The notes below the pieces were generated by a model, which saw nothing but the letters and a program-made list of their open reading frames with translations, searched no databases and was not told where the DNA came from. From a virus, in IMG/VR virus record IMGVR_UViG_3300045971_000277, positions 1 to 64,000 of that record: 64,000 bases of DNA, one strand, 5' to 3'. How positions within the stretch are numbered: the first letter of the stretch is position 1; the number at the start of each line of letters is the position of its first letter. Made by a program: the position numbers and the translations under genes. Below are positions 1 to 64,000 of the stretch, one piece after another.

Positions 1-80
1 GGTATCATAGATTGACTTCATACATAGCAGCTGGCTTTGATAAAATTCCAGCGATGGTATGGTAAACTCTAGCGGTAAAG

Positions 81-668
81 GTGGACGATGTGTCGGACAC
101 GTTAGTATTAAACTCGTCGTGGCAGCCCATCCGTACTATTTCATGGGAAGACGCGTTTTCGCTACTATTCAATCAAGGTAGCGACACCAGAATCAGCCGC
201 ACTAAGGCACATGTCGTTGAGTATTACGACGACCGCCGCGTGCATTCAGCGACCGAAGAGTGGCGGGTTCCGTCTGTGATTAGGCTAGCCGACACGTTCG
301 TGCGCAACCGTAATATGGTAAGGTTTTCTCGCGATGCCATATACACGCGTGACCATGGTATATGTCAGTATTGTGGCTCAAAGGTAGGCCGTGACGAGTT
401 TACCTTAGACCATATCGTACCGAAGTCGCGTGGTGGTAAGACCACCTGGGTAAATACAGTTGTAGCATGCGTAGCTTGCAATCAGCGCAAGGGCGATGCC
501 TCACTAACTACGTGCGGGATGGCGATACTAAAGCAGCCAGTCAAGCCTGACCGACCGATGGGCCAATTCACGGTTGAGTGGAATCGTGGAATGCCACAGG
601 CGTGGCGCTCATATATGCGTGATAACCTATATTGGTTTGGTGAGCTAGATAATGATAATGTCGGGTAG
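81..668 (+). CDS. HNH endonuclease
   Basis: A 195-aa HNH nuclease, probably a free-standing homing endonuclease. The N-terminus (TLVLNSSWQPIRTISWEDAF) matches the lead segment common to the McrA-like HNH family. The HNH core spans about residues 90-140: a first CxxC (CQYC), the metal-binding LDHIVPKSRGG with the catalytic DH, a conserved N (WVNTVVAC), and a second CxxC (CVAC) that completes the zinc site. The start is a GTG; no ATG lies close to it and no strong ribosome site is visible, so the start could move. It stands apart from the downstream small genes by a 120-base gap. The family assignment is firm; a homing role rather than a packaging-linked HNH role is inferred. Confidence 0.85.
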   Translation: MDDVSDTLVLNSSWQPIRTISWEDAFSLLFNQGSDTRISRTKAHVVEYYDDRRVHSATEEWRVPSVIRLADTFVRNRNMVRFSRDAIYTRDHGICQYCGSKVGRDEFTLDHIVPKSRGGKTTWVNTVVACVACNQRKGDASLTTCGMAILKQPVKPDRPMGQFTVEWNRGMPQAWRSYMRDNLYWFGELDNDNVG

Positions 669-688
669 GCACGACGTTTGCTACGCCG

Positions 689-790
689 ATGTCGCCTCCG
701 CCCGACACCAATATAGTCGAAACGCGCGGATTTACGTATATGATGAATGGCACGTCACTTGCTATATCGGTTCATAAGGAGACGTTATGA
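689..790 (+). CDS. possible 33-aa protein
   Basis: A short reading frame (MSPPPDTNIVETRG...) fills the gap between the HNH gene and the next membrane protein. Its TGA overlaps the next gene's ATG as ATGA, the coupling style seen elsewhere in this genome. It contains the strong ribosome site of the next gene in its last codons. It has no clear ribosome site of its own and no recognisable domain. It may be chance. Confidence 0.3.
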   Translation: MSPPPDTNIVETRGFTYMMNGTSLAISVHKETL

Positions 791-1089
791 ACCGTACATT
801 CTCGTTAGTCGGCGTTGGCTTTGGGCTCGTGGCATTCTTGGCTTTTGGATTGCTTCCGTCTGTATTGTATGGTGGGTACGCAGGCATTTTATTGGCAGGC
901 GGCATCTTTGGCACGCCATTGCAGCCTACCCTAGTAGTGCGTGCATTCGTTGTGTTTGGAATGGTATTTGGCGTGACCGCCATTGCTTCGCTGTTCGCCG
1001 TGATGGGAGCCGCCATCGGAACTGCCGTTGGCGCGCTTACGCAGTTTAACTCACCAAGAAAGGCTACAAATGATCAGGGTATTCTGTGA
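787..1089 (+). CDS. small hydrophobic membrane protein
   Basis: A 100-aa very hydrophobic protein with two or three predicted membrane segments (about residues 5-30, 30-45 and 55-85) rich in Gly, Ala, Val and Phe, and a short polar C-terminus ending in Lys/Asn/Asp. The start has a strong ribosome site (AAGGAG, about 5 bases upstream). It overlaps the next gene by 20 bases. No family is recognised. A role in the host inner membrane (holin-like or superinfection-related) is possible but nothing in the sequence proves it. Confidence 0.7.
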   Translation: MNRTFSLVGVGFGLVAFLAFGLLPSVLYGGYAGILLAGGIFGTPLQPTLVVRAFVVFGMVFGVTAIASLFAVMGAAIGTAVGALTQFNSPRKATNDQGIL

Positions 1090-1312
1090 TGTATGCTCGA
1101 CAGAGCTTGAGCTAAGCATGACAAGCCGTATCTCCTGCAGCTGGGGCTGCGGGCGCGACCTTTGCCTGTCTCATGTATTGTGGGACCAGCACGATCAGCC
1201 AGCATGCAAGTTCTGCGCTGAGTCGAAGTTGCTTAAGGTGCGTCTGAACGATATGGCGCGGGGTACGGAGCGGTTTGCGGTTGAACTGGTCGCACCCGTA
1301 TCTCCACGATAA
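1070..1312 (+). CDS. small zinc-finger protein
   Basis: An 80-aa protein with four metal-ligand pairs: CDVC near the N-terminus, CSWGC around residue 24, CLSH around residue 32 and CKFC around residue 47. The spacing suggests a compact two-zinc or RING/treble-clef-like fold. I chose the ATG inside a longer frame because AAGAAAGG sits 6-13 bases upstream; the frame could also begin 14 codons earlier. It overlaps the preceding membrane-protein gene. Function unknown; nucleic-acid or protein binding is the general expectation for such folds. Confidence 0.65.
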   Translation: MIRVFCDVCSTELELSMTSRISCSWGCGRDLCLSHVLWDQHDQPACKFCAESKLLKVRLNDMARGTERFAVELVAPVSPR

Positions 1313-1457
1313 TATCATTAGGCCCCGCTACTGACTTTACGTAGTCAAGTAGCGGGAATGTCTGATGCATGTAGCCATCAGGCCCGATAATACTAATCAG
1401 GTCCTTAAACTCAGGATCCCAGATTCCGAAGCTGACCAATTCGGCTGCGTCGCCCAT
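1233..1457 (-). CDS. possible antisense small protein
   Basis: The only minus-strand frame that reads like a protein: 74 aa starting MGDAAELVSFGIWDPEFKDL, with balanced acidic and hydrophobic residues and few rare amino acids. About 48 codons lie in DNA not used by any + strand gene; the rest overlaps the 3' end of the zinc-finger gene. No ribosome site is visible upstream of its ATG. If it is not real, 1313-1534 is an intergenic region carrying only the inverted repeat described next. Confidence 0.3.
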   Translation of the reverse strand: MGDAAELVSFGIWDPEFKDLISIIGPDGYMHQTFPLLDYVKSVAGPNDIIVEIRVRPVQPQTAPYPAPYRSDAP

Positions 1458-1498
1458 ACTGAATAGTAACGCGTGTGGCGCATTTGGTTACCATACTG

Positions 1499-1533
1499 TA
1501 TCACCGTGACTAGTATTATACGGCACGGTGATA
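1499..1533. promoter_or_regulatory. 10-bp inverted repeat over the translation start region
   Basis: A perfect inverted repeat, TATCACCGTG then CACGGTGATA, separated by 15 bases that include TAGTATTATA, a possible -10 element. The right arm ends one base before the ATG of the 986-aa gene and would cover its only ribosome-binding-like bases (GGTGAT). In DNA it could be an operator; in RNA it could hide the start. No U-tract follows, so a terminator is unlikely. Confidence 0.5.
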
Positions 1534-1534
1534 T

Positions 1535-4495
1535 ATGTCAAAACATACCTATAATCTCCCCGACGGACTCAATACTGAGAGCCTAGCGACTAAGCTAGCT
1601 CAAATTGCGGGTAGGGACTATGCGGACGCCCGCGTAATCTTTAACGCTATTATGAGTGATGCTAACGGCAAGCCCATATCGAAAGATCAATGGGAATCTG
1701 CGGTCCGGGTTAAGGCTGGCATGCGTGCCAGTAAGATCTGGCCCATTATTCGTAAGATGCTGAGCGATCATCGCATGGTGACGGCGCAGAAGTATCGTAT
1801 GAGTGAGCCAGAGCCGTCTGATGGGTCTGATGACTATCACGATCCAAAGCCGTCGCCTGGACCGTGCAAGCGTAAGAACTGCAGCGGCAAGGCAACGCAT
1901 GGCGGATATTGTAAGTCATGCAACGATGGCATGAAAGAGGATGCGTTTGACATGGCTCGTGGCGCGACTAAGGTCGCCCATCCGGTATGGGACCTATCGA
2001 CTGAGGGTCACGGCGATCCTGTAGTTGTACGTAAGATACAGGAAGAGGCTGAACGCGGTAAGATCGGTGAGCCCGGCTGGCTTGGCCGGATGGCATCGAC
2101 CTACATTGGCGGTAAGCGGGTTGCGGGCAAGGTGACAGCGGTTGATGGCACTCAGATTACGATGGACGTCGACGGCGAGCCTGTCTCGTCCGATCTCGCC
2201 TTTGTAAGTTTTTTAGCCGATAGGGACGCTGCAGAGCCAGCATCGCCCCTGACTAAGTCGGCTCAAGAAGTACCACCCGCACCAAAGCCGCGTTCGATTT
2301 TCCAAGAATGGGGCGATGTAGCCAAGGCTGTCGGTCAGTCATTCGGCCGTGGTAAGAAGCCCGGTGGCAAGCTTAACATTAAGCAAGAAGAGCAAGAAGG
2401 CGGAATGCCGCTGCTGGATGGCGGTAAGAACCCAGATGGTTCGATGATCCTGCCGGACGCCGACGAGCTACGCACATTCCTAATAAAGCTTCTACCGTCG
2501 TTCAGCGGTAAGCAGAAGTCTGCACAGCAACAGACGCTACCCGGCATGGGTGCACCGCCAACACCACAACAACCGGCACAGCCGTCTCCGCCGCAACCGG
2601 CGCAACCAGCACAACCTGCGGGGCTTGGCATCAACGTGAGCCCACAGCATAATATCCGTGGTCCAATCATCCGCCGTCTGACGAATGAGCTAGTGCGCGG
2701 CATCGACAACATTCGCCAGCGCTCGATCAATCGCATGATTGATGTGTATAAGGACCAGTTTGCGCCGAAGCTGAAAGAGCGCAAGTACATGGATATTTTG
2801 TGGTGGTGGAATCGTGAAGCCATCATCCAGAACCAGCTGGGCCAAATCATCCAGGTCTTGGATAAGACTTATCAGGCGCCGATGAAGGCTCCATACCAGC
2901 AGCAGTCGATACACGAAGTGCAGGAGCACAAGCCAGAAAACGCGCCTGATCAACCAGAGGCCGTGCCGCAAGCACCGGAGCCTGAACAGCTAGAACTATT
3001 TAAGAAGGCACAGGCACTAATACAGGCCGAGCTTCAGAAGGCCGCACAGCGCATGGGGCCGAATGCGGCATCGACGTTTGAGTTACAGTATATTGTTCGG
3101 GTTTTAACCAAGTTTGGTTTCCCGATTAACGACAAGCAGGCATTGATGTCGGTGCTTGAGTTAAACAAGAACCATGCCGTATCGAACGTCGTCGACCGTG
3201 TGCCTGACGCCGATTGGGCTGAATTTATACAAAACGTGGGCAAGCCAGCCGCCGACGATGGCGCGCTTGTAGATTCGCGTCCTGAATGGTGGACCCAGTA
3301 TCGTCCGGTTTCACCTGAGAGCGAAGGATCGTTCGACGACTATGATATAGATGAAGCTCCACCAATGTCGATGGATGAAGCGCTACCGAAGAAAGCGCAA
3401 GCGCAAGACACGATTAAGCGTAACTGGATGGCTCTAGAGTGGCTGTGGTGGATGGCCGACGCTGGATTCTCTCTAAACAGCTATGAGAATATGAAGGAAC
3501 TGGCAGCAAAGTTCCCGATCTCGGCCCATCGCGGCCCGGCCTTAGCCGCATCGATGTCTGATACGGAATACGAAGACCTATGGCGGTCTGGTCAGATTAA
3601 CCAGTTCGGCTCCATGAACGGCCTACCTGAAAAGCTGCAGCAGCACAGCGAGGGTGACCGTGGGCCGGTAGAAGATGCGTGGCCCGCTAATTATCGCAAG
3701 TGGCGTGAGAACACGAACGTGAACGAGCCCGTTAAGGTCGTGCGTGAAGTGCCGAAGAATGACATGATGGACGTTGGCGAAGAAGCAGAAGTCTCGATGG
3801 AAGACGTTCGTCCGAAGTCTATACCGTCGCGGATGACCAATAATGATCCTAAGCCGACCGGCACGACCAACATGACGACGGTAACGCAGATGCCTCAGCG
3901 GATTCCGTTTAATCAGGTTCGGCCGATGCCAGGGTTCACTTCAGGCCAGATACTGAAGCAGCCCGGTGGCAAGCTATCGGTGTTGATTGCTAAGCCGGGC
4001 GGGCGTGACCAGACTACCGCGTCGGTCGGTCAAGGCGTTATGCTACGTAAGTTTGGTCAAGGCCTTGGATACATCGTTGGGCAAGATGGCGGCGGCAAGC
4101 TAGTAGTTTGGCTCGAGAAGTTACAAGATTTACGTGCCGTCGACGCATCCGAAGTCGAACTTGACCTTAAGAATCGTAAGCTAGCTTCAGTCGCCACCAT
4201 CGTAGCTGATGCCGTGCGAAATGCGCAGCAACAGAATCAACCAATGCAGCCGATGCAGCCCGGCCCTAGCTCACCTAATGCCCCAACGACTCAAGAAGGA
4301 ATTCCGGTACAGCCCGGCGACATTATAAAGCCAAAGACTGACGCGGGCCCGCCAGCCAATCCTGACAATACCGGCCAAGTGCAGTCGGTCGGACCAGATG
4401 GATCCGTGGTGATGCAGACTGAGCAGGGTAAGCCCGCAGCGGTTGCGCCGGATGATACGAAGAAATTCGAAGCTATACCAAGCATTAATATCTAG
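1535..4495 (+). CDS. giant structural-like protein 1 (986 aa)
   Basis: A large hydrophilic protein of unknown function. An N-terminal helical segment (about 1-90) is followed by a four-Cys zinc knuckle (C111, C116, C126, C129). An SH3/KOW-like stretch lies at about 185-230 (GWLGRMASTYIGGKR). Then come Pro/Gln-rich linkers (about 340-365), a helical part with many Trp (WWW around 425, WLWWMADAG around 635), and a second SH3-like stretch around 830-880. Several K-x-A-Q sequences occur (TKSAQ, QKSAQ, KKAQ, QKAAQ). A segment near 540 (NHAVSNVVDRVPDADW) resembles one in the 867-aa protein downstream. It begins a series of four such genes upstream of the terminase. I infer a virion or head-interior role only from position and style. 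Confidence 0.85.
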   Translation: MSKHTYNLPDGLNTESLATKLAQIAGRDYADARVIFNAIMSDANGKPISKDQWESAVRVKAGMRASKIWPIIRKMLSDHRMVTAQKYRMSEPEPSDGSDDYHDPKPSPGPCKRKNCSGKATHGGYCKSCNDGMKEDAFDMARGATKVAHPVWDLSTEGHGDPVVVRKIQEEAERGKIGEPGWLGRMASTYIGGKRVAGKVTAVDGTQITMDVDGEPVSSDLAFVSFLADRDAAEPASPLTKSAQEVPPAPKPRSIFQEWGDVAKAVGQSFGRGKKPGGKLNIKQEEQEGGMPLLDGGKNPDGSMILPDADELRTFLIKLLPSFSGKQKSAQQQTLPGMGAPPTPQQPAQPSPPQPAQPAQPAGLGINVSPQHNIRGPIIRRLTNELVRGIDNIRQRSINRMIDVYKDQFAPKLKERKYMDILWWWNREAIIQNQLGQIIQVLDKTYQAPMKAPYQQQSIHEVQEHKPENAPDQPEAVPQAPEPEQLELFKKAQALIQAELQKAAQRMGPNAASTFELQYIVRVLTKFGFPINDKQALMSVLELNKNHAVSNVVDRVPDADWAEFIQNVGKPAADDGALVDSRPEWWTQYRPVSPESEGSFDDYDIDEAPPMSMDEALPKKAQAQDTIKRNWMALEWLWWMADAGFSLNSYENMKELAAKFPISAHRGPALAASMSDTEYEDLWRSGQINQFGSMNGLPEKLQQHSEGDRGPVEDAWPANYRKWRENTNVNEPVKVVREVPKNDMMDVGEEAEVSMEDVRPKSIPSRMTNNDPKPTGTTNMTTVTQMPQRIPFNQVRPMPGFTSGQILKQPGGKLSVLIAKPGGRDQTTASVGQGVMLRKFGQGLGYIVGQDGGGKLVVWLEKLQDLRAVDASEVELDLKNRKLASVATIVADAVRNAQQQNQPMQPMQPGPSSPNAPTTQEGIPVQPGDIIKPKTDAGPPANPDNTGQVQSVGPDGSVVMQTEQGKPAAVAPDDTKKFEAIPSINI

Positions 4496-4558
4496 TCTGG
4501 GTTTCTAGCGTAGTGCGGTGAAATTATTATCTACGTGCGGCAATAAATAGGAGTTACA

Positions 4559-4882
4559 ATGGCACTTCAGAAATGGGCAGTTGACAGCGCGGCTAAGAAG
4601 TACTGGGAAGAGTACTATCGTGAATATGGGCGCTCGTGGGTACGTGATATCCCGCGCCGGATTCGTGCTGCGGTTAAGACTGCTGCTAAGTCTAACGCAA
4701 TTGCGATCGAGGCCGGTCTAGTCACCCCGATTGGCACCACGTGGGACGACGAGTCGGTATATCTGGAGGGCGTATTCCGCCCCGCTACCGGCCCTGCAAT
4801 GCTCTTTAACGCGTCATTCGATCACGAAGGTAGTGTGACTTCGTTTGATGCGATTCCGCTGGAAGCTACCAAGCCGGAATAA
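4559..4882 (+). CDS. small phage protein with YWE..YG motif
   Basis: A 107-aa protein. Residues 8-32 contain VDSAAKKYWEEYYREYG followed by a basic IPRRIR stretch. The motif recurs in the 867-aa protein (VDQEAKDYWEDLFGPYG), so the two share a module. The C-terminal half looks like beta strands. A good ribosome site (AGGAG) lies 6 bases before the ATG, and the 63-base gap upstream (containing ATTATTATCTACG) may hold a promoter. Function unknown; a structural-module partner of the large proteins is plausible. Confidence 0.75.
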   Translation: MALQKWAVDSAAKKYWEEYYREYGRSWVRDIPRRIRAAVKTAAKSNAIAIEAGLVTPIGTTWDDESVYLEGVFRPATGPAMLFNASFDHEGSVTSFDAIPLEATKPE

Positions 4883-4884
4883 GC

Positions 4885-5085
4885 ATGACGAAACGGGCGA
4901 AAGTCATCCAGATATCGCCCAAGCCTGAGCCAGTCAGGAAGTCTGAGTCGTATTGGCTATGTGCAGGCTGCAATGATAAGATCTCTATACCGTCTGGTCT
5001 TACTGCAGATGAGTTAGTCGACATGACGCGGTCACACATGGAAGTGTGCGAGCCTACACAATTAGCAAAAGCAGCGAATCAGTAG
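4885..5085 (+). CDS. small zinc-finger protein (CxxC...HxxxC)
   Basis: A 66-aa basic protein whose middle holds CAGC (about residues 27-30) and an H-x3-C pair (about 52-56), a C2HC-type single zinc finger with a helix between. It starts two bases after the previous stop, so translation is probably coupled, and it ends just before the next giant gene. The ATG is the only start in the frame near the previous stop. No target is known. Confidence 0.7.
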   Translation: MTKRAKVIQISPKPEPVRKSESYWLCAGCNDKISIPSGLTADELVDMTRSHMEVCEPTQLAKAANQ

Positions 5086-5096
5086 CCGAGGATACC

Positions 5097-8000
5097 ATGA
5101 ACACACGGATAGCACTAAAGGCTTATACCAAGGGCGAGACACAGGATCTAGGTCATGTGGCTGGTCCGTTAGCTAAGTTCGCCAAGAAGTATGCTGCGGC
5201 GTACGAGGCTAAGGAGCGCGCTATTATAATGCGCAAGAACCAGGATCAACTGGTAAGCCCAGTCCTTGATGTGTTGCGCCAGAAGATCGCAGCCAAGCTT
5301 GGTGAGAAGCAGCTGTCGACACCAATTGCGATGCGCTTTGACGCGTATCAGGCGGTTCGCAAGGCGTCTGAGCACGATCAGGCTGATTCTGGCCTATCGC
5401 GCCTCGCTCGCCACCTTGAGGCTTCGTGGACCAAGGACCCTATGGGTTCCATCACCCTAGGTGAGGTCATGGAGCTTCGCCGTCATTATAGCGATTCCTA
5501 TCCGAAGTCCAAGGTCGCCAAGGTGCTCGACACTGAGCTACCTAAGGTCGGCTATGCCCAGCTTCCTGTGGCAAAGCTTGCCAAGATCGCCGCGCAGATT
5601 CAGGATCAGGCTGATTTCGATCAGGCCATTCTGATGCACCAGCTGGCTGGTGACGACATTCGCTCGGTCCAAGCCCGCACACTGATCCGTGAGCTAGTCG
5701 ATCTTAAGGGCACCACGGTTGAGGCCAAGACGGCAGCAGCAGCAGCAGCAGATGATCGCACCAATATGGAGCGCGTGACGGACCGTATTGCGAAGGAAGC
5801 CCAGCTGGGTGGCCCTCCGTCGCATAAGGGTCCGCCGATGCCGCCCCATAAGGGTCCGCCAATGGGCGAGCCTCCTGATGAAGGTATCTTGGATGGTGGC
5901 ATCGATGACATCATGGACATGGGCGACCTCGACCTAGAGGGTCCGGGCGAAGAGCTACCGCTTGGCGCACCCGAAGAGGGTGGCGCTGGTGACGCTCCAG
6001 AACTGGCCGAAGAGGTTCGTGAGTTCACACAGAATGAAGTCGCCCCGAATCTCCCGGGCATCGAAGAGTACAATGAGGTTGAGCGTGCCGAGACCGGCGC
6101 GGGTCCCGTAGACGACCCGATCGATTGGGCATTTGCTGAGGGTCAGGAAATGGGCGAAGATGGCCAGCCTGCCCACACCGTTAGCCCGTCGAAGCCCGGC
6201 TGGGTCGAGGAAGAGCTAAGTGAGCACGGCGTTGACGGCCCGCCAGCTGGTGAGCCGCCTATGGTTGACGACCTTGATAGTCTCGAGGATGATGTCGAGA
6301 ATATCGTGATGGCTCGTGCCGCTGGCAAGTTCCAGGCCGTAACGAAGTCTCCGCCCGGTTTCGAGAAGTGGGTCATGAATCGTAAGGCTGAGGGCATGGA
6401 CCCCGACATGGCGTATGCGACGGCTTGGGCCAAGCACAGCCGTGGCGAAGCCCCGACGAAGCAGGCGCAGTGGGACCGCGACACACAGGAGTGGCTGAAT
6501 AGCTTCGGTGGTGGCGATGAGCTGCCGGGCGGCCTGTGTCAGACCTGTGGTGAACCCAATTGTGATGACGAGAATTGCGTGGTCGACCGTAATCTAAATC
6601 AGGCTAAGCCGGGCCGGACCGACAGTCTTGTTGGGCGCGATCCCGATGCCGTGCTGGACCAGCCACGTGGTGATAGCCCGTATGGTGGTGGCGGGGCCAA
6701 GAGGCGGTTGGATGAGCGCATTAAGGGCCGTGGGCACGAAGGCCGCCCTGAACTTGGTGGCCCGCGTCTAGCCGCTGGTGGACTTAATAAGACGCCGATG
6801 AGCAATGGCGAGCATCCTAAGGTCACCACCTACGCGCCTGAGCGTGGCAAGGATGGAGGGGCCGAGTTGACTAAGGACGAGACTAAGGCGCTATCGGTGA
6901 ATGAAATCGAAGCCGCTATTATCGACCGTGGTGAAACCGTCAAGGTCGGCAATGTATCAATCCTGATCAACAATCAGGATGAGGTCGAGCTTTGGGTCAA
7001 GGACGCTGGTCGTGCCTGCGATCTGCAGGATATCGACGTCGCCATCGCTGATTTTATCCGGTATGCCACACTAGAGCGTGAAGTGCCCAAGGGTAATGCG
7101 GGCAGCTTCGCCGTTACTACGTTGCAGCCGGTTCCGTGCGGTAAGTGCGCTAGCGTCAATTACTTCCAGCCCACTACAAACCCGTCTGATCTGTTTGAGT
7201 GCGAGTGCGGTCACCGGACAAAGAATGCGACGATCATGTCGCTGGTCAAGCACGGCCAGCTAAACCGTCTGTATCACCTCAAGGTTGAGCTACCGTCGGC
7301 CGCCCGTGGTTCGAAGCAGCAGGTTAAGAACGCGATGGCGCACATCATGAAGAACATGGTGGGCAAGTCCGTCACAGCTTCGTTCGAAGGCGTACGTAGT
7401 GGCATCGCTAGCATTCGGATCGATCACGCTAATAACGCAGCCGTGTCGAAGATCGTTGACACCTTCAAGCGTGCCGGATTCAAGCACGTTGCTCAACTGA
7501 GTGGTGGCCCGGTTCCGGGTGGCGCTGACATGCCTGTCGCAGAAATGCCGAAGGACACGGTTCCGGCTGGTAAGCCTGCTGGCGGCAATGCGGCTCCTCC
7601 GCCTGCAGCGGCTGGTGACGTCGGCATGGGCATTTCGATGCCTGACATGCCGTCGACGCTGAAGCACTATAAGAGCAAGGGCATCGGGTTCGTTGAAGCA
7701 CTAGCGAATCTAAAGAAGGATTTCCCTGAGTTCGTTGAGAATCACCTGACCGGCAACCCGCAGGCTGAGGCCGATCTGTTCGCATTGGCACAGCAGCTGT
7801 GGTTCCAGGCTCCAGCACCGACACCGGATGCGGCTCCGCCTCCTGAGGGTGCTGCACCCGGCATGGCCGCCACTGCTTTCAAGGATCCAGCCGTACGTAA
7901 GCCGAAGGATCACGTGAGCGTTGGCAAGAAGCCGCTAGGCACTGAGTCGGATAGCGAGCACAAGATGAAGTCGCCCGCGATCAAGAAGAAGCATCCGGCG

Positions 8001-8198
8001 AAGCAGAAGAGCCCGACGGATCTTGGCAAGCACAGCGATGATAAGGACCCGGGCAGCTTCGGCGCTGAAAAGCCGCCGAAGGATGGCAAGCGTCCGGGCG
8101 CTGGCGATGCTAAGGGGACCAAGGCTCCTTCGAAGGGCATGCACGGCAAGGATAGCGACAACGACCCAGCTAAGTCAATTCCGCTTCCAAATAAGTAA
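5097..8198 (+). CDS. giant structural-like protein 2 (1033 aa)
   Basis: The start chosen is the ATG with GAGG 5 bases upstream; an in-frame GTG 17 codons earlier overlaps the previous gene and lacks a ribosome site. The N-terminal 230 residues are helical, with a poly-Ala run encoded by a CAG repeat. Then follow a Pro/Gly/acidic linker with repeated HKGPPMPP units (about 240-265), a Cys cluster around 480 (CQTCGEPNCDDENC) and a four-Cys zinc ribbon around 680-710 (CGKC...CECG). The C-terminal 100 residues are Lys/Pro/Gly-rich and disordered. KEAQ and KQAQ sequences occur in the linkers. It looks like a multi-domain virion or DNA-handling protein; no family recognised. Confidence 0.85.
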   Translation: MNTRIALKAYTKGETQDLGHVAGPLAKFAKKYAAAYEAKERAIIMRKNQDQLVSPVLDVLRQKIAAKLGEKQLSTPIAMRFDAYQAVRKASEHDQADSGLSRLARHLEASWTKDPMGSITLGEVMELRRHYSDSYPKSKVAKVLDTELPKVGYAQLPVAKLAKIAAQIQDQADFDQAILMHQLAGDDIRSVQARTLIRELVDLKGTTVEAKTAAAAAADDRTNMERVTDRIAKEAQLGGPPSHKGPPMPPHKGPPMGEPPDEGILDGGIDDIMDMGDLDLEGPGEELPLGAPEEGGAGDAPELAEEVREFTQNEVAPNLPGIEEYNEVERAETGAGPVDDPIDWAFAEGQEMGEDGQPAHTVSPSKPGWVEEELSEHGVDGPPAGEPPMVDDLDSLEDDVENIVMARAAGKFQAVTKSPPGFEKWVMNRKAEGMDPDMAYATAWAKHSRGEAPTKQAQWDRDTQEWLNSFGGGDELPGGLCQTCGEPNCDDENCVVDRNLNQAKPGRTDSLVGRDPDAVLDQPRGDSPYGGGGAKRRLDERIKGRGHEGRPELGGPRLAAGGLNKTPMSNGEHPKVTTYAPERGKDGGAELTKDETKALSVNEIEAAIIDRGETVKVGNVSILINNQDEVELWVKDAGRACDLQDIDVAIADFIRYATLEREVPKGNAGSFAVTTLQPVPCGKCASVNYFQPTTNPSDLFECECGHRTKNATIMSLVKHGQLNRLYHLKVELPSAARGSKQQVKNAMAHIMKNMVGKSVTASFEGVRSGIASIRIDHANNAAVSKIVDTFKRAGFKHVAQLSGGPVPGGADMPVAEMPKDTVPAGKPAGGNAAPPPAAAGDVGMGISMPDMPSTLKHYKSKGIGFVEALANLKKDFPEFVENHLTGNPQAEADLFALAQQLWFQAPAPTPDAAPPPEGAAPGMAATAFKDPAVRKPKDHVSVGKKPLGTESDSEHKMKSPAIKKKHPAKQKSPTDLGKHSDDKDPGSFGAEKPPKDGKRPGAGDAKGTKAPSKGMHGKDSDNDPAKSIPLPNK

Positions 8199-8207
8199 GA
8201 GGGTACG

Positions 8208-10811
8208 ATGGCGATCAAGGATACATTCTCGGAGTTGCCCCGGAGTATTTTCGAATCGAATCGCCTGACTGATGACGTACGCAGCCAACTGCGTGGCATT
8301 GGTAGCGAGACCGGGTGGAATGCAGACCGGATCATGGACAAAATCCGTGGTCCGTCGGCTCCGGTTGTATCCAATTTGCCTTGGAATGGCCGCACAGCGT
8401 CAATCTGGGATGCAGACCAGCTAATCAGCTACAAAGTCAACAAGCTACCTGAGTCTGTTACGCTCATGTGGGCTACGGGCGAGGCTCCGTACAAGGAGCT
8501 TGGCCAGTATGACAATGACCGTGACGCAAAAGAAGCTGCGCTTAATCACTATCGGCGTGAGTACCTAGGCGATACTGGGGTGACCCGCGCAGAGATTTGG
8601 GCCGCTATTGATAGTTCCAAGCGTAGCGCCCGGCTTAGCCCGGTCGTCAACGTCGTGGAGATGGACGGCAGCCGGATCCTGACGAAGCTTGGCTATAATC
8701 GCATGATTGGTTCGCCGTCCGGTGAGGACGTGCGCAGCTGTGTCACCCACTATTACCCGGGTCACCAGATTGAACGTGCCAGCGACAATTATAACGGCAT
8801 CGTCACACTCGTGTTGGCTCAGATGGATCCGGGCAACATGCCGGTTGATTCTGGCGACCCCGGGACCAAGCGTGGGCCGGGCGTAGGCGAAGAGCTAGAA
8901 GGAACGACGGGCGAGCCTACGGGTCAAGTGTTGACGGCCCAGCAGGCTCCGCCGCCAGCCGATCCGGCTCAGGCTGCGCCACCTGCGGATCCGAATCAGC
9001 CGCCAGCCGATGGTGCACCCCAGCAGGATCCGGACCAGCCACCGGCCGAAGAGTCTATGGCTGATTCAGGTATGTCGTTGGAAGACGCTTTAGCGCAGTT
9101 AGGCGAGGCGATCCAGTCGGCGACGGATGCGGCACAGTCGGTCAAAGAGCGCGTGGAAAGCGGAGACGCCATCCTGCACGGTCAAGAAGTCGAAATGTAC
9201 GACGACGCCCCGCCACCAGCCCCGGCTGCGGCGGCTCCGATCAATCAGCCAGCTGCGGCGGCGCCGGTCGGTGGCACACCGGTTCAGGCGCAGCTTGGTG
9301 GGACCAAGGGTAACCAGTTCCTTGAAGACATGCACAAGCAGGAGCTTCTAGAGAAGCTTCGTGGCAAATCGCGTGACACGATTGATAAGATGAACCGCGA
9401 GATGCAGAATCAGCAGCCGCCAAAGCCGAAGCCCACGCCGATCACGCCTGTACTACGCAAGAAGGACGCGCCTAAGCCTGAGAAGGAAGTTGCGCCGCAG
9501 AAGACTCCAGAAGAGGCTGCGAAAGAAGAGGAAAAGCTTTGGTATAAGCTAGACGAGCTATTCCACAAGCGGTGGCCTGGCAAGGCTGGTACCGCCACAG
9601 CTGGCATGCAGTCCGGGTTTGAGCGGATTCCCGTCAAGATCCTCGAGAAGCTTGTCCAGCGCGGCGGGGCGACCCGTCGTGGCTACAATAAGACGGATCC
9701 GGTCACGGGCAAGAAGGAGTGGGTTCAGTCGTCCGAGCCTAAGTGGGATGTGCTGACGCCAGAAGAGCTAGACTTGGCTCGTAGCGCTATGGAAGGCGAC
9801 TACGAAGAGTATAAGAAGCGCGTGCGCAGTGTTATGCGCAGCGAAAACCAGAATTCTGGTTTGGGTAAGCCGCATAAGATTGAGGCGGTCGACCAAGAGG
9901 CCAAGGATTATTGGGAAGACCTATTTGGTCCATATGGCGTCAGCATGACCGAGGAAAAGGTTGCGGCGCTTGCATCGGATGCGATCGAGATCTGCGCCAG
10001 CCTTGGCATGGCGGCAGATGAAAATCAGCTGATCCAGATTGTATCGACCGTCGCGAATCGCCCGGCCGTACATGGCGCTCTAATGAAGTTTGCGCAGGAC
10101 GGCCAAGAATCGGATGATGCATTGGTCGATCAAATCCTTGAAATCTCCCAGTCTAATCATGATGTGTCGAAGGTTGTCGACCGCATGACGCTGGAGTTCT
10201 TGATCAAGAATAGCGACGCCCTGCACAACATGTCGCTTGAGCAGCAGCGGTCGATGATGTGGCGTGCCGTGCGTGCTGACGGACGCTACCGCAAGCGGTT
10301 GATGAACCTGCGCGACAAGGCGCTTGGCATCGTTAAGCCACCGGCCGCACCGGCTGAAGCCGCTCCTGCTCCAGCACCACTCGCACCAGAAATCGGGGTA
10401 ATGGCAATGAAACTAACAGCAGCCGGATTCAAGCAGCCCAAGCCGAACAAGGGTTTGGACGACGCCGTTGATGTAGTCAAGATGGAAGATATCGGCACCA
10501 AGCCGAATCCGGTCGTTCCCGGCCACATCCCGATGACGCATTCGAAGCCGACCCAGCGTGGTATCTATGTGCACCTAACGGTCACTTGGGAGCCAGATGA
10601 TGTCAAGGTCGGCGGTCAGTCGCTCTTACACTCGATCGAGAACTATGTCAAGGGCGTAGCGAGCCACCGTGAGTTCACCGATTTCGGCTTCATCGGCAAT
10701 GTCCACATTGACGACGTCGATCCGAAGGCCGGGTCCGCTAGTGTATACTTTAGGGCCAAGGATGGCGCGGGCGGCGCTGTCAAGGAAGTCAAGGAAACGT
10801 CGAAGGAATAA
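8208..10811 (+). CDS. giant structural-like protein 3 (867 aa)
   Basis: A ribosome site (AGAGGG) lies close to the ATG. The N-terminal 210 residues seem folded, followed by a Pro/Ala/Gln-rich linker (about 215-320) and a Lys/Glu-rich coiled-coil-like part (about 370-470). Around residue 565 is VDQEAKDYWEDLFGPYG, the same module as in the 107-aa protein. Around 650 is HDVSKVVDRM, resembling VSNVVDR in giant protein 1. The last 120 residues form another domain with many beta-prone residues. The stop overlaps the next start as TAATG. Function unknown; part of the four-protein series. Confidence 0.85.
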   Translation: MAIKDTFSELPRSIFESNRLTDDVRSQLRGIGSETGWNADRIMDKIRGPSAPVVSNLPWNGRTASIWDADQLISYKVNKLPESVTLMWATGEAPYKELGQYDNDRDAKEAALNHYRREYLGDTGVTRAEIWAAIDSSKRSARLSPVVNVVEMDGSRILTKLGYNRMIGSPSGEDVRSCVTHYYPGHQIERASDNYNGIVTLVLAQMDPGNMPVDSGDPGTKRGPGVGEELEGTTGEPTGQVLTAQQAPPPADPAQAAPPADPNQPPADGAPQQDPDQPPAEESMADSGMSLEDALAQLGEAIQSATDAAQSVKERVESGDAILHGQEVEMYDDAPPPAPAAAAPINQPAAAAPVGGTPVQAQLGGTKGNQFLEDMHKQELLEKLRGKSRDTIDKMNREMQNQQPPKPKPTPITPVLRKKDAPKPEKEVAPQKTPEEAAKEEEKLWYKLDELFHKRWPGKAGTATAGMQSGFERIPVKILEKLVQRGGATRRGYNKTDPVTGKKEWVQSSEPKWDVLTPEELDLARSAMEGDYEEYKKRVRSVMRSENQNSGLGKPHKIEAVDQEAKDYWEDLFGPYGVSMTEEKVAALASDAIEICASLGMAADENQLIQIVSTVANRPAVHGALMKFAQDGQESDDALVDQILEISQSNHDVSKVVDRMTLEFLIKNSDALHNMSLEQQRSMMWRAVRADGRYRKRLMNLRDKALGIVKPPAAPAEAAPAPAPLAPEIGVMAMKLTAAGFKQPKPNKGLDDAVDVVKMEDIGTKPNPVVPGHIPMTHSKPTQRGIYVHLTVTWEPDDVKVGGQSLLHSIENYVKGVASHREFTDFGFIGNVHIDDVDPKAGSASVYFRAKDGAGGAVKEVKETSKE

Positions 10812-10954
10812 TGCAGGATTACGACACAGAGGTCCCAGCGACCGGGCGTGAGCTTGCTGTCTGCCCATTAGACCCGGAGTATGACCCGGACCTACATGAC
10901 TATACAAGTGAAGGTGATCTTTATACTCCTATAGTCGAGGCACTGGATGAATAA
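10811..10954 (+). CDS. 47-aa acidic protein
   Basis: A short acidic protein (MQDYDTEVPATG...IVEALDE). Its ATG overlaps the stop of the 867-aa gene (TAATG) with GAAGGA just upstream, and its own stop overlaps the next ATG the same way. The double overlap argues that it is translated as part of the operon. No domain recognised. Confidence 0.55.
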   Translation: MQDYDTEVPATGRELAVCPLDPEYDPDLHDYTSEGDLYTPIVEALDE

Positions 10955-11933
10955 TGCGGTACATAGCTCAGAACATGAGTCAGGGCAACCTGCAGATATC
11001 GTTCCGGTCGCCCAGCCCGAACCAGCGTCAGATCGGCCAGACCATACTGATCCCGCAGGGGTCGGCAGTGGACCTGTTGTCGATACTGCCGGACCTACGC
11101 TATTGGAAAGAGCGGGTCCCGGAGCTACTCAGCCTCCAAGCTCGTGGCAGAATCCGCTTAGAAGTATCGGAGTAAGTCAAATCCGGTACGAGTACCGGTG
11201 CAAGATCTGCCAGCTGTCCAGCAAGGCCCCCACCCTATATAAGAAGCTTCACGAGCTGGTCTTCACTGATCGCATGAGTTGGAATCAGGCGATGAATGAG
11301 GTCAATACTTATATCAAACAGCATGGCATGCAGCTACAGATGTTGAATACGATGAACATGTCAGGTCACTTCAATAAGCATATTCAAATTGAAGACCCGG
11401 TTGTGGCGGCCTACGACAAATTCGACCAGAATGTAGCGACGCCTCCGATTCCAGCTGCAGTACGCGCACTCGTCCCATTGGTCAACAACGCACACCAGTC
11501 GGACGTTGATGACTATCGCAACATGGATGCGATTCGCCAGAAGATTACGGCGCAGCTTGAGAAGCTTGAAGCCCAGTTGGATGTAGTAGACCCGAAGACG
11601 AACCAGAAGAAGCTAGATAAGTGGGCGCTTGAGCTATACACAAAGGTAGTGAAAGAGACCCGCGCATGCATCGTTGACCTCAACGACATGCGTAAGTCCG
11701 AGCGCCTTATGAATAGTGTGGTACAAGCATTACTGGATCGCCTTACGTTTGCTATTATCCCACAGTTGCTTAGTGAGTATACAATGGTAGTAGAGGAGCT
11801 TGATCACGCTCAAGTTCCAAAAGCATTAGTGGATCGAATTGATGACAGACTACGACGGAAGACGGCTGAGATTATAGCGAACACGGCGCGTGCTGCCGTT
11901 ACAGAGGTTCAGCGGCAGTTCAGACTAAGGTAG
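10947..11933 (+). CDS. 328-aa protein with overprinted N-terminus
   Basis: Residues from about 77 onward look like a genuine folded, mostly helical protein: a CKIC pair near residue 85, a helix-rich middle, and a basic C-terminus. The first 75 residues are low-complexity (Pro, Ala, Asp, Gly) and share their DNA with the 73-aa gene in another frame. The ATG has GAGG 6 bases upstream. No ATG or GTG lies in frame between residue 1 and the folded part; one TTG occurs near residue 53 without a ribosome site. The N-terminus is therefore either a disordered tail born by overprinting or the start is non-standard. Function unknown. Confidence 0.7.
   Translation: MNNAVHSSEHESGQPADIVPVAQPEPASDRPDHTDPAGVGSGPVVDTAGPTLLERAGPGATQPPSSWQNPLRSIGVSQIRYEYRCKICQLSSKAPTLYKKLHELVFTDRMSWNQAMNEVNTYIKQHGMQLQMLNTMNMSGHFNKHIQIEDPVVAAYDKFDQNVATPPIPAAVRALVPLVNNAHQSDVDDYRNMDAIRQKITAQLEKLEAQLDVVDPKTNQKKLDKWALELYTKVVKETRACIVDLNDMRKSERLMNSVVQALLDRLTFAIIPQLLSEYTMVVEELDHAQVPKALVDRIDDRLRRKTAEIIANTARAAVTEVQRQFRLR
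10954..11175 (+). CDS. 73-aa protein overlapping the next gene
   Basis: Reads as a normal small protein (MRYIAQNMSQGNLQISF...), with a beta-rich N-terminal half and a central ILIPQGSAVDLLSI then a helix. Its overall plan resembles short virion-attachment modules in phage proteins. It starts at a TAATG overlap with the 47-aa gene and lies entirely inside the 328-aa frame, in the +1 frame. Codon usage by eye favours this frame over the low-complexity one, so I think this is the primary product here. Confidence 0.6.
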   Translation: MRYIAQNMSQGNLQISFRSPSPNQRQIGQTILIPQGSAVDLLSILPDLRYWKERVPELLSLQARGRIRLEVSE

Positions 11934-11942
11934 ACAACGACA

Positions 11943-12386
11943 ATGGATACACTAAATAATGCTCACGTCGTGCTAATTCTAGCAGGATACATTGTCACTC
12001 AAGCTTTAACAGCTACTTTAATCTATTGGGCTCTTAGTCGCCAATCGACTGCGCAAATTAAGAGCCTGTTTGAAAGTCGCGGCAAAGAGCATTTTATCGC
12101 GGGGTTCAACGACGAGCTGAGGTCAACCATCACGCGGGCCATCAAGGAAAGTCAGGCCGACGTACTCACATTGGTTTATGACCACGTAAATAAAGAGCTT
12201 GCCGCCACAACCCAAGTCACGCGTGAACTAGTCTCGGAACGCCTACGTGAGATCGATGCCCGTATTATGGACATGCGCGATGCCCTCCGTAAGATTGACA
12301 TGATGCGCGATGAGATGAGCGTGACGAATAAGATTATTGGCGTCATGAGTGAGCGCCTCAATCGGTTCTTTGAAGAGGCAAAATAA
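11943..12386 (+). CDS. single-pass membrane coiled-coil protein
   Basis: A 147-aa protein with one N-terminal membrane helix (about residues 8-30, VVLILAGYIVTQALTATLIY) followed by a long amphipathic coiled coil (about 40-145) rich in Glu, Arg and Met. The stop overlaps the next start (TAATG). The architecture is shared with spanins and with some anchoring proteins, but it sits far from the lysis cluster. An inner-membrane scaffold or ejection role is conceivable; no family recognised. Confidence 0.7.
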   Translation: MDTLNNAHVVLILAGYIVTQALTATLIYWALSRQSTAQIKSLFESRGKEHFIAGFNDELRSTITRAIKESQADVLTLVYDHVNKELAATTQVTRELVSERLREIDARIMDMRDALRKIDMMRDEMSVTNKIIGVMSERLNRFFEEAK

Positions 12387-13444
12387 TGCGGCCACGCCAC
12401 ACTAGCCAGAACGGTATCATGCTACACAAGGGCGACCTTGTGGCCGATGCTGCCTACGCTGGTGTCCCGCGTCTGCTTGATGAAGGTGTCGGCCGCATCC
12501 TGTCGATTAATGCTGGATACGCTAAAGTGGCGTGGCGTGATGGGTCCGAGGACACTGTGCGAGCGGCCGACCTGATCCGTGTGGTGGATCGATATGAGCC
12601 GATGATCCACGAGTCGGCCTACGAAATCCCGAAGTATGTGGCAGGCACCCGCGTAATCTTGGGTAATGGTGACCAAGGCCGCGTTATTGAAGAGGTCATG
12701 GGGCCTACTGGGTTCAAGTCATTCAAGATCAAGATTGAAAAGTCGGTAAGCCCGACCGGAGTTGGCCGCATGGTATATGCGACTAATAACGGGATGTCGC
12801 GAATTGCTTCGATTGAGCCTGATACGTGTGCTGCGTTTAGCAAAGAATCGGGCGAGGTCGTGGCGGTCGTCGGCTGCGAGTTAGTCGTTGGCGAAGCCGA
12901 TCAGCAGGTTGGACTGCAAAAGTACAGCAGTCTGCCGCAGGACCATGGCATGCTGTTTCCGTACGACCCGCCGCGTGCCGTCATGTTCCACATGGGCCGC
13001 GTCAGCTTCCCTATCGACGTTATATTCATCGACCAAAATGGCTATGTGGCCGCGATTGAAGAGTCTCGTGAGCCGGGCGTAGAAGAACATTGGGGCCACG
13101 GTCGGGTATCGGCCGTATTGGAAGTCAACGGTGGCTGGTGCAGCCGTAGTGGCGTTATGATTGGCGACCGTGTTAGACTTGGGTCGCGCCATTCGGCACA
13201 GGAAGCATTTGAGCCTCAACACAATCGGACCGACCACGCGGTACGCCCGGTCGACCCCAAGATGGATCCGAATCGGTTCAAGGGGCACGATGTGCCGGGT
13301 GAAGTTTTGAATAGCGGTGACAGTTTTGCCGGTGCCGGTAATGGACCGGGCCGTGATGATTTCGCGCAGCAGGACTCGACCTTCGGTCGTGATCCGACTA
13401 AGTCGATCGATGGACCGGGTAAAGACGTAACGCGACCCTCATAG
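12386..13444 (+). CDS. DUF192-domain protein
   Basis: A 352-aa protein. Two SH3/KOW-like stretches occupy about 15-65 (HKGDLVADA...GRILSINAGYAKVAW) and 83-145. Residues about 185-265 match the DUF192 pattern: HGMLFPYDPPRAVMFHMG, then FPIDVIFIDQNGYV, then VSAVLEVNGGW and a G-D pair. The C-terminal 90 residues are disordered (Asp/Gly/Pro). DUF192 proteins are usually small, often exported proteins of unknown role, so its presence inside a larger phage protein is unusual. The start is coupled (TAATG); a second ATG 11 codons later, just before the SH3-like part, is an alternative. Confidence 0.75.
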   Translation: MRPRHTSQNGIMLHKGDLVADAAYAGVPRLLDEGVGRILSINAGYAKVAWRDGSEDTVRAADLIRVVDRYEPMIHESAYEIPKYVAGTRVILGNGDQGRVIEEVMGPTGFKSFKIKIEKSVSPTGVGRMVYATNNGMSRIASIEPDTCAAFSKESGEVVAVVGCELVVGEADQQVGLQKYSSLPQDHGMLFPYDPPRAVMFHMGRVSFPIDVIFIDQNGYVAAIEESREPGVEEHWGHGRVSAVLEVNGGWCSRSGVMIGDRVRLGSRHSAQEAFEPQHNRTDHAVRPVDPKMDPNRFKGHDVPGEVLNSGDSFAGAGNGPGRDDFAQQDSTFGRDPTKSIDGPGKDVTRPS

Positions 13445-13452
13445 GTGAATAT

Positions 13453-16101
13453 ATGTTCAAACACAATCGTCAGGCACGCAAGGCATTATACGGGTCGCTG
13501 AAGTCGGCGGCCGGTAGCACCCGTACGGCTAAGCTTAGCTGGTACTTACAGCGGCATGAATCGGGCGACAGCGGCAAGACCGTTACGGCGCAGTCGGCAC
13601 CGAATGAGTCGTTGCAGATGGTGCGTGAGTTACTGAGTGCGTATAGCTGGCCGCAACAGCCTAAGCTATTCTACACCGGTATGCGTCACACCGGAGCCCG
13701 CATGGGGGCGACCGAAGTCGGCAGCGCCGTCATCACGGTCACGGGCGAAGTGCGGACTCCCATTGGGGTCCAGTTGGGCTTCGACGTCCCGGTTGAAATC
13801 CGTGACGGCCAGATGCTAGAGCCGAGCGTGATGCTGGTTAACGGCCACGTTGCCGTGATTTCGCAGTCAGCGATTGACAATCTCATCAATAACAACTCGA
13901 CGTTTGCGGACCAGCCGCTTCGTGGCATGTATCAGGCCCCGATGGATGGCGTAGACAATCAGGAATCCCCACGGATCCCGCGCCGCACCCCCGGCATGTT
14001 CCATATGTCGTCGAAGCAGTCTGCGCTACGTGATTTCATCCGGACTCGCGGCCACAAGGGCACGGAGAAGTTAGCCCAGATGGACGCGCCGTCGGGCGTT
14101 AACGTGACGTCCATCGAACGTATGCCAGCTGAGATTGATGAAGAACCCGGCATGCCGACATTTGCCGTCAGTGGATCATTTAATGGTCAGCCATTTGAAG
14201 TAAACTTGTCAATCGAACTTGATGGCCGCGACATGGAGGCACAGCACGTTGCTGGTGTTGACATATTCGGCACTGACGTTGATAGTACGTTTTTTGATGC
14301 ACAGGAGCAGATATTTGTCGCTATTGGCAATAGCCCAGCATATACCGAAGCCATGAAGGAATATGAGGCTAGTTATACTCAACATCAGGCCCAGATGGAG
14401 CCAGCACCAGCTGCCGTGGCACCATGGGAATTAGAGCAGATGCAGGGGCACACAAACCCTGTGACATTAGAGCAGGGCCCAGCATCAACACGTCCAGGCC
14501 TGCAGAAGTGTCCATCATGCGGTGGCCAGCCGCACCCGACGACCGCGCCCTACTGCAGCTCAAAGTGTCTAAAGCTGGACCAGCAGACAACGCACTTTGA
14601 CCAACGTCGGCGTGGCCAGATGCAGCAACCGGCCCCACAGCAGCCAGCTCCACAACAGCCCGCCGCAGCCCCGCAACAGGGTCAGCAACCGGCGAAGCCA
14701 CAGCAGAAGCAGATGTCGCCGCAGGAGGCTATACAGGGCCTGCAGGGTATTGTACAGAATCTGGCGAAGGAGATGCAGCAGCCAGCAGCACCGAAGGCTG
14801 CCCAGATGCAGTCTGAGGATCCGGACGATTTTGACAATGGCCTTGGCCATCAGTCTGATCCAGTAGGGTACACCGATGAGCAACAAGTCATATCAATAGT
14901 AACAGCGATTGTCAACGGAAAAGAAGTTACAGCGATACCAGAGTTTGGCGGTGGCAGCTACCTCTATGTACTAATTGATGGGCGTGTTCCGAGTGCTGCG
15001 CAGCAGCCAATGGCCGATCTGGCTGGCGATTTACTAGCTGACGCCACATACACGCAAGTTGATTTATCTGGTGTTAAGATAGATGCGTATGATGATTTAT
15101 ATAATTTAGTAAAATCTGGCGAGATTGACCAATACGTTGTTGGTCGCCGCGCGCAGATGCAGTCTGAGGACCCTGACGTCCACCTGTATGGTGAGGACGA
15201 GAGAGAAGAAGCTAGCAAGCCCAGCAAGGGGCGCGAGCAGCACAATAATCATCCGACGTCTGAGTTTATGCCTGGAGCTAAGGTTAAGGTGACAAAGAAG
15301 CTATCGGCACCAACCCGGGGCGGGCCACGCGTTGTGATTGAGTCTGGCGCGTCAGGCCATGTCATCCGCGACATGGATGGCCATGGTAATGAGGTCTACG
15401 TCGGCTTTGAAGATGGCCGCAAGTTCGTTATCCCGGCCCGCTATCTTAGCGGCGGCGTAAAGAAGAAGTCGCAGGCCGAGCCAGAATTTACTAATCTTAC
15501 ACATCCTGACCAAGAGCGCGAGGATGACGACGTAGACCCAAGCATGGTCGAAGAGCAGCAGGAACTGCTTGAGCCCGGCATGTCGGTCCGTACCAAGGAA
15601 GAAATGATGGGGTACGAGATTGAGAATATTCGGTTTATCGAAGGCGATTATAATGGGGGCAAGACGCGTTATGAGGTAGAGGTTAAGTACGCGCCCGATG
15701 GAGTGGCTGACGAGTCGGATGGTGAGCTGCACAACGTGACGATCGCGTTTGAAACGGTTCCGGATCTGAGCGGGTACGGCGTTGACATGTTTCCTAAGAT
15801 AGACTATAGCATGTCTTCACAATTGCTTCCTGCCCCAATCCTAGAAGATGTATTAAAGTACGTAGACGAAAATCTAACAGACCACATTGAGTATGCACGG
15901 ACGCTGGGCGAGACTGAACGGCTTGAGGCGGAAGAATACGAGCGGCAGCGCCATGACGATGAAGCTGGTGCGGCCGAAGACCGTGGCGATCTTGAGCGGC
16001 AGAAGAAGAAAGACGAGCATGCATTCAACAATCCCGACATCAATGATATGATTGGCGACGAATACGAATGGGACGAGCACGACCGCCCACGCAAGGTATA
16101 A
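13453..16101 (+). CDS. giant structural-like protein 4 (882 aa)
   Basis: The fourth of the long hydrophilic proteins. N-terminal 330 residues are mixed alpha/beta. A zinc knuckle lies at about 353-374 (CPSCGG...CSSKC), followed by a Gln/Pro-rich linker (about 390-450). The nine-residue peptide AQMQSEDPD occurs twice, near residues 450 and 568, each after a basic residue (KA and RR) and bracketing a folded module of about 110 residues. An SH3-like module follows at about 600-670 and an acidic, charged helical tail. KLAQMDAP occurs near 205. The duplicated peptides look like inter-domain signals, perhaps cleavage sites. Function unknown. Confidence 0.85.
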   Translation: MFKHNRQARKALYGSLKSAAGSTRTAKLSWYLQRHESGDSGKTVTAQSAPNESLQMVRELLSAYSWPQQPKLFYTGMRHTGARMGATEVGSAVITVTGEVRTPIGVQLGFDVPVEIRDGQMLEPSVMLVNGHVAVISQSAIDNLINNNSTFADQPLRGMYQAPMDGVDNQESPRIPRRTPGMFHMSSKQSALRDFIRTRGHKGTEKLAQMDAPSGVNVTSIERMPAEIDEEPGMPTFAVSGSFNGQPFEVNLSIELDGRDMEAQHVAGVDIFGTDVDSTFFDAQEQIFVAIGNSPAYTEAMKEYEASYTQHQAQMEPAPAAVAPWELEQMQGHTNPVTLEQGPASTRPGLQKCPSCGGQPHPTTAPYCSSKCLKLDQQTTHFDQRRRGQMQQPAPQQPAPQQPAAAPQQGQQPAKPQQKQMSPQEAIQGLQGIVQNLAKEMQQPAAPKAAQMQSEDPDDFDNGLGHQSDPVGYTDEQQVISIVTAIVNGKEVTAIPEFGGGSYLYVLIDGRVPSAAQQPMADLAGDLLADATYTQVDLSGVKIDAYDDLYNLVKSGEIDQYVVGRRAQMQSEDPDVHLYGEDEREEASKPSKGREQHNNHPTSEFMPGAKVKVTKKLSAPTRGGPRVVIESGASGHVIRDMDGHGNEVYVGFEDGRKFVIPARYLSGGVKKKSQAEPEFTNLTHPDQEREDDDVDPSMVEEQQELLEPGMSVRTKEEMMGYEIENIRFIEGDYNGGKTRYEVEVKYAPDGVADESDGELHNVTIAFETVPDLSGYGVDMFPKIDYSMSSQLLPAPILEDVLKYVDENLTDHIEYARTLGETERLEAEEYERQRHDDEAGAAEDRGDLERQKKKDEHAFNNPDINDMIGDEYEWDEHDRPRKV

Positions 16102-16102
16102 C

Positions 16103-16672
16103 ATGCCATTGTATAAAATGTCAGATATCGGCGATCGCGTTAATAAAGAAATTAAGGATCTCAACGAGGCAGAGATCCCAGAGATTGATATCGAAATGGC
16201 GGTTCAGCGTAAGTATCCTGAGGCTGAGCATCTGATTGTTCCCCATGGCGGCAAAGAGGCTCAGCGTGATGTAGCCCCATCGCGGACCGAGCCGATGTTG
16301 ACGGGCGCACATTATGATGAGCGCTCGCAGACCGCGATGGCGTCGTTTGCCATTCAAGATTTTGAGATCGGGCTCCGCTGGTTGCTTAGCACCGATGATA
16401 GGCCGCACTGGATGTTGAATCACAAGGAAGTTGATGAGCAGACTATCGCTGGTTTGTTCCGCTCCGTGCCGCAGGCCAAGCAGGTCCCGGCGATTTTGAC
16501 GATGGCGGCCATTAATGCACTAACGCGGTTTGACGGATTCCGCGAGGCGCTCCAGAGCAATCTCAATGGTGGCCCGCAGTCGACAGCATGGCAGCCGACG
16601 GTTCTGCAGGCTGCACGACTCGACGCGATGTCGCGCCGCGCCTTTGACCAATTTTACCGAAAGCACCGGTAG
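16103..16672 (+). CDS. 189-aa protein upstream of terminase
   Basis: The start chosen is the ATG just after the previous stop, with AAGG 7 bases upstream; the frame stays open further up but inside the previous gene. The N-terminal 60 residues are charged and helical (IGDRVNKEIKDLNEAEIPEI), the rest more globular with Trp and Arg. It immediately precedes the terminase region. A small terminase subunit or head-associated role is possible by position only. Confidence 0.7.
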   Translation: MPLYKMSDIGDRVNKEIKDLNEAEIPEIDIEMAVQRKYPEAEHLIVPHGGKEAQRDVAPSRTEPMLTGAHYDERSQTAMASFAIQDFEIGLRWLLSTDDRPHWMLNHKEVDEQTIAGLFRSVPQAKQVPAILTMAAINALTRFDGFREALQSNLNGGPQSTAWQPTVLQAARLDAMSRRAFDQFYRKHR

Positions 16673-16701
16673 CGGTACCAACCAGCGAAAGCTGAGGGCA
16701 C

Positions 16702-17061
16702 ATGGACGAAGAAATCCTAGAACGTTTGACGATCGTATCCGATGCCAGCTCGCGTCAGCTTATTGGCGAAGTTGACGTGACTGAAGGCAATGAGTATGTA
16801 ACGGTAGTACACCCGCTGATGTTCATGGAGCAGAAGAAAGCGGGCGCGGATGGACTGATAGTAACGCCGATGTTCATGCCGGTTCTGCTGTCGGAATACG
16901 TCGAAGCTATGCTGGTACGGCCTATCAGCATTTATACGGTACCGGCTACGTCAAAGCTCGCGATGCTATATCGGGCTGAATGGGACGCTTACTACAAGGC
17001 TGCGAAGGCATCGGAGGCCGGAATCATTATCACGGACAAGATGCCAGATGGCGGCAAATAA
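16702..17061 (+). CDS. 119-aa protein overlapping TerL start
   Basis: A small mixed alpha/beta protein (MDEEILERLTIVSDASSRQL...). Its last 14 bases overlap the terminase gene. Small terminase subunits commonly sit here, but no helix-turn-helix is evident, so that call is positional only. AGCTGAGGGCAC before the ATG provides a GAGG ribosome site. Confidence 0.7.
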   Translation: MDEEILERLTIVSDASSRQLIGEVDVTEGNEYVTVVHPLMFMEQKKAGADGLIVTPMFMPVLLSEYVEAMLVRPISIYTVPATSKLAMLYRAEWDAYYKAAKASEAGIIITDKMPDGGK

Positions 17062-19111
17062 TCTCAACATAGGTAATTACGAGAATAACGACGAGAGTAT
17101 AGATGACTTCTTACTCAATTTCTCGCTCCGTGTCCAGCAAGCTACCCGTATCGCGCCTGCGCCGGAAGAGAAAGACGAAGACTTAAAGTGGGTACGTGAG
17201 CCAGCGCCGAACGCAATCCAGTGGACCGTAGGCCGCAATTGGCTCAACAACCCATCGACGTATAAGTATCAGCGCCAGTATCAAGTCATCCGCGATTTCT
17301 TCGAACTGTATTGCCCGATCTGCAATCCACTAGACCACGAGTCTCGTGATTGCTGGGGCAAGACGCAGATGTATCTCGAGGATGAGGTACTGCTGGAGTG
17401 GAACCCGGCTGAACGCGACGACGTATGCCCAAAGTGCCGGTCGACTCGTAAAGAGTTCGTCGACGATGGCATGTTCAATAACTACAACCAGTTGCACGGT
17501 GTGGTCGGCATGAGAGGTGGCAAGACTGCCACGACCTCTATCATCGCTACGTATTTCGAACATCGCCTCTATAATATCCACTACGAGACTGAGGGTGGTA
17601 TATCGATTGCGCTCCAGCAGCTGCCGGGCCAGCCGTTCGACGTTACTTTCATCGCCTCGTCTGACATCCAGTCGCAAGATACGATTTGGGCTCACTATAT
17701 AGCGCGTCGCCGCCAATCACCGTGGCTGCAGCGTTATATATCGTGGATTAAGAAAGGTGAAGCAGCTGCGCCTAAACTACCTGGGGTCAAGTCCAATGTA
17801 TATGAAGAGCTAGAAAAGTCGATTACGAACGGCCATTTGAACGTAACGTTCGGGTCAATGAATAGTAACTCGTCCGGTCTAGCTGGGCGTACTCGCCTTG
17901 CTGCATTTATCGACGAATTATCGCGCTTCCAAAATACCGAATCGCGTATGTCAGCCGATGAAGCTTACCGCGTTCTTGAAAACTCGCTCGCTACGGTACG
18001 GACAATGGCGGCCAAGTCTGGCCTGCCGTCCTACCTTGGCCTGATGGGCTCGATTTCATCGCCGATCTCGATCGAAGACAAGGCAATGCGGCTGTGGTTC
18101 CAGTCGCCCGATATTAAGCGCATGTATGCGTTTAAATATCCGACGTGGCTGTTCAATCCATTCATCACCCGAGCCGATCTTGATGACGCGTTTATTAAGG
18201 ACTATGTAGGTGCGAAGCGCGACTTCGGCGCGGATCCGCCGGCCGCCACGTCTCCGCTGATCGAGGATGAAGAGCATTTTAGACGGCAGACGATTGCGCC
18301 AGACTTAAAGCCGACGACGCGAATCGAGTACTACGTCAAGACAGACAAGGTGGGTAACCAGTATAAGGCGGCCCGCGCATTGTCGACCGACTTTGACTCG
18401 CAGGTTGAACGCTTCGTCGTGTTTGACGCTGGCCTGACGTTCGACACGTTCGCTGGCGCCGCTGCCCATGGTGAGTGGGTTGAGACCGAGGAAGGTCCGG
18501 TCTGGATGACGATTTTCGATTGGATTCTACGGGTGCTACCAGAGAAACATCCAGTCCGTATGGATGTGTGGTTTGATTCTGTCCTAGACATCATTAAGAT
18601 ACATAAAGTAAAGCAACGAATCGCACGGGTTGAGTTTGACCGATGGAACTCAGCCCATCTGATCCAAAGCATCCGCGATATGTCAGTACCAGCTGAGCAT
18701 AAGGGTACGGTCGTCACGGACTTCGTTAAGTTCGTGGCCGATGCTAATATGGGTAAGGTGCGCCTACTACCACCGCTCGAGGATGACCATAAGGTCGAGC
18801 CACACCTGATGAGTCCAGCCGGTACCGTGTTCTATGAAATGGCCCGGATGGAGCGGTCGCCGGACTTGCGTAAAATCTTTAACCCGAAGAAGGGTGAGCG
18901 GATCGGCTGGAACTCAGACGACGTCGCACAGTGCGTCGTCCATGCCCACCGTATGGTGCAGGAGGTTATTGCTGTGGACCAGCACGGTGCCCATAATTCT
19001 CCAGAGATGCGCCTGCGTAACGAAACCGTGGGTGGGGCATCGTGGGCACGTGGCAGGGGTGGTGGCCGGGTCTTTGTACCTAAACAGAATATAGGAACGC
19101 GAGGTTGGTGA
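17048..19111 (+). CDS. large terminase subunit (TerL)
   Basis: The 687-aa DNA-packaging motor: ATPase plus nuclease that cuts and pumps genome DNA into proheads. ATPase motifs: Walker A GMRGGKTA at about 154-161, Walker B AAFIDE at about 285-290 with the catalytic Glu, and coupling motif GSISSP at about 334-339. The RNase H-like nuclease follows: FDAG at about 459-462, FDRWNS at about 530-535, and a late SDDVAQC with paired Asp. An N-terminal zinc site (CPIC at 89-92 and CPKC at 127-130) is inserted before the ATPase, which is not universal in TerL. The stop overlaps the next ATG (TGATG). No intein here, unlike portal and protease. Confidence 0.95.
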   Translation: MAANNLNIGNYENNDESIDDFLLNFSLRVQQATRIAPAPEEKDEDLKWVREPAPNAIQWTVGRNWLNNPSTYKYQRQYQVIRDFFELYCPICNPLDHESRDCWGKTQMYLEDEVLLEWNPAERDDVCPKCRSTRKEFVDDGMFNNYNQLHGVVGMRGGKTATTSIIATYFEHRLYNIHYETEGGISIALQQLPGQPFDVTFIASSDIQSQDTIWAHYIARRRQSPWLQRYISWIKKGEAAAPKLPGVKSNVYEELEKSITNGHLNVTFGSMNSNSSGLAGRTRLAAFIDELSRFQNTESRMSADEAYRVLENSLATVRTMAAKSGLPSYLGLMGSISSPISIEDKAMRLWFQSPDIKRMYAFKYPTWLFNPFITRADLDDAFIKDYVGAKRDFGADPPAATSPLIEDEEHFRRQTIAPDLKPTTRIEYYVKTDKVGNQYKAARALSTDFDSQVERFVVFDAGLTFDTFAGAAAHGEWVETEEGPVWMTIFDWILRVLPEKHPVRMDVWFDSVLDIIKIHKVKQRIARVEFDRWNSAHLIQSIRDMSVPAEHKGTVVTDFVKFVADANMGKVRLLPPLEDDHKVEPHLMSPAGTVFYEMARMERSPDLRKIFNPKKGERIGWNSDDVAQCVVHAHRMVQEVIAVDQHGAHNSPEMRLRNETVGGASWARGRGGGRVFVPKQNIGTRGW

Positions 19112-21207
19112 TGCGGCCGTACTACATTAGGCGTGCTGCCGTTGACATCGTCACGGAGCCAGAAGCAAAATCGACGCAGCCGTCGGGTAAGCTATCGCCC
19201 GAGACAGAGTATCCAGCGGGTGAGCAGTCGTCGTCGCAGTCCGGCGCCCCGTCTACAATGAAGGGCCTGCCACTGGTCGCGGAGTCTGACACGATAACAT
19301 TAGCCGATGTGGTGCGGATGGCCGAGATTGGTCAGGACTTAGATGACCTGACGACATCGCCGCCACCGCAGGGCGATTCCAAGATGACGTCAGTCCACAA
19401 TCAGGGTGATTCATATACGAATGACAACACGGGCGAAGGCACGATCCACATGGGCGCGATCGGGTCGAAGCCGTCGACGTATCCACCGCATTCGTCCGGC
19501 GACGGTCCGCTAGGTGAGCGGTTCGACGACACCGACGACATTATCGTGCACGCCACGGTCGGCACTGGTCGGGATCCGTATCGGGTTGGGTCGCTGTATT
19601 CATATAACGAACTGATACCGCAGCACCAGCATGAAGTTGATATTAACTGGAAGCGCCGCCGTGGCCGCCACTTCATGTGGTTACGTACATCGATGCGCCT
19701 GCCGGAGTTGCTATCAGAGTCACGTGAATGGTACGACAAGAACCGCGATAGCAAGTGGAAGATTGCGGATCGCGAGCGTGTCGTTGATCTAGCCGAAGTC
19801 TTCATGAAAGGTGCGACCGTCACACCGCTGTTGGTGTCACCCGTAGGTGAGGTCAACGGTGGGCTATGGGAAGGCTACCACAGGCTGAACGCACTTGATA
19901 TATTGGCGGCCCAGTCTGTACCGGTGCTGATGAAGGTTGACCTGCGTGACACCGACTGGAAGATCAAGCTAGCCGATGAGCAGCGTGAGCCGTGGGTCGC
20001 GGTTGACCTTGACGGCACCATATTGAACGAGGGGCCACACGAGGGCGACGGACGGCCTCCGCTGGGTGAGCCGTTCCCGGGTGCCAAGGAAGTCCTACAG
20101 AGCTTCATGGATCAAGGTTACCGCGTATCGATCTGGACTGCACGTCAGTATTTCGAAGACGACGACAGCGAAGGCGCTGAATGGCAGGCCGAGATTGATA
20201 AGCACCTCAAGTATCACCAAATCCCGTATAGTGACATCTACGTCGGCAAGAAGCCACCTGCGGACGCCTTTATTGACAACAAGGCTATACATTTCGATGG
20301 TAGTTGGCCCGATATGGCCAAGCAGACCGAGATGATGCTGCGCCAGGGTCACATCCGGATGATGGCGAAGAAGCACACTGGATGTTTCATTGGTCTGACG
20401 GTACCGGCGAAGGCCGCGAGTGCTCTGGCGGTCGAAGGCGGCGAGTCCGCTGATAGTATGCACGTCACGATGTTTTATCAGAAGGGCGTGACGGACGAAG
20501 AGGCGGCCAAGATAGAAGAAATTTGGACTGAACTATGGGATCAGTATCGGCCGCTACGGATCAAGCTAAGCAAGACTGATGTATTTGATGCGAGTGAGCA
20601 TTCGGACAATAAGGAAGTCTTAATCTGCCCGATTGACAGCGATGATATTCAAGAGCTGCACTCAACGCTGTTGGAGCGTATCGAGTCGGCCGGAATCGAG
20701 CTGCGACAGAGCTTCCCCGACTATAAGCCGCATGTGACGCTAAAGTATTTAGATGATGGTGAAGAGTATCCGGATCACATTGATCATGTTAGCTTTGAAA
20801 TCGATCAATATGAGTTTGATCCAGGTAGTGGTGTCGAGAAGGAAGCCCATGACGGCACCTTCTCGATATCGGACGACGCGGCAGATTCGTATACCGATGT
20901 TGACGGTTCCCGTGGCGACCTGTCGGTTGATCGGGCTCCGTCGACCGAACATCTGAAGCGTGGGGCGGTGGAGTTTAAGTGGCTGAAGACCGAGGGAATA
21001 AACAAATCATACATCTGCATGGTAGGTGATGAAAGGGTTGGATACGCTACCGGAGCAAGGCTGTTAGGCCAGATGGAAAATAAGCCGTGGGCTGCATATA
21101 AGATAGTAAAGGGATGCGAGATATTTATTGGTCACTACGCTACGGTATTCAAGGGTGGCGACCGTGGTGCCGCGCATGCAATTGAGGCGACATACACGAA
21201 GCGCTAG
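19111..21207 (+). CDS. ParB/Srx-like + HAD phosphatase + 2H phosphoesterase fusion
   Basis: A 698-aa fusion. Residues 1-150 are disordered. About 190-285 is a ParB/sulfiredoxin-like fold with the signature GYHRLNAL preceded by PLLVSP. About 295-400 is a HAD hydrolase: DLDGT nucleophile motif at 299-303, Thr in SIWTAR, Lys in VGKKP and the acidic motif AFIDNKAIHFDG. About 420-560 is a 2H phosphoesterase: HVT at about 451-453 and again at about 541-543 (KPHVTLKYL), the two HxT motifs that act on 2',3'-cyclic phosphates or similar linkages. The C-terminal 80 residues are unassigned. HAD plus 2H resembles nucleic-acid end-healing chemistry, and 2H enzymes also include phage proteins that destroy cyclic-nucleotide defence signals. 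The start is the ATG overlapping the TerL stop, with GAGG upstream. Confidence 0.85.
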   Translation: MRPYYIRRAAVDIVTEPEAKSTQPSGKLSPETEYPAGEQSSSQSGAPSTMKGLPLVAESDTITLADVVRMAEIGQDLDDLTTSPPPQGDSKMTSVHNQGDSYTNDNTGEGTIHMGAIGSKPSTYPPHSSGDGPLGERFDDTDDIIVHATVGTGRDPYRVGSLYSYNELIPQHQHEVDINWKRRRGRHFMWLRTSMRLPELLSESREWYDKNRDSKWKIADRERVVDLAEVFMKGATVTPLLVSPVGEVNGGLWEGYHRLNALDILAAQSVPVLMKVDLRDTDWKIKLADEQREPWVAVDLDGTILNEGPHEGDGRPPLGEPFPGAKEVLQSFMDQGYRVSIWTARQYFEDDDSEGAEWQAEIDKHLKYHQIPYSDIYVGKKPPADAFIDNKAIHFDGSWPDMAKQTEMMLRQGHIRMMAKKHTGCFIGLTVPAKAASALAVEGGESADSMHVTMFYQKGVTDEEAAKIEEIWTELWDQYRPLRIKLSKTDVFDASEHSDNKEVLICPIDSDDIQELHSTLLERIESAGIELRQSFPDYKPHVTLKYLDDGEEYPDHIDHVSFEIDQYEFDPGSGVEKEAHDGTFSISDDAADSYTDVDGSRGDLSVDRAPSTEHLKRGAVEFKWLKTEGINKSYICMVGDERVGYATGARLLGQMENKPWAAYKIVKGCEIFIGHYATVFKGGDRGAAHAIEATYTKR

Positions 21208-21255
21208 TCCACATATTATTACGAAATAGGGTCACCAACCTATTATTAAGGTAGC

Positions 21256-24200
21256 ATGAGCATCGAGATTTTTGGATCGTATGGCAACCCGCGCCAGCAG
21301 GCAGCGAAGCCCAGCAATATGCCGGGTGGTCTAACGGCGACGCAGACGGAGCAATTGGCATCGCGTTTTGAAACAATGATGCCAAGCATCACGTCTGGTG
21401 CGGCCGATCCTAGCCGGATTCAGAAGCTATTCACCGACACCCTACCGAAGGGTGCCAATTGGGATCCGCGTACGTCCAAGACTGCCCAGATGGGATCTAA
21501 CATCTCTGGTATGGGTGGCAGTAGCGGCGGCAAGACAATGATGACGAACCAACGGCCTTACCAGCCTGAGTTCGAATGTTACCTACATGGGACTACATTG
21601 TCGTACATGGACGGCACTACAGTCGAAATCCAAAATGCTAAAGTAGGCGATAAAGTTTTGGATAAGCTTGGACATATCCAAACCGTTGAACGCTGGTGGT
21701 GTAGTGGTAATCCAGAAGAATTAATGGAAATTATGTTGTGGGGTGGAGTGAAGTTATACTCTACTACCAACCATAATCACCATGTATTTAAGATGCCGCG
21801 TGAATGTCCGACGGGCTGCGGACTACAGCACTTCCACAATAAACGATACGGGGCGCAGCATTTTGGTGGCGTCGGCACGAATCAAGTGACGATGCCGAAG
21901 CAGTATTTCAAGATTGAAAAGCTACCGGCTGGCGAGATAGTGCAGGGTGATTATCTCATGATGCCGCGTAAGTTTGACGAAATCGAGACGGATGTAACGC
22001 CAGATCGAGCCCGTCTTCTTGGCTATTATATAGCAGAAGGTGATGCGGCAGGCGGCAATGGCATTCAATTTACCTTTGGTTCGCATGAATTAGATACACT
22101 AGTAAAAGATACCGTAGCGATTCTAAGCTCTGAGTTTAATGTGGCTGCGGGGATGTCTGATCGTCGGACGCACGCGAGGCCAGCAAACGCCATAACGATT
22201 AGAAGCTCTACTACCAGCGCACGAGCTGCTGCGGAATGGTTTATACGACACGGTGGCCAATATTGTTATACGAAGCGGCTGTCGGCTGATGTGATGCGAT
22301 GGCCGCTTGTCTTGAAGGAAGAGTTAGTGCGTGGCATGTATCGTGGCGATGGCAGCCAGTTCTATGTCAAAACCGAGAAGGATGGCTACGTCAGCTACAG
22401 ATTCGATTGTACTTATACGACGACGTCAAAGCAACTTGCGTCACAGCTACAGTTAGTACTGGCCCAGCTTGGCATTTTTGCTAAGATTAAACATAAGAAG
22501 GCTAAAAAGCGTGAGACTGGCATCAATGAATCAGATTGTTATGTTCTTATATCGCGCGCCGATCATGGTGGCAGGCTTGCCGACTTAGTATGGGGCGAGG
22601 ATTCGCTATTTAAGTCGGACTCGTCTGCGCCGACTGAATCACACTACTTAGTTGATGCCGATTACATTTACATAGAAGTAAAGTCGGCTAAGGTCGTTCA
22701 GAATGATCAACCCGTATATAACTTAACGGTATCGGGCGATCACTCATATCTTGTCTACAATGTAGGCACATATAACTCGCCCGACCGCCAACAGTATCCG
22801 GTCCACCGCATCCTAGCCAATCGATACTGGCGCCTGTTCTATAAGATGGACCCGGTCATCGGCAACTGCATCGACATGTACGGCGACATGCCGTGGTCGC
22901 CGTTTAAGCTGACCGGTCCAGGCGTCGAGGGCTCCATCCTAAATACGATGGAGGCTACGGCCCAAGAGTCAGGGCTGATGCACACGCTACCGGCGATGAC
23001 GAAGGAATTCTTCATCACGGGCGAGGCAATTCCCCACCACTTCTTTGACGACGCCAAGGGGTATTGGACCTATATAGCCCTACACAATCCAGACCAGCTG
23101 GAAGTGATCGACGCGCCATTTATCAAGATGGACCCCATCATGGAGTTCGTGCCGGATGACCGGCTTCGGTCCATTATGGGCTCCAATCATCCAGCGCTGC
23201 GTAAGGTGCGAGATCAGATGCCGCCGCAGCTGCAGTCGCTGCTGCAGGCTCGTCAAAATATACCGCTATCCAACATCAACGCGACCTTTATCCCGCGTAA
23301 GCTACATCCGTACGATACGCGTGGTACATCAATCTTCTCCCGCCTCTGGCGTATCTTCATGTATGAGGACGCCATATTTAATGCGAGTATCCAGACGGCC
23401 CGTCGCCACGCTGGCCCGCTTAAGGTCGCCAAGTTAGGTAATGCACAGACCGGTTGGATCCCGGGCCCAGAGCACGAGGCAAAGCTCTTGCAGCTTCTGG
23501 CCCAGGCCGAGCTTGACCCGCATGCATGGCTCGTCTACCACTATGGTATCGCGTTCGAAACGGTCGGCACAACCGACCGTATGATGACGATTAACCGTGA
23601 ATGGGAAATCATCGAGCGTATCAAGTTGGTCGCGCTTGGCATCTCTAAGAGCTTCCTCACGGGCGAGGTAACATATGCATCAGCCGCTACCGGCTTGCAG
23701 GTCTTCTTGCAGCGTCTCAAAGCACTGCGCAATTTCTTTGAACAAAAGTACATTATCCCGAAGTTTTTCCTACCGCTTGCTGAAATTAATGGCTGGATTC
23801 GTCGATCGCCTGCTGAAATCCAACATCAGTTCCGCATTAAGCGAAGCCATCAAGAACTCCTAAATGAGCAGCGCTACATCGTACCCAAGATTGTGTGGGA
23901 GAAGTCGCTAGACCCAGCGATCGATCAGGCACTTGTGACCGCTATGCAGGCGCTCGAGAACATGGGAGTCAAGTTTAGCAAGACGACCAAGATGGCGACG
24001 GTCGGAATCGCGTTCGAAGAGGAAGCTCGCAAGATCGCTCAGGAAGAGCAATTTGAGCGCCAGTTCCTGCCGAAGCTCCCGTCACAGCAGCCGCCCGAAG
24101 GTGGCGGTGGAGGCGGGGGTGGCGTCGGTGGCATGTCGGGCGGTCCAGAGCCGATGCCCGCGCCGGGTAATGAGGGCGATACGTCGGGCGCGGAGCAGGC

Positions 24201-24801
24201 CGGTGGCGGCACAGCTGGCCCGCCCGGTCCAACGCCGGAACCGGCTGCACTCAAGACGCAGGCGGGCGAAGGCAAGAAGACTGATGAGGTTCAGTCGATC
24301 GAATCGCACGAGCCCGGGTACGCGGAGAACACTAAGCTACTTCGGTCTAAGATTTGGCGTGACAATCGCTACGGCAATTGGGACGCGGAAGAGGCCGAAG
24401 ATATTATTGAACTTCTACATACGGCCACCACTGATTCTCCGTTCTGGACTAAGCTGAGCAAGGATCCAGAGTTCATGGCGGCGCTCAAGTCGGAAGAGCC
24501 CGGCGCGGTGTGGCACGAGATGGAGAAGTATCTGACGAAGTGTGGCTATCCAGACCAAGATCAGGATGAGCTATACGATATCTTGGTGGCCGAGAATGTG
24601 ATGCCGAAGCGTGACCTAGAACATCTGCAGGAGATCGAAAAGCAGATGGAGGCTGAATTTGTCGGTAGCGATCCAAACCTGCTGGTCGGCGCGTCGACAG
24701 CAGCTACCGGCAATCTCAGTGGTGACATTACTGAACGCCTCATGAAGGCCCGCAAGGCCAATGCGAAGGCGACGAAGCCTAAGTCGAAGAAGAGGAAATA
24801 G
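21256..24801 (+). CDS. portal protein precursor with intein
   Basis: A 1181-aa precursor. The mature product would be about 781 aa after removal of a 400-aa intein. The C-extein begins SPDRQQYPVHRILANRYW and continues with a portal-type body (GNCIDMYGDMPWSPFKL), a long helical central region, and after about residue 950 a poly-Gly linker and acidic C-terminal domain. The portal is the dodecameric ring through which TerL packages DNA; the call rests on this pattern and its place between terminase and prohead protease. The N-terminal 107 residues are disordered and contain KTAQMG at 75-80, a possible maturation site. AAGG lies 5 bases before the ATG. Confidence 0.85.
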   Translation: MSIEIFGSYGNPRQQAAKPSNMPGGLTATQTEQLASRFETMMPSITSGAADPSRIQKLFTDTLPKGANWDPRTSKTAQMGSNISGMGGSSGGKTMMTNQRPYQPEFECYLHGTTLSYMDGTTVEIQNAKVGDKVLDKLGHIQTVERWWCSGNPEELMEIMLWGGVKLYSTTNHNHHVFKMPRECPTGCGLQHFHNKRYGAQHFGGVGTNQVTMPKQYFKIEKLPAGEIVQGDYLMMPRKFDEIETDVTPDRARLLGYYIAEGDAAGGNGIQFTFGSHELDTLVKDTVAILSSEFNVAAGMSDRRTHARPANAITIRSSTTSARAAAEWFIRHGGQYCYTKRLSADVMRWPLVLKEELVRGMYRGDGSQFYVKTEKDGYVSYRFDCTYTTTSKQLASQLQLVLAQLGIFAKIKHKKAKKRETGINESDCYVLISRADHGGRLADLVWGEDSLFKSDSSAPTESHYLVDADYIYIEVKSAKVVQNDQPVYNLTVSGDHSYLVYNVGTYNSPDRQQYPVHRILANRYWRLFYKMDPVIGNCIDMYGDMPWSPFKLTGPGVEGSILNTMEATAQESGLMHTLPAMTKEFFITGEAIPHHFFDDAKGYWTYIALHNPDQLEVIDAPFIKMDPIMEFVPDDRLRSIMGSNHPALRKVRDQMPPQLQSLLQARQNIPLSNINATFIPRKLHPYDTRGTSIFSRLWRIFMYEDAIFNASIQTARRHAGPLKVAKLGNAQTGWIPGPEHEAKLLQLLAQAELDPHAWLVYHYGIAFETVGTTDRMMTINREWEIIERIKLVALGISKSFLTGEVTYASAATGLQVFLQRLKALRNFFEQKYIIPKFFLPLAEINGWIRRSPAEIQHQFRIKRSHQELLNEQRYIVPKIVWEKSLDPAIDQALVTAMQALENMGVKFSKTTKMATVGIAFEEEARKIAQEEQFERQFLPKLPSQQPPEGGGGGGGGVGGMSGGPEPMPAPGNEGDTSGAEQAGGGTAGPPGPTPEPAALKTQAGEGKKTDEVQSIESHEPGYAENTKLLRSKIWRDNRYGNWDAEEAEDIIELLHTATTDSPFWTKLSKDPEFMAALKSEEPGAVWHEMEKYLTKCGYPDQDQDELYDILVAENVMPKRDLEHLQEIEKQMEAEFVGSDPNLLVGASTAATGNLSGDITERLMKARKANAKATKPKSKKRK
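21577..22776 (+). mobile_element. LAGLIDADG intein in portal gene
   Basis: Residues 108-507 of the portal precursor. Block A starts with Cys (CYLHGTTLSYMDG). Block B has TTNHNHH (about 170-176). Two LAGLIDADG helices follow: RARLLGYYIAEGD (about 251-263) and ELVRGMYRGDGS (about 356-367). Block F reads VYNLTVSGDHSYLV and block G ends GTYN before Ser+1. All expected splicing residues are present (Cys1, B-block His, penultimate region, terminal Asn, Ser+1), though Tyr rather than His precedes the terminal Asn, which is atypical and may slow splicing. The homing endonuclease acidic residues (E at the first and D at the second motif) look intact. Confidence 0.92.
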
Positions 24802-24806
24802 GTAGT

Positions 24807-24848
24807 CTAGTAATATCTTTATATTACTAGCGTGTGAATAGAATTCAC
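24807..24848. promoter_or_regulatory. two adjacent intergenic hairpins
   Basis: The first is a perfect 10-bp stem (CTAGTAATAT / ATATTACTAG) with a CTTT loop directly after the portal stop. The second is a 6-bp stem (GTGAAT / ATTCAC) with a 3-base loop. No U-tract follows, so this is not a classical terminator; RNA processing or a regulator site is possible. The bases between and around (TAGCGTGTGA) recur before the repeat-fibre gene. Confidence 0.5.
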
Positions 24849-24887
24849 TATCAAGGAAGGTCGCTCCGCACGTGTATCCGAGGCTCT

Positions 24888-25010
24888 ATGGGTTTTCATA
24901 AAACTGGACTTGCCACATCGTTAGGTATCGTAGAGCAGCCTAAGCAGGCTGAGAAGCCACCGGAGTCAGTTGAAAAGCCCCAACCGAAGCAAGCACAGCC
25001 GGTTAAATAA
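24888..25010 (+). CDS. 40-aa Pro/Gln/Lys-rich small protein
   Basis: A short protein, MGFHKTGLATSLGIVEQPK followed by a Pro/Lys/Gln/Glu tail. GAGG lies 4 bases before the ATG, and its stop overlaps the protease start as TAATG, which supports real translation. No family recognised. Its place between portal and protease suggests a head-assembly helper. Confidence 0.6.
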   Translation: MGFHKTGLATSLGIVEQPKQAEKPPESVEKPQPKQAQPVK

Positions 25011-28000
25011 TGAGTTTCGTCAGGTACGCTAAGATACAAGTACTAGCCTCATGGGAAGTCGATCAAGACGGCCATAGCAGAATCGCGCACGCGAATGTAA
25101 CGGCAGCGGAAGCCCCGCTGCCGTCGTTCTATGCGAATCCTGGCAACCCCGGTACGTTGGATGTCAAAGAAGCCCTAGCGAAGGTTTCGAAGCAATATGA
25201 TATCAGTGCTGACCCGCGTGAATACATTTTTGAAGCGGTACGAGCCGTCACCGCAGGCGTATCTAATGAGAATGGCGACGCTTTTCATCGTGACGAACTT
25301 CTTCGTTTCGATCATCGCCTTGGCTGCGCAGTTTATCAGACTTTTATCCTAAAGCCACACCACGTTAATCACCGCGCCGAGAATCCTAAGACGGCCCGTG
25401 GCGTTATCCTAGATTCACACTACAACGACACCGCGCCTGCCTTAGAGATGTGCCCAAAGGAAGGTTGCGGCAATCGTACAGCAGAGCGTGAAGGCCGTGA
25501 CCGTACCGGCATCTACTGTAAGGCTTGCGGCACCACGGTCAAGGATGAATTCGTTGAGGTCCTGTTGGCCGTCAATGCATCGAAGGACCCGTCGTTTGCC
25601 GAAGGCGTGCGGACCGGCGTACTGAATGCGACCTCGATGGGCTGCTTTGTCCCAGGCACTCTTGTTACGATGGCAGATGGCAGCCGTAAGGCCATTGAGG
25701 CTGTTGTGCCGGGCGATTTTGTTATCACCCACACTGGCGCGGTGGCTGAGGTAGATGAAACCTCCGAACACGCTTGTGATGACGACATTGTTAGTATTTC
25801 TGTTGCGGGTGTGCAGGCCGACATCGTAGCCACTAATGACCATCCATTCTGGGTTGTAGATCGCGACACCAACTCTGGCAAGTGGGTGCACGCGTGTGAA
25901 GTTAAGCAGGGTGACTACTTACTTAGCCCGAAGCGCGACACTAAGCCAGTTGAAATAGACATTAAGTTAGCACGCCTAGCAGGGTATTTTGCTGCAGAAG
26001 GTAACTTTATTAGAGCTTACGATGGTCCGCTATCTGGCGAGCGAGTTGGGGTTGAGTTCTCTCTGAATGCGACAGAAACATGCTATTTAGATGAGATCCA
26101 AAAACTATTGATAGATCTTGGCGCCGATCCAAAGCGCTACGTGCGGGCTGACCGTAACATTGGCGTTGTTAAGGCGTATCGTTGCAAGGAGTTAGCTGAT
26201 AAGTTATTGCAACTAGTCGGCGAGCATGCACACAATAAGCATCTGTCCGATGAGATTTACGGTTGGCCTCGCGAAGCCCAGTTAGCATTTGTTGGCGCCA
26301 TCATTAATGGCGATGGTTTTGGCATTCACGAATACGGACATTCATGGACCCAGTTCACGTCTGTGAGCCAAGACCTTTGTGATCAAGTATCTCAGTTATT
26401 GGTTAACCTTAATATCCCACATCGCACTTCTGTTACAGCTAAGCGTTCCGGGTTTGGTTCTGAACGTCCCGTTTATGACCTGCATATAACAGGCGACTAT
26501 CAATTGGAGTTGGCTACTTCTACCGACAAGGTTAAGAAGACCTCTGCCACTGGTAATAAGATGGTTGCCAGTGTTCCATCTGATGCTGGCATTCTTCGTA
26601 AGGTGCGTAAGGTTGAACCAATCCAGTATACCGGAAACGTATATAATTTCGGCGTAAAACACGACGATCACTCTTACGTAGCGGGTGGCATTGCGGTTCA
26701 CAATTGCGTGTGCGACTCCACCACATGCAACGTGTGCGACCACGTCGCCTATAACAAGAGCGAGTTCTGCACTCACATCCGTGCAGGCAACAAGAAGAAG
26801 ACATTCAAGACGGCGGCAGGCGAGCGTGTCGCGTTTGAGTGGTGCAATAACGTCGTGTTTACCGAGCTAAGCCGGGTTGACCAGCCAGCTGACCCGACCG
26901 CACTACAGCAGGAGATTCTCGAGTTCACGGCGAAGATTGAACAAGAATCGACGAAGCCAGAAGCGCTCCGGAATGAGACTGAGCTACTCATCCTGTCGAA
27001 ACGCCTAGCCGACCTCAACGTTAGGGTGGCACAGATGCAGAAAGTGCCTGCCCCGCAACAGACCGACGCTCCCGCGCCGGGTCCAAAAGAGAACGCAGAG
27101 CTACCACAAGATAAACCGGACCAGTCAGCTAAGGTGCCGATACAGGAATTTGCTGACGGTAAAGAAGAGAAAGAGAAGAACGAAGAGGCACCCAGCCTTG
27201 CCGCAGTTGGCATCGATCCGGAGTCGATCGGTGCAGGTCACATCGCCGGACTTTCGGATCAATATTTAGCAGAACTAGACGCAGCAGCCAATCACGTGGC
27301 AACCAAGCCCGAGGGAGTTATAATGTCACAGTTTAAGTTCAAGACAGCATATAAGGATATGCGCCTGCAGGTAACTAAGCAGGGTAACTATCGGGTCTTT
27401 AACGATGCCGGTACCGTTTTCGTCGTCCGTCCGGAGCCGAAGGTGGCGGTGGCGGATCGCAAGGAGTTCGGCATCGGCATCATGCGTGACATTGCTGATA
27501 CCGGCATCGTCGCGACTGCCAAGAAGTACAGCGTGGCCTTCGGCCCGCGTACTGCTAGCGTCCTAGAGCATCACCTCGAGGATTTCGAGAAGGGCCGCGA
27601 CGAGGGCGACACCAAGCCTGCTACGGCTGACGGCATGCGTGATCACGCCGACAGCGAGCACGGCACGCCTAAGAAGAAGATGACGGAAGGCGTTGAGCGC
27701 GACCACGCTGAAAGCGAGCACGGCAAGCCGAAGCAGACCGTGACGGAAGACCACGTTGAGGATATCGAGGATGGCCGCAAAGAGGCCCCGGATACCGCCG
27801 TGGGTGAAGAGAACACGGTCAACAAGGACAAGCACCCGAAGAAGACAGTCAAGGACAACGTGCTGGACGACGCTGTCGTGGACCATGCTGAGGGCAAGAA
27901 CAAGAAGAAGGCTCAGGCGGATGAGAAGTCCAAGCCGTCCAAGTCTACGTCCAAGCCGTCTACGTCCAAGCCGTCTACGTCCAAGCCGTCGAAGAAGGAT

Positions 28001-29374
28001 GAGGCATCTAAGCCAGCCAGCAAGGGTGCGGCTCCCAAGGAGTCTGCCCCGCCTGCGGCCAATGAGCCGTTCGGCGGCGCGACTGACATCAGCGACGACG
28101 AGCTTGACTCGGCCTTCGACTCGGCCACCACGTCGCCGGGCGAGCAGGAAGGCACTGCGACCGCAATCCGCCTCTGGACCGCTAACAAGACCGTCATTGC
28201 CGACCTTGGCAAGCAGATCGAGTCGCTCAAGGCTGTCAACACTGGTCTGATGGTAGACCAGATTGCACCAGTTCTACGTGATATCGCGTCTAAGTCGATG
28301 GAAGTTGATGGCGTCGTGCACAAGCTGTCTGAGTGGACTCAGGGCTCGACTTCGTACGGCAAGGTGTTTGAGCAGCTAAACGCCCAGCTGTCCACCGAGC
28401 TACAGGCCGTTGCGGCTGCGCTGAAGGAGCAGAACACCACGCAGGTAGTCCGCCAGGAACTGAAGCCGGGTAAGCTGGCACAGCTTGAGGGTCGTAAGCT
28501 TGAGGTGGCTCTCGCGGCTGTCTCGGCTACCCTCGATAAGATGCTACAGATGGGCCAGGGCCAGGGTGACGTTGGTATGCCGCTGGCGGCCAAGAAGGAT
28601 GGCAAGCCGTGGTACGAGAAGTTCAACAAGAATGAATCTGGCAGCAAGTCGGCTAGCAAGTCCAAGTCCGCTAGCAAGGGGGCCTCAGTGGAAAAGACCG
28701 CGATGGATAAGGAATGCAGCCGTCACGGTAAGGCTTGCTCGTCTAAGGGTGCGAAGACCGCCGGGATGGAAGTCACGGCGGCCAGCAAGAAGTACGAGTC
28801 CCGTCTAGACCGCGTCTACAAGCGTCGGTTTGCGCAGCTTGAGTCGGAGAAGAACAAGAAGGTGGCGGAGGTTGAGGTTGATGTGGCTGGCAAGTTTAAG
28901 CGTGCGCTTAAGCTGGTCGCGTCCCGTCAGCGTCTAAATCTCGAGACCTCACCGATCAAGGCGGCGTTCGCTGACACCCTACTGACTCCAATGGACTTGG
29001 GCGGTGACGATTACTACCCCGGCATGGACGAGCAGCTTGCAGTGTCGCTGATCGAGCGCGCAGCAGCTGAGGGTCTCGAAGAGTTCGTCGAGAAGACCAT
29101 CGAGCGTGCTGCCGAAGTCATGAAGCTGTCCGAGGACGCGTTCAACGCACTGGAGGCCGATATCAAGAATCTACAGACGATGGCTCCTCCGGTGTCGCGT
29201 AAGGCTGCAACTGGCCACGATGGCAGCAACGTGCGTCGTGCCGCTGCTCAGGGTAATCTTCAGATTGCACCGTCATCCGTAGAAACCGCACCGACCGCTG
29301 ATGGTCGGCACAATCGCACAGAGCTTCGTACCGCATTAAATAACACCAAGATCAACCGCCAACGGGGTATATAG
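25010..29374 (+). CDS. prohead protease precursor with intein, fused to scaffold
   Basis: A 1454-aa precursor (1100 aa after splicing). The N-terminal protease domain joins residues 65-211 to residues 566 onward: NENGDAFHRDEL, a His-rich KPHHVNHRAENPKTARGVI (candidate catalytic His), a four-Cys zinc site (148, 153, 170, 173) and VLNATSMG (candidate catalytic Ser209). After the intein, CVCDSTTCNVC...FCTHI continues the domain. The pattern (HVNH, ARGVI, a xSMG-C junction) is that of phage capsid maturation proteases, though the exact peptidase family is not settled by eye. From about residue 640 the protein becomes a charged scaffold-like region with Lys/Glu repeats and a Ser/Lys/Pro tract. Lies directly after portal. 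Confidence 0.8.
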   Translation: MSFVRYAKIQVLASWEVDQDGHSRIAHANVTAAEAPLPSFYANPGNPGTLDVKEALAKVSKQYDISADPREYIFEAVRAVTAGVSNENGDAFHRDELLRFDHRLGCAVYQTFILKPHHVNHRAENPKTARGVILDSHYNDTAPALEMCPKEGCGNRTAEREGRDRTGIYCKACGTTVKDEFVEVLLAVNASKDPSFAEGVRTGVLNATSMGCFVPGTLVTMADGSRKAIEAVVPGDFVITHTGAVAEVDETSEHACDDDIVSISVAGVQADIVATNDHPFWVVDRDTNSGKWVHACEVKQGDYLLSPKRDTKPVEIDIKLARLAGYFAAEGNFIRAYDGPLSGERVGVEFSLNATETCYLDEIQKLLIDLGADPKRYVRADRNIGVVKAYRCKELADKLLQLVGEHAHNKHLSDEIYGWPREAQLAFVGAIINGDGFGIHEYGHSWTQFTSVSQDLCDQVSQLLVNLNIPHRTSVTAKRSGFGSERPVYDLHITGDYQLELATSTDKVKKTSATGNKMVASVPSDAGILRKVRKVEPIQYTGNVYNFGVKHDDHSYVAGGIAVHNCVCDSTTCNVCDHVAYNKSEFCTHIRAGNKKKTFKTAAGERVAFEWCNNVVFTELSRVDQPADPTALQQEILEFTAKIEQESTKPEALRNETELLILSKRLADLNVRVAQMQKVPAPQQTDAPAPGPKENAELPQDKPDQSAKVPIQEFADGKEEKEKNEEAPSLAAVGIDPESIGAGHIAGLSDQYLAELDAAANHVATKPEGVIMSQFKFKTAYKDMRLQVTKQGNYRVFNDAGTVFVVRPEPKVAVADRKEFGIGIMRDIADTGIVATAKKYSVAFGPRTASVLEHHLEDFEKGRDEGDTKPATADGMRDHADSEHGTPKKKMTEGVERDHAESEHGKPKQTVTEDHVEDIEDGRKEAPDTAVGEENTVNKDKHPKKTVKDNVLDDAVVDHAEGKNKKKAQADEKSKPSKSTSKPSTSKPSTSKPSKKDEASKPASKGAAPKESAPPAANEPFGGATDISDDELDSAFDSATTSPGEQEGTATAIRLWTANKTVIADLGKQIESLKAVNTGLMVDQIAPVLRDIASKSMEVDGVVHKLSEWTQGSTSYGKVFEQLNAQLSTELQAVAAALKEQNTTQVVRQELKPGKLAQLEGRKLEVALAAVSATLDKMLQMGQGQGDVGMPLAAKKDGKPWYEKFNKNESGSKSASKSKSASKGASVEKTAMDKECSRHGKACSSKGAKTAGMEVTAASKKYESRLDRVYKRRFAQLESEKNKKVAEVEVDVAGKFKRALKLVASRQRLNLETSPIKAAFADTLLTPMDLGGDDYYPGMDEQLAVSLIERAAAEGLEEFVEKTIERAAEVMKLSEDAFNALEADIKNLQTMAPPVSRKAATGHDGSNVRRAAAQGNLQIAPSSVETAPTADGRHNRTELRTALNNTKINRQRGI
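25643..26704 (+). mobile_element. LAGLIDADG intein in prohead protease gene
   Basis: Residues 212-565 of the precursor. Block A starts CFVPGTLVTMADGS. Block B has TNDHPFW (about 275-281). LAGLIDADG helices are RLAGYFAAEGN (about 322-332) and LAFVGAIINGDG (about 425-436). Block F reads VYNFGVKHDDHSYVAG and block G ends GIAVHN before Cys+1, so the His-Asn pair is standard. Insertion lies three residues after the presumed catalytic Ser. It shares only the general fold with the portal intein, with little close identity by eye, so the two were probably acquired separately. Confidence 0.93.
27323..29374 (+). CDS. nested in-frame scaffold protein (internal start)
   Basis: An in-frame ATG at codon 772 of the protease ORF is preceded by GAGGGAG at 5-base spacing, the best ribosome site in the ORF interior. 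It would give a 683-aa protein beginning MSQFKFKTAYKDMRLQV, covering a small globular N-terminus, acidic/His repeats (DHAESEHGKPK type), a Ser/Lys/Pro tract, and helical segments to the end. Lambda C/Nu3 and other phages make scaffold from the protease gene in just this way. I infer that both fused and free forms are made. Confidence 0.65.
   Translation: MSQFKFKTAYKDMRLQVTKQGNYRVFNDAGTVFVVRPEPKVAVADRKEFGIGIMRDIADTGIVATAKKYSVAFGPRTASVLEHHLEDFEKGRDEGDTKPATADGMRDHADSEHGTPKKKMTEGVERDHAESEHGKPKQTVTEDHVEDIEDGRKEAPDTAVGEENTVNKDKHPKKTVKDNVLDDAVVDHAEGKNKKKAQADEKSKPSKSTSKPSTSKPSTSKPSKKDEASKPASKGAAPKESAPPAANEPFGGATDISDDELDSAFDSATTSPGEQEGTATAIRLWTANKTVIADLGKQIESLKAVNTGLMVDQIAPVLRDIASKSMEVDGVVHKLSEWTQGSTSYGKVFEQLNAQLSTELQAVAAALKEQNTTQVVRQELKPGKLAQLEGRKLEVALAAVSATLDKMLQMGQGQGDVGMPLAAKKDGKPWYEKFNKNESGSKSASKSKSASKGASVEKTAMDKECSRHGKACSSKGAKTAGMEVTAASKKYESRLDRVYKRRFAQLESEKNKKVAEVEVDVAGKFKRALKLVASRQRLNLETSPIKAAFADTLLTPMDLGGDDYYPGMDEQLAVSLIERAAAEGLEEFVEKTIERAAEVMKLSEDAFNALEADIKNLQTMAPPVSRKAATGHDGSNVRRAAAQGNLQIAPSSVETAPTADGRHNRTELRTALNNTKINRQRGI
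27944..27988 (+). repeat. 15-bp tandem repeat in scaffold
   Basis: Three perfect head-to-tail copies of TCTACGTCCAAGCCG encode STSKP repeats in the disordered Ser/Lys/Pro tract of the scaffold. Because the copies are identical, the number may vary between relatives. Confidence 0.85.
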
Positions 29375-29443
29375 CCAGCGATTTGCTGGTAATCATTATC
29401 TAGCTACGAGGATGTTCCTCAAAGCTTTCAATAGGAGTCACAC
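29375..29443. promoter_or_regulatory. intergenic region with two small hairpins
   Basis: Contains a 5-bp stem CCAGC/GCTGG right after the protease stop and a second GAGGA/TCCTC, then an AATAGGAG ribosome site before the next ATG. The stems are short and lack U-tracts, so their role is unclear; RNA processing ahead of the highly expressed capsid genes is possible. Confidence 0.35.
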
Positions 29444-30202
29444 ATGGGATCATTAACAGGCAACCCAGCGTACCTTGGTTCGTTCCAGAACCAGATCTAC
29501 CCGAACGGGCTTGATCTAGGCCGCTGCGTTATTCATCAGGATCTCGGGGTATTCTATGCCGCCCCGGGCACCACTTTCCGTCAGGGTCAGTTCGTCAAGA
29601 TGACCTCCACTGGCATTCAGGTTTGCTCTGCTAAGGCTGACGTCTACCTTGGCCTAGCTAAGTGGACTAAGGCTGACAATTACTACGCGGTTGCTGTTGA
29701 CGAGCCCGTAACGCTCGTTGGCACCACCGTGATGAGCCTCAAGCACGCCAACCTCGTCGCCAGCACCATTCAGGTTCGTTCGGTGACTGGTATGACCGGC
29801 GGCACTGCTTACACAGGCGGCGGCACTGACTACACCGTGAACACCACCAACGGCACTTTGGTTCGTGTCGGTGGCGGCGCAATTGCCGATGGTCAGACCG
29901 TGTTCGCTAGCTACACTTGGACTCTGTCGGCTTCCGACCTAGACTTCCAGGGCCGCAACTTCTGGAACTTCACTGATGACGTCTCAGTTCAGGATAACCG
30001 CGTTACCATTATCACTGACTGGTCCGTGATCTTCACGACTCAGTACGACTCCTCGCAGGCTTACGCGGTGGGTGGTGCAATCTACATGGATGCCAGCGGT
30101 CGTCTATCTTCGGATAGCTCTGCCAGCGCTCAGGTCGTAGGGTCGATCATTCAGGTTCCGTCGGCTACTGACCCGTTCCTTGGCGTTGTCTTCAAGGGCT
30201 AA
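29444..30202 (+). CDS. capsid-associated (decoration-like) protein
   Basis: A 252-aa beta-rich protein (Gly, Thr, Val, Ser, aromatic), lying between scaffold and major capsid protein and close to the latter (22-base gap). It starts MGSLTGNPAYLGSFQNQIYP and contains a central TGGTAYTGGGTDYTV turn-rich stretch. Location and composition fit a head decoration or stabilisation protein, but no diagnostic motif is visible. A strong ribosome site (AGGAGT) precedes it, and codon choice (GGC, GTC, CAG, few rare codons) suggests high expression. Confidence 0.7.
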   Translation: MGSLTGNPAYLGSFQNQIYPNGLDLGRCVIHQDLGVFYAAPGTTFRQGQFVKMTSTGIQVCSAKADVYLGLAKWTKADNYYAVAVDEPVTLVGTTVMSLKHANLVASTIQVRSVTGMTGGTAYTGGGTDYTVNTTNGTLVRVGGGAIADGQTVFASYTWTLSASDLDFQGRNFWNFTDDVSVQDNRVTIITDWSVIFTTQYDSSQAYAVGGAIYMDASGRLSSDSSASAQVVGSIIQVPSATDPFLGVVFKG

Positions 30203-30224
30203 TAAGGATTAAGGAGATATAACC

Positions 30225-31442
30225 ATGGCACAGGTACATAACCCATACCGTCAGATCAAGCGCACAGCGTCAGCTGCCGCTCCTGCGGTTGCGCCCGTAA
30301 AGGCGCCAGTCAAGACCCGTTTAGCCAGCAAGGCCGATGAAAGCAATTTCGACGCCACTGGCACTTTCAACCCGCAGGCTTACGGCGGGTTCCGCGAGGA
30401 CATTCAGAGCGCAATTGGCAACAAGCGCGCTAAGATGTTCGATGGCAGCGGCGAACTGAACGCGTACGATAATAAGGACGCGCTGCAACAGATCGCTTAC
30501 CTGCTTAACAACGTCACCAAGAAGGCCTCCCCCGGTACGTTCTACCGTGAGGCTTCCAACATGAAGTCGGATGACCGCCGCAAGGTTCTAGCGGCTGCTC
30601 TAGCTGATCCGACCGGTGAAGGCTTTGCTATCGTTGGCCAGGAGCTTCTGCTCCCGATCAAGGATATCATCGACTACGAGGGCTGGGCACGCAAGATCTT
30701 CCGCGTCCGTCCGCTCGCGCAGGGTGAGTTGTTCCGCATCGCCAAGGACGTTCGTGCGACTGCCTGGACCGTTGGTCAGGATGGTCAATCGATCGAGTCC
30801 CGCGTGTACGGTAAGTACATCACCCCGTCTGAGTTCAAGGTTACCTCGTTCCCCACCGTTGACATCGAAGACATCTATCAGATGAACTTCGACGTCCTCG
30901 ATCGCGCTCAGGACACTGCGCGTCAGGAGATCGAGCTTGAAGAGGATAAGCGCGCTCTTGCCATCATCGACCGCGCCAGCGTCACCGTCAACAGCCCCAC
31001 CATCTTCTCGACTCTCGGCGTGGCTGCTTTCGAAGACATCCGCTATCAGGTTGAGCGCCACCGTCTCGTGGTTGCCAAGTTCCTCATCAACCGTCGCGAG
31101 CTTTCCGACCTCATCAAGACCGCCATCGGTCAGGGTGCAGGTGGGCAGCACGTTGACCCGGTGACCGAGCGCGAGCTAATCCTCGCCGGTTACGTCGGCA
31201 ACGTCCTCAATGCTCAGATCATCACCGCCGCAGGCACTGGCGTGGAAGAGGTTGTTCCGGCCGGTACCGTGTACGCTGCGACCGATTCTGAGTACATGGG
31301 CGAGATGGGCGTCCGCGTTGAACTGTTCTCCGAGCCGTTCAACATGTTCTCTCAACGACGGTTGGTTAAGGGCTGGGCTTTTGGTGAAATCATTGGTTTC
31401 GCCATTCCTAACTCGCGTGCCGTGGCTAAGGGTACCAAATAG
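30225..31442 (+). CDS. major capsid protein
   Basis: A 405-aa protein in the expected place after protease/scaffold, with an optimal ribosome site (AAGGAGATATAACC) and a strong terminator right after the gene, both marks of very high expression. The first about 60 residues are Ala/Pro/Lys-rich and may be removed on maturation. The body has the HK97-fold order: a long helix with YLLNNVTKK, a beta/peripheral domain (ELFRIAKDVRATAWTVGQDG), a spine helix with IELEEDKRALAIIDRA, and a C-terminal strand region (EVVPAGTVYAATDSEYMGEM ... WAFGEIIGFAI). Codon use is markedly optimised (AAG, GAG, CGC, CTC) compared with neighbours. Confidence 0.85.
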   Translation: MAQVHNPYRQIKRTASAAAPAVAPVKAPVKTRLASKADESNFDATGTFNPQAYGGFREDIQSAIGNKRAKMFDGSGELNAYDNKDALQQIAYLLNNVTKKASPGTFYREASNMKSDDRRKVLAAALADPTGEGFAIVGQELLLPIKDIIDYEGWARKIFRVRPLAQGELFRIAKDVRATAWTVGQDGQSIESRVYGKYITPSEFKVTSFPTVDIEDIYQMNFDVLDRAQDTARQEIELEEDKRALAIIDRASVTVNSPTIFSTLGVAAFEDIRYQVERHRLVVAKFLINRRELSDLIKTAIGQGAGGQHVDPVTERELILAGYVGNVLNAQIITAAGTGVEEVVPAGTVYAATDSEYMGEMGVRVELFSEPFNMFSQRRLVKGWAFGEIIGFAIPNSRAVAKGTK

Positions 31443-31470
31443 CTGCACGTTTGTTCAGTAATCGAGTATC

Positions 31471-31497
31471 GGACCCCGGGGCGGTTGACCGGGGTCC
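31471..31497 (+). terminator. Rho-independent terminator after capsid gene
   Basis: A perfect 9-bp GC-rich stem (GGACCCCGG / CCGGGGTCC) with a 9-base loop, followed by ATTCTTATAT. It would insulate the capsid operon from the downstream endonuclease gene. Confidence 0.85.
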
Positions 31498-31509
31498 ATT
31501 CTTATATGG

Positions 31510-31538
31510 TTTACGCTGTGAATCGGTGGGCGCATAAT
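31510..31538 (+). promoter_or_regulatory. sigma70-like promoter before endonuclease gene
   Basis: TTTACG and CATAAT are separated by exactly 17 bases, and the ATG of the next gene lies 5 bases after the -10 box. Transcription would start about at the ATG, giving a leaderless or nearly leaderless message. Placed just after the capsid terminator, it makes the mobile gene an independent unit. Confidence 0.5.
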
Positions 31539-31543
31539 AGTGC

Positions 31544-33244
31544 ATGAAAAAGCCGTTCCCGATTACGATAGAGCGATTCTGTCAGTTGCAGGCCGATGGC
31601 GTGTCGATGTCTAAAATGGCGTCCCAGTACGGCATTAGCGTGGCTTGGGTGTCGACATGGGCCAAGCGGAATGGACTAGGCTCAGCTATCAAGCCTACTG
31701 CGAATAAACAAGTAACAAAGGACGCGGTTGAGCAGGCGTGTGCAGAAGGCCTGTCGACACGACAAATGGCAGATAAGTTTGGGATTAGTAAGGCGCTTGT
31801 TAGCGCGAAGCTAAAGCAATATGGAATCAAAACGCAGCACGAGGCGCTATATATGGCAGATGTAACGCCATACAAAGCACCCAAACCACCACAAAACCAG
31901 TACGTGGCGACTGCAGCGACGGATGCTGTGTATTGTGCCGCCATGTCTGAGTCGTCCAAAGCTTTATGGAATACCCCTGAATACCGCGCCCGCATGGGAG
32001 CCGCACAGGCGACGCCAGAATATAAGGCAAAAGTAGGAGAAGCAGCTAAACGTATGTGGGCGGATCAAGCGTTTAAGGCCTATATGGTTGATGTAGTACT
32101 AAAGCCACGTGCGCGTGACCAAGCATTTAAGGTAAAGATGCAAGATATACGTGGTCGACGGCAATACCGCGATACTATATCACGCAATTCTAAGCAGCTA
32201 TGGATGGACCCAGAATTTAGAGCCAAGATGGTTCAGATTTGGATGGATCCGGCATACCGCGAGAAGATGTCGGAGTCATCTAAGAAAGTGTGGGAGCGCG
32301 ACGGTTACGCAGACCAGATGGCAGTTGTCAGGTCGCAAATGCCGCGTGAGTATACAAAGCCACAAATGAAAGTGGTAGATATACTAACCACGTTAGGTAT
32401 TGCACATCATACAGAACATGCAATAGGGCCATACTGCTTTGATATCTATATACCTCAGCACAATATACTGATTGAAGTGCAAGGCACGTATTGGCACGGC
32501 ATCAAAAACGTTGAGCGTAATGATCGGGCTAAATCTACATATATAGAGCAATATAGACCTGAGTTAAAACTACATTACGTATGGGAGCACGATTGTCTAC
32601 AACCAGATAAAGTAATGGAGCAGATTAAATACTGGCTTGGGATAACTGAAATCGAGCTAGTCCAATACGAACTGACCGATGTCGACGTCACTGTATCACA
32701 AGAGTCTAAGTTAATCGATAATTTCTTATATACATGGCATTATCAGCATCACGGACGCCATGGCTTAGACGTAGTTGCAACGAGCAAAGGAGAAACAATA
32801 GCGGTTGCACGTTTCGCCTCGCCGTCGCGACAAGAGATTGCTACGTCGATCGAGTATAAGTTTAGCGAGACGTTAGAGTTAACCCGACTGTGTGTACATC
32901 CAAGGTATCAGAAGAAAAATCTACTAAGCTGGTTTTTGTCTAAGGCGGAGAAGCTGGTCAGACAAGCCCGGCCAGACGTCAAATGCTTGGTGTCGTTTGC
33001 CGACACCAGCTACGGACATACCGGGGCCGTATATAAGGCGTCGAACTGGGGATTGCACGCGACCGTTAAACCTAATTATTTTTACGTGGACTCGACCGGC
33101 TGGGTGATGCATAAGAAGACCCTATGGAACCATTCAAAGAAGATGGGAATGACGGAGACGGAGTACGCGGCTCAATATGGTTATCGTAAGCAGTGGGGGC
33201 GGGAGAAGCTTAAGTTTATTCGTCGGTTAGTTACTACCAAATAG
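31544..33244 (+). CDS. EDxHD/Vsr-like homing endonuclease fused to Mom/GNAT-like domain
   Basis: A 566-aa multi-domain protein. Two helix-turn-helix units occupy about 20-45 and 70-95 (MADKFGISKALVSAKLKQYG). Four or five NUMOD-like repeats of the form SKxLWxxPEYRAKM lie between 135 and 255. A Vsr-like nuclease follows at about 268-365: FDIYIPQHNILIEVQGTYWHG and then WEHD, with acidic and His residues in the EDxHD order. The C-terminal 190 residues resemble the Mom-type acyltransferase fold: ELTRLCVHPRYQKKNLLSWF, then SFADTSYGHTGAVYKASNW and a His-rich end. The nuclease part fits a free-standing homing enzyme next to the capsid gene. The Mom-like part is unusual and may be an inactive DNA-binding relic or an active modifier. 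Confidence 0.8.
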   Translation: MKKPFPITIERFCQLQADGVSMSKMASQYGISVAWVSTWAKRNGLGSAIKPTANKQVTKDAVEQACAEGLSTRQMADKFGISKALVSAKLKQYGIKTQHEALYMADVTPYKAPKPPQNQYVATAATDAVYCAAMSESSKALWNTPEYRARMGAAQATPEYKAKVGEAAKRMWADQAFKAYMVDVVLKPRARDQAFKVKMQDIRGRRQYRDTISRNSKQLWMDPEFRAKMVQIWMDPAYREKMSESSKKVWERDGYADQMAVVRSQMPREYTKPQMKVVDILTTLGIAHHTEHAIGPYCFDIYIPQHNILIEVQGTYWHGIKNVERNDRAKSTYIEQYRPELKLHYVWEHDCLQPDKVMEQIKYWLGITEIELVQYELTDVDVTVSQESKLIDNFLYTWHYQHHGRHGLDVVATSKGETIAVARFASPSRQEIATSIEYKFSETLELTRLCVHPRYQKKNLLSWFLSKAEKLVRQARPDVKCLVSFADTSYGHTGAVYKASNWGLHATVKPNYFYVDSTGWVMHKKTLWNHSKKMGMTETEYAAQYGYRKQWGREKLKFIRRLVTTK

Positions 33245-33258
33245 GACAGCGCTATAAT
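33231..33258 (+). promoter_or_regulatory. promoter-like element
   Basis: TTACTA and a perfect TATAAT separated by 16 bases straddle the stop of the endonuclease gene and would drive the 219-aa protein gene. The same TTACTx-16-TATAAT layout precedes the glycosyltransferase gene. Confidence 0.5.
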
Positions 33259-33263
33259 TCAGT

Positions 33264-33293
33264 CGGGCATGACGCCCACGGGCAAGACGCCCA
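33264..33293. repeat. 15-bp tandem direct repeat in leader
   Basis: CGGGCATGACGCCCA is followed at once by CGGGCAAGACGCCCA (one mismatch). Each copy can fold as a GGGC/GCCC hairpin. The pair lies in the 5' leader of the 219-aa protein gene, between its promoter and its AGAGGAT ribosome site, so it may stabilise or control the message. Confidence 0.6.
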
Positions 33294-33305
33294 AGAGGAT
33301 ATCAA

Positions 33306-33965
33306 ATGTTACTTAAGGTTACCAATATTAGTTCGTACGTAGTTTCGACCCCCGTGGGCGTGCTGAACCCCGGCGCAGTTTTCCCCAAGACCGGCGTGGC
33401 CGCATTCTACACGACTGCCGCGACTGAAAAGATGGCGGCTGACCTCGACGCCCTAGTCGCGCGTGGCGTCATCACATACCAGCTGGTTGATGAAACCAAC
33501 CCGACCCCCGCGATTGCAGCCGTGCAGGCCAATGAAGTTCTAACGGCAGTCCTGACGGTGTCGAATGCTCAGGCCAAGGCGCTCAAGGCGACCGGTTTGA
33601 CGTTGGTCCCGGCTCCCGGCGCTGGCCGTATCCTAGTTCCGATTGAGGCTACCGTGTATCTCAAGTACGGCGGCACCAATGCATTTACCGCTCCTGCGTC
33701 GGAATCGCTTGTCGTTAAGCGCGTCGGCGGCGCTAACCTGCTGATCGGTGGCGCACAGGCGTTCCTGCAGGCTACTGCGTCGTCTGCAAACCGCATGACG
33801 TCGGCCAACGCGGCTCAGGCCTCCGTGACCGACTCCAAGACGCTATCGGACAACGTTGCTCTACAGTTCATCAACGTTGGCGCGGCTGAAATCGCGGGCA
33901 ACGCCGGGGCCGATAACACCCTCGTGGTTGTTGCCTCTTACCGCATCGATCAGATCAGCTGGTAA
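33306..33965 (+). CDS. virion protein with shared N-terminal module
   Basis: A 219-aa beta-rich protein of low complexity (Ala, Val, Thr). Its first about 60 residues (LKVTNISSYVVSTPVGVLNPG...LDALVARGVITYQL) closely match the start of the 514-aa beta-helix protein (VTNISGSVVSSPVGVLQP...LRQRGALTYSI). This suggests a common docking module. It has its own promoter and terminator, so it is probably made in large amounts; a capsid decoration or fibre role is inferred. Confidence 0.75.
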   Translation: MLLKVTNISSYVVSTPVGVLNPGAVFPKTGVAAFYTTAATEKMAADLDALVARGVITYQLVDETNPTPAIAAVQANEVLTAVLTVSNAQAKALKATGLTLVPAPGAGRILVPIEATVYLKYGGTNAFTAPASESLVVKRVGGANLLIGGAQAFLQATASSANRMTSANAAQASVTDSKTLSDNVALQFINVGAAEIAGNAGADNTLVVVASYRIDQISW

Positions 33966-33983
33966 CGAGTAAGTGAGTCGTGG

Positions 33984-34014
33984 TAGGCCCGTCGGTGAAT
34001 ATCCGACGGGCCTA
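33984..34014 (+). terminator. Rho-independent terminator
   Basis: A perfect 12-bp stem (TAGGCCCGTCGG / CCGACGGGCCTA) with a 7-base loop, followed by TCTGTATTAT. It ends the single-gene unit of the 219-aa protein. A TATAAT lies 8 bases beyond it, immediately before the next gene. Confidence 0.88.
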
Positions 34015-34032
34015 TCTGTATTATAATTTAGC

Positions 34033-34452
34033 ATGCGAAACATTGACAATCTGACATTTTTCATTTTTGTCGCGTTCTGGCCCGTTTATCTCATATGGGA
34101 GATCGCGCTGTTTGTAATGCGCGGCAAGGGCATGAATGTTGATCTGATTAGCATGGAAGCACGCGATCGTGGATACCAATTCAACACACTAGTCGTGCTT
34201 TGGTTCGCCCTGCCTGTCCATTTCTGGGTTAACTGGTATCGACCAGCTATGCCTAATATGCTGTGGGCCACCATCGTCTTCTGGGTCTTCATCGCCGCCA
34301 CCCTAACATTCGACCTTATCCTACTCAACCGTGGTATTATGTACGACCAGCTGCCACAGGCACTACAGATCTATCGGTGGCCATTAACACAGGCCGTGCT
34401 GGGCGTACTGGCCGCGTATTTCCTGTTTCCCCAGAGAGGCGTGCTACCGTAG
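34033..34452 (+). CDS. four-helix membrane protein
   Basis: A 139-aa protein with hydrophobic segments at about 8-28, 50-67, 74-98 and 117-133, many Trp and Phe. It follows a terminator and a TATAAT placed 5 bases before its ATG, so its message would be nearly leaderless. Its stop overlaps the start of the HNH gene (TAGTG). No family recognised; host-membrane modification such as superinfection exclusion is only a guess. Confidence 0.7.
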   Translation: MRNIDNLTFFIFVAFWPVYLIWEIALFVMRGKGMNVDLISMEARDRGYQFNTLVVLWFALPVHFWVNWYRPAMPNMLWATIVFWVFIAATLTFDLILLNRGIMYDQLPQALQIYRWPLTQAVLGVLAAYFLFPQRGVLP

Positions 34453-35147
34453 TGGAACGTGAAGCTAGGTTGATCATATGTGACGGGTGTGGCGAAGAAA
34501 AGCCGCACGCCGGTAAAGGCCTATGTCGGGGTTGCTACTCCGAAGCCAGTGGTAAGGTGCGCGCAATGGAAGGCGCGTCCCAGCATAAAATTAAGCGGGA
34601 CGTCGACAGTGGGCGTCCACTATGCCGGTGGTGTAAGCAGCCAGTGCCGAGACGCAAGCGGACGTTCTGTGGTGAAGATTGCATCCATGAATGGCGAATC
34701 CGGACGAGTCCACAGTACGTACGGATGAAGGTATTCGAACGCGACGGCGGCGTCTGTCTCAAGTGCGGCATCAGCACGCCCAAGATGGAACTCGTATTAT
34801 CCGACTTATTCTACCATCAGCGTGATGCGTGGGAACTGATGTGGGGCATGCTACATGCGAACGGCTATAGCCAAAATCGCAAGAACGGGCTATGGGACGC
34901 CGACCATATCCAAGCTGTAACGGAGGGCGGAGGCGCATGCGGCCTAGATAACTACCGCACCCTCTGTATCCCATGCCACAAAGATGAGACACGAAAGCTG
35001 CATAAGCGAATGGCGGCGGCCCGCCGCGCCGGTCAAGACCCACACAGCGTCCCGCACGGTGTTGAATGGTCTGCGGATGAAGTTGAGGTAGCTAAGCAAC
35101 GCATGTCAAAAATCGTTGCGGCACTCGGCTCAGGCTATTCCGGTTAA
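34452..35147 (+). CDS. zinc-finger HNH endonuclease (ZRANB3-like HNH)
   Basis: A 231-aa nuclease. The start is the GTG overlapping the membrane protein stop; an upstream extension would run inside that gene. Two Cys clusters occur at the N-terminus (CDGCG...CRGC, then CRWC...CGEDC), followed by an HNH core: VFERDGGVCLKCG, WDADHIQAVTEGGGACGLDN and TLCIPCHKDETRKL. The GGGxCxLDNxxTLCxxCH pattern is that of the HNH found at the C-terminus of SNF2-type ZRANB3-like enzymes. It may be a homing nuclease or a restriction-type enzyme. Intact catalytic His and Asn. Confidence 0.82.
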   Translation: MEREARLIICDGCGEEKPHAGKGLCRGCYSEASGKVRAMEGASQHKIKRDVDSGRPLCRWCKQPVPRRKRTFCGEDCIHEWRIRTSPQYVRMKVFERDGGVCLKCGISTPKMELVLSDLFYHQRDAWELMWGMLHANGYSQNRKNGLWDADHIQAVTEGGGACGLDNYRTLCIPCHKDETRKLHKRMAAARRAGQDPHSVPHGVEWSADEVEVAKQRMSKIVAALGSGYSG

Positions 35148-35192
35148 CGCAGTCTGTTACGCCCGGTATTAGTCGGCACGAATGGAGTCACT

Positions 35193-36437
35193 ATGGCAAT
35201 GAAGGTAACGAAGTGGACCCCGCATCGTATAGAAGAGTTGACGAAGGTTCTGAGCGAAACCGGATCTCTCACAGAGACAGCCAAGCGGGTCGGTGAGTCA
35301 CAGTCGGCCGTTCGTAGCGCGCTGACTAACAACGGCGTTAATATCAAGGCCATTATCCAGGCAAAGTCGATTGACACCGGGGCAATTGACCGTGAGAACA
35401 AGATCATCGAATTAGAGGATACAGTAAAGCAGCTGCGGGCCAAGTTAGCCGGGGCCGAAGAAGACGGATGGGACGAGAAGCGTGTGATTGAGCGCATCAT
35501 GGACCTATCAAGTGACGCTCCGGAGCCACCCGGCTGGACCCTAAAGAACCGCGCATCCAAGCATAGTGCAGGCGTACCATCGCTATTTGCCTCCGATTGG
35601 CACTGGGGCGAAGTGGTCGACCCAAATCAGGTCGCCGGGCTCAATCAGTATAATCTATCAATTGCGCATGAGCGGTCAAAGCTATTCGTCGCCAATACGA
35701 TCGACATCCTGACGAACCATGTTGTCAACTACGATCGCAAGGGCCTAGTCATGCCGGTCGGCGGTGACATGTTCAGCGGCGACATTCATGAAGAGTTGAT
35801 GGCGACGAACGAGACCGAACTAGGTCCGGCCTTCGTCGACCTAGAAGGCGTTTTCATCTGGATGATCGAGGAGTTGCTCAAGAATGTAGAGCAGCTATTC
35901 ATCCCGTGGGTCACAGGCAACCACGGGCGGTGGACCCACAAGATCCGCGCAAAGGGTCGCGCCTTCACCAGCTTCGACTGGCTACTGGGTCAGGTCCTAC
36001 GCAAGCATTTCGAGAAGGACCCACGCGTTACCTTTATGATCGGTAGCGGCAGCGACGTCCGCTTCAAGATCTTTGATTATCGATACATGCTGAGCCACGG
36101 TGACCAGTTCCGTGGCGGCGACGGTATGGTAGGTGCGCTTGGTCCGATCATCCGTGGCGACCACCGTAAGCGTGGCCGGGCCAGTCAGGTTGGTCAGGAC
36201 TATGATACCCTTATTATCGGCCACTGGCACCAGCTGATTCAGTTACGCCGCGTCATCGTCAATGGATCGGCTAAGGGATACTGTGAGTACGCTTACTCCA
36301 ATAACTTCCCATTTGAGCGACCGCAGCAGGCCTTATACTTTACACATCCTCAGCATGGTATAACGATTTCAATGCCTGTCATCTTGGATCGTGGCGGGCC
36401 GAAGGAGGCTGAAAAGTGGGTCAGTTGGAATAAATAA
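35193..36437 (+). CDS. calcineurin-like metallophosphoesterase with HTH
   Basis: A 414-aa protein. The N-terminus carries a helix-turn-helix (LTETAKRVGESQSAVRSAL, about 27-45), then a coiled coil (about 65-90) and a metallophosphoesterase domain: SDWHWGEV (about 130), GGDMFSGDIHEE (about 190), TGNHGRW, SHGDQFRGGDG and GHWHQL. All five metal-ligand motifs are present. Enzymes of this type cleave phosphate esters in DNA or nucleotides and are common in large phages. Its place among virion genes is not explained by the sequence. Confidence 0.88.
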   Translation: MAMKVTKWTPHRIEELTKVLSETGSLTETAKRVGESQSAVRSALTNNGVNIKAIIQAKSIDTGAIDRENKIIELEDTVKQLRAKLAGAEEDGWDEKRVIERIMDLSSDAPEPPGWTLKNRASKHSAGVPSLFASDWHWGEVVDPNQVAGLNQYNLSIAHERSKLFVANTIDILTNHVVNYDRKGLVMPVGGDMFSGDIHEELMATNETELGPAFVDLEGVFIWMIEELLKNVEQLFIPWVTGNHGRWTHKIRAKGRAFTSFDWLLGQVLRKHFEKDPRVTFMIGSGSDVRFKIFDYRYMLSHGDQFRGGDGMVGALGPIIRGDHRKRGRASQVGQDYDTLIIGHWHQLIQLRRVIVNGSAKGYCEYAYSNNFPFERPQQALYFTHPQHGITISMPVILDRGGPKEAEKWVSWNK

Positions 36438-36565
36438 TTGCTACGACGCTGTTCCGCGCTGTTATTTCGGTCGCACCACCACAGTCTTCGGACTAGGCCC
36501 GACGTCACCGAAGGTATCATGGGGATACTTAGGAGATTAGGGGTTTACAGGGTAGGCGGCGTTGA

Positions 36566-37495
36566 GTGCCCCGGCCAATTTCAGATCAGAACGTCACGGT
36601 TCTTGATGATCAACAAAGATTTCTCGAATATACCCACCCAGCAGTTGCGCGTAAGCTCCTAAAGGAAGGCGCAGCCGTTGTATGGTCCCGTGTACCGTTC
36701 GCTATTAAGTTGACCAGATCAGTCCCGCATCCATCCTATCAACGGAGAGCAGAAATGGAAGTTACAAGCTATACACAGTATTTCCGCGAAGAGAAGGAAA
36801 TCTACGTCCAGAACGTGTCGAACGCACAGGTGTCGGTTGCATTCGAAGTCGCCACCGGACACGTCGAGTCGCTGCTGTTCCCGAACAAGCGTGACCCGCT
36901 TAACCTGACCCAGTACTTCCCATTCGGCGTTATCAAGAACTCCATGGACTTCCGCAAGATGCTGACGCGGCGTCCGGCGGCGCTCACGCTGCTGAGCGAG
37001 GCTGAGTATCAGGCGTTCTATTCGAATAAGGCGAAGGAAGAGGGGCTATTCGTCAAGGACGGCAAGAAGCAGGTGCCGGACGTCGAGGCCGCTATCAATC
37101 TGGCAGAAGAGGAGCGTCGGGCGTACCAGAATAAGGCCCCACTGCCCAATGCCCGTCCGTCTGAGCCCCTCCATGACGTGGTCCAGGATGACCCGCACTT
37201 CGGTGGCAAGAAGGAAGTCCGGGCGCACGAGCAGCTGCAGGTTGAGGACGTCGTCAACCCCCGCATCCTTCACCTCTGCAATCAGGTTAAGTCCGAACTG
37301 ACTGATCAGGAGAAGATGTCGGCGAATGAGCTACTGGGTGAGCTTAAGTCGCTCCGTGCCGACCTCAAGATGGATGACTTCGAATACATCAGGGCTCATG
37401 GCTGGTACCAGTCGGTCAAGAAGTGGGCTAAGGCCGCCATGGCCGATGTAGCCGAAAAGGAAGGCGTGGACGACGTAGCTGACTCCCGCCTATAG
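36566..37495 (+). CDS. virion-associated protein with YTHPAVARKLL motif
   Basis: A 309-aa protein starting at GTG. Residues 20-45 (YTHPAVARKLLKEGAAVVWS followed by RVPFAIKL) match a short module common in phage structural proteins. From about 64 (MEVTSYTQYFREEKEIYVQN) a second, larger domain begins with VESLLFPNKRDPLNLTQ; this Met is an alternative start. The middle is Pro/Asp-rich and the last 80 residues helical. The two parts may be two products or one; no ATG opens the frame upstream because a TGA lies directly before the GTG. Confidence 0.72.
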   Translation: MPRPISDQNVTVLDDQQRFLEYTHPAVARKLLKEGAAVVWSRVPFAIKLTRSVPHPSYQRRAEMEVTSYTQYFREEKEIYVQNVSNAQVSVAFEVATGHVESLLFPNKRDPLNLTQYFPFGVIKNSMDFRKMLTRRPAALTLLSEAEYQAFYSNKAKEEGLFVKDGKKQVPDVEAAINLAEEERRAYQNKAPLPNARPSEPLHDVVQDDPHFGGKKEVRAHEQLQVEDVVNPRILHLCNQVKSELTDQEKMSANELLGELKSLRADLKMDDFEYIRAHGWYQSVKKWAKAAMADVAEKEGVDDVADSRL

Positions 37496-37524
37496 TTTCT
37501 ACCGAATCCCGGCAGTACATTATT

Positions 37525-37554
37525 GGGCGGGGCACCACCATGGTGACCCCGCCC
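37525..37554 (+). terminator. Rho-independent terminator
   Basis: A perfect 8-bp GC stem (GGGCGGGG / CCCCGCCC) encloses a loop that can itself pair (CACCA / TGGTG), followed by TAATTGTATT. It separates the preceding virion gene from the small beta-protein and secreted-protein series. Confidence 0.85.
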
Positions 37555-37573
37555 TAATTGTATTGGAGATATT

Positions 37574-37924
37574 ATGTCGGGTCGATACCATACGCAGGAG
37601 TCTAGCTTCACGTTGGCAGCGGCAGCGTCGACTACGTTTGTATTCGGCCACGAGTCGTGTCCGTTCCAAGACGTTACATTATGGCTGCGCGGCGCCACCA
37701 GCATTGGTTGGTCTATTGATTTTATGGACGAGACCAATTCGTATGCGATTGGGGCAGCTGGCGATACCGGTCTGACAGCGGCGACCACACCAAGCCCGAC
37801 ATGGTTCCTTACGGGTGTTCTGCCGCCCACCGTACGTCCCCGCGTTACATTGACCAACAATGGCGCTACAACCGTCATCGTGACGGCAACTTGGCTTGCA
37901 CTGTCGCACCAGCCGAACGGATAA
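37574..37924 (+). CDS. 116-aa beta-rich virion-like protein
   Basis: A small protein, MSGRYHTQESSFTLAAAAST followed by alternating hydrophobic and Thr/Ser strands, with TGLTAATTPSPTW in a loop. TTGGAGA before the ATG is a good ribosome site. It starts the run of small to giant beta proteins. Composition and size fit a decoration or fibre-adaptor protein; nothing specific can be named. Confidence 0.7.
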   Translation: MSGRYHTQESSFTLAAAASTTFVFGHESCPFQDVTLWLRGATSIGWSIDFMDETNSYAIGAAGDTGLTAATTPSPTWFLTGVLPPTVRPRVTLTNNGATTVIVTATWLALSHQPNG

Positions 37925-37927
37925 ATT

Positions 37928-38350
37928 ATGCGTAAACTACTTTGGTTAGTTCTTCTATTACCCGTCGTTGCATCAGCCCAACAGGTGGCGAATCAAGGTC
38001 AAGGTAGCCCATCGACTGTCGCGCCATGGCGTGTCACCGTTACGTCCCCCGGCGGTGTTGCTACGGCCAGCGGCGCTATCTTGGCTCCGGGCGTACCGAC
38101 CAACGTGGCTGTTAGCACGTCGTCGGCCGCCATTACTGGTCTGACGGCTAAGTCGACCCTACGTCTGATCTGCACCGTCGACGTTCAGTATCGGGTCGGC
38201 ACGGGTGCCATTACGGCAGTGACGACCGACAATGACCTACCGGGCCGTGTTATTGAGTATATTGCGTTGCCAACCGGCATGACGTCGATTGCATTCGTCA
38301 CGACGTCCGGGTCAGGCACGTGTAAAGTAGCCGTGATTCCGTCGGCCTAA
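37928..38350 (+). CDS. secreted 140-aa beta-rich protein
   Basis: A Sec signal peptide (MRKLLWLVLLLPVVASAQQ, cleavage after ASA) is followed by a Thr/Val-rich beta fold containing NQGQGSPSTVAPWRVTV and one Cys pair (LICTVD ... SGTCKV) that could form a disulfide in the periplasm. It starts 3 bases after the previous stop. It is the first of four consecutive genes with signal peptides. Confidence 0.75.
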   Translation: MRKLLWLVLLLPVVASAQQVANQGQGSPSTVAPWRVTVTSPGGVATASGAILAPGVPTNVAVSTSSAAITGLTAKSTLRLICTVDVQYRVGTGAITAVTTDNDLPGRVIEYIALPTGMTSIAFVTTSGSGTCKVAVIPSA

Positions 38351-38360
38351 AGGAGTTCAG

Positions 38361-41300
38361 ATGCGGCGTTTAGCCTTACTTATACTGCTGGTCGGTACGG
38401 CAGCGGCACAGACGTCACCGGAGTCGAACGCGCATCAGGGTGCGACGACGATGTCGAGCTACCCGGGCGGTCTGGGCCCGATATTTGAAGACGTGCCGGA
38501 TCTAAATCAGCACACGCCCGGCCTGATCACGCCCGATGCCAACGCTGTCGTCCATCTGGTGTGGGACGGTACTGCGCTTGTTAACCGCATCGGACCCGCC
38601 TTCACGATGAACGGGACGGTGCCGCAGGTTCCGGCGCAGTGGTGGGGGCCGCCCGGGGCTGGGCCGTACAGCAATCTCAACTATTATTCGGTAACCAGCG
38701 GGCTCCCGTCTTCTGGAGACTTCTCCGTTTGCGCAGTCTATTCGTGCCCCACCGCGATCCAGATCGACGCCTATGTAGTGGCGGTGAACGACAGCGCACT
38801 GCAAAACGGCTGGGGGCTGGATATCCGCTGCGGTAGGCCCACGCCCGGCTCTGGTTTCTATACGTTTAACGCGGGTGCTGGTGCTGGTAGTGCCCCGCTT
38901 GGGAGCGGCCCCACTCTCGGTGCAGCGCATGTTACCTGTGCAGGTAAGTCTGGTGCGGCTGTGTATATCAAAGAGGACAACGGCGTAACCGTTACTGGAG
39001 CGGCTAGCACTTACGGCACCCCCGTCACACCGGTTAGAGTGGTCGGCAACCAGTCGAATAACATGCTGCCGTTCCTTGGCACCATCCACGAAGTCTACGC
39101 CACCACCACACCCTTCAACGAGACCACCGTCGCCGCGCTGCAAGCCTCGGTGATGGCGAAGATCAACCAGCCCGCCACCGTACTGCACTGGACTGCTGAA
39201 GACTGGAACATGATCAGGTACGGGGAGCAGTTTGAGAATGCGGCGTGGGCGAACACCGGCCTTAATATGGGGCTCGCAGTTGATACTCAGACTGCCCCTG
39301 ACGGTACGTTCACCGCTGACTACCTTTACAAGGCAACCAGCGCAGGTTCGACCTCGTTGGTGCAATTTGTCGGGGCGGTCCAGCCCGCTAACACCCCGCT
39401 GACCGTTTCCATCTACGCTCGCGCTTCAGTGACCAGCAGCCAGTTTGACCTCGGCCTATCTTGCGGCGGCTGGGTTGCTGGTGGTACCGGAAAAGTCGTG
39501 TCAGGCCCCGGTATCGTTACGATGGCGGCTGGTACGCTGGGTAGAGTTACCGGTCTGAGCCAGACGCAGTGGACTCGTATCGCTGTCAGCGCCCTCGCCC
39601 CCGGAGCACAGGCTTGCCAGTTTTACCTGTACCCGGATACGGCAGGCTCATCCACCGTAGGCGCAGGCGTCTACGTCTGGGGCGCCAGCATGACCCGCTC
39701 CACGGTCCCGCTGCCATACAAGAAGCCCAGCACGACCGGCGACACCTTCGTGATGCAGGGCGTGGTTCCGTACTCCAAGGTGTCTCCGATGATGCCGAAC
39801 GGGTCGGGCGCGGGGCGCAGGGGTGTGGGCACGTTTACGACGGGGATCTACTTCGATGCTCCTAACAGTACGTTAGGTGAGTGGGCTGGCGACTGGAACG
39901 TGAGCGTAGCCTTCGTTCCGACCAGCTTTGCCGCCACACAGCTACTAGTTGGTAAGCCAAACAATTTGACGAGCGCAGGCTGGAAAATGTACGTGGACAC
40001 ATCAGGCCGGTTGGTGTGTCAGCGCCACAATGGCGCATGGACCGGCGCTACCACTACCTCTGGCCCGGTGGTTATTGGGTCCGTCAACGTAGGGACTTGC
40101 GGCCTTGCGTCAGGCGTACTGAACGCCAAGCTAAATGGCGGTGCTACAGTTACCGCAGCGTCTACCGGTGCGACAACATCGGCAGCTTCTTTTGCCTTTA
40201 AGGTTGGGGCGTCCGTTGACGGCAACGCTGGCACCACCACCAAGATCTACGAAGTCTGGGCCACCTCGACACCCTTCAACGAAGCCAACGTCGCCGCCAT
40301 CCAAGACGCGGCCATGCGGAACGGCGACCCGACTCGGGCGCTGTTCCCAGACGACGCCAACACGGTCCTGCATCTTGTAGGAAACAGCTACGACGGCACG
40401 ACTTGGCGGGCGCCGCAGGCCACGATGACGACGGTCGGCACCGTAGGTTATTCGGATGCCTTCGTGCCCAGCCCTGAGTTGCCGCGTGACAGCTATGGGC
40501 CTTGGTCGGATACGAACTACCTGTCGCTGGGTTCTGGATCAGACGTTCTCGACACCACCGGGGATCGGTACGGGTGCGCGTTGTTCACGCCGACGAGTCT
40601 AAGCGCCGCAGGGTTTATTTTTATCGACGGACAGCCCAGCATCGCTGGACAAAATCTAAAGTTACAGATTGGTGGCGCGATCTCGTACTCCTCTTCAGTA
40701 CCAACAGAGAAGGCCATCAACACTGGCAATTTGGCTCTATCCAATTCACCAAACGTGGCCTGTTACTGGAGATCGGGGAATACGATTGCGGCTAAGTTGA
40801 ACGGGGGAACTTCGACAACGTTAGACGCCACCGCCCTAGAAGTTTCTGGGGTCTCTTATTTTGCAAAGCTGGGCAAGTACGAATCGGCTAGCTTCTCCTT
40901 CCCCGGCCAGATCCACGAATTCATCGCGGGCAACGGAGCGTGTCCGAACAACAACTGTGAGGCGTGGGCGACGGCTACGCAGCGCCGCGTGCTGGGTATG
41001 CTGACGGCACAGGGGCAAACGGTTGCAGTCACCCGAACGACTCCAGAAACCTACGAGATCCCGGGTACTGGTCAGACGCTCTGGACGGCACCCGCAGGTA
41101 CGCCCGCCATCTCTGCTGATGGTATCGGGATCTTCAGGGCCACGACCAACTATGCGTTGCAGAGTGAGGCTTCGTGCGTAGGAAATCTGGTTCAGGCTCC
41201 TTGGGCCCTGACGGGAGTACCCGTACCGACCTGCACGACGGATACAGGTGTCGCGCCTAACGGGACGACCACGATGGACCTGTGGGACAACACCGCTAAT

Positions 41301-42239
41301 GCCTCTTCCCGCCTAGGGTATACCGCCCCAACAGCGAACACCACCACGGGAACTGTAAGTACGTGGGCCCAGACAATGACTGGAACGGGCCCAACGCTGA
41401 TCATTGATATGACGGCAGGCACCGCGTCTGGTTGCTCTTGTGGAGGGTCCGTTTGCATCCCCACCCCAGCCTCCACGTACTGCTCTGCTGCTTTTAGTGG
41501 GGTGGCTGTGCCAACACGCCTGTGGATTTCGGCAAGCACGAACGCCACTGTAACGGGCATCAGCGCCCAGTTTGTTCCGGGGCAATGGGGGACCTCCACG
41601 GGGTCAACCCGCTTCTGGGGCGTTCAGGTCGAGTCCTCCTCTCGCCCCACCCCCTACACGGGCGCGACCACGACAGCAGCAGTCACCCGCAACGCCGACA
41701 ACATCACGATCCCGATCCAGATCACGCCCAGCAACACTCGCTGGTGCGCTGGCGGGACCTACACGCCCTACATGCGCGGGTGGGCGAACCCGGAAGGCAC
41801 CATCAACACGCTCTGGGCCGCAGGCGCTTTTGATGCTGCCAACTCGGGTCGGCTTGAGATCGGAGGTACGAAGCTGGCGTACACGCTGGTGGATTACCTC
41901 GGCACTCCCAAGCGACTGGAGTACGACGCCACCGCGATCACAACGGGCTCGCACAAGGTTCAGTCCTGTGTTGCAGACGGAAGAATGGCGCTCTACGTCG
42001 ATGATGTGCTGGTGGGGGCTGGCTACACCTTCGCGGCTCCTGACTGGCAGACGATCCGGCCCGGGGTCTGGCTCACACCTCCTACGACGGTGACTCTGGG
42101 AGCGCGTGTGAACCAGACCAACCACTTCGATGGTTATGTCAGGGACTTCAACTTCAAGCGCGACACGTTCTCGTCGGGCATGATCATGCAACTCGATGCG
42201 GCGCTTGCGGTCTGGGCTCCATTCAACGGGGTAAACTAA
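38361..42239 (+). CDS. giant secreted lectin-like protein 1 (1292 aa)
   Basis: Signal peptide MRRLALLILLVGTAAAQ, then two concanavalin/LamG-like modules, each opened by DANxVxHLV (about 55 and 655) and closed by IHEVYATTTPFNE or a similar KIYEVWATSTPFNE, the strand pair ending these folds. Between them lies a carbohydrate-binding-like domain with WNMIRYGEQFENAAW. A further module near 900-1140 starts after a TPETYEIPGTGQTLW link and contains paired Cys. The last 130 residues look like another lectin-like domain. Such modules bind glycans. GC content is high and Leu codons are CTG/CTC, unlike flanking genes. An AGGAG ribosome site is present. Confidence 0.82.
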   Translation: MRRLALLILLVGTAAAQTSPESNAHQGATTMSSYPGGLGPIFEDVPDLNQHTPGLITPDANAVVHLVWDGTALVNRIGPAFTMNGTVPQVPAQWWGPPGAGPYSNLNYYSVTSGLPSSGDFSVCAVYSCPTAIQIDAYVVAVNDSALQNGWGLDIRCGRPTPGSGFYTFNAGAGAGSAPLGSGPTLGAAHVTCAGKSGAAVYIKEDNGVTVTGAASTYGTPVTPVRVVGNQSNNMLPFLGTIHEVYATTTPFNETTVAALQASVMAKINQPATVLHWTAEDWNMIRYGEQFENAAWANTGLNMGLAVDTQTAPDGTFTADYLYKATSAGSTSLVQFVGAVQPANTPLTVSIYARASVTSSQFDLGLSCGGWVAGGTGKVVSGPGIVTMAAGTLGRVTGLSQTQWTRIAVSALAPGAQACQFYLYPDTAGSSTVGAGVYVWGASMTRSTVPLPYKKPSTTGDTFVMQGVVPYSKVSPMMPNGSGAGRRGVGTFTTGIYFDAPNSTLGEWAGDWNVSVAFVPTSFAATQLLVGKPNNLTSAGWKMYVDTSGRLVCQRHNGAWTGATTTSGPVVIGSVNVGTCGLASGVLNAKLNGGATVTAASTGATTSAASFAFKVGASVDGNAGTTTKIYEVWATSTPFNEANVAAIQDAAMRNGDPTRALFPDDANTVLHLVGNSYDGTTWRAPQATMTTVGTVGYSDAFVPSPELPRDSYGPWSDTNYLSLGSGSDVLDTTGDRYGCALFTPTSLSAAGFIFIDGQPSIAGQNLKLQIGGAISYSSSVPTEKAINTGNLALSNSPNVACYWRSGNTIAAKLNGGTSTTLDATALEVSGVSYFAKLGKYESASFSFPGQIHEFIAGNGACPNNNCEAWATATQRRVLGMLTAQGQTVAVTRTTPETYEIPGTGQTLWTAPAGTPAISADGIGIFRATTNYALQSEASCVGNLVQAPWALTGVPVPTCTTDTGVAPNGTTTMDLWDNTANASSRLGYTAPTANTTTGTVSTWAQTMTGTGPTLIIDMTAGTASGCSCGGSVCIPTPASTYCSAAFSGVAVPTRLWISASTNATVTGISAQFVPGQWGTSTGSTRFWGVQVESSSRPTPYTGATTTAAVTRNADNITIPIQITPSNTRWCAGGTYTPYMRGWANPEGTINTLWAAGAFDAANSGRLEIGGTKLAYTLVDYLGTPKRLEYDATAITTGSHKVQSCVADGRMALYVDDVLVGAGYTFAAPDWQTIRPGVWLTPPTTVTLGARVNQTNHFDGYVRDFNFKRDTFSSGMIMQLDAALAVWAPFNGVN

Positions 42240-42240
42240 C

Positions 42241-45200
42241 ATGAAGAAGCTACTGCTACTGGCTCTGCTGATCCCCGTGCAATCAATTGCGGACGGCGTC
42301 TTCACGGAAGATGCAAACGTGGTCCTGCATTGGGTGGCGGACGAGTGGAACATGATCAGGTTCCCTGAGGCGTTCACGGCTGGACAGTGGCCCAGTGGGA
42401 CGGTTTCTGCGACGGTGACCGACAACTTCGCGGCGGCCCCGAACGGGACGATGACTGCCGCGAGGGTTGTCTGGGCTGCCGGTGCGCCTCGCTACGTGGT
42501 ATCCGCCGCAGTAGTTGAGGGCTCCACGGTACACACGGCATCTATGTGGCTGAAGTCCAACACCGGAGCCAACCAAGTCTTGAGGCTGTTTTCCTGTGGG
42601 GCGCTGCCTCTGGTCGATACCACCGTCACCACAACTTGGCAGCGTTTCTCGGTTACTTGCACCACCACAGCTACCACCGGACTGAAGCAGGTGGTTGGGG
42701 TCTACTCGGCCACCACCAACGTCGCGGCCGACATTCTGATCTGGGGCGCTCAACTGGTCCGTGGCGACCGTGCGCTACCGTACAAGAGCCCTCCGGTGGC
42801 GAACCTGCTGGCAAGCCCGAAGGCAATTGGAACTTCTCCTTGGCTCTCTTCCGGGTGCGCTTTTGGTAACTGGAGCGCCTTGGTGGCTACGCAGAATTCG
42901 GTGGCGTCCCCAGACGGTGTTGTCACGGCCACCAAGTTGGCTTTGGGCGTTACAGGGAATAGTTCTAACTCGGTGTGCCAAGTTCTTTCGGCCACCCCAT
43001 CGGCTATCTACAAGTTAGGCGTGTGGCTGAAGGGCGATGGCACTCTCTCGTCCGTACAGATGGGGTTTAACACCGGTAACTCTGGGGTCTTGGTGTTAAA
43101 CAACAGGCAGACGAAGACTTGTCCCCTCACGACTGCGTGGAGTTACTGCGAAGGCATCGGCTACACGTTCCCCGCCAGCGGGTCAAACCAGATCGAGCCA
43201 TACATCCAGGTCGATTCCATCCAGCCGTCTGGGGCCGCCTTCTACGCTTGGGGAGCGACACTCACCCGCGCCGACCAGCAAGGCGACACGCTGGTGATGA
43301 ACGGCACGGTGCCTGTCTCCAACTCCACGCTGTTCCCCAGCGGGTACGGTACTGGACGTAGGGGGGTGGGGCCATATGCTGCGGGCGCACCCCTTTTTAA
43401 TTCAGACATCCCGGTTGCCACCAATACGGCCGCCTTTACCGTATGTGTGGCTTACTACCCACAAAGAGATATTGCAAATAACGAATTACTAATAACCACT
43501 GGGCAATACAACGTCAGTGGTTTTCAACTGTGGCATCGACCTGACCCTGCCGGGTATCAGGGGGTTTTCAACACCTCGACGGCGGGTCTAATAACGCAAT
43601 CTATGGCAGCTATACCCTCTATGCGGGGACTGTCGGTGCTCTGTGGGGGCGTGAACGGCAGCAACCAGTACGTTAAAAGCAACAGCGGGTTGACTTACAC
43701 TACAGCTTCACCAAAAACAACTCCCGGAACTCTCACCAAGATTGGCATCGATGCCGGAGTCGGTAGTGGTGGTAGCACCCTCATTTACGAAGTCTACGTC
43801 ACCAACTCCGCGTGGAACGAAGCCACCGTGACGGCCCTGCAATCGGCTGCACTCGCACAGGGCGATCCCACGAAGCCGCTGTTCACGCCTGACGCCAACA
43901 CCGTCCTGCACCTGAAGGGGAACGACTACACGGGCGGCAGTGTTTGGGCGGGCGACTACGGCAGCGTCACGAAAGTCGGAACCGTGGGGTACAGCGACAG
44001 CTTCGTACCTCCGATCCAGAACCGTCTTGCCCGCCAAGCGTATGGTCCGTTGTCTTCATCGAATTACCTCTCTCTAGGTGCTGGTGCCGACGTTCTCGAC
44101 TTTGCTGGCGACTTCACGGTGTGCGCCGTGGCTACGTCCCCAGTGGGACTTACCGCCCCTATTGTCGGATCTGGAAACTTTGGGGCTTCAGGTGCTGGGT
44201 GGGACATGGGCGTTACTTCGTCTTCCGGTTACATCAACACCTTTGCGACGGGGTCCACCATCACTGGTACGACCACCAACGCTCTGACTGTGCCGGGAGG
44301 CGGGCCTACCGTAGTTTGTGCAGGCCGGGCTGGTAGCACGCAGTACGTTAAGGCAAACGGTGGAACAACCGTATCGTCAGCGGGGGCAAAGACTACCCCA
44401 GATACTACCACCCCCTCTTACATAGGTAAGCGTGGCGATGCTGGCGGTGGTTTCTTCTCTGGACAAGTTCTAGAAGTCTACGCCACCACCTCCGCATGGA
44501 ACGAAACGACCGTCAGCAACCTCCAGAAGAAGGCCCTCGGCATGATCCTGCCCACGGGTCAGACTCTTTCAGTCACCCGTGCTGGCCCGCAAACGGTTGC
44601 AGTCCCGACCGCTACTGGCCCTGCTGTCGTTACGGTTCCTGCGGGCGCTCCTGCCTTGGGTCCTGACGGGATCGAGGTGTACGGGACGAGGGTGAATTCG
44701 ATCCTGCAAAGCCAGACCATCGCTTCGGGTACCAACTACATCGCACCGTGGACAGCAAACCTGACCACCGTCACCGAAATCGCCGGGGGTCCAAGCGGAT
44801 CTGGTTCATGGGCGGAAGTCACCTCCACTAACGTACAAGGCGGGACCGACGCAGGGACAGTCACCATCCCGTCCAACGCCGTCTACACGTTCTCTATCTG
44901 GGCGTCGAAGTCGTCTGGCACCGGGTACGCCGGGTTGATGGGTATGACTTCCAACAACATAGCAGCATCGTCATGCTCTTGCGGGCGCAGCGATGGGGGT
45001 GCGTGTACGGCCCAGAACACGGGGCCTGCTGGTACTTCATACTGCTACTTCACCCTCCCAGACCTAGGGACCACTCCGATCCGTATGTGGCTTACGGTAA
45101 CTGGGCCGTCGGCTGCTACGGCCCCCAGACTGCTCCTTCTGCCGGGGCAGTATCCGACCGCTGTCGGCACCACCCGTTTCTGGGGCGCACAAGTAGAAGC

Positions 45201-46248
45201 AGGCGTCACCACACCCGGCCCGTATTGTCCTACTACGACGGGTACTTGTACGACGCCCGCCACGGTAGCGACGGTTCCACTACCGGTGCTGGGGTATGCG
45301 AACCTGTATTTCCAGAGCGAGACTCCCGCGTCATGGTCTCGTAAGTTCGGGGTGGTGAACACCGACAACCAAATTCTATCCCCGGTAGGCACCATGACCG
45401 GCGGGCAGATTACGGAAGACGGCACGACGGCAGTCCATTACACAGACACGACCGTGACGACGGCCAACGCCCCCCACGCTTACTCGATATCACTCAAGGC
45501 TGGAACGAGGACTTGGGCCACCATCAACAAGGCGGGAGGGACGGCTGAGTATTGCTACATCAATCTGATGACCGGGGCGCTAGGGTCTTGTTCCCCGTCC
45601 TTTACCGGAAACGTGACCGTAACGGCGCAGCCCAACGGCTGGTGGAGGGTCAACGTGACCTACACACCTCCTGCTGGCGGGGTGTTCTGGGGCGTCGGTC
45701 TTGCCTCCTCAGATGGGGTGAATAGCTACACAGGCGACCCCAGCAAGTACATCTACGTCTGGGGTGCTCAACTCACCGCTACCCCCACCGTCCAGCCCTA
45801 TGTCCCCACTACGTCCGCGATTGCATACGGCGGGAACAAGTGGTGCGTGGGGGTGACGGGGCAGCCGCCTGCTGGGATCTGGCCGGGAAGCGTTGGCGGA
45901 AACTATTTGATCAGCATCGGTGTCGCGGGTTTGGCTAACTCGTTTGGGCTTTACAGAGCAGCCGCCTCCGGGGCGGTGTGGGCGTACCTTTGGGACTCCG
46001 GAGCGGTGCTCCGAAACACAGGGACAACGGCGACTATGAGTACCGGACCTCATCGGTTCGTCGCCCACAACTCTGCCGGTACCTTGACGCTCTACGCGGA
46101 CGGGATAGCTACCACCTCGTCGGCTGCTGGGACAGCGTTGTTCAGCGCCACCTCCGCCACCCTATCGATGGGTTCCGGCGAGGGAGAAAAGATCATCTCC
46201 AACCTCAAGATCGTCAACAACCCCAAGTCATGGCGTGAGTGTTTTTAG
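42241..46248 (+). CDS. giant secreted lectin-like protein 2 (1335 aa)
   Basis: A paralogue of the preceding protein. Signal peptide MKKLLLLALLIPVQSIADG is followed by a short EDANVVLHWVADEWNMIRF start, two carbohydrate-binding-like domains (NLLASPKAIGTSPW), then two LamG-like modules ending IYEVYVTNSAWNE and VLEVYATTSAWNE, with DANTVLHLKGNDY between them. A long C-terminal part contains repeated AQxExG or WGAQL strands typical of phage lectin-like folds. High GC and CTG-rich codon use continue here. It begins one base after the previous stop. A glycan-binding surface protein is the likely type, by inference. Confidence 0.82.
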   Translation: MKKLLLLALLIPVQSIADGVFTEDANVVLHWVADEWNMIRFPEAFTAGQWPSGTVSATVTDNFAAAPNGTMTAARVVWAAGAPRYVVSAAVVEGSTVHTASMWLKSNTGANQVLRLFSCGALPLVDTTVTTTWQRFSVTCTTTATTGLKQVVGVYSATTNVAADILIWGAQLVRGDRALPYKSPPVANLLASPKAIGTSPWLSSGCAFGNWSALVATQNSVASPDGVVTATKLALGVTGNSSNSVCQVLSATPSAIYKLGVWLKGDGTLSSVQMGFNTGNSGVLVLNNRQTKTCPLTTAWSYCEGIGYTFPASGSNQIEPYIQVDSIQPSGAAFYAWGATLTRADQQGDTLVMNGTVPVSNSTLFPSGYGTGRRGVGPYAAGAPLFNSDIPVATNTAAFTVCVAYYPQRDIANNELLITTGQYNVSGFQLWHRPDPAGYQGVFNTSTAGLITQSMAAIPSMRGLSVLCGGVNGSNQYVKSNSGLTYTTASPKTTPGTLTKIGIDAGVGSGGSTLIYEVYVTNSAWNEATVTALQSAALAQGDPTKPLFTPDANTVLHLKGNDYTGGSVWAGDYGSVTKVGTVGYSDSFVPPIQNRLARQAYGPLSSSNYLSLGAGADVLDFAGDFTVCAVATSPVGLTAPIVGSGNFGASGAGWDMGVTSSSGYINTFATGSTITGTTTNALTVPGGGPTVVCAGRAGSTQYVKANGGTTVSSAGAKTTPDTTTPSYIGKRGDAGGGFFSGQVLEVYATTSAWNETTVSNLQKKALGMILPTGQTLSVTRAGPQTVAVPTATGPAVVTVPAGAPALGPDGIEVYGTRVNSILQSQTIASGTNYIAPWTANLTTVTEIAGGPSGSGSWAEVTSTNVQGGTDAGTVTIPSNAVYTFSIWASKSSGTGYAGLMGMTSNNIAASSCSCGRSDGGACTAQNTGPAGTSYCYFTLPDLGTTPIRMWLTVTGPSAATAPRLLLLPGQYPTAVGTTRFWGAQVEAGVTTPGPYCPTTTGTCTTPATVATVPLPVLGYANLYFQSETPASWSRKFGVVNTDNQILSPVGTMTGGQITEDGTTAVHYTDTTVTTANAPHAYSISLKAGTRTWATINKAGGTAEYCYINLMTGALGSCSPSFTGNVTVTAQPNGWWRVNVTYTPPAGGVFWGVGLASSDGVNSYTGDPSKYIYVWGAQLTATPTVQPYVPTTSAIAYGGNKWCVGVTGQPPAGIWPGSVGGNYLISIGVAGLANSFGLYRAAASGAVWAYLWDSGAVLRNTGTTATMSTGPHRFVAHNSAGTLTLYADGIATTSSAAGTALFSATSATLSMGSGEGEKIISNLKIVNNPKSWRECF

Positions 46249-46250
46249 CC

Positions 46251-46679
46251 ATGAAGAAACTTCTCGGCATCCTCGTAGTGCTGCAACTCGCGTGTCTCCA
46301 CCCGCCGCATGGATACAGCGTGTGGGGTGGCACGCCGGAACAGCAAGCCGCTGCGAACGACATGTGGGTGGTGGCGAAGGCCGTCACGGGCGACACCTCC
46401 GGGGCCTTGTCAGGCGACCTCGGCGTCCGCTTCTCGCCCAACCAGTACGACCTGATCCAGTTTTGCCTTTACGACTTCAACACGGTCGCGGGCTGTACGT
46501 ATCGAAGTGGCGATGGCTTCGCCGTCATCGTGGAGATCCATCCGGATCAGTTGGTTACTGATACCGCTCTGGCCCACGAACTCTGCCATGTGGGCTATGT
46601 GACAACTAACGAAGACCAAGTTAAAGCTTGTGCGGCTGAAGTTATAGCTGAATATGAGGCCCAATATGTCACTCCTTAG
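46251..46679 (+). CDS. secreted HExxH metalloprotease-like protein
   Basis: A 142-aa protein. The start is the MKK-type ATG right after the previous stop; upstream codons fall within the lectin gene. The N-terminal hydrophobic segment (LLGILVVLQLAC) may be a signal or lipoprotein-type signal, the -3 residue being atypical. Near residue 107 is TALAHELCHVGY, an HExxH zinc motif, followed by EDQVKACAAEVIAEYE that could supply the third ligand. A periplasmic endopeptidase is likely and it opens the lysis-like cluster, so a peptidoglycan or spanin-related role is possible. Confidence 0.7.
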   Translation: MKKLLGILVVLQLACLHPPHGYSVWGGTPEQQAAANDMWVVAKAVTGDTSGALSGDLGVRFSPNQYDLIQFCLYDFNTVAGCTYRSGDGFAVIVEIHPDQLVTDTALAHELCHVGYVTTNEDQVKACAAEVIAEYEAQYVTP

Positions 46680-46980
46680 CGATATCAAGCGTAACTGGGC
46701 CGCTCTAGGCGCCATTGGCGTCATCGTCGGCGGCACCTTCTATGCCCTAGACGCCCTCGATGCCCGTGCAGCCGAAGTAGCCAAAAAGGAGGTCCAAGCT
46801 ACCATTAATGTTGAAATGGTGGCGGGGGCCAAGAAGGCTGCCCGGGAAGCCGTACAGGAAGCCATGGCGGAGCAGAAGGCCGCGATGAGCGCTATCGTCA
46901 AGGAAGCCGCCCGCGAAGTCGCCAAGGAAGTCGTCCGGGCGCAGCGGGCTGAAGATAAGGCCGCGAAAGCCAAGCCGTAA
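46666..46980 (+). CDS. membrane-anchored Ala/Lys/Glu coiled-coil protein
   Basis: A 104-aa protein with one membrane helix (LGAIGVIVGGTFYALDAL, about 14-31) followed by an Ala-rich charged coiled coil to the end. It overlaps the protease stop; GAGG lies 6 bases before the ATG chosen. The layout (N-terminal anchor, periplasmic or cytoplasmic coiled coil) fits inner-membrane spanin-like or holin-associated proteins. Confidence 0.7.
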   Translation: MSLLSDIKRNWAALGAIGVIVGGTFYALDALDARAAEVAKKEVQATINVEMVAGAKKAAREAVQEAMAEQKAAMSAIVKEAAREVAKEVVRAQRAEDKAAKAKP

Positions 46981-46990
46981 AGGAGATATG

Positions 46991-47329
46991 ATGGAACCTA
47001 AACTCTCAGATGACCATCTCGTAGATTCTAATGACTCTGGCTGGCGCAAGCTTGGATTGACGGCGGCCGGGCTAGCCCTAATCGCGTGGGGATACTGGAT
47101 CACCCAATTCTCATCTATCTTACAGGGTCTCTATACGGTTTATATCGGTGCCGTTATCAGTCTCGTTACAATATTTATGGGCCTGCACATTGCCGATAAG
47201 GTCCAAGGTGGCATTATAAATCTGAAGGCATACCCGCTGACTAACGGTGATACGCCTCCAGTCGTCACCCCACCTCCAGCCCCGGGAGCCGCCGATGTCG
47301 TTCCTCCTCCGCCTCCTCCCGCTGCTTAA
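46991..47329 (+). CDS. two-TM holin-like protein
   Basis: A 112-aa protein with two membrane helices (about 22-39 and 49-66, GLYTVYIGAVISLVTIFMGL) and a Pro-rich tail (PPVVTPPPAPGAADVVPPPP). I chose the second of two adjacent ATGs because AGGAG then sits 5 bases upstream. Two helices, small size and position in a cluster of membrane proteins fit a class II holin, without a sequence proof. Confidence 0.65.
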   Translation: MEPKLSDDHLVDSNDSGWRKLGLTAAGLALIAWGYWITQFSSILQGLYTVYIGAVISLVTIFMGLHIADKVQGGIINLKAYPLTNGDTPPVVTPPPAPGAADVVPPPPPPAA

Positions 47330-47690
47330 GTCCGGATTGACCCCACTCAAGGCTTGGTGGATCAGGCTTAACTGGAACGATAAGATTACGATCGTCATCA
47401 TTGTGGCGGTTGGCTGCATCGTCGGATTCCAGTACCTTAGTCTACGCCAACACAATCGAGAGATTGTTGAGCTTAAGGCTAAAGTGGCTGAGTTGGCCAC
47501 CAAGGCTGATTTGGCTCGCATTGATGGGCGGATTGACGCAACTCACGGGCAGATTGAGTCGGTCAATACTTCAATTGGCAAGCTTGAAACCGACCTAGAC
47601 AAGGTCCGTGGCGGCATAAAGCCACCGACGATTACTGGCATGTCGGAATCCGCTATTGTTGACGCGTTCAAGAAACTGGGTGCGCCATGA
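47295..47690 (+). CDS. inner-membrane spanin-like protein
   Basis: A 131-aa protein whose start overlaps the previous gene by 35 bases, with GGGAG upstream. One membrane helix (ITIVIIVAVGCIVGFQYLSL, about 32-51) precedes a long coiled coil (about 55-110) rich in Leu, Lys, Asp and Ile. This is the topology of an i-spanin (Rz-like): N-in, coiled coil in the periplasm. Confidence 0.62.
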   Translation: MSFLLRLLPLLKSGLTPLKAWWIRLNWNDKITIVIIVAVGCIVGFQYLSLRQHNREIVELKAKVAELATKADLARIDGRIDATHGQIESVNTSIGKLETDLDKVRGGIKPPTITGMSESAIVDAFKKLGAP

Positions 47691-48142
47691 AACGCCTCGT
47701 CGCTCTTCTTTTGCTTTTGCCGATGGCTTCGCTCGCCCAGACCCCATATGTAACACTAATACCGGAACTGAAGCTCCGGACGCAGTTCGCGCCCCAGGCT
47801 GTACAGGTCCTGGGCCGCCCCGGCGTATGGTTTCCAAATGATGACGCCGAGTATCTACTCAAGCTGCGTGTCGACACCGTGCCGTCCTTGTACAACACCG
47901 TGGTAGCGCAAGATGCACTGATTCAACAGTATCAGGAACGCGTACGGCTCTCTGATAATCTATTTAATCTAGAGCATCAGCGTGGGTTGAACCTAGAGAA
48001 GGCCAATCACGACCTCAATGGCTCGCTCCAGAAGTGTTTGGGTGAGCGTCCATGGTATCAGTCCACCACCTTTATGGTCGGCGTAGGCTTCGTCGCCGGA
48101 ATGCTCGTCATGGGTGGCGCGGTCTGGCTAGGACGGAAGTAA
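47687..48142 (+). CDS. secreted/membrane protein with C-terminal TM
   Basis: A 151-aa protein. Signal peptide MKRLVALLLLLPMASLAQ, a central domain, a coiled-coil stretch (about 80-115, QDALIQQYQERVRLSDNLF), and a C-terminal membrane helix (FMVGVGFVAGMLVMGGAVWL). This gives a periplasmic protein anchored by its C-terminus. It overlaps the previous gene as ATGA. It could partner the spanin-like protein upstream. Confidence 0.7.
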   Translation: MKRLVALLLLLPMASLAQTPYVTLIPELKLRTQFAPQAVQVLGRPGVWFPNDDAEYLLKLRVDTVPSLYNTVVAQDALIQQYQERVRLSDNLFNLEHQRGLNLEKANHDLNGSLQKCLGERPWYQSTTFMVGVGFVAGMLVMGGAVWLGRK

Positions 48143-48372
48143 TGGACCCGATTATTACAAAGATGTTAGAGGTGTGGGGCCTACCCAGCGCATTCGTTAT
48201 TGCGCTCGCGGTTGGTATTAAGGTCCTATATGACCGTAACAATGAGATTCAAGATGCGCGACTAGAAGAAGCCAAAGAATACGCGAAGGACCTGTCGGAA
48301 ATCATCACCAACCTACGTGCTACTTTGGATAGCCTAACTCAGGCCATTCATGCGTTAATGGCGAGGAAGTAG
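48142..48372 (+). CDS. single-TM coiled-coil small protein
   Basis: A 76-aa protein beginning at the TAATG overlap. One membrane helix (LPSAFVIALAVGIKVLY, about 14-30) is followed by a charged coiled coil to the C-terminus. Resembles other small phage lysis or anchor proteins. Confidence 0.68.
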   Translation: MDPIITKMLEVWGLPSAFVIALAVGIKVLYDRNNEIQDARLEEAKEYAKDLSEIITNLRATLDSLTQAIHALMARK

Positions 48373-48373
48373 T

Positions 48374-48574
48374 ATGGGGATACTACGGCGATTATTTGGA
48401 TCTAATCGGAAAGACCTCCGCGAAGAGCGTATTATAGAAGTTAAGAATATACGGAGTGCGTCGATGGACGACGTCCGTGCCAGTATCCTTAGGATGCAGA
48501 GCGAGTTAGAGCAGATACGGGAGGCTGCCGAACAGATTATCGAGACTACCAATACGCTGGCGAAGCCTAAATAG
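48374..48574 (+). CDS. 66-aa coiled-coil protein
   Basis: A basic N-terminus (MGILRRLFGSNRKDLREER) and a helical heptad-like remainder (ILRMQSELEQIREAAEQII). It is cytoplasmic by prediction and closes the small-gene cluster. No function recognised. Confidence 0.65.
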   Translation: MGILRRLFGSNRKDLREERIIEVKNIRSASMDDVRASILRMQSELEQIREAAEQIIETTNTLAKPK

Positions 48575-48602
48575 TATCTATAGTAGCGTGTGATACTACT
48601 AT
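48572..48602. promoter_or_regulatory. overlapping inverted repeats before repeat-fibre gene
   Basis: Two alternative stems overlap here: TAGTATC/GATACTA and ATAGTAG/CTACTAT, so the RNA could switch between folds. TAGCGTGTGA lies inside, identical to bases just after the portal gene. Confidence 0.4.
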
Positions 48603-48621
48603 CGGGTAGGAGTTTATCGGA

Positions 48622-51600
48622 ATGGCCATATCACACGTTAAGTCCGTCACGATCGCTGACGGGACCAACACCAATATTGTCAGGCCAAGTGACTGGAATA
48701 GTCATCACAATCAGTACTACACTCTAGGCGGCAATACAGCGGGTGCGTCGACCGTCAGCGGGACCAATGTGGTCCTACACGGCGGCAATAACGTCACATT
48801 ATCGGGGACCGGTGATACCATTTTGGTGTCGGCCGGTGGTGTTGCCGTATCGGCTTTCGGTGGTGGCCAAAACAGCGGCACGATCCAGTTTGTCAATTCC
48901 AACGGCGTTAGTTTCGGATATAGTGCGGGCAGCATTACCGCCACCGTTATTCCGGGTGCCGCTGCCGGTATCGGCGCGATCCAAGCTGGTGGTAGCACTA
49001 TAACGTCTGGCACGTTTAGCCTGGGCAATGCAAATGGCATGTCATTCGTCGGGTCCAACGGCAGCGTCGTTGGTTCTTATACGGTGCCGGGCGCGACACA
49101 GTTTGCTAACTCCAATAACGTCACGTTTGGACTAGCTGGCTCCACCATAACGGCCTCTGCTAGCTTCCCGGCACAAACGGTACAGCCGGTCGCGTACGCT
49201 GCTGGCGGAACAACCAATAACTTCTCAACTCTGGCATTCGTCAACACCAATGGAGTTAGCTGGTCAACATCAACCGATGGAATCCGCGCCAGCGTCGATA
49301 CGAACTACCAGAGTCAGGGTGCGTACCTCACGACGGCAGCACAGTCTGGGCATTCGCATGGCAACCCAACGCTTGCGCTGACAAACCTGACCGGCACGAC
49401 TGCATCAAACTCAGCCGGTCTTACTCTATCGCTGTCAGCCGCAGCCCAATCAGCACAGCCCGTCGCATACGCCGTTGGTGGAACCACCAACAACTTCAGC
49501 ACCATTAACTTTGTTAATACAAATGGCGTAAGCTGGTCGACCTCGACTGACGGTGTCCGTGCGAGTGTGGCGACGAACTACCAAAGTCAGGGCGCCTATC
49601 TCACGACTGCGCGCGCCTCCAATGACGCTGTCGGCCTTAATGTGGCCATTACGAATGGCACGTGGACCGTCAATAGCTCAGGCGTCAGTCTTAACCTGAG
49701 CAACCATCTAACGACGCAGACGGTGCAGCCTGTGGCTTATGCGGCTGGCGGCACCACCAACGCATTCTCTACCATCAATTTTGTTAATACTAATGGTGTG
49801 AGTTGGTCGACGTCAACCGATGGGGTCCGTGCGAGCGTCGCCACAAACTACCAATCAGCTGGGGCTTATCTCACGACCGCCGCCCAAGTCAGCCACAGCC
49901 ACGGCAACCCCACGTTAGCCCTGACGAACTTGACTGGTACGACGGCATCAAACTCAGCCGGGTTCACCCTAAGCCTATCGGCCAATGCTCCCGGAGCGGG
50001 AGCGTTTAGTGCGGGTAACTCTACTGATGGCGTCGGCACGACTGGGTTGGTTGGAGGTCAGCTTGTATTCTTTGAAGGCGCCAACATTACGCTATCGCAG
50101 TCTATCAATGGCGCATCGGCCTCGCTTTCTATCATAGGTGGGGCTGGCGGAGCCGGTGGTGTCAACGTTGCCGGTGGTGGCGTCACACAAGGCACCGGCA
50201 CCGTCAACTTTGCTAACTCAAACAACGTCACGTTTGGTCTGTCCAATAACGGCACCATCACGGCGTCGGCTAGCTTTGCCCAATCCACGCAGCCCGTCGC
50301 CTACGCCGTTGGTGGTACTACCAACAACTTTAGCACTATCAATTTCGTTAACACCAATGGGGTTAGTTGGTCGACTTCGACTGACGGGATCCGTGCGACG
50401 GTAGCGACGAATTACCAAAGTCAGGGTGCATATTTAACAACGGCCCGCGCGTCTAATGACGGCGTCGGACTGAACTCGGCCATCACGAATGGCGCGATGA
50501 CGTTGAATAGCAGTGGGCTCAGCCTTAACCTGAGCAACCACCTAACAACGCAGACGGTACAGCCGGTCGCGTATGCTGTGGGCGGGACCACTAACAACTT
50601 CAGCACCATTGCTTTCGTCAACACCAACGGCGTAAGCTGGTCGACTTCAACCGATGGCGTCCGCGCCAGCGTCGCTACTAATTATCAATCAGCTGGAGCA
50701 TACCTCACGACTGCGCGCGCCTCAAACGATGCAGTTGGTCTCAATGCAGCCATTACGAATGGTACATGGACCGTCAATAGCAGTGGGATTAGCTTAAACC
50801 TAAGTAACCATTTGACAACACAGTCGGTGCAACCCGTGGCTTATGCCGTGGGCGGGACCACCAATGTATTCTCCACCATAGCTTTCGTTAATACGAACGG
50901 CGTAAGCTGGTCGACTTCAACTGATGGCGTTCGTGCAAGTGTGGCGACGAACTACCAAAGTCAGGGCGCTTATTTAACAACGGCTCGTGCGTCTAACGAT
51001 GCTGTTGGGCTTAATGCGGCCATCACAAATGGCGCGTGGACCGTCAACAGCAGCGGCATTAGCCTTAACCTAAGCAACCATTTAACGACACAATCGGTAC
51101 AACCCGTCGCGTACGCTGTGGGCGGAACTACCAACGCATTCTCCACTATCAACTTTGTCAACACCAATGGTGTAAGCTGGAGTACCTCAACTGATGGCGT
51201 CCGTGCGACGGTCAAGACTGATTATCAGAGCAGCAACGCTAATTATTTGACGATCCAGTCGGCCCAGCCAGTGGCGGCCTCGGCCTCCAATGGTAGCTTC
51301 AATTTCTCTACCCTGAAGTTTGTTGAAGGCTCTGGCGTAACATGGGCGACGCAGGCCAATGGTATACAGGCGTCGGTCAAGACCGATTATCAAAGCTCTA
51401 ACGCAAACTACCTGACGTCCCAGAGCGTAGCCCCAGCTGGTATCGCGATTCCTGGCACCACCATCACAAACGGCACGGTCCAGTTTGTCAACTCTAACGG
51501 CGTCACGTTCGGGTTCGGGGCCGGTGCCTCGGCCAGCCAGATCACCATTACGGTACAGCCGGGTGCCGCCGCTGGCGTTGCGGCTTTCGCCGCCAGCAAC

Positions 51601-53946
51601 TCGACCCAGACTTCTGGCACGGTCCAGTTTGCTAATTCCAATGGCGTCTCTTGGTCTTCTGGCACCCAAGGCATCTTCGCCACGGTCAAGACAGACTACC
51701 AAAGCAGTAACGCTAACTACCTAACGGTCCAGTCGGCCCAGCCCGTCGCGTATGCTGCTGGTGGCACTACCAACGCGTTCTCCACTATCAACTTTGTTAA
51801 TACGAACGGCGTAAGTTGGTCAACGTCGACTGATGGCGTCCGCGCGAGTGTGGCGACGAACTACCAAAGTCAGGGTGCGTATCTAACGACGGCACGAGCT
51901 TCAAACGATGGCATTGGCCTCAACACAGCTATTACAAACGGGACTTGGACGGTAAACTCTTCCGGCATCAGTCTTAATCTGAGCAACCACCTAACAACAC
52001 AATCAGTACAACCCGTCGCGTACGCCGTTGGTGGCACTACCAACGCGTTCTCAACTATCAACTTCGTCAACACAAATGGAGTTAGCTGGTCGACGTCTAC
52101 CGACGGGGTTCGGGCGACGGTAGCAACAAACTACCAAAGTCAGGGTGCGTATCTAACGACAGCTAGGGCGTCAAACGACGCGGTTGGTCTCAACGCTGCC
52201 ATCACGAATGGACTTTGGACGGTCAATTCGTCCGGTATCAGCTTAAACCTAAGCAATCACTTGACGTCGCAGACAGTACAACCTGCGGTTGGGGCCATTG
52301 CGGTTGCTGGATCAACAGCGACCAGCGGCACCATTGTGTTTGCTAACTCAAATGGTCTGACGTTCTCTTCTGGAACCCAAGGTATCTTCGGCAGCTACAC
52401 TGTACCGGTTACAGTCGCCCAATCGGTTCAACCCGTCGCCTACGCTGTTGGTGGCACCACCAACAACTTCAGCACCTTGGCCTTCGTCAACACGAACGGC
52501 GTAAGCTGGAGCACTTCAACCGATGGGGTTCGCGCGACGGTCAAGACAGACTATCAAAGCAGTAACGCTAACTATCTGACGTCCCAGAGTAACCAAGCTT
52601 TCTCGGGTTCCAACGGGTCCTCCACCTTCCAGACCGTCACGTTCGGTAGCTCCAACGGGCTACACTTCTACCTGACCAACGGCTCAGTGGTAGGGTCTTA
52701 CACCGTGCCAGCTGGCGGCGGCGGGGGCGTAGCAATTTCGGCTGGTTCTAATGGTGGCACTGCTGCAGCTTCACAGTCCACCGGTACCGTGGTGTTCTCA
52801 AACTCCAATGGCGTTACGTTCGGGTTGTCCAACAACGGCGTCATGACGGCCTCAGTCGCGGCCGGTGCTGCTGCTGGCATCGCCGCCATCGCTGTCCCCG
52901 GCACGACCCAGACGAGCGGCACGCTGGTGCTGGCCAATTCTAACGGCATTACTTGGTCGTCCGGCACACAAGGCGTATTCGGCACGGTCCAGACCGATTA
53001 TGCAGTGAGCAGCCACAGCCACGGCAACCCCACGTTAGCCCTGACGAACTTGACTGGTACGACGGCATCAAACTCAGCCGGGTTCACCCTATCGTTGTCG
53101 GCGGGTGCTGGCGGCGGTGGCGGCGCGCTTACCATTAGTGCCAATAACGGCTCTTATGCTTCTGGCGTCCTTAACTTCCCCGCCACACTTGGACACACTT
53201 GGTCGACGGATACCAACGGTGTCTACTTAGCTAGCGATGCAGATCCGTGGGGCTACACCGCACTAACGTACCAGAATCGCCAGCTAGGCGCTTCGTCGGC
53301 TTGGGCCCCAACGACAGCTAACCAAATGTGGCTGCTGCCAATGCGCATGGGCGCTCCTGTGTCTGGATCTACGTTAATGCAGATTATGTCATTTACCGGG
53401 TCAGTCACATCCAACCAGACCAACACGGTCGGTGCGACGATGGACTTGGCCCTGTATAAGGTCACACAGACAACTGCCCCGACTCGATTCGATTCTATAT
53501 GGTCAACCCGGGCATTGTTCACTTGGTTCAATGGTGGCACCACCACCATGTCGTTCGCCTATGGCCATGGCGGCACCACCTATACGACGGGCGGCGGCGC
53601 TAGCTCGGCCAGCTTCATGTCATCCGTATTCGGCCTGCGCTTCCTCACGTACACATTGAACTCAGTCTTTGATACCGGGCTATACGCGTACGGCCTGCGT
53701 ATTTCTACGTCTTCTGCAGGCGGGTCGTCGGTTATGCGCTCATTCTGCCCGATTTTCGATGCCCCCATCTTCACCGTAGGTAACCTTGGATTCGGCGGGC
53801 TCAACAATACCGCAGCTTCATCCATCGGGTTCGTTGACGCTGGTATATTGACCGCTACGACCGCGTCTCCAGTAGCTTCCTTCGCGTTTACCGACGTCAG
53901 ACAGTCTAACAACCTTGTGCCGTACGTTAAAATCGGCGCGGTGTAA
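48622..53946 (+). CDS. giant repeat tail fibre protein (1774 aa)
   Basis: Starts MAISHVKSVTIADGTNTNIV, the common lead of phage fibre proteins carrying the NxxRPSDWNSHH segment. About 20 to 1500 is a long array of beta repeats. The longest unit (about 90 aa) is PVAYAVGGTTNNFSTINFVN, then TNGVSWSTSTDGVRASVATN, a YQSQGAYLTT turn and an AITNG-NLSNHLTTQ ending, repeated about ten times with variants of the FANSNGVTFG type interspersed. The last about 230 residues form a distinct globular domain starting DPWGYTALTYQNRQ, likely the receptor-binding tip. Neighbouring glycosyltransferase and methyltransferase genes may modify or accompany it. Confidence 0.88.
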   Translation: MAISHVKSVTIADGTNTNIVRPSDWNSHHNQYYTLGGNTAGASTVSGTNVVLHGGNNVTLSGTGDTILVSAGGVAVSAFGGGQNSGTIQFVNSNGVSFGYSAGSITATVIPGAAAGIGAIQAGGSTITSGTFSLGNANGMSFVGSNGSVVGSYTVPGATQFANSNNVTFGLAGSTITASASFPAQTVQPVAYAAGGTTNNFSTLAFVNTNGVSWSTSTDGIRASVDTNYQSQGAYLTTAAQSGHSHGNPTLALTNLTGTTASNSAGLTLSLSAAAQSAQPVAYAVGGTTNNFSTINFVNTNGVSWSTSTDGVRASVATNYQSQGAYLTTARASNDAVGLNVAITNGTWTVNSSGVSLNLSNHLTTQTVQPVAYAAGGTTNAFSTINFVNTNGVSWSTSTDGVRASVATNYQSAGAYLTTAAQVSHSHGNPTLALTNLTGTTASNSAGFTLSLSANAPGAGAFSAGNSTDGVGTTGLVGGQLVFFEGANITLSQSINGASASLSIIGGAGGAGGVNVAGGGVTQGTGTVNFANSNNVTFGLSNNGTITASASFAQSTQPVAYAVGGTTNNFSTINFVNTNGVSWSTSTDGIRATVATNYQSQGAYLTTARASNDGVGLNSAITNGAMTLNSSGLSLNLSNHLTTQTVQPVAYAVGGTTNNFSTIAFVNTNGVSWSTSTDGVRASVATNYQSAGAYLTTARASNDAVGLNAAITNGTWTVNSSGISLNLSNHLTTQSVQPVAYAVGGTTNVFSTIAFVNTNGVSWSTSTDGVRASVATNYQSQGAYLTTARASNDAVGLNAAITNGAWTVNSSGISLNLSNHLTTQSVQPVAYAVGGTTNAFSTINFVNTNGVSWSTSTDGVRATVKTDYQSSNANYLTIQSAQPVAASASNGSFNFSTLKFVEGSGVTWATQANGIQASVKTDYQSSNANYLTSQSVAPAGIAIPGTTITNGTVQFVNSNGVTFGFGAGASASQITITVQPGAAAGVAAFAASNSTQTSGTVQFANSNGVSWSSGTQGIFATVKTDYQSSNANYLTVQSAQPVAYAAGGTTNAFSTINFVNTNGVSWSTSTDGVRASVATNYQSQGAYLTTARASNDGIGLNTAITNGTWTVNSSGISLNLSNHLTTQSVQPVAYAVGGTTNAFSTINFVNTNGVSWSTSTDGVRATVATNYQSQGAYLTTARASNDAVGLNAAITNGLWTVNSSGISLNLSNHLTSQTVQPAVGAIAVAGSTATSGTIVFANSNGLTFSSGTQGIFGSYTVPVTVAQSVQPVAYAVGGTTNNFSTLAFVNTNGVSWSTSTDGVRATVKTDYQSSNANYLTSQSNQAFSGSNGSSTFQTVTFGSSNGLHFYLTNGSVVGSYTVPAGGGGGVAISAGSNGGTAAASQSTGTVVFSNSNGVTFGLSNNGVMTASVAAGAAAGIAAIAVPGTTQTSGTLVLANSNGITWSSGTQGVFGTVQTDYAVSSHSHGNPTLALTNLTGTTASNSAGFTLSLSAGAGGGGGALTISANNGSYASGVLNFPATLGHTWSTDTNGVYLASDADPWGYTALTYQNRQLGASSAWAPTTANQMWLLPMRMGAPVSGSTLMQIMSFTGSVTSNQTNTVGATMDLALYKVTQTTAPTRFDSIWSTRALFTWFNGGTTTMSFAYGHGGTTYTTGGGASSASFMSSVFGLRFLTYTLNSVFDTGLYAYGLRISTSSAGGSSVMRSFCPIFDAPIFTVGNLGFGGLNNTAASSIGFVDAGILTATTASPVASFAFTDVRQSNNLVPYVKIGAV
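49170..52600 (+). repeat. array of protein-level repeats with scrambled codons
   Basis: Within the fibre gene the repeat units are nearly identical in amino-acid sequence yet differ at many synonymous sites, including switches between AGC and TCN codons for Ser. This keeps the DNA repeats imperfect. Boundaries are approximate. Confidence 0.7.
49890..49971 (+). repeat. 82-bp exact repeat, copy 1
   Basis: Identical to a segment about 3.1 kb further along the same gene. It encodes SHSHGNPTLALTNLTGTTAS and the following NSAGFTL residues. Other copies of the same peptide in this gene are diverged in DNA, so this pair is recent. Confidence 0.85.
53010..53091 (+). repeat. 82-bp exact repeat, copy 2
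   Basis: Second copy of the exact repeat, in the last repeat unit before the C-terminal fibre domain. Confidence 0.85.
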
Positions 53947-53951
53947 GGCCA

Positions 53952-53979
53952 TTACTGAGCGCAGCAGTATATTTATAAT
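53952..53979 (+). promoter_or_regulatory. promoter-like element before glycosyltransferase
   Basis: TTACTG and a perfect TATAAT are separated by 16 bases, in the 66-base gap after the fibre gene. Same layout as the element ahead of the 219-aa protein gene. Confidence 0.5.
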
Positions 53980-54012
53980 TTACAACACCCCTTACGATAG
54001 GTAGACACGTGC

Positions 54013-54717
54013 ATGACTGCGATTACGGAAAACGATGCTGGGTTTCACAATCAAGATTTAGAGCGAACGCGGACTAGGTTGGTTGAGGGTGGTAGCTGGA
54101 AGAAACAGCGGATCGTGATGGTGCTGCCGTCGGCCAACCTGATCCACGCCAAGGTTGCCCTATCATTGATGAATCTGGCGTTCCCACCAAACCAAGGTGT
54201 GTATCGATATCTCGTACTGGGTGAGGAAGTCGGCGTAGCCTACTCTAATGCGGTTCGCGACATACTGGCAAACCCGCAGCTAAATCAATACGAGTACTTC
54301 CTAACGGTCGAGCACGATAACATGCCGCCATGGTTTGGCGTGCTAAAGCTCCTCGAGGACATGGAAAAGTACCCCGAATACAGTGCTATCGGTGGCCTTT
54401 ATTTCACTAAGGGCGAGGGCGGGGTCGCACAGATCTGGGGTGACCCTAAGGATCCGGTACAAAACTACCGTCCACAGATCCCGATACCAAATACGATTCA
54501 GGAATGCGTCGGCACCGCTATGGGGTTTACCTTATACAGGATGTCGATGTTAAAGGATCTGGCGGAGAAGGAAGGCCATCCTTTGTTTAAGACGGTACCG
54601 CAAGGCACGCAGGACTTACAGTTCTGGAACACAGCGCGCAAGCATGGGTATAAGTGCGCTATCGATACTGGGGTCCAAGTCGGCCACATTGATCCATCAA
54701 CTGGGTTTGTTTGGTAG
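54013..54717 (+). CDS. GT-A-type glycosyltransferase-like protein
   Basis: A 234-aa protein. IVMVLPSANLIHAKVALSLM opens a Rossmann-like fold; YEYFLTVEHDNMPP (about residues 96-110) supplies a DxD-like metal site (EHDN), and AIGGLYFTKGEG plus a final VGHIDPSTG fit GT2-type enzymes that act on sugar nucleotides. It follows the fibre gene and directly precedes a methyltransferase gene, so glycan decoration of virion or host surface is inferred. Confidence 0.78.
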   Translation: MTAITENDAGFHNQDLERTRTRLVEGGSWKKQRIVMVLPSANLIHAKVALSLMNLAFPPNQGVYRYLVLGEEVGVAYSNAVRDILANPQLNQYEYFLTVEHDNMPPWFGVLKLLEDMEKYPEYSAIGGLYFTKGEGGVAQIWGDPKDPVQNYRPQIPIPNTIQECVGTAMGFTLYRMSMLKDLAEKEGHPLFKTVPQGTQDLQFWNTARKHGYKCAIDTGVQVGHIDPSTGFVW

Positions 54718-54727
54718 AAAGGGTACG

Positions 54728-55294
54728 ATGAAGCTTGATCTAGGCTGTGGGACACAAAAGCGTGGCGTTGATTGGGTTGGGTGCGACTCAGTTGCATTCC
54801 CCGGGGTCGACAAGGTATTTGACTTGGGCACAGATATCTGGCCGTTTGATGATAACTCGGTCGACGAGGCGTACTGCAGTCATGTGCTTGAGCACCTGAC
54901 GAATCATAATGGCCGGTGGGAGCGCGTGCATTTCTTCAATGAGTTATCGCGCGTCCTAAAGCCAGAAGCCAAGTGCCAAGTTATCATACCGTATTGGAAC
55001 TCGACCCGATACTACGGCGACCCCACCCACAAGGAGCCGTTCAGTGAGTTTGCTTGGTACTACCTGGATCGCGGCTGGCGTCGTGCCAACGCTCCACATT
55101 GCGACGCTGAGCAAGTGCCGGGTCCACAGTCGTACAATTGTGACCTAGGCTGCACGTGGGGCTACAATATCGCGGAATGGCTCCTTGTACGGCATGAGGA
55201 GTTCCGCCAGTTTGCGATGCAGAACTATAAGGATGCCATAACCGATATGTTGGCGACGGTCCAGAAGCGGCCAGCGCCGAAGGCTTTGCCATAA
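54728..55294 (+). CDS. SAM-dependent methyltransferase
   Basis: A 188-aa class I methyltransferase. KLDLGCGTQKRGVDWVGCD is the SAM-binding motif I, then CSHVLEHL (motif IV-like) and LSRVLKPEAKCQVIIP (the late strand). The ATG follows AAGGGT closely; a longer frame lies inside the previous gene. The family is typical of sugar or small-molecule methylation beside glycosyltransferases. Confidence 0.85.
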   Translation: MKLDLGCGTQKRGVDWVGCDSVAFPGVDKVFDLGTDIWPFDDNSVDEAYCSHVLEHLTNHNGRWERVHFFNELSRVLKPEAKCQVIIPYWNSTRYYGDPTHKEPFSEFAWYYLDRGWRRANAPHCDAEQVPGPQSYNCDLGCTWGYNIAEWLLVRHEEFRQFAMQNYKDAITDMLATVQKRPAPKALP

Positions 55295-55295
55295 G

Positions 55296-55574
55296 ATGTT
55301 CCAGGCCGACGCATTCCAGAACGACGCGTTCCAAGTCGACTCTGTCTATATCCGGGCCGTCCGGATATTCGGGAATGACGGCGATAGCATAGCGAGAGCC
55401 CAACTAAGCGCGGCAGGTCGCGGTGATGCAACGAAGCCCGGGACGACCGCAGATAACAATGACATAACGCGAGCCCAATTGGGTCCACGGGGCCGTGGTG
55501 ACGTTATAGGCCCCGGTTCGTCCCCGGGTGTTTCTGGTGATGGTCGAATCCCTATTATTATCATCAGGGATTAA
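55296..55574 (+). CDS. 92-aa phage small structural-like protein
   Basis: Begins MFQADAFQNDAFQ, the AFQxDAFQ repeat common in small phage proteins of virion clusters, followed by two RAQL-Gly-rich units (IARAQLSAAGRGD and ITRAQLGPRGRGD), an internal duplication. Isoleucine-rich C-terminus. It starts one base after the previous stop. Confidence 0.65.
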   Translation: MFQADAFQNDAFQVDSVYIRAVRIFGNDGDSIARAQLSAAGRGDATKPGTTADNNDITRAQLGPRGRGDVIGPGSSPGVSGDGRIPIIIIRD

Positions 55575-55577
55575 ACT

Positions 55578-56432
55578 ATGGCTAGCAGTCTTCCAAGTAT
55601 CAAAGTCGCCTTATACGGATCGGTTGAGCCGTGCGATATCCAAGTTACGGATTCGACCGGGGCTCAGGTCGATGCGACTACACTTACGCTGAATGTATTG
55701 GACTTGGGCGGCAACACGCTCTTGACCGATACATTTGGCGGGGTTGGCTCCAACATTGTCAAGCCGGTCGGCACTACCGGCTACTACTACTATAACTTCG
55801 GTGCGACCAACCTAACGGTTCCGTTGACAACCCAGCTGAATGACTTTATCATTCAATGGGTGATTGAGACGACCGGCGCGATGATGCCTGCGACGGTCAT
55901 GCAGAACGTCAAGGTGGTATCGCCACTGGTGATCCAGAATATACCATATCTGAAGCTGTTGATTGATAAGTCGCGCAAGATGGTGGATCCGGCCAATGAT
56001 GTATATCTAGGATATACGGACCAGCAGCTTATCATGTATATGGAAGATGGAATCAACATTATCAACGGGTACCAGCCCGAGACCGTGTCGGGCTTCACCC
56101 TCGGCAACTTCCCGTGGACCACGTTCCGTCATCTGGCGAACGAGACTGCGTTGATGGCTGGTGTATTGTCACAACAACTGTTCGCGATTGATACGGATCT
56201 GCCGAACTACTCGGACCAAGGCATTTCGTTCGTTATCGCCCACCAACCGCAATTGGCGTCGTTGTTCAATACGATCGCGCAGCGGCTCGACAAGATGATC
56301 CCGATGATGAAGCAGCAGTTTGTGTCGACCGGGTCGATCCATCTCGAAATGGGACCCAACTTCCGCCTTGCTACGCTCGTCAACGCTGCACCCAATGGTG
56401 CGCTCTTTAGGAACCTTCTAATGAAATCCTAG
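55578..56432 (+). CDS. neck/connector-like virion protein
   Basis: A 284-aa protein. The N-terminal half is beta-sandwich-like (IQVTDSTGAQVDATTLTLNV...). The C-terminal half (YLKLLIDKSRKMVDPANDVY, then DQQLIMYMEDGINIING) is helical and resembles head-tail connector proteins. The Ig-like first half and connector-like second half suggest a neck protein. The stop lies inside a hairpin (next entry). Confidence 0.7.
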   Translation: MASSLPSIKVALYGSVEPCDIQVTDSTGAQVDATTLTLNVLDLGGNTLLTDTFGGVGSNIVKPVGTTGYYYYNFGATNLTVPLTTQLNDFIIQWVIETTGAMMPATVMQNVKVVSPLVIQNIPYLKLLIDKSRKMVDPANDVYLGYTDQQLIMYMEDGINIINGYQPETVSGFTLGNFPWTTFRHLANETALMAGVLSQQLFAIDTDLPNYSDQGISFVIAHQPQLASLFNTIAQRLDKMIPMMKQQFVSTGSIHLEMGPNFRLATLVNAAPNGALFRNLLMKS

Positions 56433-56448
56433 AAATCTGTATTTCTAG
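56429..56448. promoter_or_regulatory. hairpin at gene end
   Basis: A perfect 8-bp stem CTAGAAAT/ATTTCTAG with a CTGT loop overlaps the stop codon. It is the same CTAG-framed type as the hairpin after the portal gene, and no U-tract follows. Unknown role; candidate processing or termination site ahead of the HNH gene. Confidence 0.5.
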
Positions 56449-56474
56449 TACGCACATGATAATCAATATTAGGA

Positions 56475-57107
56475 ATGACAAAGCAATGCAGAATATGCCA
56501 CAAAGATAAAGACATAACCGATTTTTACAAAAGTAAGATAACGCGTGACAAGCTGATGCACGAGTGCAAGATATGTACTAGCGAGGCTAGGAAATTAAAT
56601 TATAGGTCAAATCCAGAGATTAAAAAGGCAGCGGCACTCAAGTGGTATTATGAAAACCACGAAGAAGCGAAAAAGCGTAATAACGACTATCGATGGAAGA
56701 ATCGCGATGTGGCGGTAAAGCGGACTAAAGACTGGTGTGACGCGAATCGTGACTATAAGAATCAGTATGATCGTGAATACTATCAGCGCAATAAGCTAGC
56801 GTATTATTTAAGGAACGAGAATCGAAGAGCGGCTAAGATTGCACAGTCAGACCCGCCCGGATGGAAGGCAACAGTACCGTGGTGGCGAGAGGTGATGGAA
56901 CGCAACAAAAATCGTTGTTCGTACTGTAATAAAGAGTTTGGTAAGGAACGCTTAGATAGACCAACAATGGAACATAAGATACCACTATCACGAGGCGGCA
57001 AGCATTCTGTCGACAATATCGTACCGGCATGCCGTGCCTGTAACGATTCAAAGTCAGTCAAGACGCCAGACGAATGGCGTCAACCGGTTTATTTCATGAA
57101 GTCATAA
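56475..57107 (+). CDS. HNH homing endonuclease
   Basis: A 210-aa nuclease. N-terminal zinc finger CRICHKDKDITDF...CKIC, a long basic helical linker, then an HNH core near the C-terminus: NRCSYCNKEF, TMEHKIPLSRGGKHSVDN and CRACNDSK. Catalytic His and Asn are present. It sits between two neck-gene units and is AT-richer than them, typical of a free-standing homing element. Confidence 0.88.
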   Translation: MTKQCRICHKDKDITDFYKSKITRDKLMHECKICTSEARKLNYRSNPEIKKAAALKWYYENHEEAKKRNNDYRWKNRDVAVKRTKDWCDANRDYKNQYDREYYQRNKLAYYLRNENRRAAKIAQSDPPGWKATVPWWREVMERNKNRCSYCNKEFGKERLDRPTMEHKIPLSRGGKHSVDNIVPACRACNDSKSVKTPDEWRQPVYFMKS

Positions 57108-57110
57108 CGT

Positions 57111-58190
57111 ATGGCAGAGCTTAAAGTCAAACCAGCGTGGATGGCGACCGGATCGTGGGCTCGTGACCTTTCGAGCCACATCGCGGCGCTCCATACGGCT
57201 GAACGTGTCCTTGCGTTGAACCTCGACAAGATTCGTGCGATGGGCCTGCCGTTCCGTGTGTGGCGCCGCGTCGATGAGCGGCTCGCGCTGACTCTACCCA
57301 GGTCGCAGAAGTGCAGCTGCTTCCAAGACTCGACGCAGCAGTCGGATGCTCCCTGCCTATCCTGCTACGGCCAGCGCATTATACCCGGCTATCTCCGGTG
57401 GGGCTACACGACCGAATTCTACGCTAGCATCGACACTGGTCTAACATTGTCGAATCTTGAGTTGAACCGGGCCGTTACGCCGTTCCGCTTACAGCTGACG
57501 GCGGGCTCCATCACCGGCAGCCTCATCACTCCTCTCTACACCATTACTGATATCCCGGTCGGCCCATGGCAGCATAAGGTCGATGGCTATCCACGGGATT
57601 CGTCCGGCACCATCACGACCGAAATGAGTGTCGATGGTGGGGCTTATCAGCCTGTTGCGAATCTTGGTGTGACGGTTAACCCAGGCCAAGGTCAATCTAT
57701 ACGATTCCGAGTAACACTGGCGCGGCCCACGGCCGCAGGTAAGTCTCCCCTGTTTGAGATCCTACGGGTCCGATATCCTGTGGTTCCGTCGTTCCGCAGC
57801 CATAATCCGGCTGGCCCCCTCAATGGCTTCGCCCACCAAGATACGACGGAGCCGGGTGAGATTCTACTGCTAAAGACTTGGGATCAAGAGCGATTTGCAC
57901 GTGAGGCCGCTGGCACCAACACGGCCACGGACGGACAACGGTATTGGACCGTTCCGCTTTCGTTCTTCGACCCGCGAATCGATCGGGAGAGCCCGGAGGC
58001 CACTCTGGGCCGCGACCATTTCGTCGAAGAAGCGAGAGGGCCAGAGGACGGCGCTCGCTATGTCGGCACGCGCCACGCGTACTCCCGCACATTCAAGATC
58101 TTCACCCAGCAAACCATCAGCTTACGTAGGATCATCGGCGACATTGGTGATCGAACCGGCGGTGAAGGTACAATCCAGAGGGTATTTTAG
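57111..58190 (+). CDS. neck/head-tail virion protein
   Basis: A 359-aa protein beginning MAELKVKPAWMATGSWARDL. A Cys cluster (CSCFQ ... CLSCYG, about 64-85) gives a small zinc site, followed by beta-rich domains (GSITGSLITPLYTI, SIRFRVTLARP). Bracketed by two HNH genes, as expected for a conserved essential gene targeted by homing. Exact neck position is not resolved. Confidence 0.72.
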   Translation: MAELKVKPAWMATGSWARDLSSHIAALHTAERVLALNLDKIRAMGLPFRVWRRVDERLALTLPRSQKCSCFQDSTQQSDAPCLSCYGQRIIPGYLRWGYTTEFYASIDTGLTLSNLELNRAVTPFRLQLTAGSITGSLITPLYTITDIPVGPWQHKVDGYPRDSSGTITTEMSVDGGAYQPVANLGVTVNPGQGQSIRFRVTLARPTAAGKSPLFEILRVRYPVVPSFRSHNPAGPLNGFAHQDTTEPGEILLLKTWDQERFAREAAGTNTATDGQRYWTVPLSFFDPRIDRESPEATLGRDHFVEEARGPEDGARYVGTRHAYSRTFKIFTQQTISLRRIIGDIGDRTGGEGTIQRVF

Positions 58191-58913
58191 ATGATCAAAA
58201 TCACCCTACTAGCACATAAGGCATGCGTAAAGTGCAATAAAAGTAAGCCGGTTAGCGAATTCCCACGACGCTACACTGGATACCGCAATGATTGTAAAGT
58301 ATGCAATCGAAATGGTGCGAGACAACGTTATGTAGATAACGCTGATAGATATTTACAAACCAAAAAGTTGCGCTATACTGGAGATCAAGAATACAAACAG
58401 CGGCGTAATGCTATGACTAACTCGTGGTATGCTAACAATAAGGATCAAGTTTCCGCCGCTAGCAAGAAATACTATCAAGAGAACAGAGAGCAGATTTTGG
58501 CTCATAGTAAGGTGTATTATCAAGACAATAAGCTACAGATTCTATCTAGAGATAGAGCGTATCAGGCAGGTAATCGTGATAAAATAAACAAACGTCGTAA
58601 AAATAAGCTTAAGACTGATGTTAATTTTAGGCTTGGCATGAATCTACGACATAGGGTGAAAAATAGTTTACGATCTGGATCAGCCGTGCGCGATCTGGGT
58701 TGTACCATAGATGAACTGCGGCAACATTTGGAGTCTAAGTTTCAGCCCGGTATGACGTGGGACAATTATGGGCTACACGGATGGCATATCGATCACATCC
58801 GGCCGCTGGCTAATTTTAGTTTGGAGAACAGGGAAGAGTTCTTAAAGGCTGCGCATTACACTAATTTGCAACCGTTGTGGGCCAAGGATAACTTGGTTAA
58901 GGGTAATAGGTAA
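58191..58913 (+). CDS. HNH homing endonuclease
   Basis: A 240-aa protein starting directly after the previous stop and ending in a TAATG overlap. An N-terminal zinc finger (CVKCNKSKPVSEFP...CKVC) is followed by tandem short helical units (YYQENREQILAHSKVYYQDN) and then an HNH core of the GWHIDHIRPLANF...YTNLQPLWAKDN class with LGCTIDELRQHLESKF before it. A different HNH class from the neighbouring homing gene, so acquired separately. Confidence 0.88.
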   Translation: MIKITLLAHKACVKCNKSKPVSEFPRRYTGYRNDCKVCNRNGARQRYVDNADRYLQTKKLRYTGDQEYKQRRNAMTNSWYANNKDQVSAASKKYYQENREQILAHSKVYYQDNKLQILSRDRAYQAGNRDKINKRRKNKLKTDVNFRLGMNLRHRVKNSLRSGSAVRDLGCTIDELRQHLESKFQPGMTWDNYGLHGWHIDHIRPLANFSLENREEFLKAAHYTNLQPLWAKDNLVKGNR

Positions 58914-60457
58914 TGAAATTAACGGTAACCAATATCAGTGGCTCAGTCGTTTCGTCTCCCGTCGGAGTTCTACAGCCGCGTGAGTCATACCCCAGGACCG
59001 GCACAGCTGACATCACTAAGCAGAAATTTGATCGGATTCAGCCAGAGTTGGAGACGCTTCGTCAGCGTGGAGCACTAACGTACTCTATATCAGCTGGCCG
59101 CGCTGATATTGATCCAATGACGACTGATTATATTGCCTACATTGATTCGGTCAATGGAAGTGATAATAACGATGGTCTTACGCAGAATACGGCGTGGGCC
59201 ACTATTGATAAGGCACTCAATAGTGCTCCGCTGTCGTGGACCGGCAAGTGTCGGATCTATGCTAAGGCAGGCACGTATAAGTTGGCCGCTAACTGTATTA
59301 GCACCGGTATTCCAATAGGGAGCACAGCCGAACCGTTCGCGTTTATTGGAGAGATGATAGATTCCGGCGTCGGTGTAGCCACATGTTCTGCCGGGTCTAC
59401 CACAACTGTTATTAATACTAGTGCTGTCTTAGTATCAGACGCCCACTATGGGAGACGTGTAAGATTCTTAACTGGTGCATTAGCTGGTAAAACCTCACAT
59501 GTTGTAGCCAACACTACATCTTCAGTGACAGTATTAGTACCACTTAGTTCTGCTCCACTTACTAGTGATACATTTGTAATTGAGATGCCTGGTACTATAA
59601 TCCAGCTACCTGATCTTAATTGCTTAATATCATCTGGCGGCATTGCTGCAAGTTTCATATCTACAGTTCCAATGTCTGCTACATTTAACAGTGTAAAGTG
59701 GAAACTTGGGACTATAACATGGTTAATAGTCAGCGGTGGTACTACTCATATTAATTTTGATTCAAATGAGTTTATATTAGGTACTGCTACTAATAGTAAG
59801 TTGACCTGTGAGGCTGGGGCATCAATTAGTTCTAGAAGATTGTCTACTGAAGTAGGCCCTGATAACAGTTTAGTAGCCAGTGTCATCGTGTCCAATTCAG
59901 GATCATCTAGCTTAGTTGTCAGAGGTCTATATCCTACTAGTCAATCTTGTGCATTGTACGTACAATTTGCTGGATTCTTATCTGGATTTACTAATTTAAT
60001 AACAGATAATGCATCCTTTAGTTTGTCTGCTTACAACTCATCTGTAAGCTACGCGTATATGCGAGCTGGGTCATTATATGTTAATGATAATGCATCGTTA
60101 TGGACCCCATTCCCGATTGTCATAGATGGTAAAAATCTAACATCAGTAGGAGTTAAGATAGAGCAGGGATCAATTATGGTAAATGGGTCACCTTCAGTAT
60201 CTGTTTCAAATGTAAATGGCGATGCCGTACAGTTGTCTGAAAGTAGCAGATTTAGAACAGCATCGTTGACTGGTACTGGCAATACTGGTTATGGAGTTAA
60301 ATTAGGGGATGGATGCATGGCTGTTGTCAGTGCATCATCTGTTACCGGCGCGGCAGGTGATATTATCGTGGGCGACACCGTGACGACGCATGCCGCGTTG
60401 ACCACAGCTGGGTTCGTTACAAACGCTAATTATTTGGCACGAATCAGTAGGACATAA
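58913..60457 (+). CDS. beta-helix appendage protein with shared N-terminal module
   Basis: A 514-aa protein. Residues 1-60 (LTVTNISGSVVSSPVGVLQP...) match the N-terminus of the 219-aa virion protein. Then IAYIDSVNGSDNNDGLTQNT (about 73-92) starts a right-handed beta-helix of the pectate-lyase type, as in glycan-cleaving or -binding tailspikes. The centre (about 59400-60340) is visibly AT-rich (TTA, ATA, ACT, AGT codons) compared with both ends, which suggests domain replacement. No catalytic residues identified. Confidence 0.78.
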   Translation: MKLTVTNISGSVVSSPVGVLQPRESYPRTGTADITKQKFDRIQPELETLRQRGALTYSISAGRADIDPMTTDYIAYIDSVNGSDNNDGLTQNTAWATIDKALNSAPLSWTGKCRIYAKAGTYKLAANCISTGIPIGSTAEPFAFIGEMIDSGVGVATCSAGSTTTVINTSAVLVSDAHYGRRVRFLTGALAGKTSHVVANTTSSVTVLVPLSSAPLTSDTFVIEMPGTIIQLPDLNCLISSGGIAASFISTVPMSATFNSVKWKLGTITWLIVSGGTTHINFDSNEFILGTATNSKLTCEAGASISSRRLSTEVGPDNSLVASVIVSNSGSSSLVVRGLYPTSQSCALYVQFAGFLSGFTNLITDNASFSLSAYNSSVSYAYMRAGSLYVNDNASLWTPFPIVIDGKNLTSVGVKIEQGSIMVNGSPSVSVSNVNGDAVQLSESSRFRTASLTGTGNTGYGVKLGDGCMAVVSASSVTGAAGDIIVGDTVTTHAALTTAGFVTNANYLARISRT

Positions 60458-60458
60458 C

Positions 60459-61655
60459 GTGGCGATTTCGGAAGACCTAAGCTTACGCACGAACATACCG
60501 ACCAACCCGGATCAGCCGGGTCGGTTGCCGGGTCAACTTGGTCGGATGACCGAATTGGTCAAGAATGTGTTTGTGTACGAACTCCGTCATTATTTCGATA
60601 GTCAGACAAGCCCGGACCGGCTCGCTATGGTGCCGGTTATTCAGAAGTTCGCTTCAGATCTTCCCGCGCCCGACCGTGAACTTGATCCGCTCGAAACTAT
60701 TGTACGCGTTATCCGGAGCCATCCTGACATTACGGAACGCCTGCCCTATATCGGCATCGCCGCATCGGCTGGCAAGAACATGAAGCTGGCGATGAGTGGT
60801 AAGTACGTCGACGCGGTTCGCCATCTGCCACGTTTGGTCGCCGGTACCGGCGCATACGCGCCACCGGTTGGCACGCCTGCCGTGGTGCCGTCAGCGCTAG
60901 ACCTAACACAGTTTGATGACAACGGCCAGCCGGGCGTGCCTGTAGATTGGCCTGCCCCGCTCGGTATGGCCCAGTATGGATTAGTTGGAGCCGATTATGT
61001 TGAGTTCACGACGTCATTTGACGGCGCGGTGTATACTGATCATATTAGCTTCAACGATATATATCTTGGGGTGTCTCCGCAAACCCCACGGATGATTGCG
61101 GACGCCATTAACAATCAGGCCCTATATTGTCAAGCTCATGTGGTGTTCTACAATAATGTACCAACGCTCGTAATCGAGCCCGGTGGCCCTTGTGGTCGTG
61201 GCACGTACGTGACGATTCAAAAGACGGCTGCGACGGCCAACTTTGACGCTTATATTAATCTGCCGATCCTACAGAAGTCCGCGCCATCTGATGAGTTTCC
61301 GACGTCTAACCGCTACCTTAACAGCATGTCGATGACGATCAGCATGGTTTTGGGTACGGACGGTGAGAACATCCGGGCGGAACTGACCGACTTGGTCCAG
61401 AACTTCTTCTGCTTTGTCATGGAAGACCGTCACTTCACCTTCTACGGTCGCTCATTCTTCCATGCCGACATTCCTGACGAGACCTACCAGATCCTAATTC
61501 GTGATAATGAGATCACCCCAGTGGGCGAACAGGAAGTAGCACGGCAGGACGATCCGATGCGTAAGGTATATATCAATAAAGTTGATGTGCCGGTGCATCT
61601 ACTTTATTATGTCGACCGTAACGTGCAGGTCGGTGCGTATATGGGAGAACTATAA
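60459..61655 (+). CDS. tail/neck structural protein
   Basis: A 398-aa protein starting at GTG one base after the previous stop. Segments such as NVFVYELRHYFDSQ and PYIGIAASAGKN, a beta-rich middle (VEFTTSFDGAVYTDHISFN) and YINKVDVPVHLLYYVDRNVQ near the C-terminus look like a virion protein; no diagnostic fold. Its stop overlaps the next ATG (TATAATGG). Confidence 0.72.
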   Translation: MAISEDLSLRTNIPTNPDQPGRLPGQLGRMTELVKNVFVYELRHYFDSQTSPDRLAMVPVIQKFASDLPAPDRELDPLETIVRVIRSHPDITERLPYIGIAASAGKNMKLAMSGKYVDAVRHLPRLVAGTGAYAPPVGTPAVVPSALDLTQFDDNGQPGVPVDWPAPLGMAQYGLVGADYVEFTTSFDGAVYTDHISFNDIYLGVSPQTPRMIADAINNQALYCQAHVVFYNNVPTLVIEPGGPCGRGTYVTIQKTAATANFDAYINLPILQKSAPSDEFPTSNRYLNSMSMTISMVLGTDGENIRAELTDLVQNFFCFVMEDRHFTFYGRSFFHADIPDETYQILIRDNEITPVGEQEVARQDDPMRKVYINKVDVPVHLLYYVDRNVQVGAYMGEL

Positions 61656-62140
61656 TGGCTGTCACAACACCCATAACATTACCGACAACACGCACGGACC
61701 TACCCGGACGTAGTCTGCCTGATACCTCTACCCGTTGGGCCGCGGTCGAATGCAACGCTACGATTGGAGCGATTCGCGAGCGTATGTGCTGGCGCGGCCC
61801 GTGGGTTATCACACCGCAGTATGCGAGTAACGACGTCGTGACGTATAATAATAAGATATACGTCGCTTTTATGGCCAATGTCGGCAACGTTCCACCCGGC
61901 ACTGCGTGGGACTTGCTCGCAGCTACGTCGGCTCCAGTCGACAATGAGGTTCCGGTCGGAACCGTAGACGGCGTCAATCCGACGTTCACATTGGCAGCCG
62001 TGCCGGCGACTGGCTCACTTCATTTATACTTGAACGGCGTTCGATTACGTCCGACTACCGACTATACTGCAACAGGATCTACCATTACGATGTTGATGAT
62101 ACCACAGGTCGGGGATTGGCTTTATGCGGATTATCGTTAG
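61655..62140 (+). CDS. fibre-adaptor protein with chitin-binding-like domain
   Basis: A 161-aa protein. Residues 46-90 (WRGPWVITPQYASNDVVTYN, then AFMANVGNVPPGTAWDLL) match the small carbohydrate-binding fold (CBM5/12-like) found in chitinases and phage fibres. The C-terminal part (VDGVNPTFTL...LYLNGVRLRP) is a common phage fibre strand module. It may bind glycans or dock the secreted fibres downstream. Confidence 0.75.
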   Translation: MAVTTPITLPTTRTDLPGRSLPDTSTRWAAVECNATIGAIRERMCWRGPWVITPQYASNDVVTYNNKIYVAFMANVGNVPPGTAWDLLAATSAPVDNEVPVGTVDGVNPTFTLAAVPATGSLHLYLNGVRLRPTTDYTATGSTITMLMIPQVGDWLYADYR

Positions 62141-63326
62141 TATCATTATAGCGTTAGTCTGGTCCACTGCGATGGCGGCTCCGACTGGCATTGGAGCGAA
62201 CCAGATTCGTACGGCGCAGCCTAATGCGGTAGACATGAGTGGAGTCGCAGTGGCGGAAGGTAACTCACTGTCGGCTTCACGCGCGGATCACACGCACCCA
62301 ATCACCGGCATTCTGCAGCCTGCCCATGGTGGCACAGGTGTGAGCAACCTCAATTGTCCAGCTGGACAAGTGCTGACGTCAAATGGCTCAGTGTTTTCGT
62401 GTGTGGCTGCCGCAATATCCGCATACGCTAGGGCGTCAGTACCTGCGTGTGATGCAACTACGGCTGCACAAGAGATCCGTGTACACGATGCTGGCCAGTC
62501 TGATGAAACGTGGGTATGCATAAGGCGGGATACGACCTACGCTTGGTCGACGTATTCGATGGCTGCAAATTCAAATGCTGCTGTAATGGCTGACGGTACG
62601 TTGATAGCTACGGTAGGTGTAGTATGGACCTCTGCTCCATCAGGAGATGCCTGCGTTAACCAGCTCACGAGCGTAAGTACATTAGGCGCAGCTCACTCAG
62701 GTGAGTGCGTTAATCCACGTACTGACGTTTATGGCACTTACACGTGGCGTAGCACCGCTATGTGGATGGCTGTGGGAGCTACAAATAAGTTTTACGGCGC
62801 TGAGATCAGACTAACAGGGTCAATCCCAGTTACATTTGGGCCAGCCTCTACGCCTGATAACTATCAGTGCGGCGCTGGCGGCGGTGAAGATGTATGCAAT
62901 TATGACACACCGTATGATGTGGTGGGATACAGCAGAATGTATCCGTGCGCACTAAACTCTACTACATGTTGGATTGGTGCCACTACTTACACTGGATGGC
63001 GTCACTATAGCGCGGTCAATACTGTATCGTCTAGAAAACTAATCATAAAGAGTAGCCCTATGACTGCTAGCGGGACGGTAATTTGGTCCAGTGCGGCAGG
63101 CGTTAACGCTATCACCTGGAATAAGGGCTGGAACTTGATACGTGCTGATAACGTTAATCCACCGGCAGGTATTAACGCCGACGACTACTATTGGGTGGTG
63201 ATTAAGCGCTTCGATTTCGGTCCTTGGTATAGCTGCACTGGACCGATATGCTTACCTGCTAATAATGACAGTGAAGCATTGGTGAGCCATCCAGCCTCAT
63301 GGGTAGTGACAAAGGTTCTTAGGTGA
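62124..63326 (+). CDS. signal-peptide fibre protein 1
   Basis: A 400-aa protein overlapping the previous gene by 17 bases. A signal peptide (MRIIVSIIIALVWSTAMAA, cleavage after AMA) leads into NQIRTAQPNAVDMSGV, NSLSASRADHTHPITGILQP and AHGGTG, the short strand repeats of phage tail fibres. The C-terminal half has many Cys (about ten) that suit disulfides in an oxidising place. A paralogue follows at once. Confidence 0.78.
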   Translation: MRIIVSIIIALVWSTAMAAPTGIGANQIRTAQPNAVDMSGVAVAEGNSLSASRADHTHPITGILQPAHGGTGVSNLNCPAGQVLTSNGSVFSCVAAAISAYARASVPACDATTAAQEIRVHDAGQSDETWVCIRRDTTYAWSTYSMAANSNAAVMADGTLIATVGVVWTSAPSGDACVNQLTSVSTLGAAHSGECVNPRTDVYGTYTWRSTAMWMAVGATNKFYGAEIRLTGSIPVTFGPASTPDNYQCGAGGGEDVCNYDTPYDVVGYSRMYPCALNSTTCWIGATTYTGWRHYSAVNTVSSRKLIIKSSPMTASGTVIWSSAAGVNAITWNKGWNLIRADNVNPPAGINADDYYWVVIKRFDFGPWYSCTGPICLPANNDSEALVSHPASWVVTKVLR

Positions 63327-63330
63327 AAAC

Positions 63331-64000
63331 GTGAAAAAACTTACCTTAGGTTTGCTATTAATCAGCGTAGCATTAGCCGCACCAACTGGTATCAACACTA
63401 ACCAGATCAGGACGGCTCAGCCTAACGCGATCGACTTGGCCGCACCTTCAGTAGCCGAGGGTAACTCGCTAGGAGTGGCACGTTCCGATCATACCCACTC
63501 TATTACAGGCGTACTCCCACAGTTGCATGGCGGTACAGGTAGCGCTAGCGTAGCATGTGGAGCAGGTCAGGTACTGACGTCGGATGGAACGACTTACACA
63601 TGTGTTAGCGCTGGATTGACGACGTATGCCAGAGCTTCCGTACCAGCATGCGACGGGTCAAAGATATCCAGCGAGATAGTTGTGCATGATGCAGGTCAGC
63701 CTGACGAGACTTGGGTGTGCGAGTTAACTGCAGCCGCTGCGTATATGTGGACGGTGTACGCTCAGGTGCCTAACTCTACAGTTCAAGTTATGAGCGGCAG
63801 CGGCATGCAGTTCGTTACTGTTGGAGGTACATTTACTCCTGCATATATGAATGGGCAGGTGTTCTGCAGCGTGTCGCTGACCTCGACACAGGCGGGCCCA
63901 GCTACTAGTTCTGGATGCCGTAGGGACACACCGGACTACTGCGGCGCAGGATGTACAGGATCCTTTAAGATAGGGGCGATGTATTTAGCTGTAGGCGCGA
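63331..64000 (+). CDS. signal-peptide fibre protein 2 (partial, runs off window)
   Basis: Starts at GTG (VKKLTLGLLLISVALAA, signal peptide) with AGGTGA upstream and stays open to the window end (about 223 codons). NQIRTAQPNAIDLAA, then NSLGVARSDHTHSITGV and LHGGTG, repeats the layout of the preceding protein, so this is a tandem duplicate. Cys-rich downstream part as in its neighbour. Confidence 0.8.
   Translation, partial: MKKLTLGLLLISVALAAPTGINTNQIRTAQPNAIDLAAPSVAEGNSLGVARSDHTHSITGVLPQLHGGTGSASVACGAGQVLTSDGTTYTCVSAGLTTYARASVPACDGSKISSEIVVHDAGQPDETWVCELTAAAAYMWTVYAQVPNSTVQVMSGSGMQFVTVGGTFTPAYMNGQVFCSVSLTSTQAGPATSSGCRRDTPDYCGAGCTGSFKIGAMYLAVGA

Follow-up and report, generated by a model that had tools for sequence, protein, structure and literature searches.

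A conserved leader and tail enclose exchangeable enzyme domains in a putative head-cargo protein encoded between phage terminase and portal genes

We analysed a stretch of 64,000 nucleotides of viral DNA (IMG/VR record IMGVR_UViG_3300045971_000277, positions 1 to 64,000; hereafter the window) with a focus on P0001, a gene located between the large terminase and portal genes. The gene, its segments and its neighbours are as follows:

17048..19111, + strand: large terminase (context; phrog_17415 at 3e-49, 43% identity to Rctr197k)
19111..21207, + strand: cargo protein gene P0001, polyvalent-type, 698 aa (ATG at 19111, stop ends at 21207)
19111..19572, + strand: conserved N-terminal leader, residues 1-154 (leader HMM, window excluded, E=5.5e-13)
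19573..19977, + strand: tentative ParB/sulfiredoxin-like segment, residues 155-289 (phrog_1033; GYHR at residues 255-258, 19873-19884)
19978..20343, + strand: capless HAD phosphatase domain, residues 290-411 (D299, D301, T303, T343, K381, D389)
20341..20832, + strand: 2H phosphoesterase domain, residues 411-574 (HxT at 451-453 and 541-543)
20872..20964, + strand: conserved tail motif, residues 588-618, DSYTDVDGSRGDLSVDRAPSTEHLKRG (tail HMM, window excluded, E=3e-5)
20965..21204, + strand: extra C-terminal segment of 80 aa without detectable relative
21256..24801, + strand: portal protein with intein (context; phrog_16240 at 2e-75; LAGLIDADG_3 / Intein_splicing)
25010..29374, + strand: head maturation protease with intein (context; phrog_18299 at 4.7e-26; Hint and LAGLIDADG matches)
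30225..31442, + strand: major capsid protein (context; phrog_2522 at 2.6e-56, 69% identity to Rctr197k)

A previous sequence-only reading of this DNA had placed a 698-residue open reading frame between terminase and portal; the frame was recovered at the coordinates above and both flanking genes were identified. The start codon of P0001 overlaps the terminase stop codon (TGATG, 19109-19113), and the gene is present as a single copy within its own genome, which is a fragment. The 80-residue C-terminal segment had no match in Pfam and none by BLAST among the fetched relatives.

Viral contigs queried with P0001 or the terminase as single sequences gave no match; matches were found when two-sequence alignments with Rctr197k were used as queries. 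A mosaic protein of about 120-2175 aa occupies the terminase-portal slot in Virus Rctr197k and in about 30 related IMG/VR contigs. HAD is the commonest cargo of these about 30 loci (19 genomes), followed by InPase (9), 2H (5) and GGACT (3), with GNAT, ParB/Srx and metallopeptidase-like motifs found as further cargo. A HAD domain directly followed by a 2H domain, as in P0001, recurs in L017 and L028; the majority of HAD-bearing relatives are devoid of 2H, and in L031 an HNH endonuclease gene interrupts the architecture, which is thereby spread over two genes. The slot gene directly adjoins the terminase gene, or overlaps with it, in most relatives, which makes joint expression with the packaging genes probable. 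Judged from this comparison, P0001 is not a one-off fusion: the slot is conserved and the enzymes appear interchangeable between leader and tail, a pattern that the sequence-only reading had missed while calling the HAD and 2H domains correctly. A portal alignment found no match in bacterial and archaeal genomes, and a capsid alignment matched a single phage contig, which belongs to an Actinomycetes MAG; the host was left unassigned because this is too thin a basis.

The leader (about 150 aa) is of low hydrophobicity and carries the motifs AAVDIV, YPAGE, GQDLDDLTT, DSYTNDN..IHMG and YPP..GPLG.RFDD, with its core motif block at 19321-19458. Built without the window, the leader HMM recovered P0001 among 5540 ORFs at the value listed above and otherwise matched slot proteins only (best decoy 0.057). 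In relatives, the tail motif (about 30 aa) forms the C-terminus or lies close to it; its HMM, likewise built without the window, found P0001 and elsewhere slot proteins only (best decoy 0.015). Two proteins in the same slot (L041 and L042) combine leader and tail as enzyme-free carriers and another (L024) has the leader only, while neither element was detectable in the slot relatives L014, L044 and L060. Cultured phage records searched with the leader yielded no carrier, and we know of no targeting sequence that the leader resembles. The PAGE/TTE motifs of the leader were considered as a processing site, which we do not claim; the E is not kept in every relative. We did not find a leader-tail carrier around swapped enzymes described in the literature, and the two elements together are most simply read as a loading signal into the prohead beside the portal.

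The HAD segment matches phrog_1238 at 1e-15, with Pfam HAD models remaining below cut-off for the single P0001 sequence. The family profile matches 1xpj (1.6e-9) and 2obb (9.5e-9) and reaches the PNKP phosphatase at 1.1e-5, and T4 Pnkp is matched at 1e-3 by the HAD part of the structure model, whose pLDDT is about 90 or above. All four superfamily motifs (I-IV: DxD(G)T, S/T, K, D) are present in addition to this structural match: D299, D301, G302, T303, A344, R345, K381 and D389 are invariant across 19 HAD relatives, and Ser is the sole substitution for T343 of motif II. The HAD hydrolase proposed earlier is thus borne out by sequence profile, structure model and invariant catalytic residues. 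It is most closely related to small phosphatases of the capless kind (1xpj, 2obb and phage AfhF), with PNKP-type 3'-phosphatases farther away; for the PNKP-type DNA-3'-Pase family TIGR01664, P0001 was not listed and L028 scored 14.9 bits against a cut-off of 107.65 bits.

For the 2H domain, two Pfam families exceeded their cut-offs (2_5_RNA_ligase2 at 1.3e-10 and LigT_PEase at 2.1e-6), whereas Acb1 (5.6e-6, 26.6 bits) fell just under its cut-off of 27. The best PDB match of the model, in which this part has pLDDT mostly of 80-90, is the D. radiodurans CPDase 5h7e (E 2e-7), a bacterial 2',3'-cyclic phosphodiesterase. The 2H profile also matches the Acb1 structure 9q2g (1.8e-6) and the penguinpox cGAMP PDE (1e-4), and Foldseek aligns the model to Acb1 7t26 at 6e-6; ThpR/LigT-type cyclic phosphodiesterases outscore Acb1 by both sequence and structure. 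With the fold and both HxT pairs in place (H451/T453 and H541/T543, invariant across 10 2H domains), the earlier assignment to the 2H superfamily stands. Neither absence of the fold nor loss of the motifs in relatives, the two observations that the sequence-only reading had named as speaking against its HAD and 2H calls, was seen for either domain. Names given by PHROG, 'RNA ligase' and 'phosphoheptose isomerase', serve as labels and do not prove those activities.

The ParB/Srx-like fold proposed for residues 155-289 is tentative. The GYHR pattern and a match to the ParB-like phrog_1033 (E 0.004) speak for it; the top PDB matches of the segment profile, among them the ParB-like nuclease 6ryk (0.44) and Spo0J (2.0), are not significant, and the structure model is of low confidence here. 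R258 of the GxHR motif is conserved in L014, L053 and L031. Of these, L014 is a second virus with the ParB-HAD pair, which is 49% identical (54% in the ParB-like segment). On this evidence, a ParB/Srx identity is plausible.

2H, InPase and ParB domains have been described in polyvalent proteins of phages, whose genes lie close to virion genes, and injection with the DNA has been proposed for those bearing 2H (Iyer et al., 2017; PMC5512222). The sequence-only statement that no such system was described was therefore too strong. The main text of the 2017 study leaves haloacid dehalogenase and gamma-glutamyl cyclotransferase unmentioned (PMC5512222). P0001 joins at least two unrelated activities in one polypeptide (HAD and 2H firmly, ParB/Srx-like tentatively), adjoins the virion genes of a terminase-portal phage, and belongs to a set of about 30 slot loci that vary in architecture and share domain types. 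By these sequence features, P0001 and its slot relatives are phage polyvalent proteins.

We consider it probable that P0001 is a late-made head cargo of polyvalent type, in which a leader-tail carrier holds interchangeable enzymes that are injected with the DNA. What we infer about virion loading, injection, processing and substrates would run as follows. Leader and tail would bring P0001 into the prohead, close to the portal, with the ParB/Srx-like domain, the HAD phosphatase and the 2H phosphodiesterase between them as exchangeable cargo. The intact protein, or fragments released from it by proteolysis, would accompany the DNA into the infected cell. Once inside, the 2H domain may hydrolyse a nucleotide signal of cyclic or 2'-5' type or may have RNA as its target; dephosphorylation would fall to the HAD domain, and DNA or NTP may be the substrate of the ParB/Srx-like domain. 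A position next to the terminase is by itself no proof of packaging, and PADLOC models gave no match. A putative injected anti-defence role, as proposed by Iyer et al. for 2H polyvalent proteins, fits the evidence, and of the roles predicted for the 2H domain, signal hydrolysis (of a cyclic or 2'-5' nucleotide) is likelier than RNA end repair.

The adjacent HAD and 2H domains, in an order repeated in L017 and L028, could instead form a virion-carried end-repair enzyme, as the sequence-only reading had suggested: 2H would open 2',3'-cyclic phosphates and HAD would strip 3'-phosphates, so that host RNA (e.g., tRNA) or phage DNA could be resealed. The cyclic phosphodiesterase as top structural match of the 2H domain and the PNKP and T4 Pnkp matches of the HAD domain are consistent with this. 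However, RNA_ligase (PF09414) was found in 1/11 related genomes, and not in that of P0001, which may be incomplete, or in Rctr197k, and RtcB was found in 0/11; both searches gave matches in control genomes, while PF09511, with no match in its control, carries no weight. Also against it are the predominance of HAD-bearing relatives without 2H, the greater distance of the PNKP-type HADs, and the polyvalent 2H domains described without RNA-ligase association (Iyer et al., 2017; PMC5512222). We therefore regard end repair as improbable. A narrower form of the cargo reading, in which 2H is an Acb1-like cyclic-oligonucleotide hydrolase delivered before gene expression and acting against CBASS or CRISPR, draws on the near-threshold Pfam Acb1 score, the profile and Foldseek matches to Acb1 and the poxvirus enzyme, and the retention of both HxT motifs. 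Yet ThpR/LigT types score higher, and since 2H folds share one active site over many substrates, the fold cannot settle the target; we hold this specific assignment to be possible but doubtful.

The empty carriers L041 and L042, the leader-only L024, and a conserved slot with variable cargo would also be expected if the leader-tail protein were a structural or assembly part of the head or packaging machine and the enzymes accreted metabolic passengers. Against this, the active-site residues of HAD and 2H are strictly conserved, which argues that the cargo is under catalytic selection, and the repertoire of InPase, 2H, GNAT and ParB is that of conflict-associated polyvalent proteins; this reading appears unlikely. 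Phages can have enzyme genes within their late genes, and P0001 could be an ordinary non-virion late enzyme that lies in the head gene cluster by chance. Retention of the slot over about 30 divergent genomes, with leader and tail nowhere else in the sequence searched, makes this the least probable explanation.

The choice of polyvalent proteins for packaging is an open question, as the P1 Dar proteins have no consensus packaging signal in common (PMC9024508). With its recognisable leader and tail, its constant position, its turnover of enzymes and its naturally occurring enzyme-free carriers, the family makes the question directly testable. If P0001 is injected head cargo, the leader-tail signature offers a way to find injected phage enzymes, and HAD phosphatases and gamma-glutamyl cyclotransferases join the list of likely injected activities. 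More tentatively, and at somewhat less than even chance, leader and tail may constitute a cargo-loading cassette of general use, dedicated to this purpose in a large group of uncultured phages. Whatever enzyme is inserted would then be packaged close to the portal within the head and enter the cell along with the DNA, and the empty carrier would be an essential head part. If true, injected effectors could be found by signature alone, and the cassette would be, to our knowledge, the first sequence-recognisable packaging signal common to a polyvalent protein family.

Among known systems, the individual domains have clear counterparts. The HAD domain shares fold and four catalytic motifs with the capless HADs (1xpj, BT0820 = 2obb, phage AfhF 9iqw and PNKP 3'-phosphatase) but lies far under the cut-offs of the NCBIfam BT0820, EcbF and DNA-3'-Pase families. 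The 2H domain has the fold and two HxT motifs of ThpR/LigT and Acb1, but is under the NCBIfam ThpR cut-off and just under that of Pfam Acb1. Assignment of the ParB segment to the DdrB-like type is unsupported. A 2H domain borne on a head protein is also seen in MuF-fused effectors, as in Streptomyces phage Geonosis (2H joined to Phage_Mu_F); the carrier is different, P0001 having no MuF domain. In Arthrobacter phage Kovu, 2H adjoins the portal and protease genes. These related 2H domains in virion-type settings speak for the head-cargo reading.

For the arrangement as a whole, the injected antirestriction protein DarB of phage P1 (ORF 10) is similar in being a large polyvalent protein encoded directly before the portal (11) and head protease (12), packaged into the head through an N-terminal signal for which the first 30 residues are enough (PMC9024508); it differs in its antirestriction function, its other domains and a signal within 30 residues, whereas the P0001 leader spans about 150 residues and is family-wide. 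The T4 capsid targeting sequence and the inner-head propeptides of SPN3US/phiKZ (over 100 aa in giant phage SPN3US; PMC5694885) are likewise N-terminal extensions tied to prohead entry, a likeness of arrangement; the P0001 carrier has a second conserved motif on the C-terminal side, and cleavage of its leader is putative. With the polyvalent proteins of Iyer et al. (2017), the slot family has in common the 2H, InPase, ParB/Srx and GNAT domains, the variable multi-domain architecture and the location near virion genes, and it is set apart by a conserved leader and tail, one orthologous terminase-portal slot, and HAD as its commonest enzyme.

The reading frame at 19111-21207 on the forward strand is open and encodes 698 amino acids, as the sequence-only reading had claimed, and its product (the window protein) occurs once in its 101,896-base IMG/VR virus record. 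It occupies a gene position between terminase and portal, hereafter the slot:

19109-19113, TGATG, overlap of the large terminase stop with the start of the window-protein ORF
19111-21207 (+), window protein
21256-24801, portal gene on the other flank, intein-containing

The portal and the head protease (25010-29374) have one intein each (LAGLIDADG and Hint matches), and the terminase and portal genes of several relatives contain additional internal sequence. Upstream of the packaging genes, 12386-13444 encodes a 352-aa protein with DUF192 (1.3e-24) mid-protein. Immediately 3' of the capsid gene, a 566-aa ORF (31544-33244, +) combines HTH matches at its N-terminus with a Vsr-like endonuclease segment (Vsr 5e-4, MTES_1575 1e-3) and, at its C-terminus, a Mom-family domain (PF25680, 4.5e-20), an unusual pairing of a homing-type nuclease with a DNA-modification (Mom) fold in one protein.

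Both enzymatic assignments made from sequence were borne out, and both folds were matched in structural models. The HAD domain was identified by phrog_1238 (1e-15); none of D299, D301, T303, K381 and D389 varies across 19 relatives, and motif II is Thr or Ser. This part was modelled at pLDDT ~90 or more; its structural matches were 1xpj, 2obb and AfhF, a phosphatase from a phage (9iqw), and T4 Pnkp phosphatase ranked lower. The 2H phosphoesterase was identified by Pfam 2_5_RNA_ligase2 (1.3e-10) and LigT_PEase (2.1e-6), with an Acb1 match just under cut-off (5.6e-6), and both HxT motifs are invariant in 10/10 aligned 2H domains. Its AlphaFold model (pLDDT mostly 80-90) matched bacterial CPDase (5h7e, 2e-7), LigT and Acb1 (7t26, 6e-6). 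In a related contig, a 633-aa protein upstream of portal (L029:2900-4801) matches Acb1 above the Pfam cut-off (9.6e-7) and, weakly, MutS_III. The third proposed domain, a ParB/Srx-like fold, is plausible: the stretch ..PLLVSPVGEVNGGLWEGYHRLNALDILAAQSVPVLM.. contains the GxHR signature and the segment is 54% identical in the related contig L014, but the assignment is tentative because database support is weak (phrog_1033, 0.004; PDB ParB matches non-significant). Besides the window, L014, L031 and L053 have such GxHR segments; in L053 a 280-aa slot protein (6431-7273) without HAD or 2H ends C-terminally in a GHHR ParB/Srx-like segment.

All-against-all comparison and N- and C-terminal alignments revealed a conserved carrier in slot proteins. 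Its leader spans ~150 residues (consensus ..AAVNVVD..DGDVGG...FP.EFPAGE...PRQAE.GQ.LT.LTTE....W.DSY.DEN.FED.D.KLG...YPPY..G.GP..RYED..), and its tail ~30 residues (..WPEDD..ENEYTDGTEDRENRDIPRPPETEK.KY). When the window protein was left out of profile building, the profiles still recovered it among 5540 ORFs (leader 5.5e-13, leader core block 4.9e-5, tail 3e-5; best reversed or shuffled decoys 0.057, 0.33 and 0.015, respectively). All clear matches were slot proteins, with none elsewhere in the window, the remainder of its genome or other loci; the leader was not found in cultured members of the immediate group. In the window protein another 80 residues, for which no relatives were found, extend beyond the tail (residues 588-618). 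Two contigs (L041, L042) encode, immediately 5' of portal, empty carriers of 196 aa with nothing between leader and tail; L024 has the leader alone, and L016, L017 and L043 have additional sequence between leader motifs. The leader is 23% hydrophobic versus 33% for the enzyme part, and pLDDT drops to ~30 after the 2H domain, consistent with flexible connectors.

Using alignments of portal, terminase, HAD and leader as queries yielded ~30 contigs with a readable slot. By profile searches and Pfam, the cargo comprises HAD (19 genomes), InPase (9), 2H (5: the window, L017, L028, L031 and L043), GGACT (3), GNAT (2), DUF7178 (2) and DUF5661 (2), counts that include a few near-duplicate contigs and are affected by script-chosen gene starts. 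Representative architectures are:

L028, 1097 aa, leader-HAD-InPase-2H-GGACT-tail
L074, 438 aa, leader-InPase-tail
L043, 722 aa, leader-2H-tail
L031 (178-kb relative), 1863-7885, the L028 architecture in two genes, leader-HAD-InPase and 2H-GGACT-tail, with an HNH endonuclease gene between

In L044, a D12-class adenine methyltransferase (10108-10953; PF02086, 2e-35) lies in the slot ahead of the HAD gene. The closest named relative, Virus Rctr197k (KX853510; methane-oxidising enrichment), is 69% identical to the window in capsid protein, 51% in portal and 43% in terminase; its 2175-aa slot ORF has a C-terminal HAD 47% identical to the window's, a GNAT domain and two HExxH motifs. A phage contig binned into an Actinomycetes MAG (L076, JANXME010000009; 78% identity to the capsid protein of the window over 402 residues) provides the only host hint found, a weak one.

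Of the roles proposed from sequence, end repair now appears less likely because a single one of the 11 related records, which is not the window's, has RNA_ligase PF09414 and none has RtcB, with control genomes positive for both. An RNA-repair role keeps some probability because host ligases exist and the records are fragments, so that ligase absence is not decisive. Considering this ligase test together with the known systems below, we favour a slot protein that would be synthesized late with terminase, loaded into the prohead via leader and tail, delivered with the DNA, and would perform phosphoester chemistry on host-defence nucleotides or nucleic acids.

The claim that no such system had been described was too strong, as the kind is already known as polyvalent proteins, defined by Iyer et al., 2017 (PMC5512222). 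There, 2H, InPase and DdrB-like ParB domains were placed only in phage-type polyvalent proteins, which are encoded close to virion genes and proposed to be injected with DNA; the 2H domains were suggested to be RNases or degraders of counter-invader nucleotide signals because no RNA ligase association was found (PMC5512222). The words haloacid, glutamyl and cyclotransferase are absent from its main text (PMC5512222). Slot proteins belong among polyvalent proteins as a variant and do not form a separate category; what is new, to our knowledge of the literature searched, is that a leader and a tail are shared, that carriers occur empty and that HAD is the commonest cargo. The best experimental parallel is DarB of phage P1, whose gene lies just ahead of portal and protease, as the slot gene precedes portal, and which is packaged and bears an N-terminal packaging signal (PMC9024508). 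Inner-head proteins of giant phage SPN3US have propeptides of >100 residues thought to be prohead-targeting (PMC5694885), and Streptomyces phage Geonosis offers a second parallel in its fusion of a 2H domain with a head domain, Phage_Mu_F.

Follow-up and report, generated by a model that had tools for sequence, protein, structure and literature searches.

A gene located behind the capsid gene of a virus encodes a nuclease and a Mom-type acyltransferase in a single polypeptide. This raises the question of whether such a gene is a homing element equipped with its own DNA-modifying enzyme, a restriction-modification system, or a protein in which one of the two catalytic parts has lost or changed its role. 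The gene lies in a stretch of 64,000 nucleotides (the window), which forms positions 1 to 64,000 of the virus record IMGVR_UViG_3300045971_000277 (101,896 bases). A domain search found it to be the single gene of the Mom family in the whole record. The open reading frame starts with ATG, and its coordinates are exact (Table 1).

Domain layout of the fusion protein

Table 1. The fusion gene, its domains and the two flanking genes used in the locus comparison (window numbering).
Feature	Position	Strand	Layout or evidence
Whole fusion gene	31544..33244	+	HTH - HTH - helical repeats - Vsr/I-Bth0305I-type nuclease - Mom acyltransferase, 566 aa
First helix-turn-helix unit, aa 9-42	31568..31669	+	AlphaFold2 helices 9-17, 22-29, 33-42; HTH_23 below cut-off
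Second helix-turn-helix unit, aa 59-93	31718..31822	+	AlphaFold2 helices 59-67, 72-79, 83-93; HTH_50 below cut-off
Region of five W-led helical repeats, aa 124-262	31913..32329	+	AlphaFold2 model; no NUMOD family at E ≤ 1
Nuclease domain, aa 264-372	32333..32659	+	3r3p profile match; residues D300, E311, H318, D327, Q274
Mom-type GNAT domain, aa 377-562	32672..33229	+	Pfam, PHROG, fold, profile, residues
Major head (capsid) protein	30225..31442	+	phrog_2522, E 2.6e-56; 29 relatives compared
Core gene, directly after the capsid gene in 12 insert-free relatives	36566..37495	+	Locus comparison

The AlphaFold2 model of the protein, built from 40 relatives, has a mean pLDDT of 86.5, with values mostly above 90 in both C-terminal domains, and the domain identity of both catalytic parts is close to certain. 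The original prediction, made from the sequence alone, placed two helix-turn-helix units at the N-terminus. Two three-helix units are indeed present there in the model, the Pfam HTH models remaining under their cut-offs. The NUMOD-like repeats proposed for the middle of the protein did not hold up, as no NUMOD family matched at E ≤ 1 in Pfam; the region consists of W-led helical repeats and probably forms an extended DNA-binding arm. Matches to GerD were put down to a chance resemblance between helical repeats. A 1272-aa relative (L075, 2450-6268) has a greatly enlarged repeat region ahead of its nuclease and Mom parts.

The nuclease domain matches that of I-Bth0305I (PDB 3r3p; phmmer E 1.1e-4, PDB profile search E 6.5e-12) and the PADLOC model 'HEase' (E 7.1e-12), while the match to Pfam Vsr is weak (20.2 bits, cut-off 27). 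The fold-alignment rows of the window protein span aa 376-566 only, and its nuclease was therefore judged by sequence. In the predicted model of a Hef-type relative the nuclease was recognised by fold (3r3p Z 11.1, Vsr 1cw0 Z 11.2). An EDxHD nuclease had been expected in the centre of the protein; the nuclease is there, and so are the D, H and D of the motif, but the first E is replaced by Q274, so that it reads Q-D-x-H-D.

Residue conservation was counted in 74 non-redundant fusion proteins, out of 90 having both domains and an acyltransferase match of E<1e-10 (among them the window protein, and two truncated at contig ends). D300 and H318 occur in 74/74, E311 in 73/74 and D327 in 59/74, with conservation at E311-H318 and in the stretch from H523 inflated because the patterns used to scan for relatives came from there. 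Column 274 most often holds Q (Q 32, E 29, H 7), and for this reason Q274 looks like a trait of the subfamily and not like decay. The substitution could still be taken to mean that the nuclease is dead or weak and that the gene persists because its product masks DNA, either at chosen targets or in general, a role for which stand-alone Mom proteins, common in phages, would be a precedent (short Mom-like genes make up most of the 208 matched records listed). Such a reading sits poorly with the complete retention of D300 and H318 and with the frequency of Q at position 274, and we consider it very improbable.

The C-terminal Mom-type domain of the original prediction was recovered by sequence, profile and fold comparisons. 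Pfam Mom (PF25680) matches aa 395-543 with E 4.5e-20 (72.6 bits, cut-off 27.1), and PHROG 1384, 'Mom-like DNA modification protein', matches aa 371-544 with E 1.2e-26. The Mom protein of phage Mu (PDB 8bv8) is found by phmmer (E 1.9e-4) and in a PDB profile search (E 4e-9), in which I-Bth0305I and Mu Mom were matched side by side. The predicted C-terminal fold is that of a GNAT and is closest to Mu Mom (Z 17.9, rmsd 3.6, 180 residues), the next GNAT following at Z 14.4 and others lower. A C-terminal domain without a GNAT fold would have refuted the original prediction, and this was not seen.

Seven positions, H399, Y400, E445, R448, S462, D487 and Y497, align with H58, Y59, E108, R111, S124, D149 and Y159 of Mu Mom (241-aa numbering), and all seven are identical in the two proteins. 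Several of these are reportedly essential in Mu Mom. The PDB title of 8bv8 is 'inactive mutant S124A', and S124 aligns with S462. Among the 74 fusion proteins H399 and R448 are kept in 74/74, Y497 in 72/74, E445 and D487 in 69/74 each, and S462 in 65/74. Judged from these residues, the Mom part is probably an active DNA acyltransferase.

Fused relatives and the link to Hef

The scan that supplied most of the relatives used patterns taken from E311-H318 and from H523 onwards, and took in 80 of 272 confirmed places, corresponding to 78 distinct loci. Within the examined loci 110 ORFs match either domain model, near-copies included. Both domains are present in 91 of them, 13 have the nuclease only (12 complete, about 8 distinct) and six the acyltransferase only, five of the latter being interrupted by a contig end. 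Whether relatives keep the nuclease and Mom residues together had been suggested as a check, and they do: D300, H318, H399 and R448 are all kept in 74/74. Furthermore, pairwise distances in the nuclease and Mom parts of 40 window-type proteins have a rank correlation of 0.75, a value reached in 0 of 2000 permutations. Among the same proteins the Mom parts share a mean pairwise identity of 43%, the nucleases one of 39% and the N-terminal 250 residues one of 21%. The correlated distances together with this contrast in identity indicate that both catalytic parts are passed on as a unit and kept under selection, the DNA-binding end being the part that varies. The fusion is old and common, and no chance joining.

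A tree of 81 Mom domains (44 window-type, 27 Hef-type and 10 stand-alone) places each group on one side of a branch, with support of 96/91, 100/99 and 99/98, respectively. The window Mom domain groups with the 43 other window-type rows, outside the Hef-type clade. Since the tree is unrooted, it is compatible with a single fusion event as well as with two. In phages, relatives have been annotated as 'Hef-like homing endonuclease' or 'putative nuclease/acetyltransferase protein'. Contigs binned to Lokiarchaeota MAGs (L162-L165), which are likely viral, hold four fusions of the window type and two more that are Hef-like.

A match to PHROG 3339, 'homing endonuclease', covers aa 59-558 of the window protein (E 3.5e-23). 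This family is Hef, and is matched at about 1e-150 by the Hef-like proteins that sit between nrdA and nrdB in Acinetobacter phage Acj9 and in the T4-like Salmonella phage SG1. The nrdA-nrdB interval of T4-like phages is the same place as that of Hef in phage U5; the U5 endonuclease is reported to cleave nrdB, a target common to mobE (review PMC2988022). A nuclease model built from window-type sequences only finds phiP4-3 (3e-7), SG1 (1.3e-6), Acj9 (3.9e-5) and, weakly, Abraxas (0.0048). The corresponding Mom model finds the L035 fusion described below (2e-13), Mu Mom (5.7e-11), phiP4-3 (1.6e-4) and Abraxas (6.9e-4), with no match in SG1 or Acj9, whose Mom part was reached only via a model including phiP4-3 and Abraxas. 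In another Hef-like relative (L039) neither the nuclease nor the Mom part was matched by these window-type-only models.

The predicted model of a Hef-type protein folds as a Vsr-like nuclease followed by a GNAT domain, for which Mu Mom (Z 12.5) is tied with other GNATs. In Hef-type proteins Y400 is not kept, and position 487 is N in some of them. Such changes would fit a Mom domain that has been re-used without modifying DNA, either for DNA binding or dimerisation or to acylate a protein, as would a Hef-type fold no closer to Mom than to other GNATs. For the window protein we regard this as improbable. In its own subfamily (A2, 40 sequences) H399, Y400, R448, D487 and Y497 are invariant and identical to those of Mu Mom, and conservation is higher in the Mom part than in the nuclease. 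The preferred reading of the C-terminal domain is still that of a DNA acyltransferase.

The site behind the capsid gene

The site behind the capsid gene was compared in 29 contigs, seven of which end at the capsid gene, so that 22 are informative. In 12 of these the capsid gene leads straight into a homologue of the gene at 36566-37495, and the two matches are 125-229 bp apart; the window has 5.1 kb between these genes. A Vsr-type nuclease ORF, or its start, is located behind the capsid gene in six: L014 (the same virus as the window), L015 (N-terminal part only, the contig ending before the nuclease), L020 (a window-type fusion, Mom part 59% identical), L029 (a nuclease of the same kind by a weak match, E 1.2e-5, without Mom), L035 and the Hef-like L039. 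Other genes occupy the site in the remaining four. The ORF of L035 (7330-8748), at this site too, begins with the HTH part seen in the window protein, but its middle is a DUF4379 zinc finger and its Mom part is of the Hef type, which makes it a module swap. The site is empty in Rctr197k, the nearest named phage. A near-identical phage without the fusion gene was not found among the contigs compared, and the empty sites belong to relatives with 46-78% capsid-protein identity.

Copies elsewhere also adjoin conserved genes. The relative in Abraxas is adjacent to gp23, the copy in L006 lies between the terminase and portal genes, and those in L007 and L008 are found beside pieces of a DnaE-type polymerase gene. 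Across 12 selected records, the number of genes reaching into the acyltransferase part ranged from 1 to 10 per record. The fusion gene has a GC content of 47.6%, and its nuclease part 40%, compared with 54-60% in the five neighbouring genes measured.

Because of the polymorphic capsid-adjacent site, the GC-poor composition, the copies beside conserved genes and the copy numbers, homing is supported, and we consider it highly likely that the fusion gene is a homing gene. The original prediction of a mobile gene thus agrees with the variable occupation of this site. The 3' part of the capsid gene is the likely homing target.

How the gene is carried was also considered. An intron-borne gene was rejected, as there is no Rfam match in the window and the gene forms an ORF of its own, downstream of the capsid stop codon. 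A search of the Rfam type for group I introns gave no match at the gathering threshold in 34 loci, only tRNAs being found, and nothing useful was obtained at a relaxed threshold in L007 and L008. An intein-borne gene was likewise rejected, no intein being found in ORF 31544-33244. An own promoter or terminator is not proposed: one promoter-like site (31510-31538) lies upstream, and the three sites of the region equal the mean of shuffled sequences (3.0).

Several other features of these loci were recorded. In the 101-base gap between the capsid and fusion genes a perfect 9-bp inverted repeat (GGACCCCGG ... CCGGGGTCC, 31471-31497) was seen by eye, which was not listed by the promoter/terminator scan and may be the terminator of the capsid gene. 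About 2 kb upstream of the fusion gene, a 1454-aa ORF (25010-29374, + strand) with an intein-like Hint region and a LAGLIDADG_3 domain represents a second homing element. An HNH endonuclease ORF (34263-35147, + strand) is located in the same variable stretch between the capsid gene and 36566; its start is set at a GTG that overlaps another ORF, perhaps too far upstream. In the phages L007 (3947-5782) and L008 (3839-5728) the fusion gene comes immediately after the first of two pieces of a DnaE-type polymerase. These break at the same profile position (98), by eye next to the PDIDxD motif, and the first piece in L008 also has a weak intein match.

The pattern of sites bears directly on a restriction-modification weapon as an explanation. 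The Mom domain would then mark the whole phage genome and the nuclease would destroy unmarked DNA of the host or of a superinfecting phage, homing being incidental. This was predicted for Mom domains fused to REase-fold nucleases by Iyer et al. 2021 (PMC7824862), and is in line with the conserved residues of the nuclease and of Mom. In Synechococcus phage DSL-LC03 (L160, 309-1479) there is an overlap between a stand-alone Mom gene and an annotated type II restriction endonuclease gene, but that nuclease gave no match to, and falls outside, the nuclease family of the window protein. Typical of homing genes, on the other hand, are a polymorphic insertion such as that behind the capsid gene, a location beside conserved genes, as in other copies, and a multiplicity that reaches 10 diverged copies per record here. 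The N-terminal region is far more variable than either catalytic part, as for changing targets, and Mom-free relatives exist. Restriction-modification as the main role is therefore unlikely. The site pattern and the copy numbers speak more for homing, and a dual role is possible.

A proposed homing endonuclease with its own acyltransferase

We propose, with a probability of roughly 0.6 for the mechanism as a whole, that the gene encodes a free-standing homing endonuclease behind the capsid gene, carrying a working Mom acyltransferase that protects the carrier. The HTH units and helical repeats would recognise an extended target, within the capsid gene or adjoining it, in a co-infecting phage without the insert. 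As its fold and residues suggest, the Vsr/I-Bth0305I-type domain would cut this target, and repair from the carrier would copy the gene across, consistent with the presence of both empty and filled sites. The C-terminal domain, with its unchanged residues, would modify adenines as a working acyltransferase, and its most likely substrate would be phage DNA to which the same DNA-binding arm is bound. Carrier and converted progeny may then resist their own nuclease, and perhaps host restriction; this is the weakest step.

Protection against the partner nuclease can be suggested only tentatively. Related nucleases without Mom (the 13 ORFs mentioned above), and another at the same site (L029), count against an obligatory antidote, and their existence shows that a nuclease of this type can do without Mom. 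Q274 in place of the first E of EDxHD, and the presence of only one such gene in the record, count against the proposed mechanism. A wider speculation, which we hold to be rather doubtful, is that Hef-like and window-type proteins form one large class of homing endonucleases with their own DNA-masking enzyme. In such a single-chain cut-and-mask element the same arm would direct the nuclease to unmarked alleles and the acyltransferase to marked ones, and up to ten copies could be tolerated per phage.

The fusion itself is already in print, and the window protein is a further example: Mom-REase fusions of jumbo phages were predicted by Iyer et al. 2021 (PMC7824862), who read them as restriction-modification and noted five momylating enzymes in the genome of PA5oct. 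The word 'homing' is absent from the main text of that study. The part of PMC5219037 covered here raises the question of an effect of HNH homing nucleases on DNA resistance and states that no Mom enzyme was found; the part of PMC11990801 covered held nothing relevant to the Hef/Mom question. In the open-licence literature searched we found no paper that connects Mom with Hef or with homing endonucleases. The link between Hef and Mom is the under-noticed part of the finding. In these searches, one protein class appears in two unjoined literatures, as Hef homing endonucleases in that on T4 phages and as Mom restriction-modification fusions in that on jumbo phages. If the Mom part works, homing endonucleases can mark self versus non-self DNA, and the tolerance of multi-copy homing nucleases becomes directly testable. 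A variable DNA-binding arm coupled to an adenine acyltransferase could also serve as a useful reagent.

Compared with known systems, the window protein shares its nuclease domain with I-Bth0305I, whose 3r3p chain, a catalytic-domain construct, is without a Mom domain and has E at the position of Q274. With Mu Mom and the stand-alone phage Mom proteins it shares the GNAT fold and the seven identical residues. The stand-alone forms are separate proteins of 154-241 aa (ten examined) that lie to one side of a branch of the tree, apart from the fused ones. The Mom-REase fusions of jumbo phages have the same domain pair and likewise occur several per genome, but have been read as restriction-modification, whereas homing is favoured for the window gene. 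Hef and Hef-like proteins share the order of nuclease and Mom-like domain and the long profile match, and their genes too are free-standing and adjoin conserved genes. They differ in their N-terminal DNA-binding parts and in their insertion site, and the window protein retains Y400 and D487, which are altered in the Hef proteins of T4-like phages.
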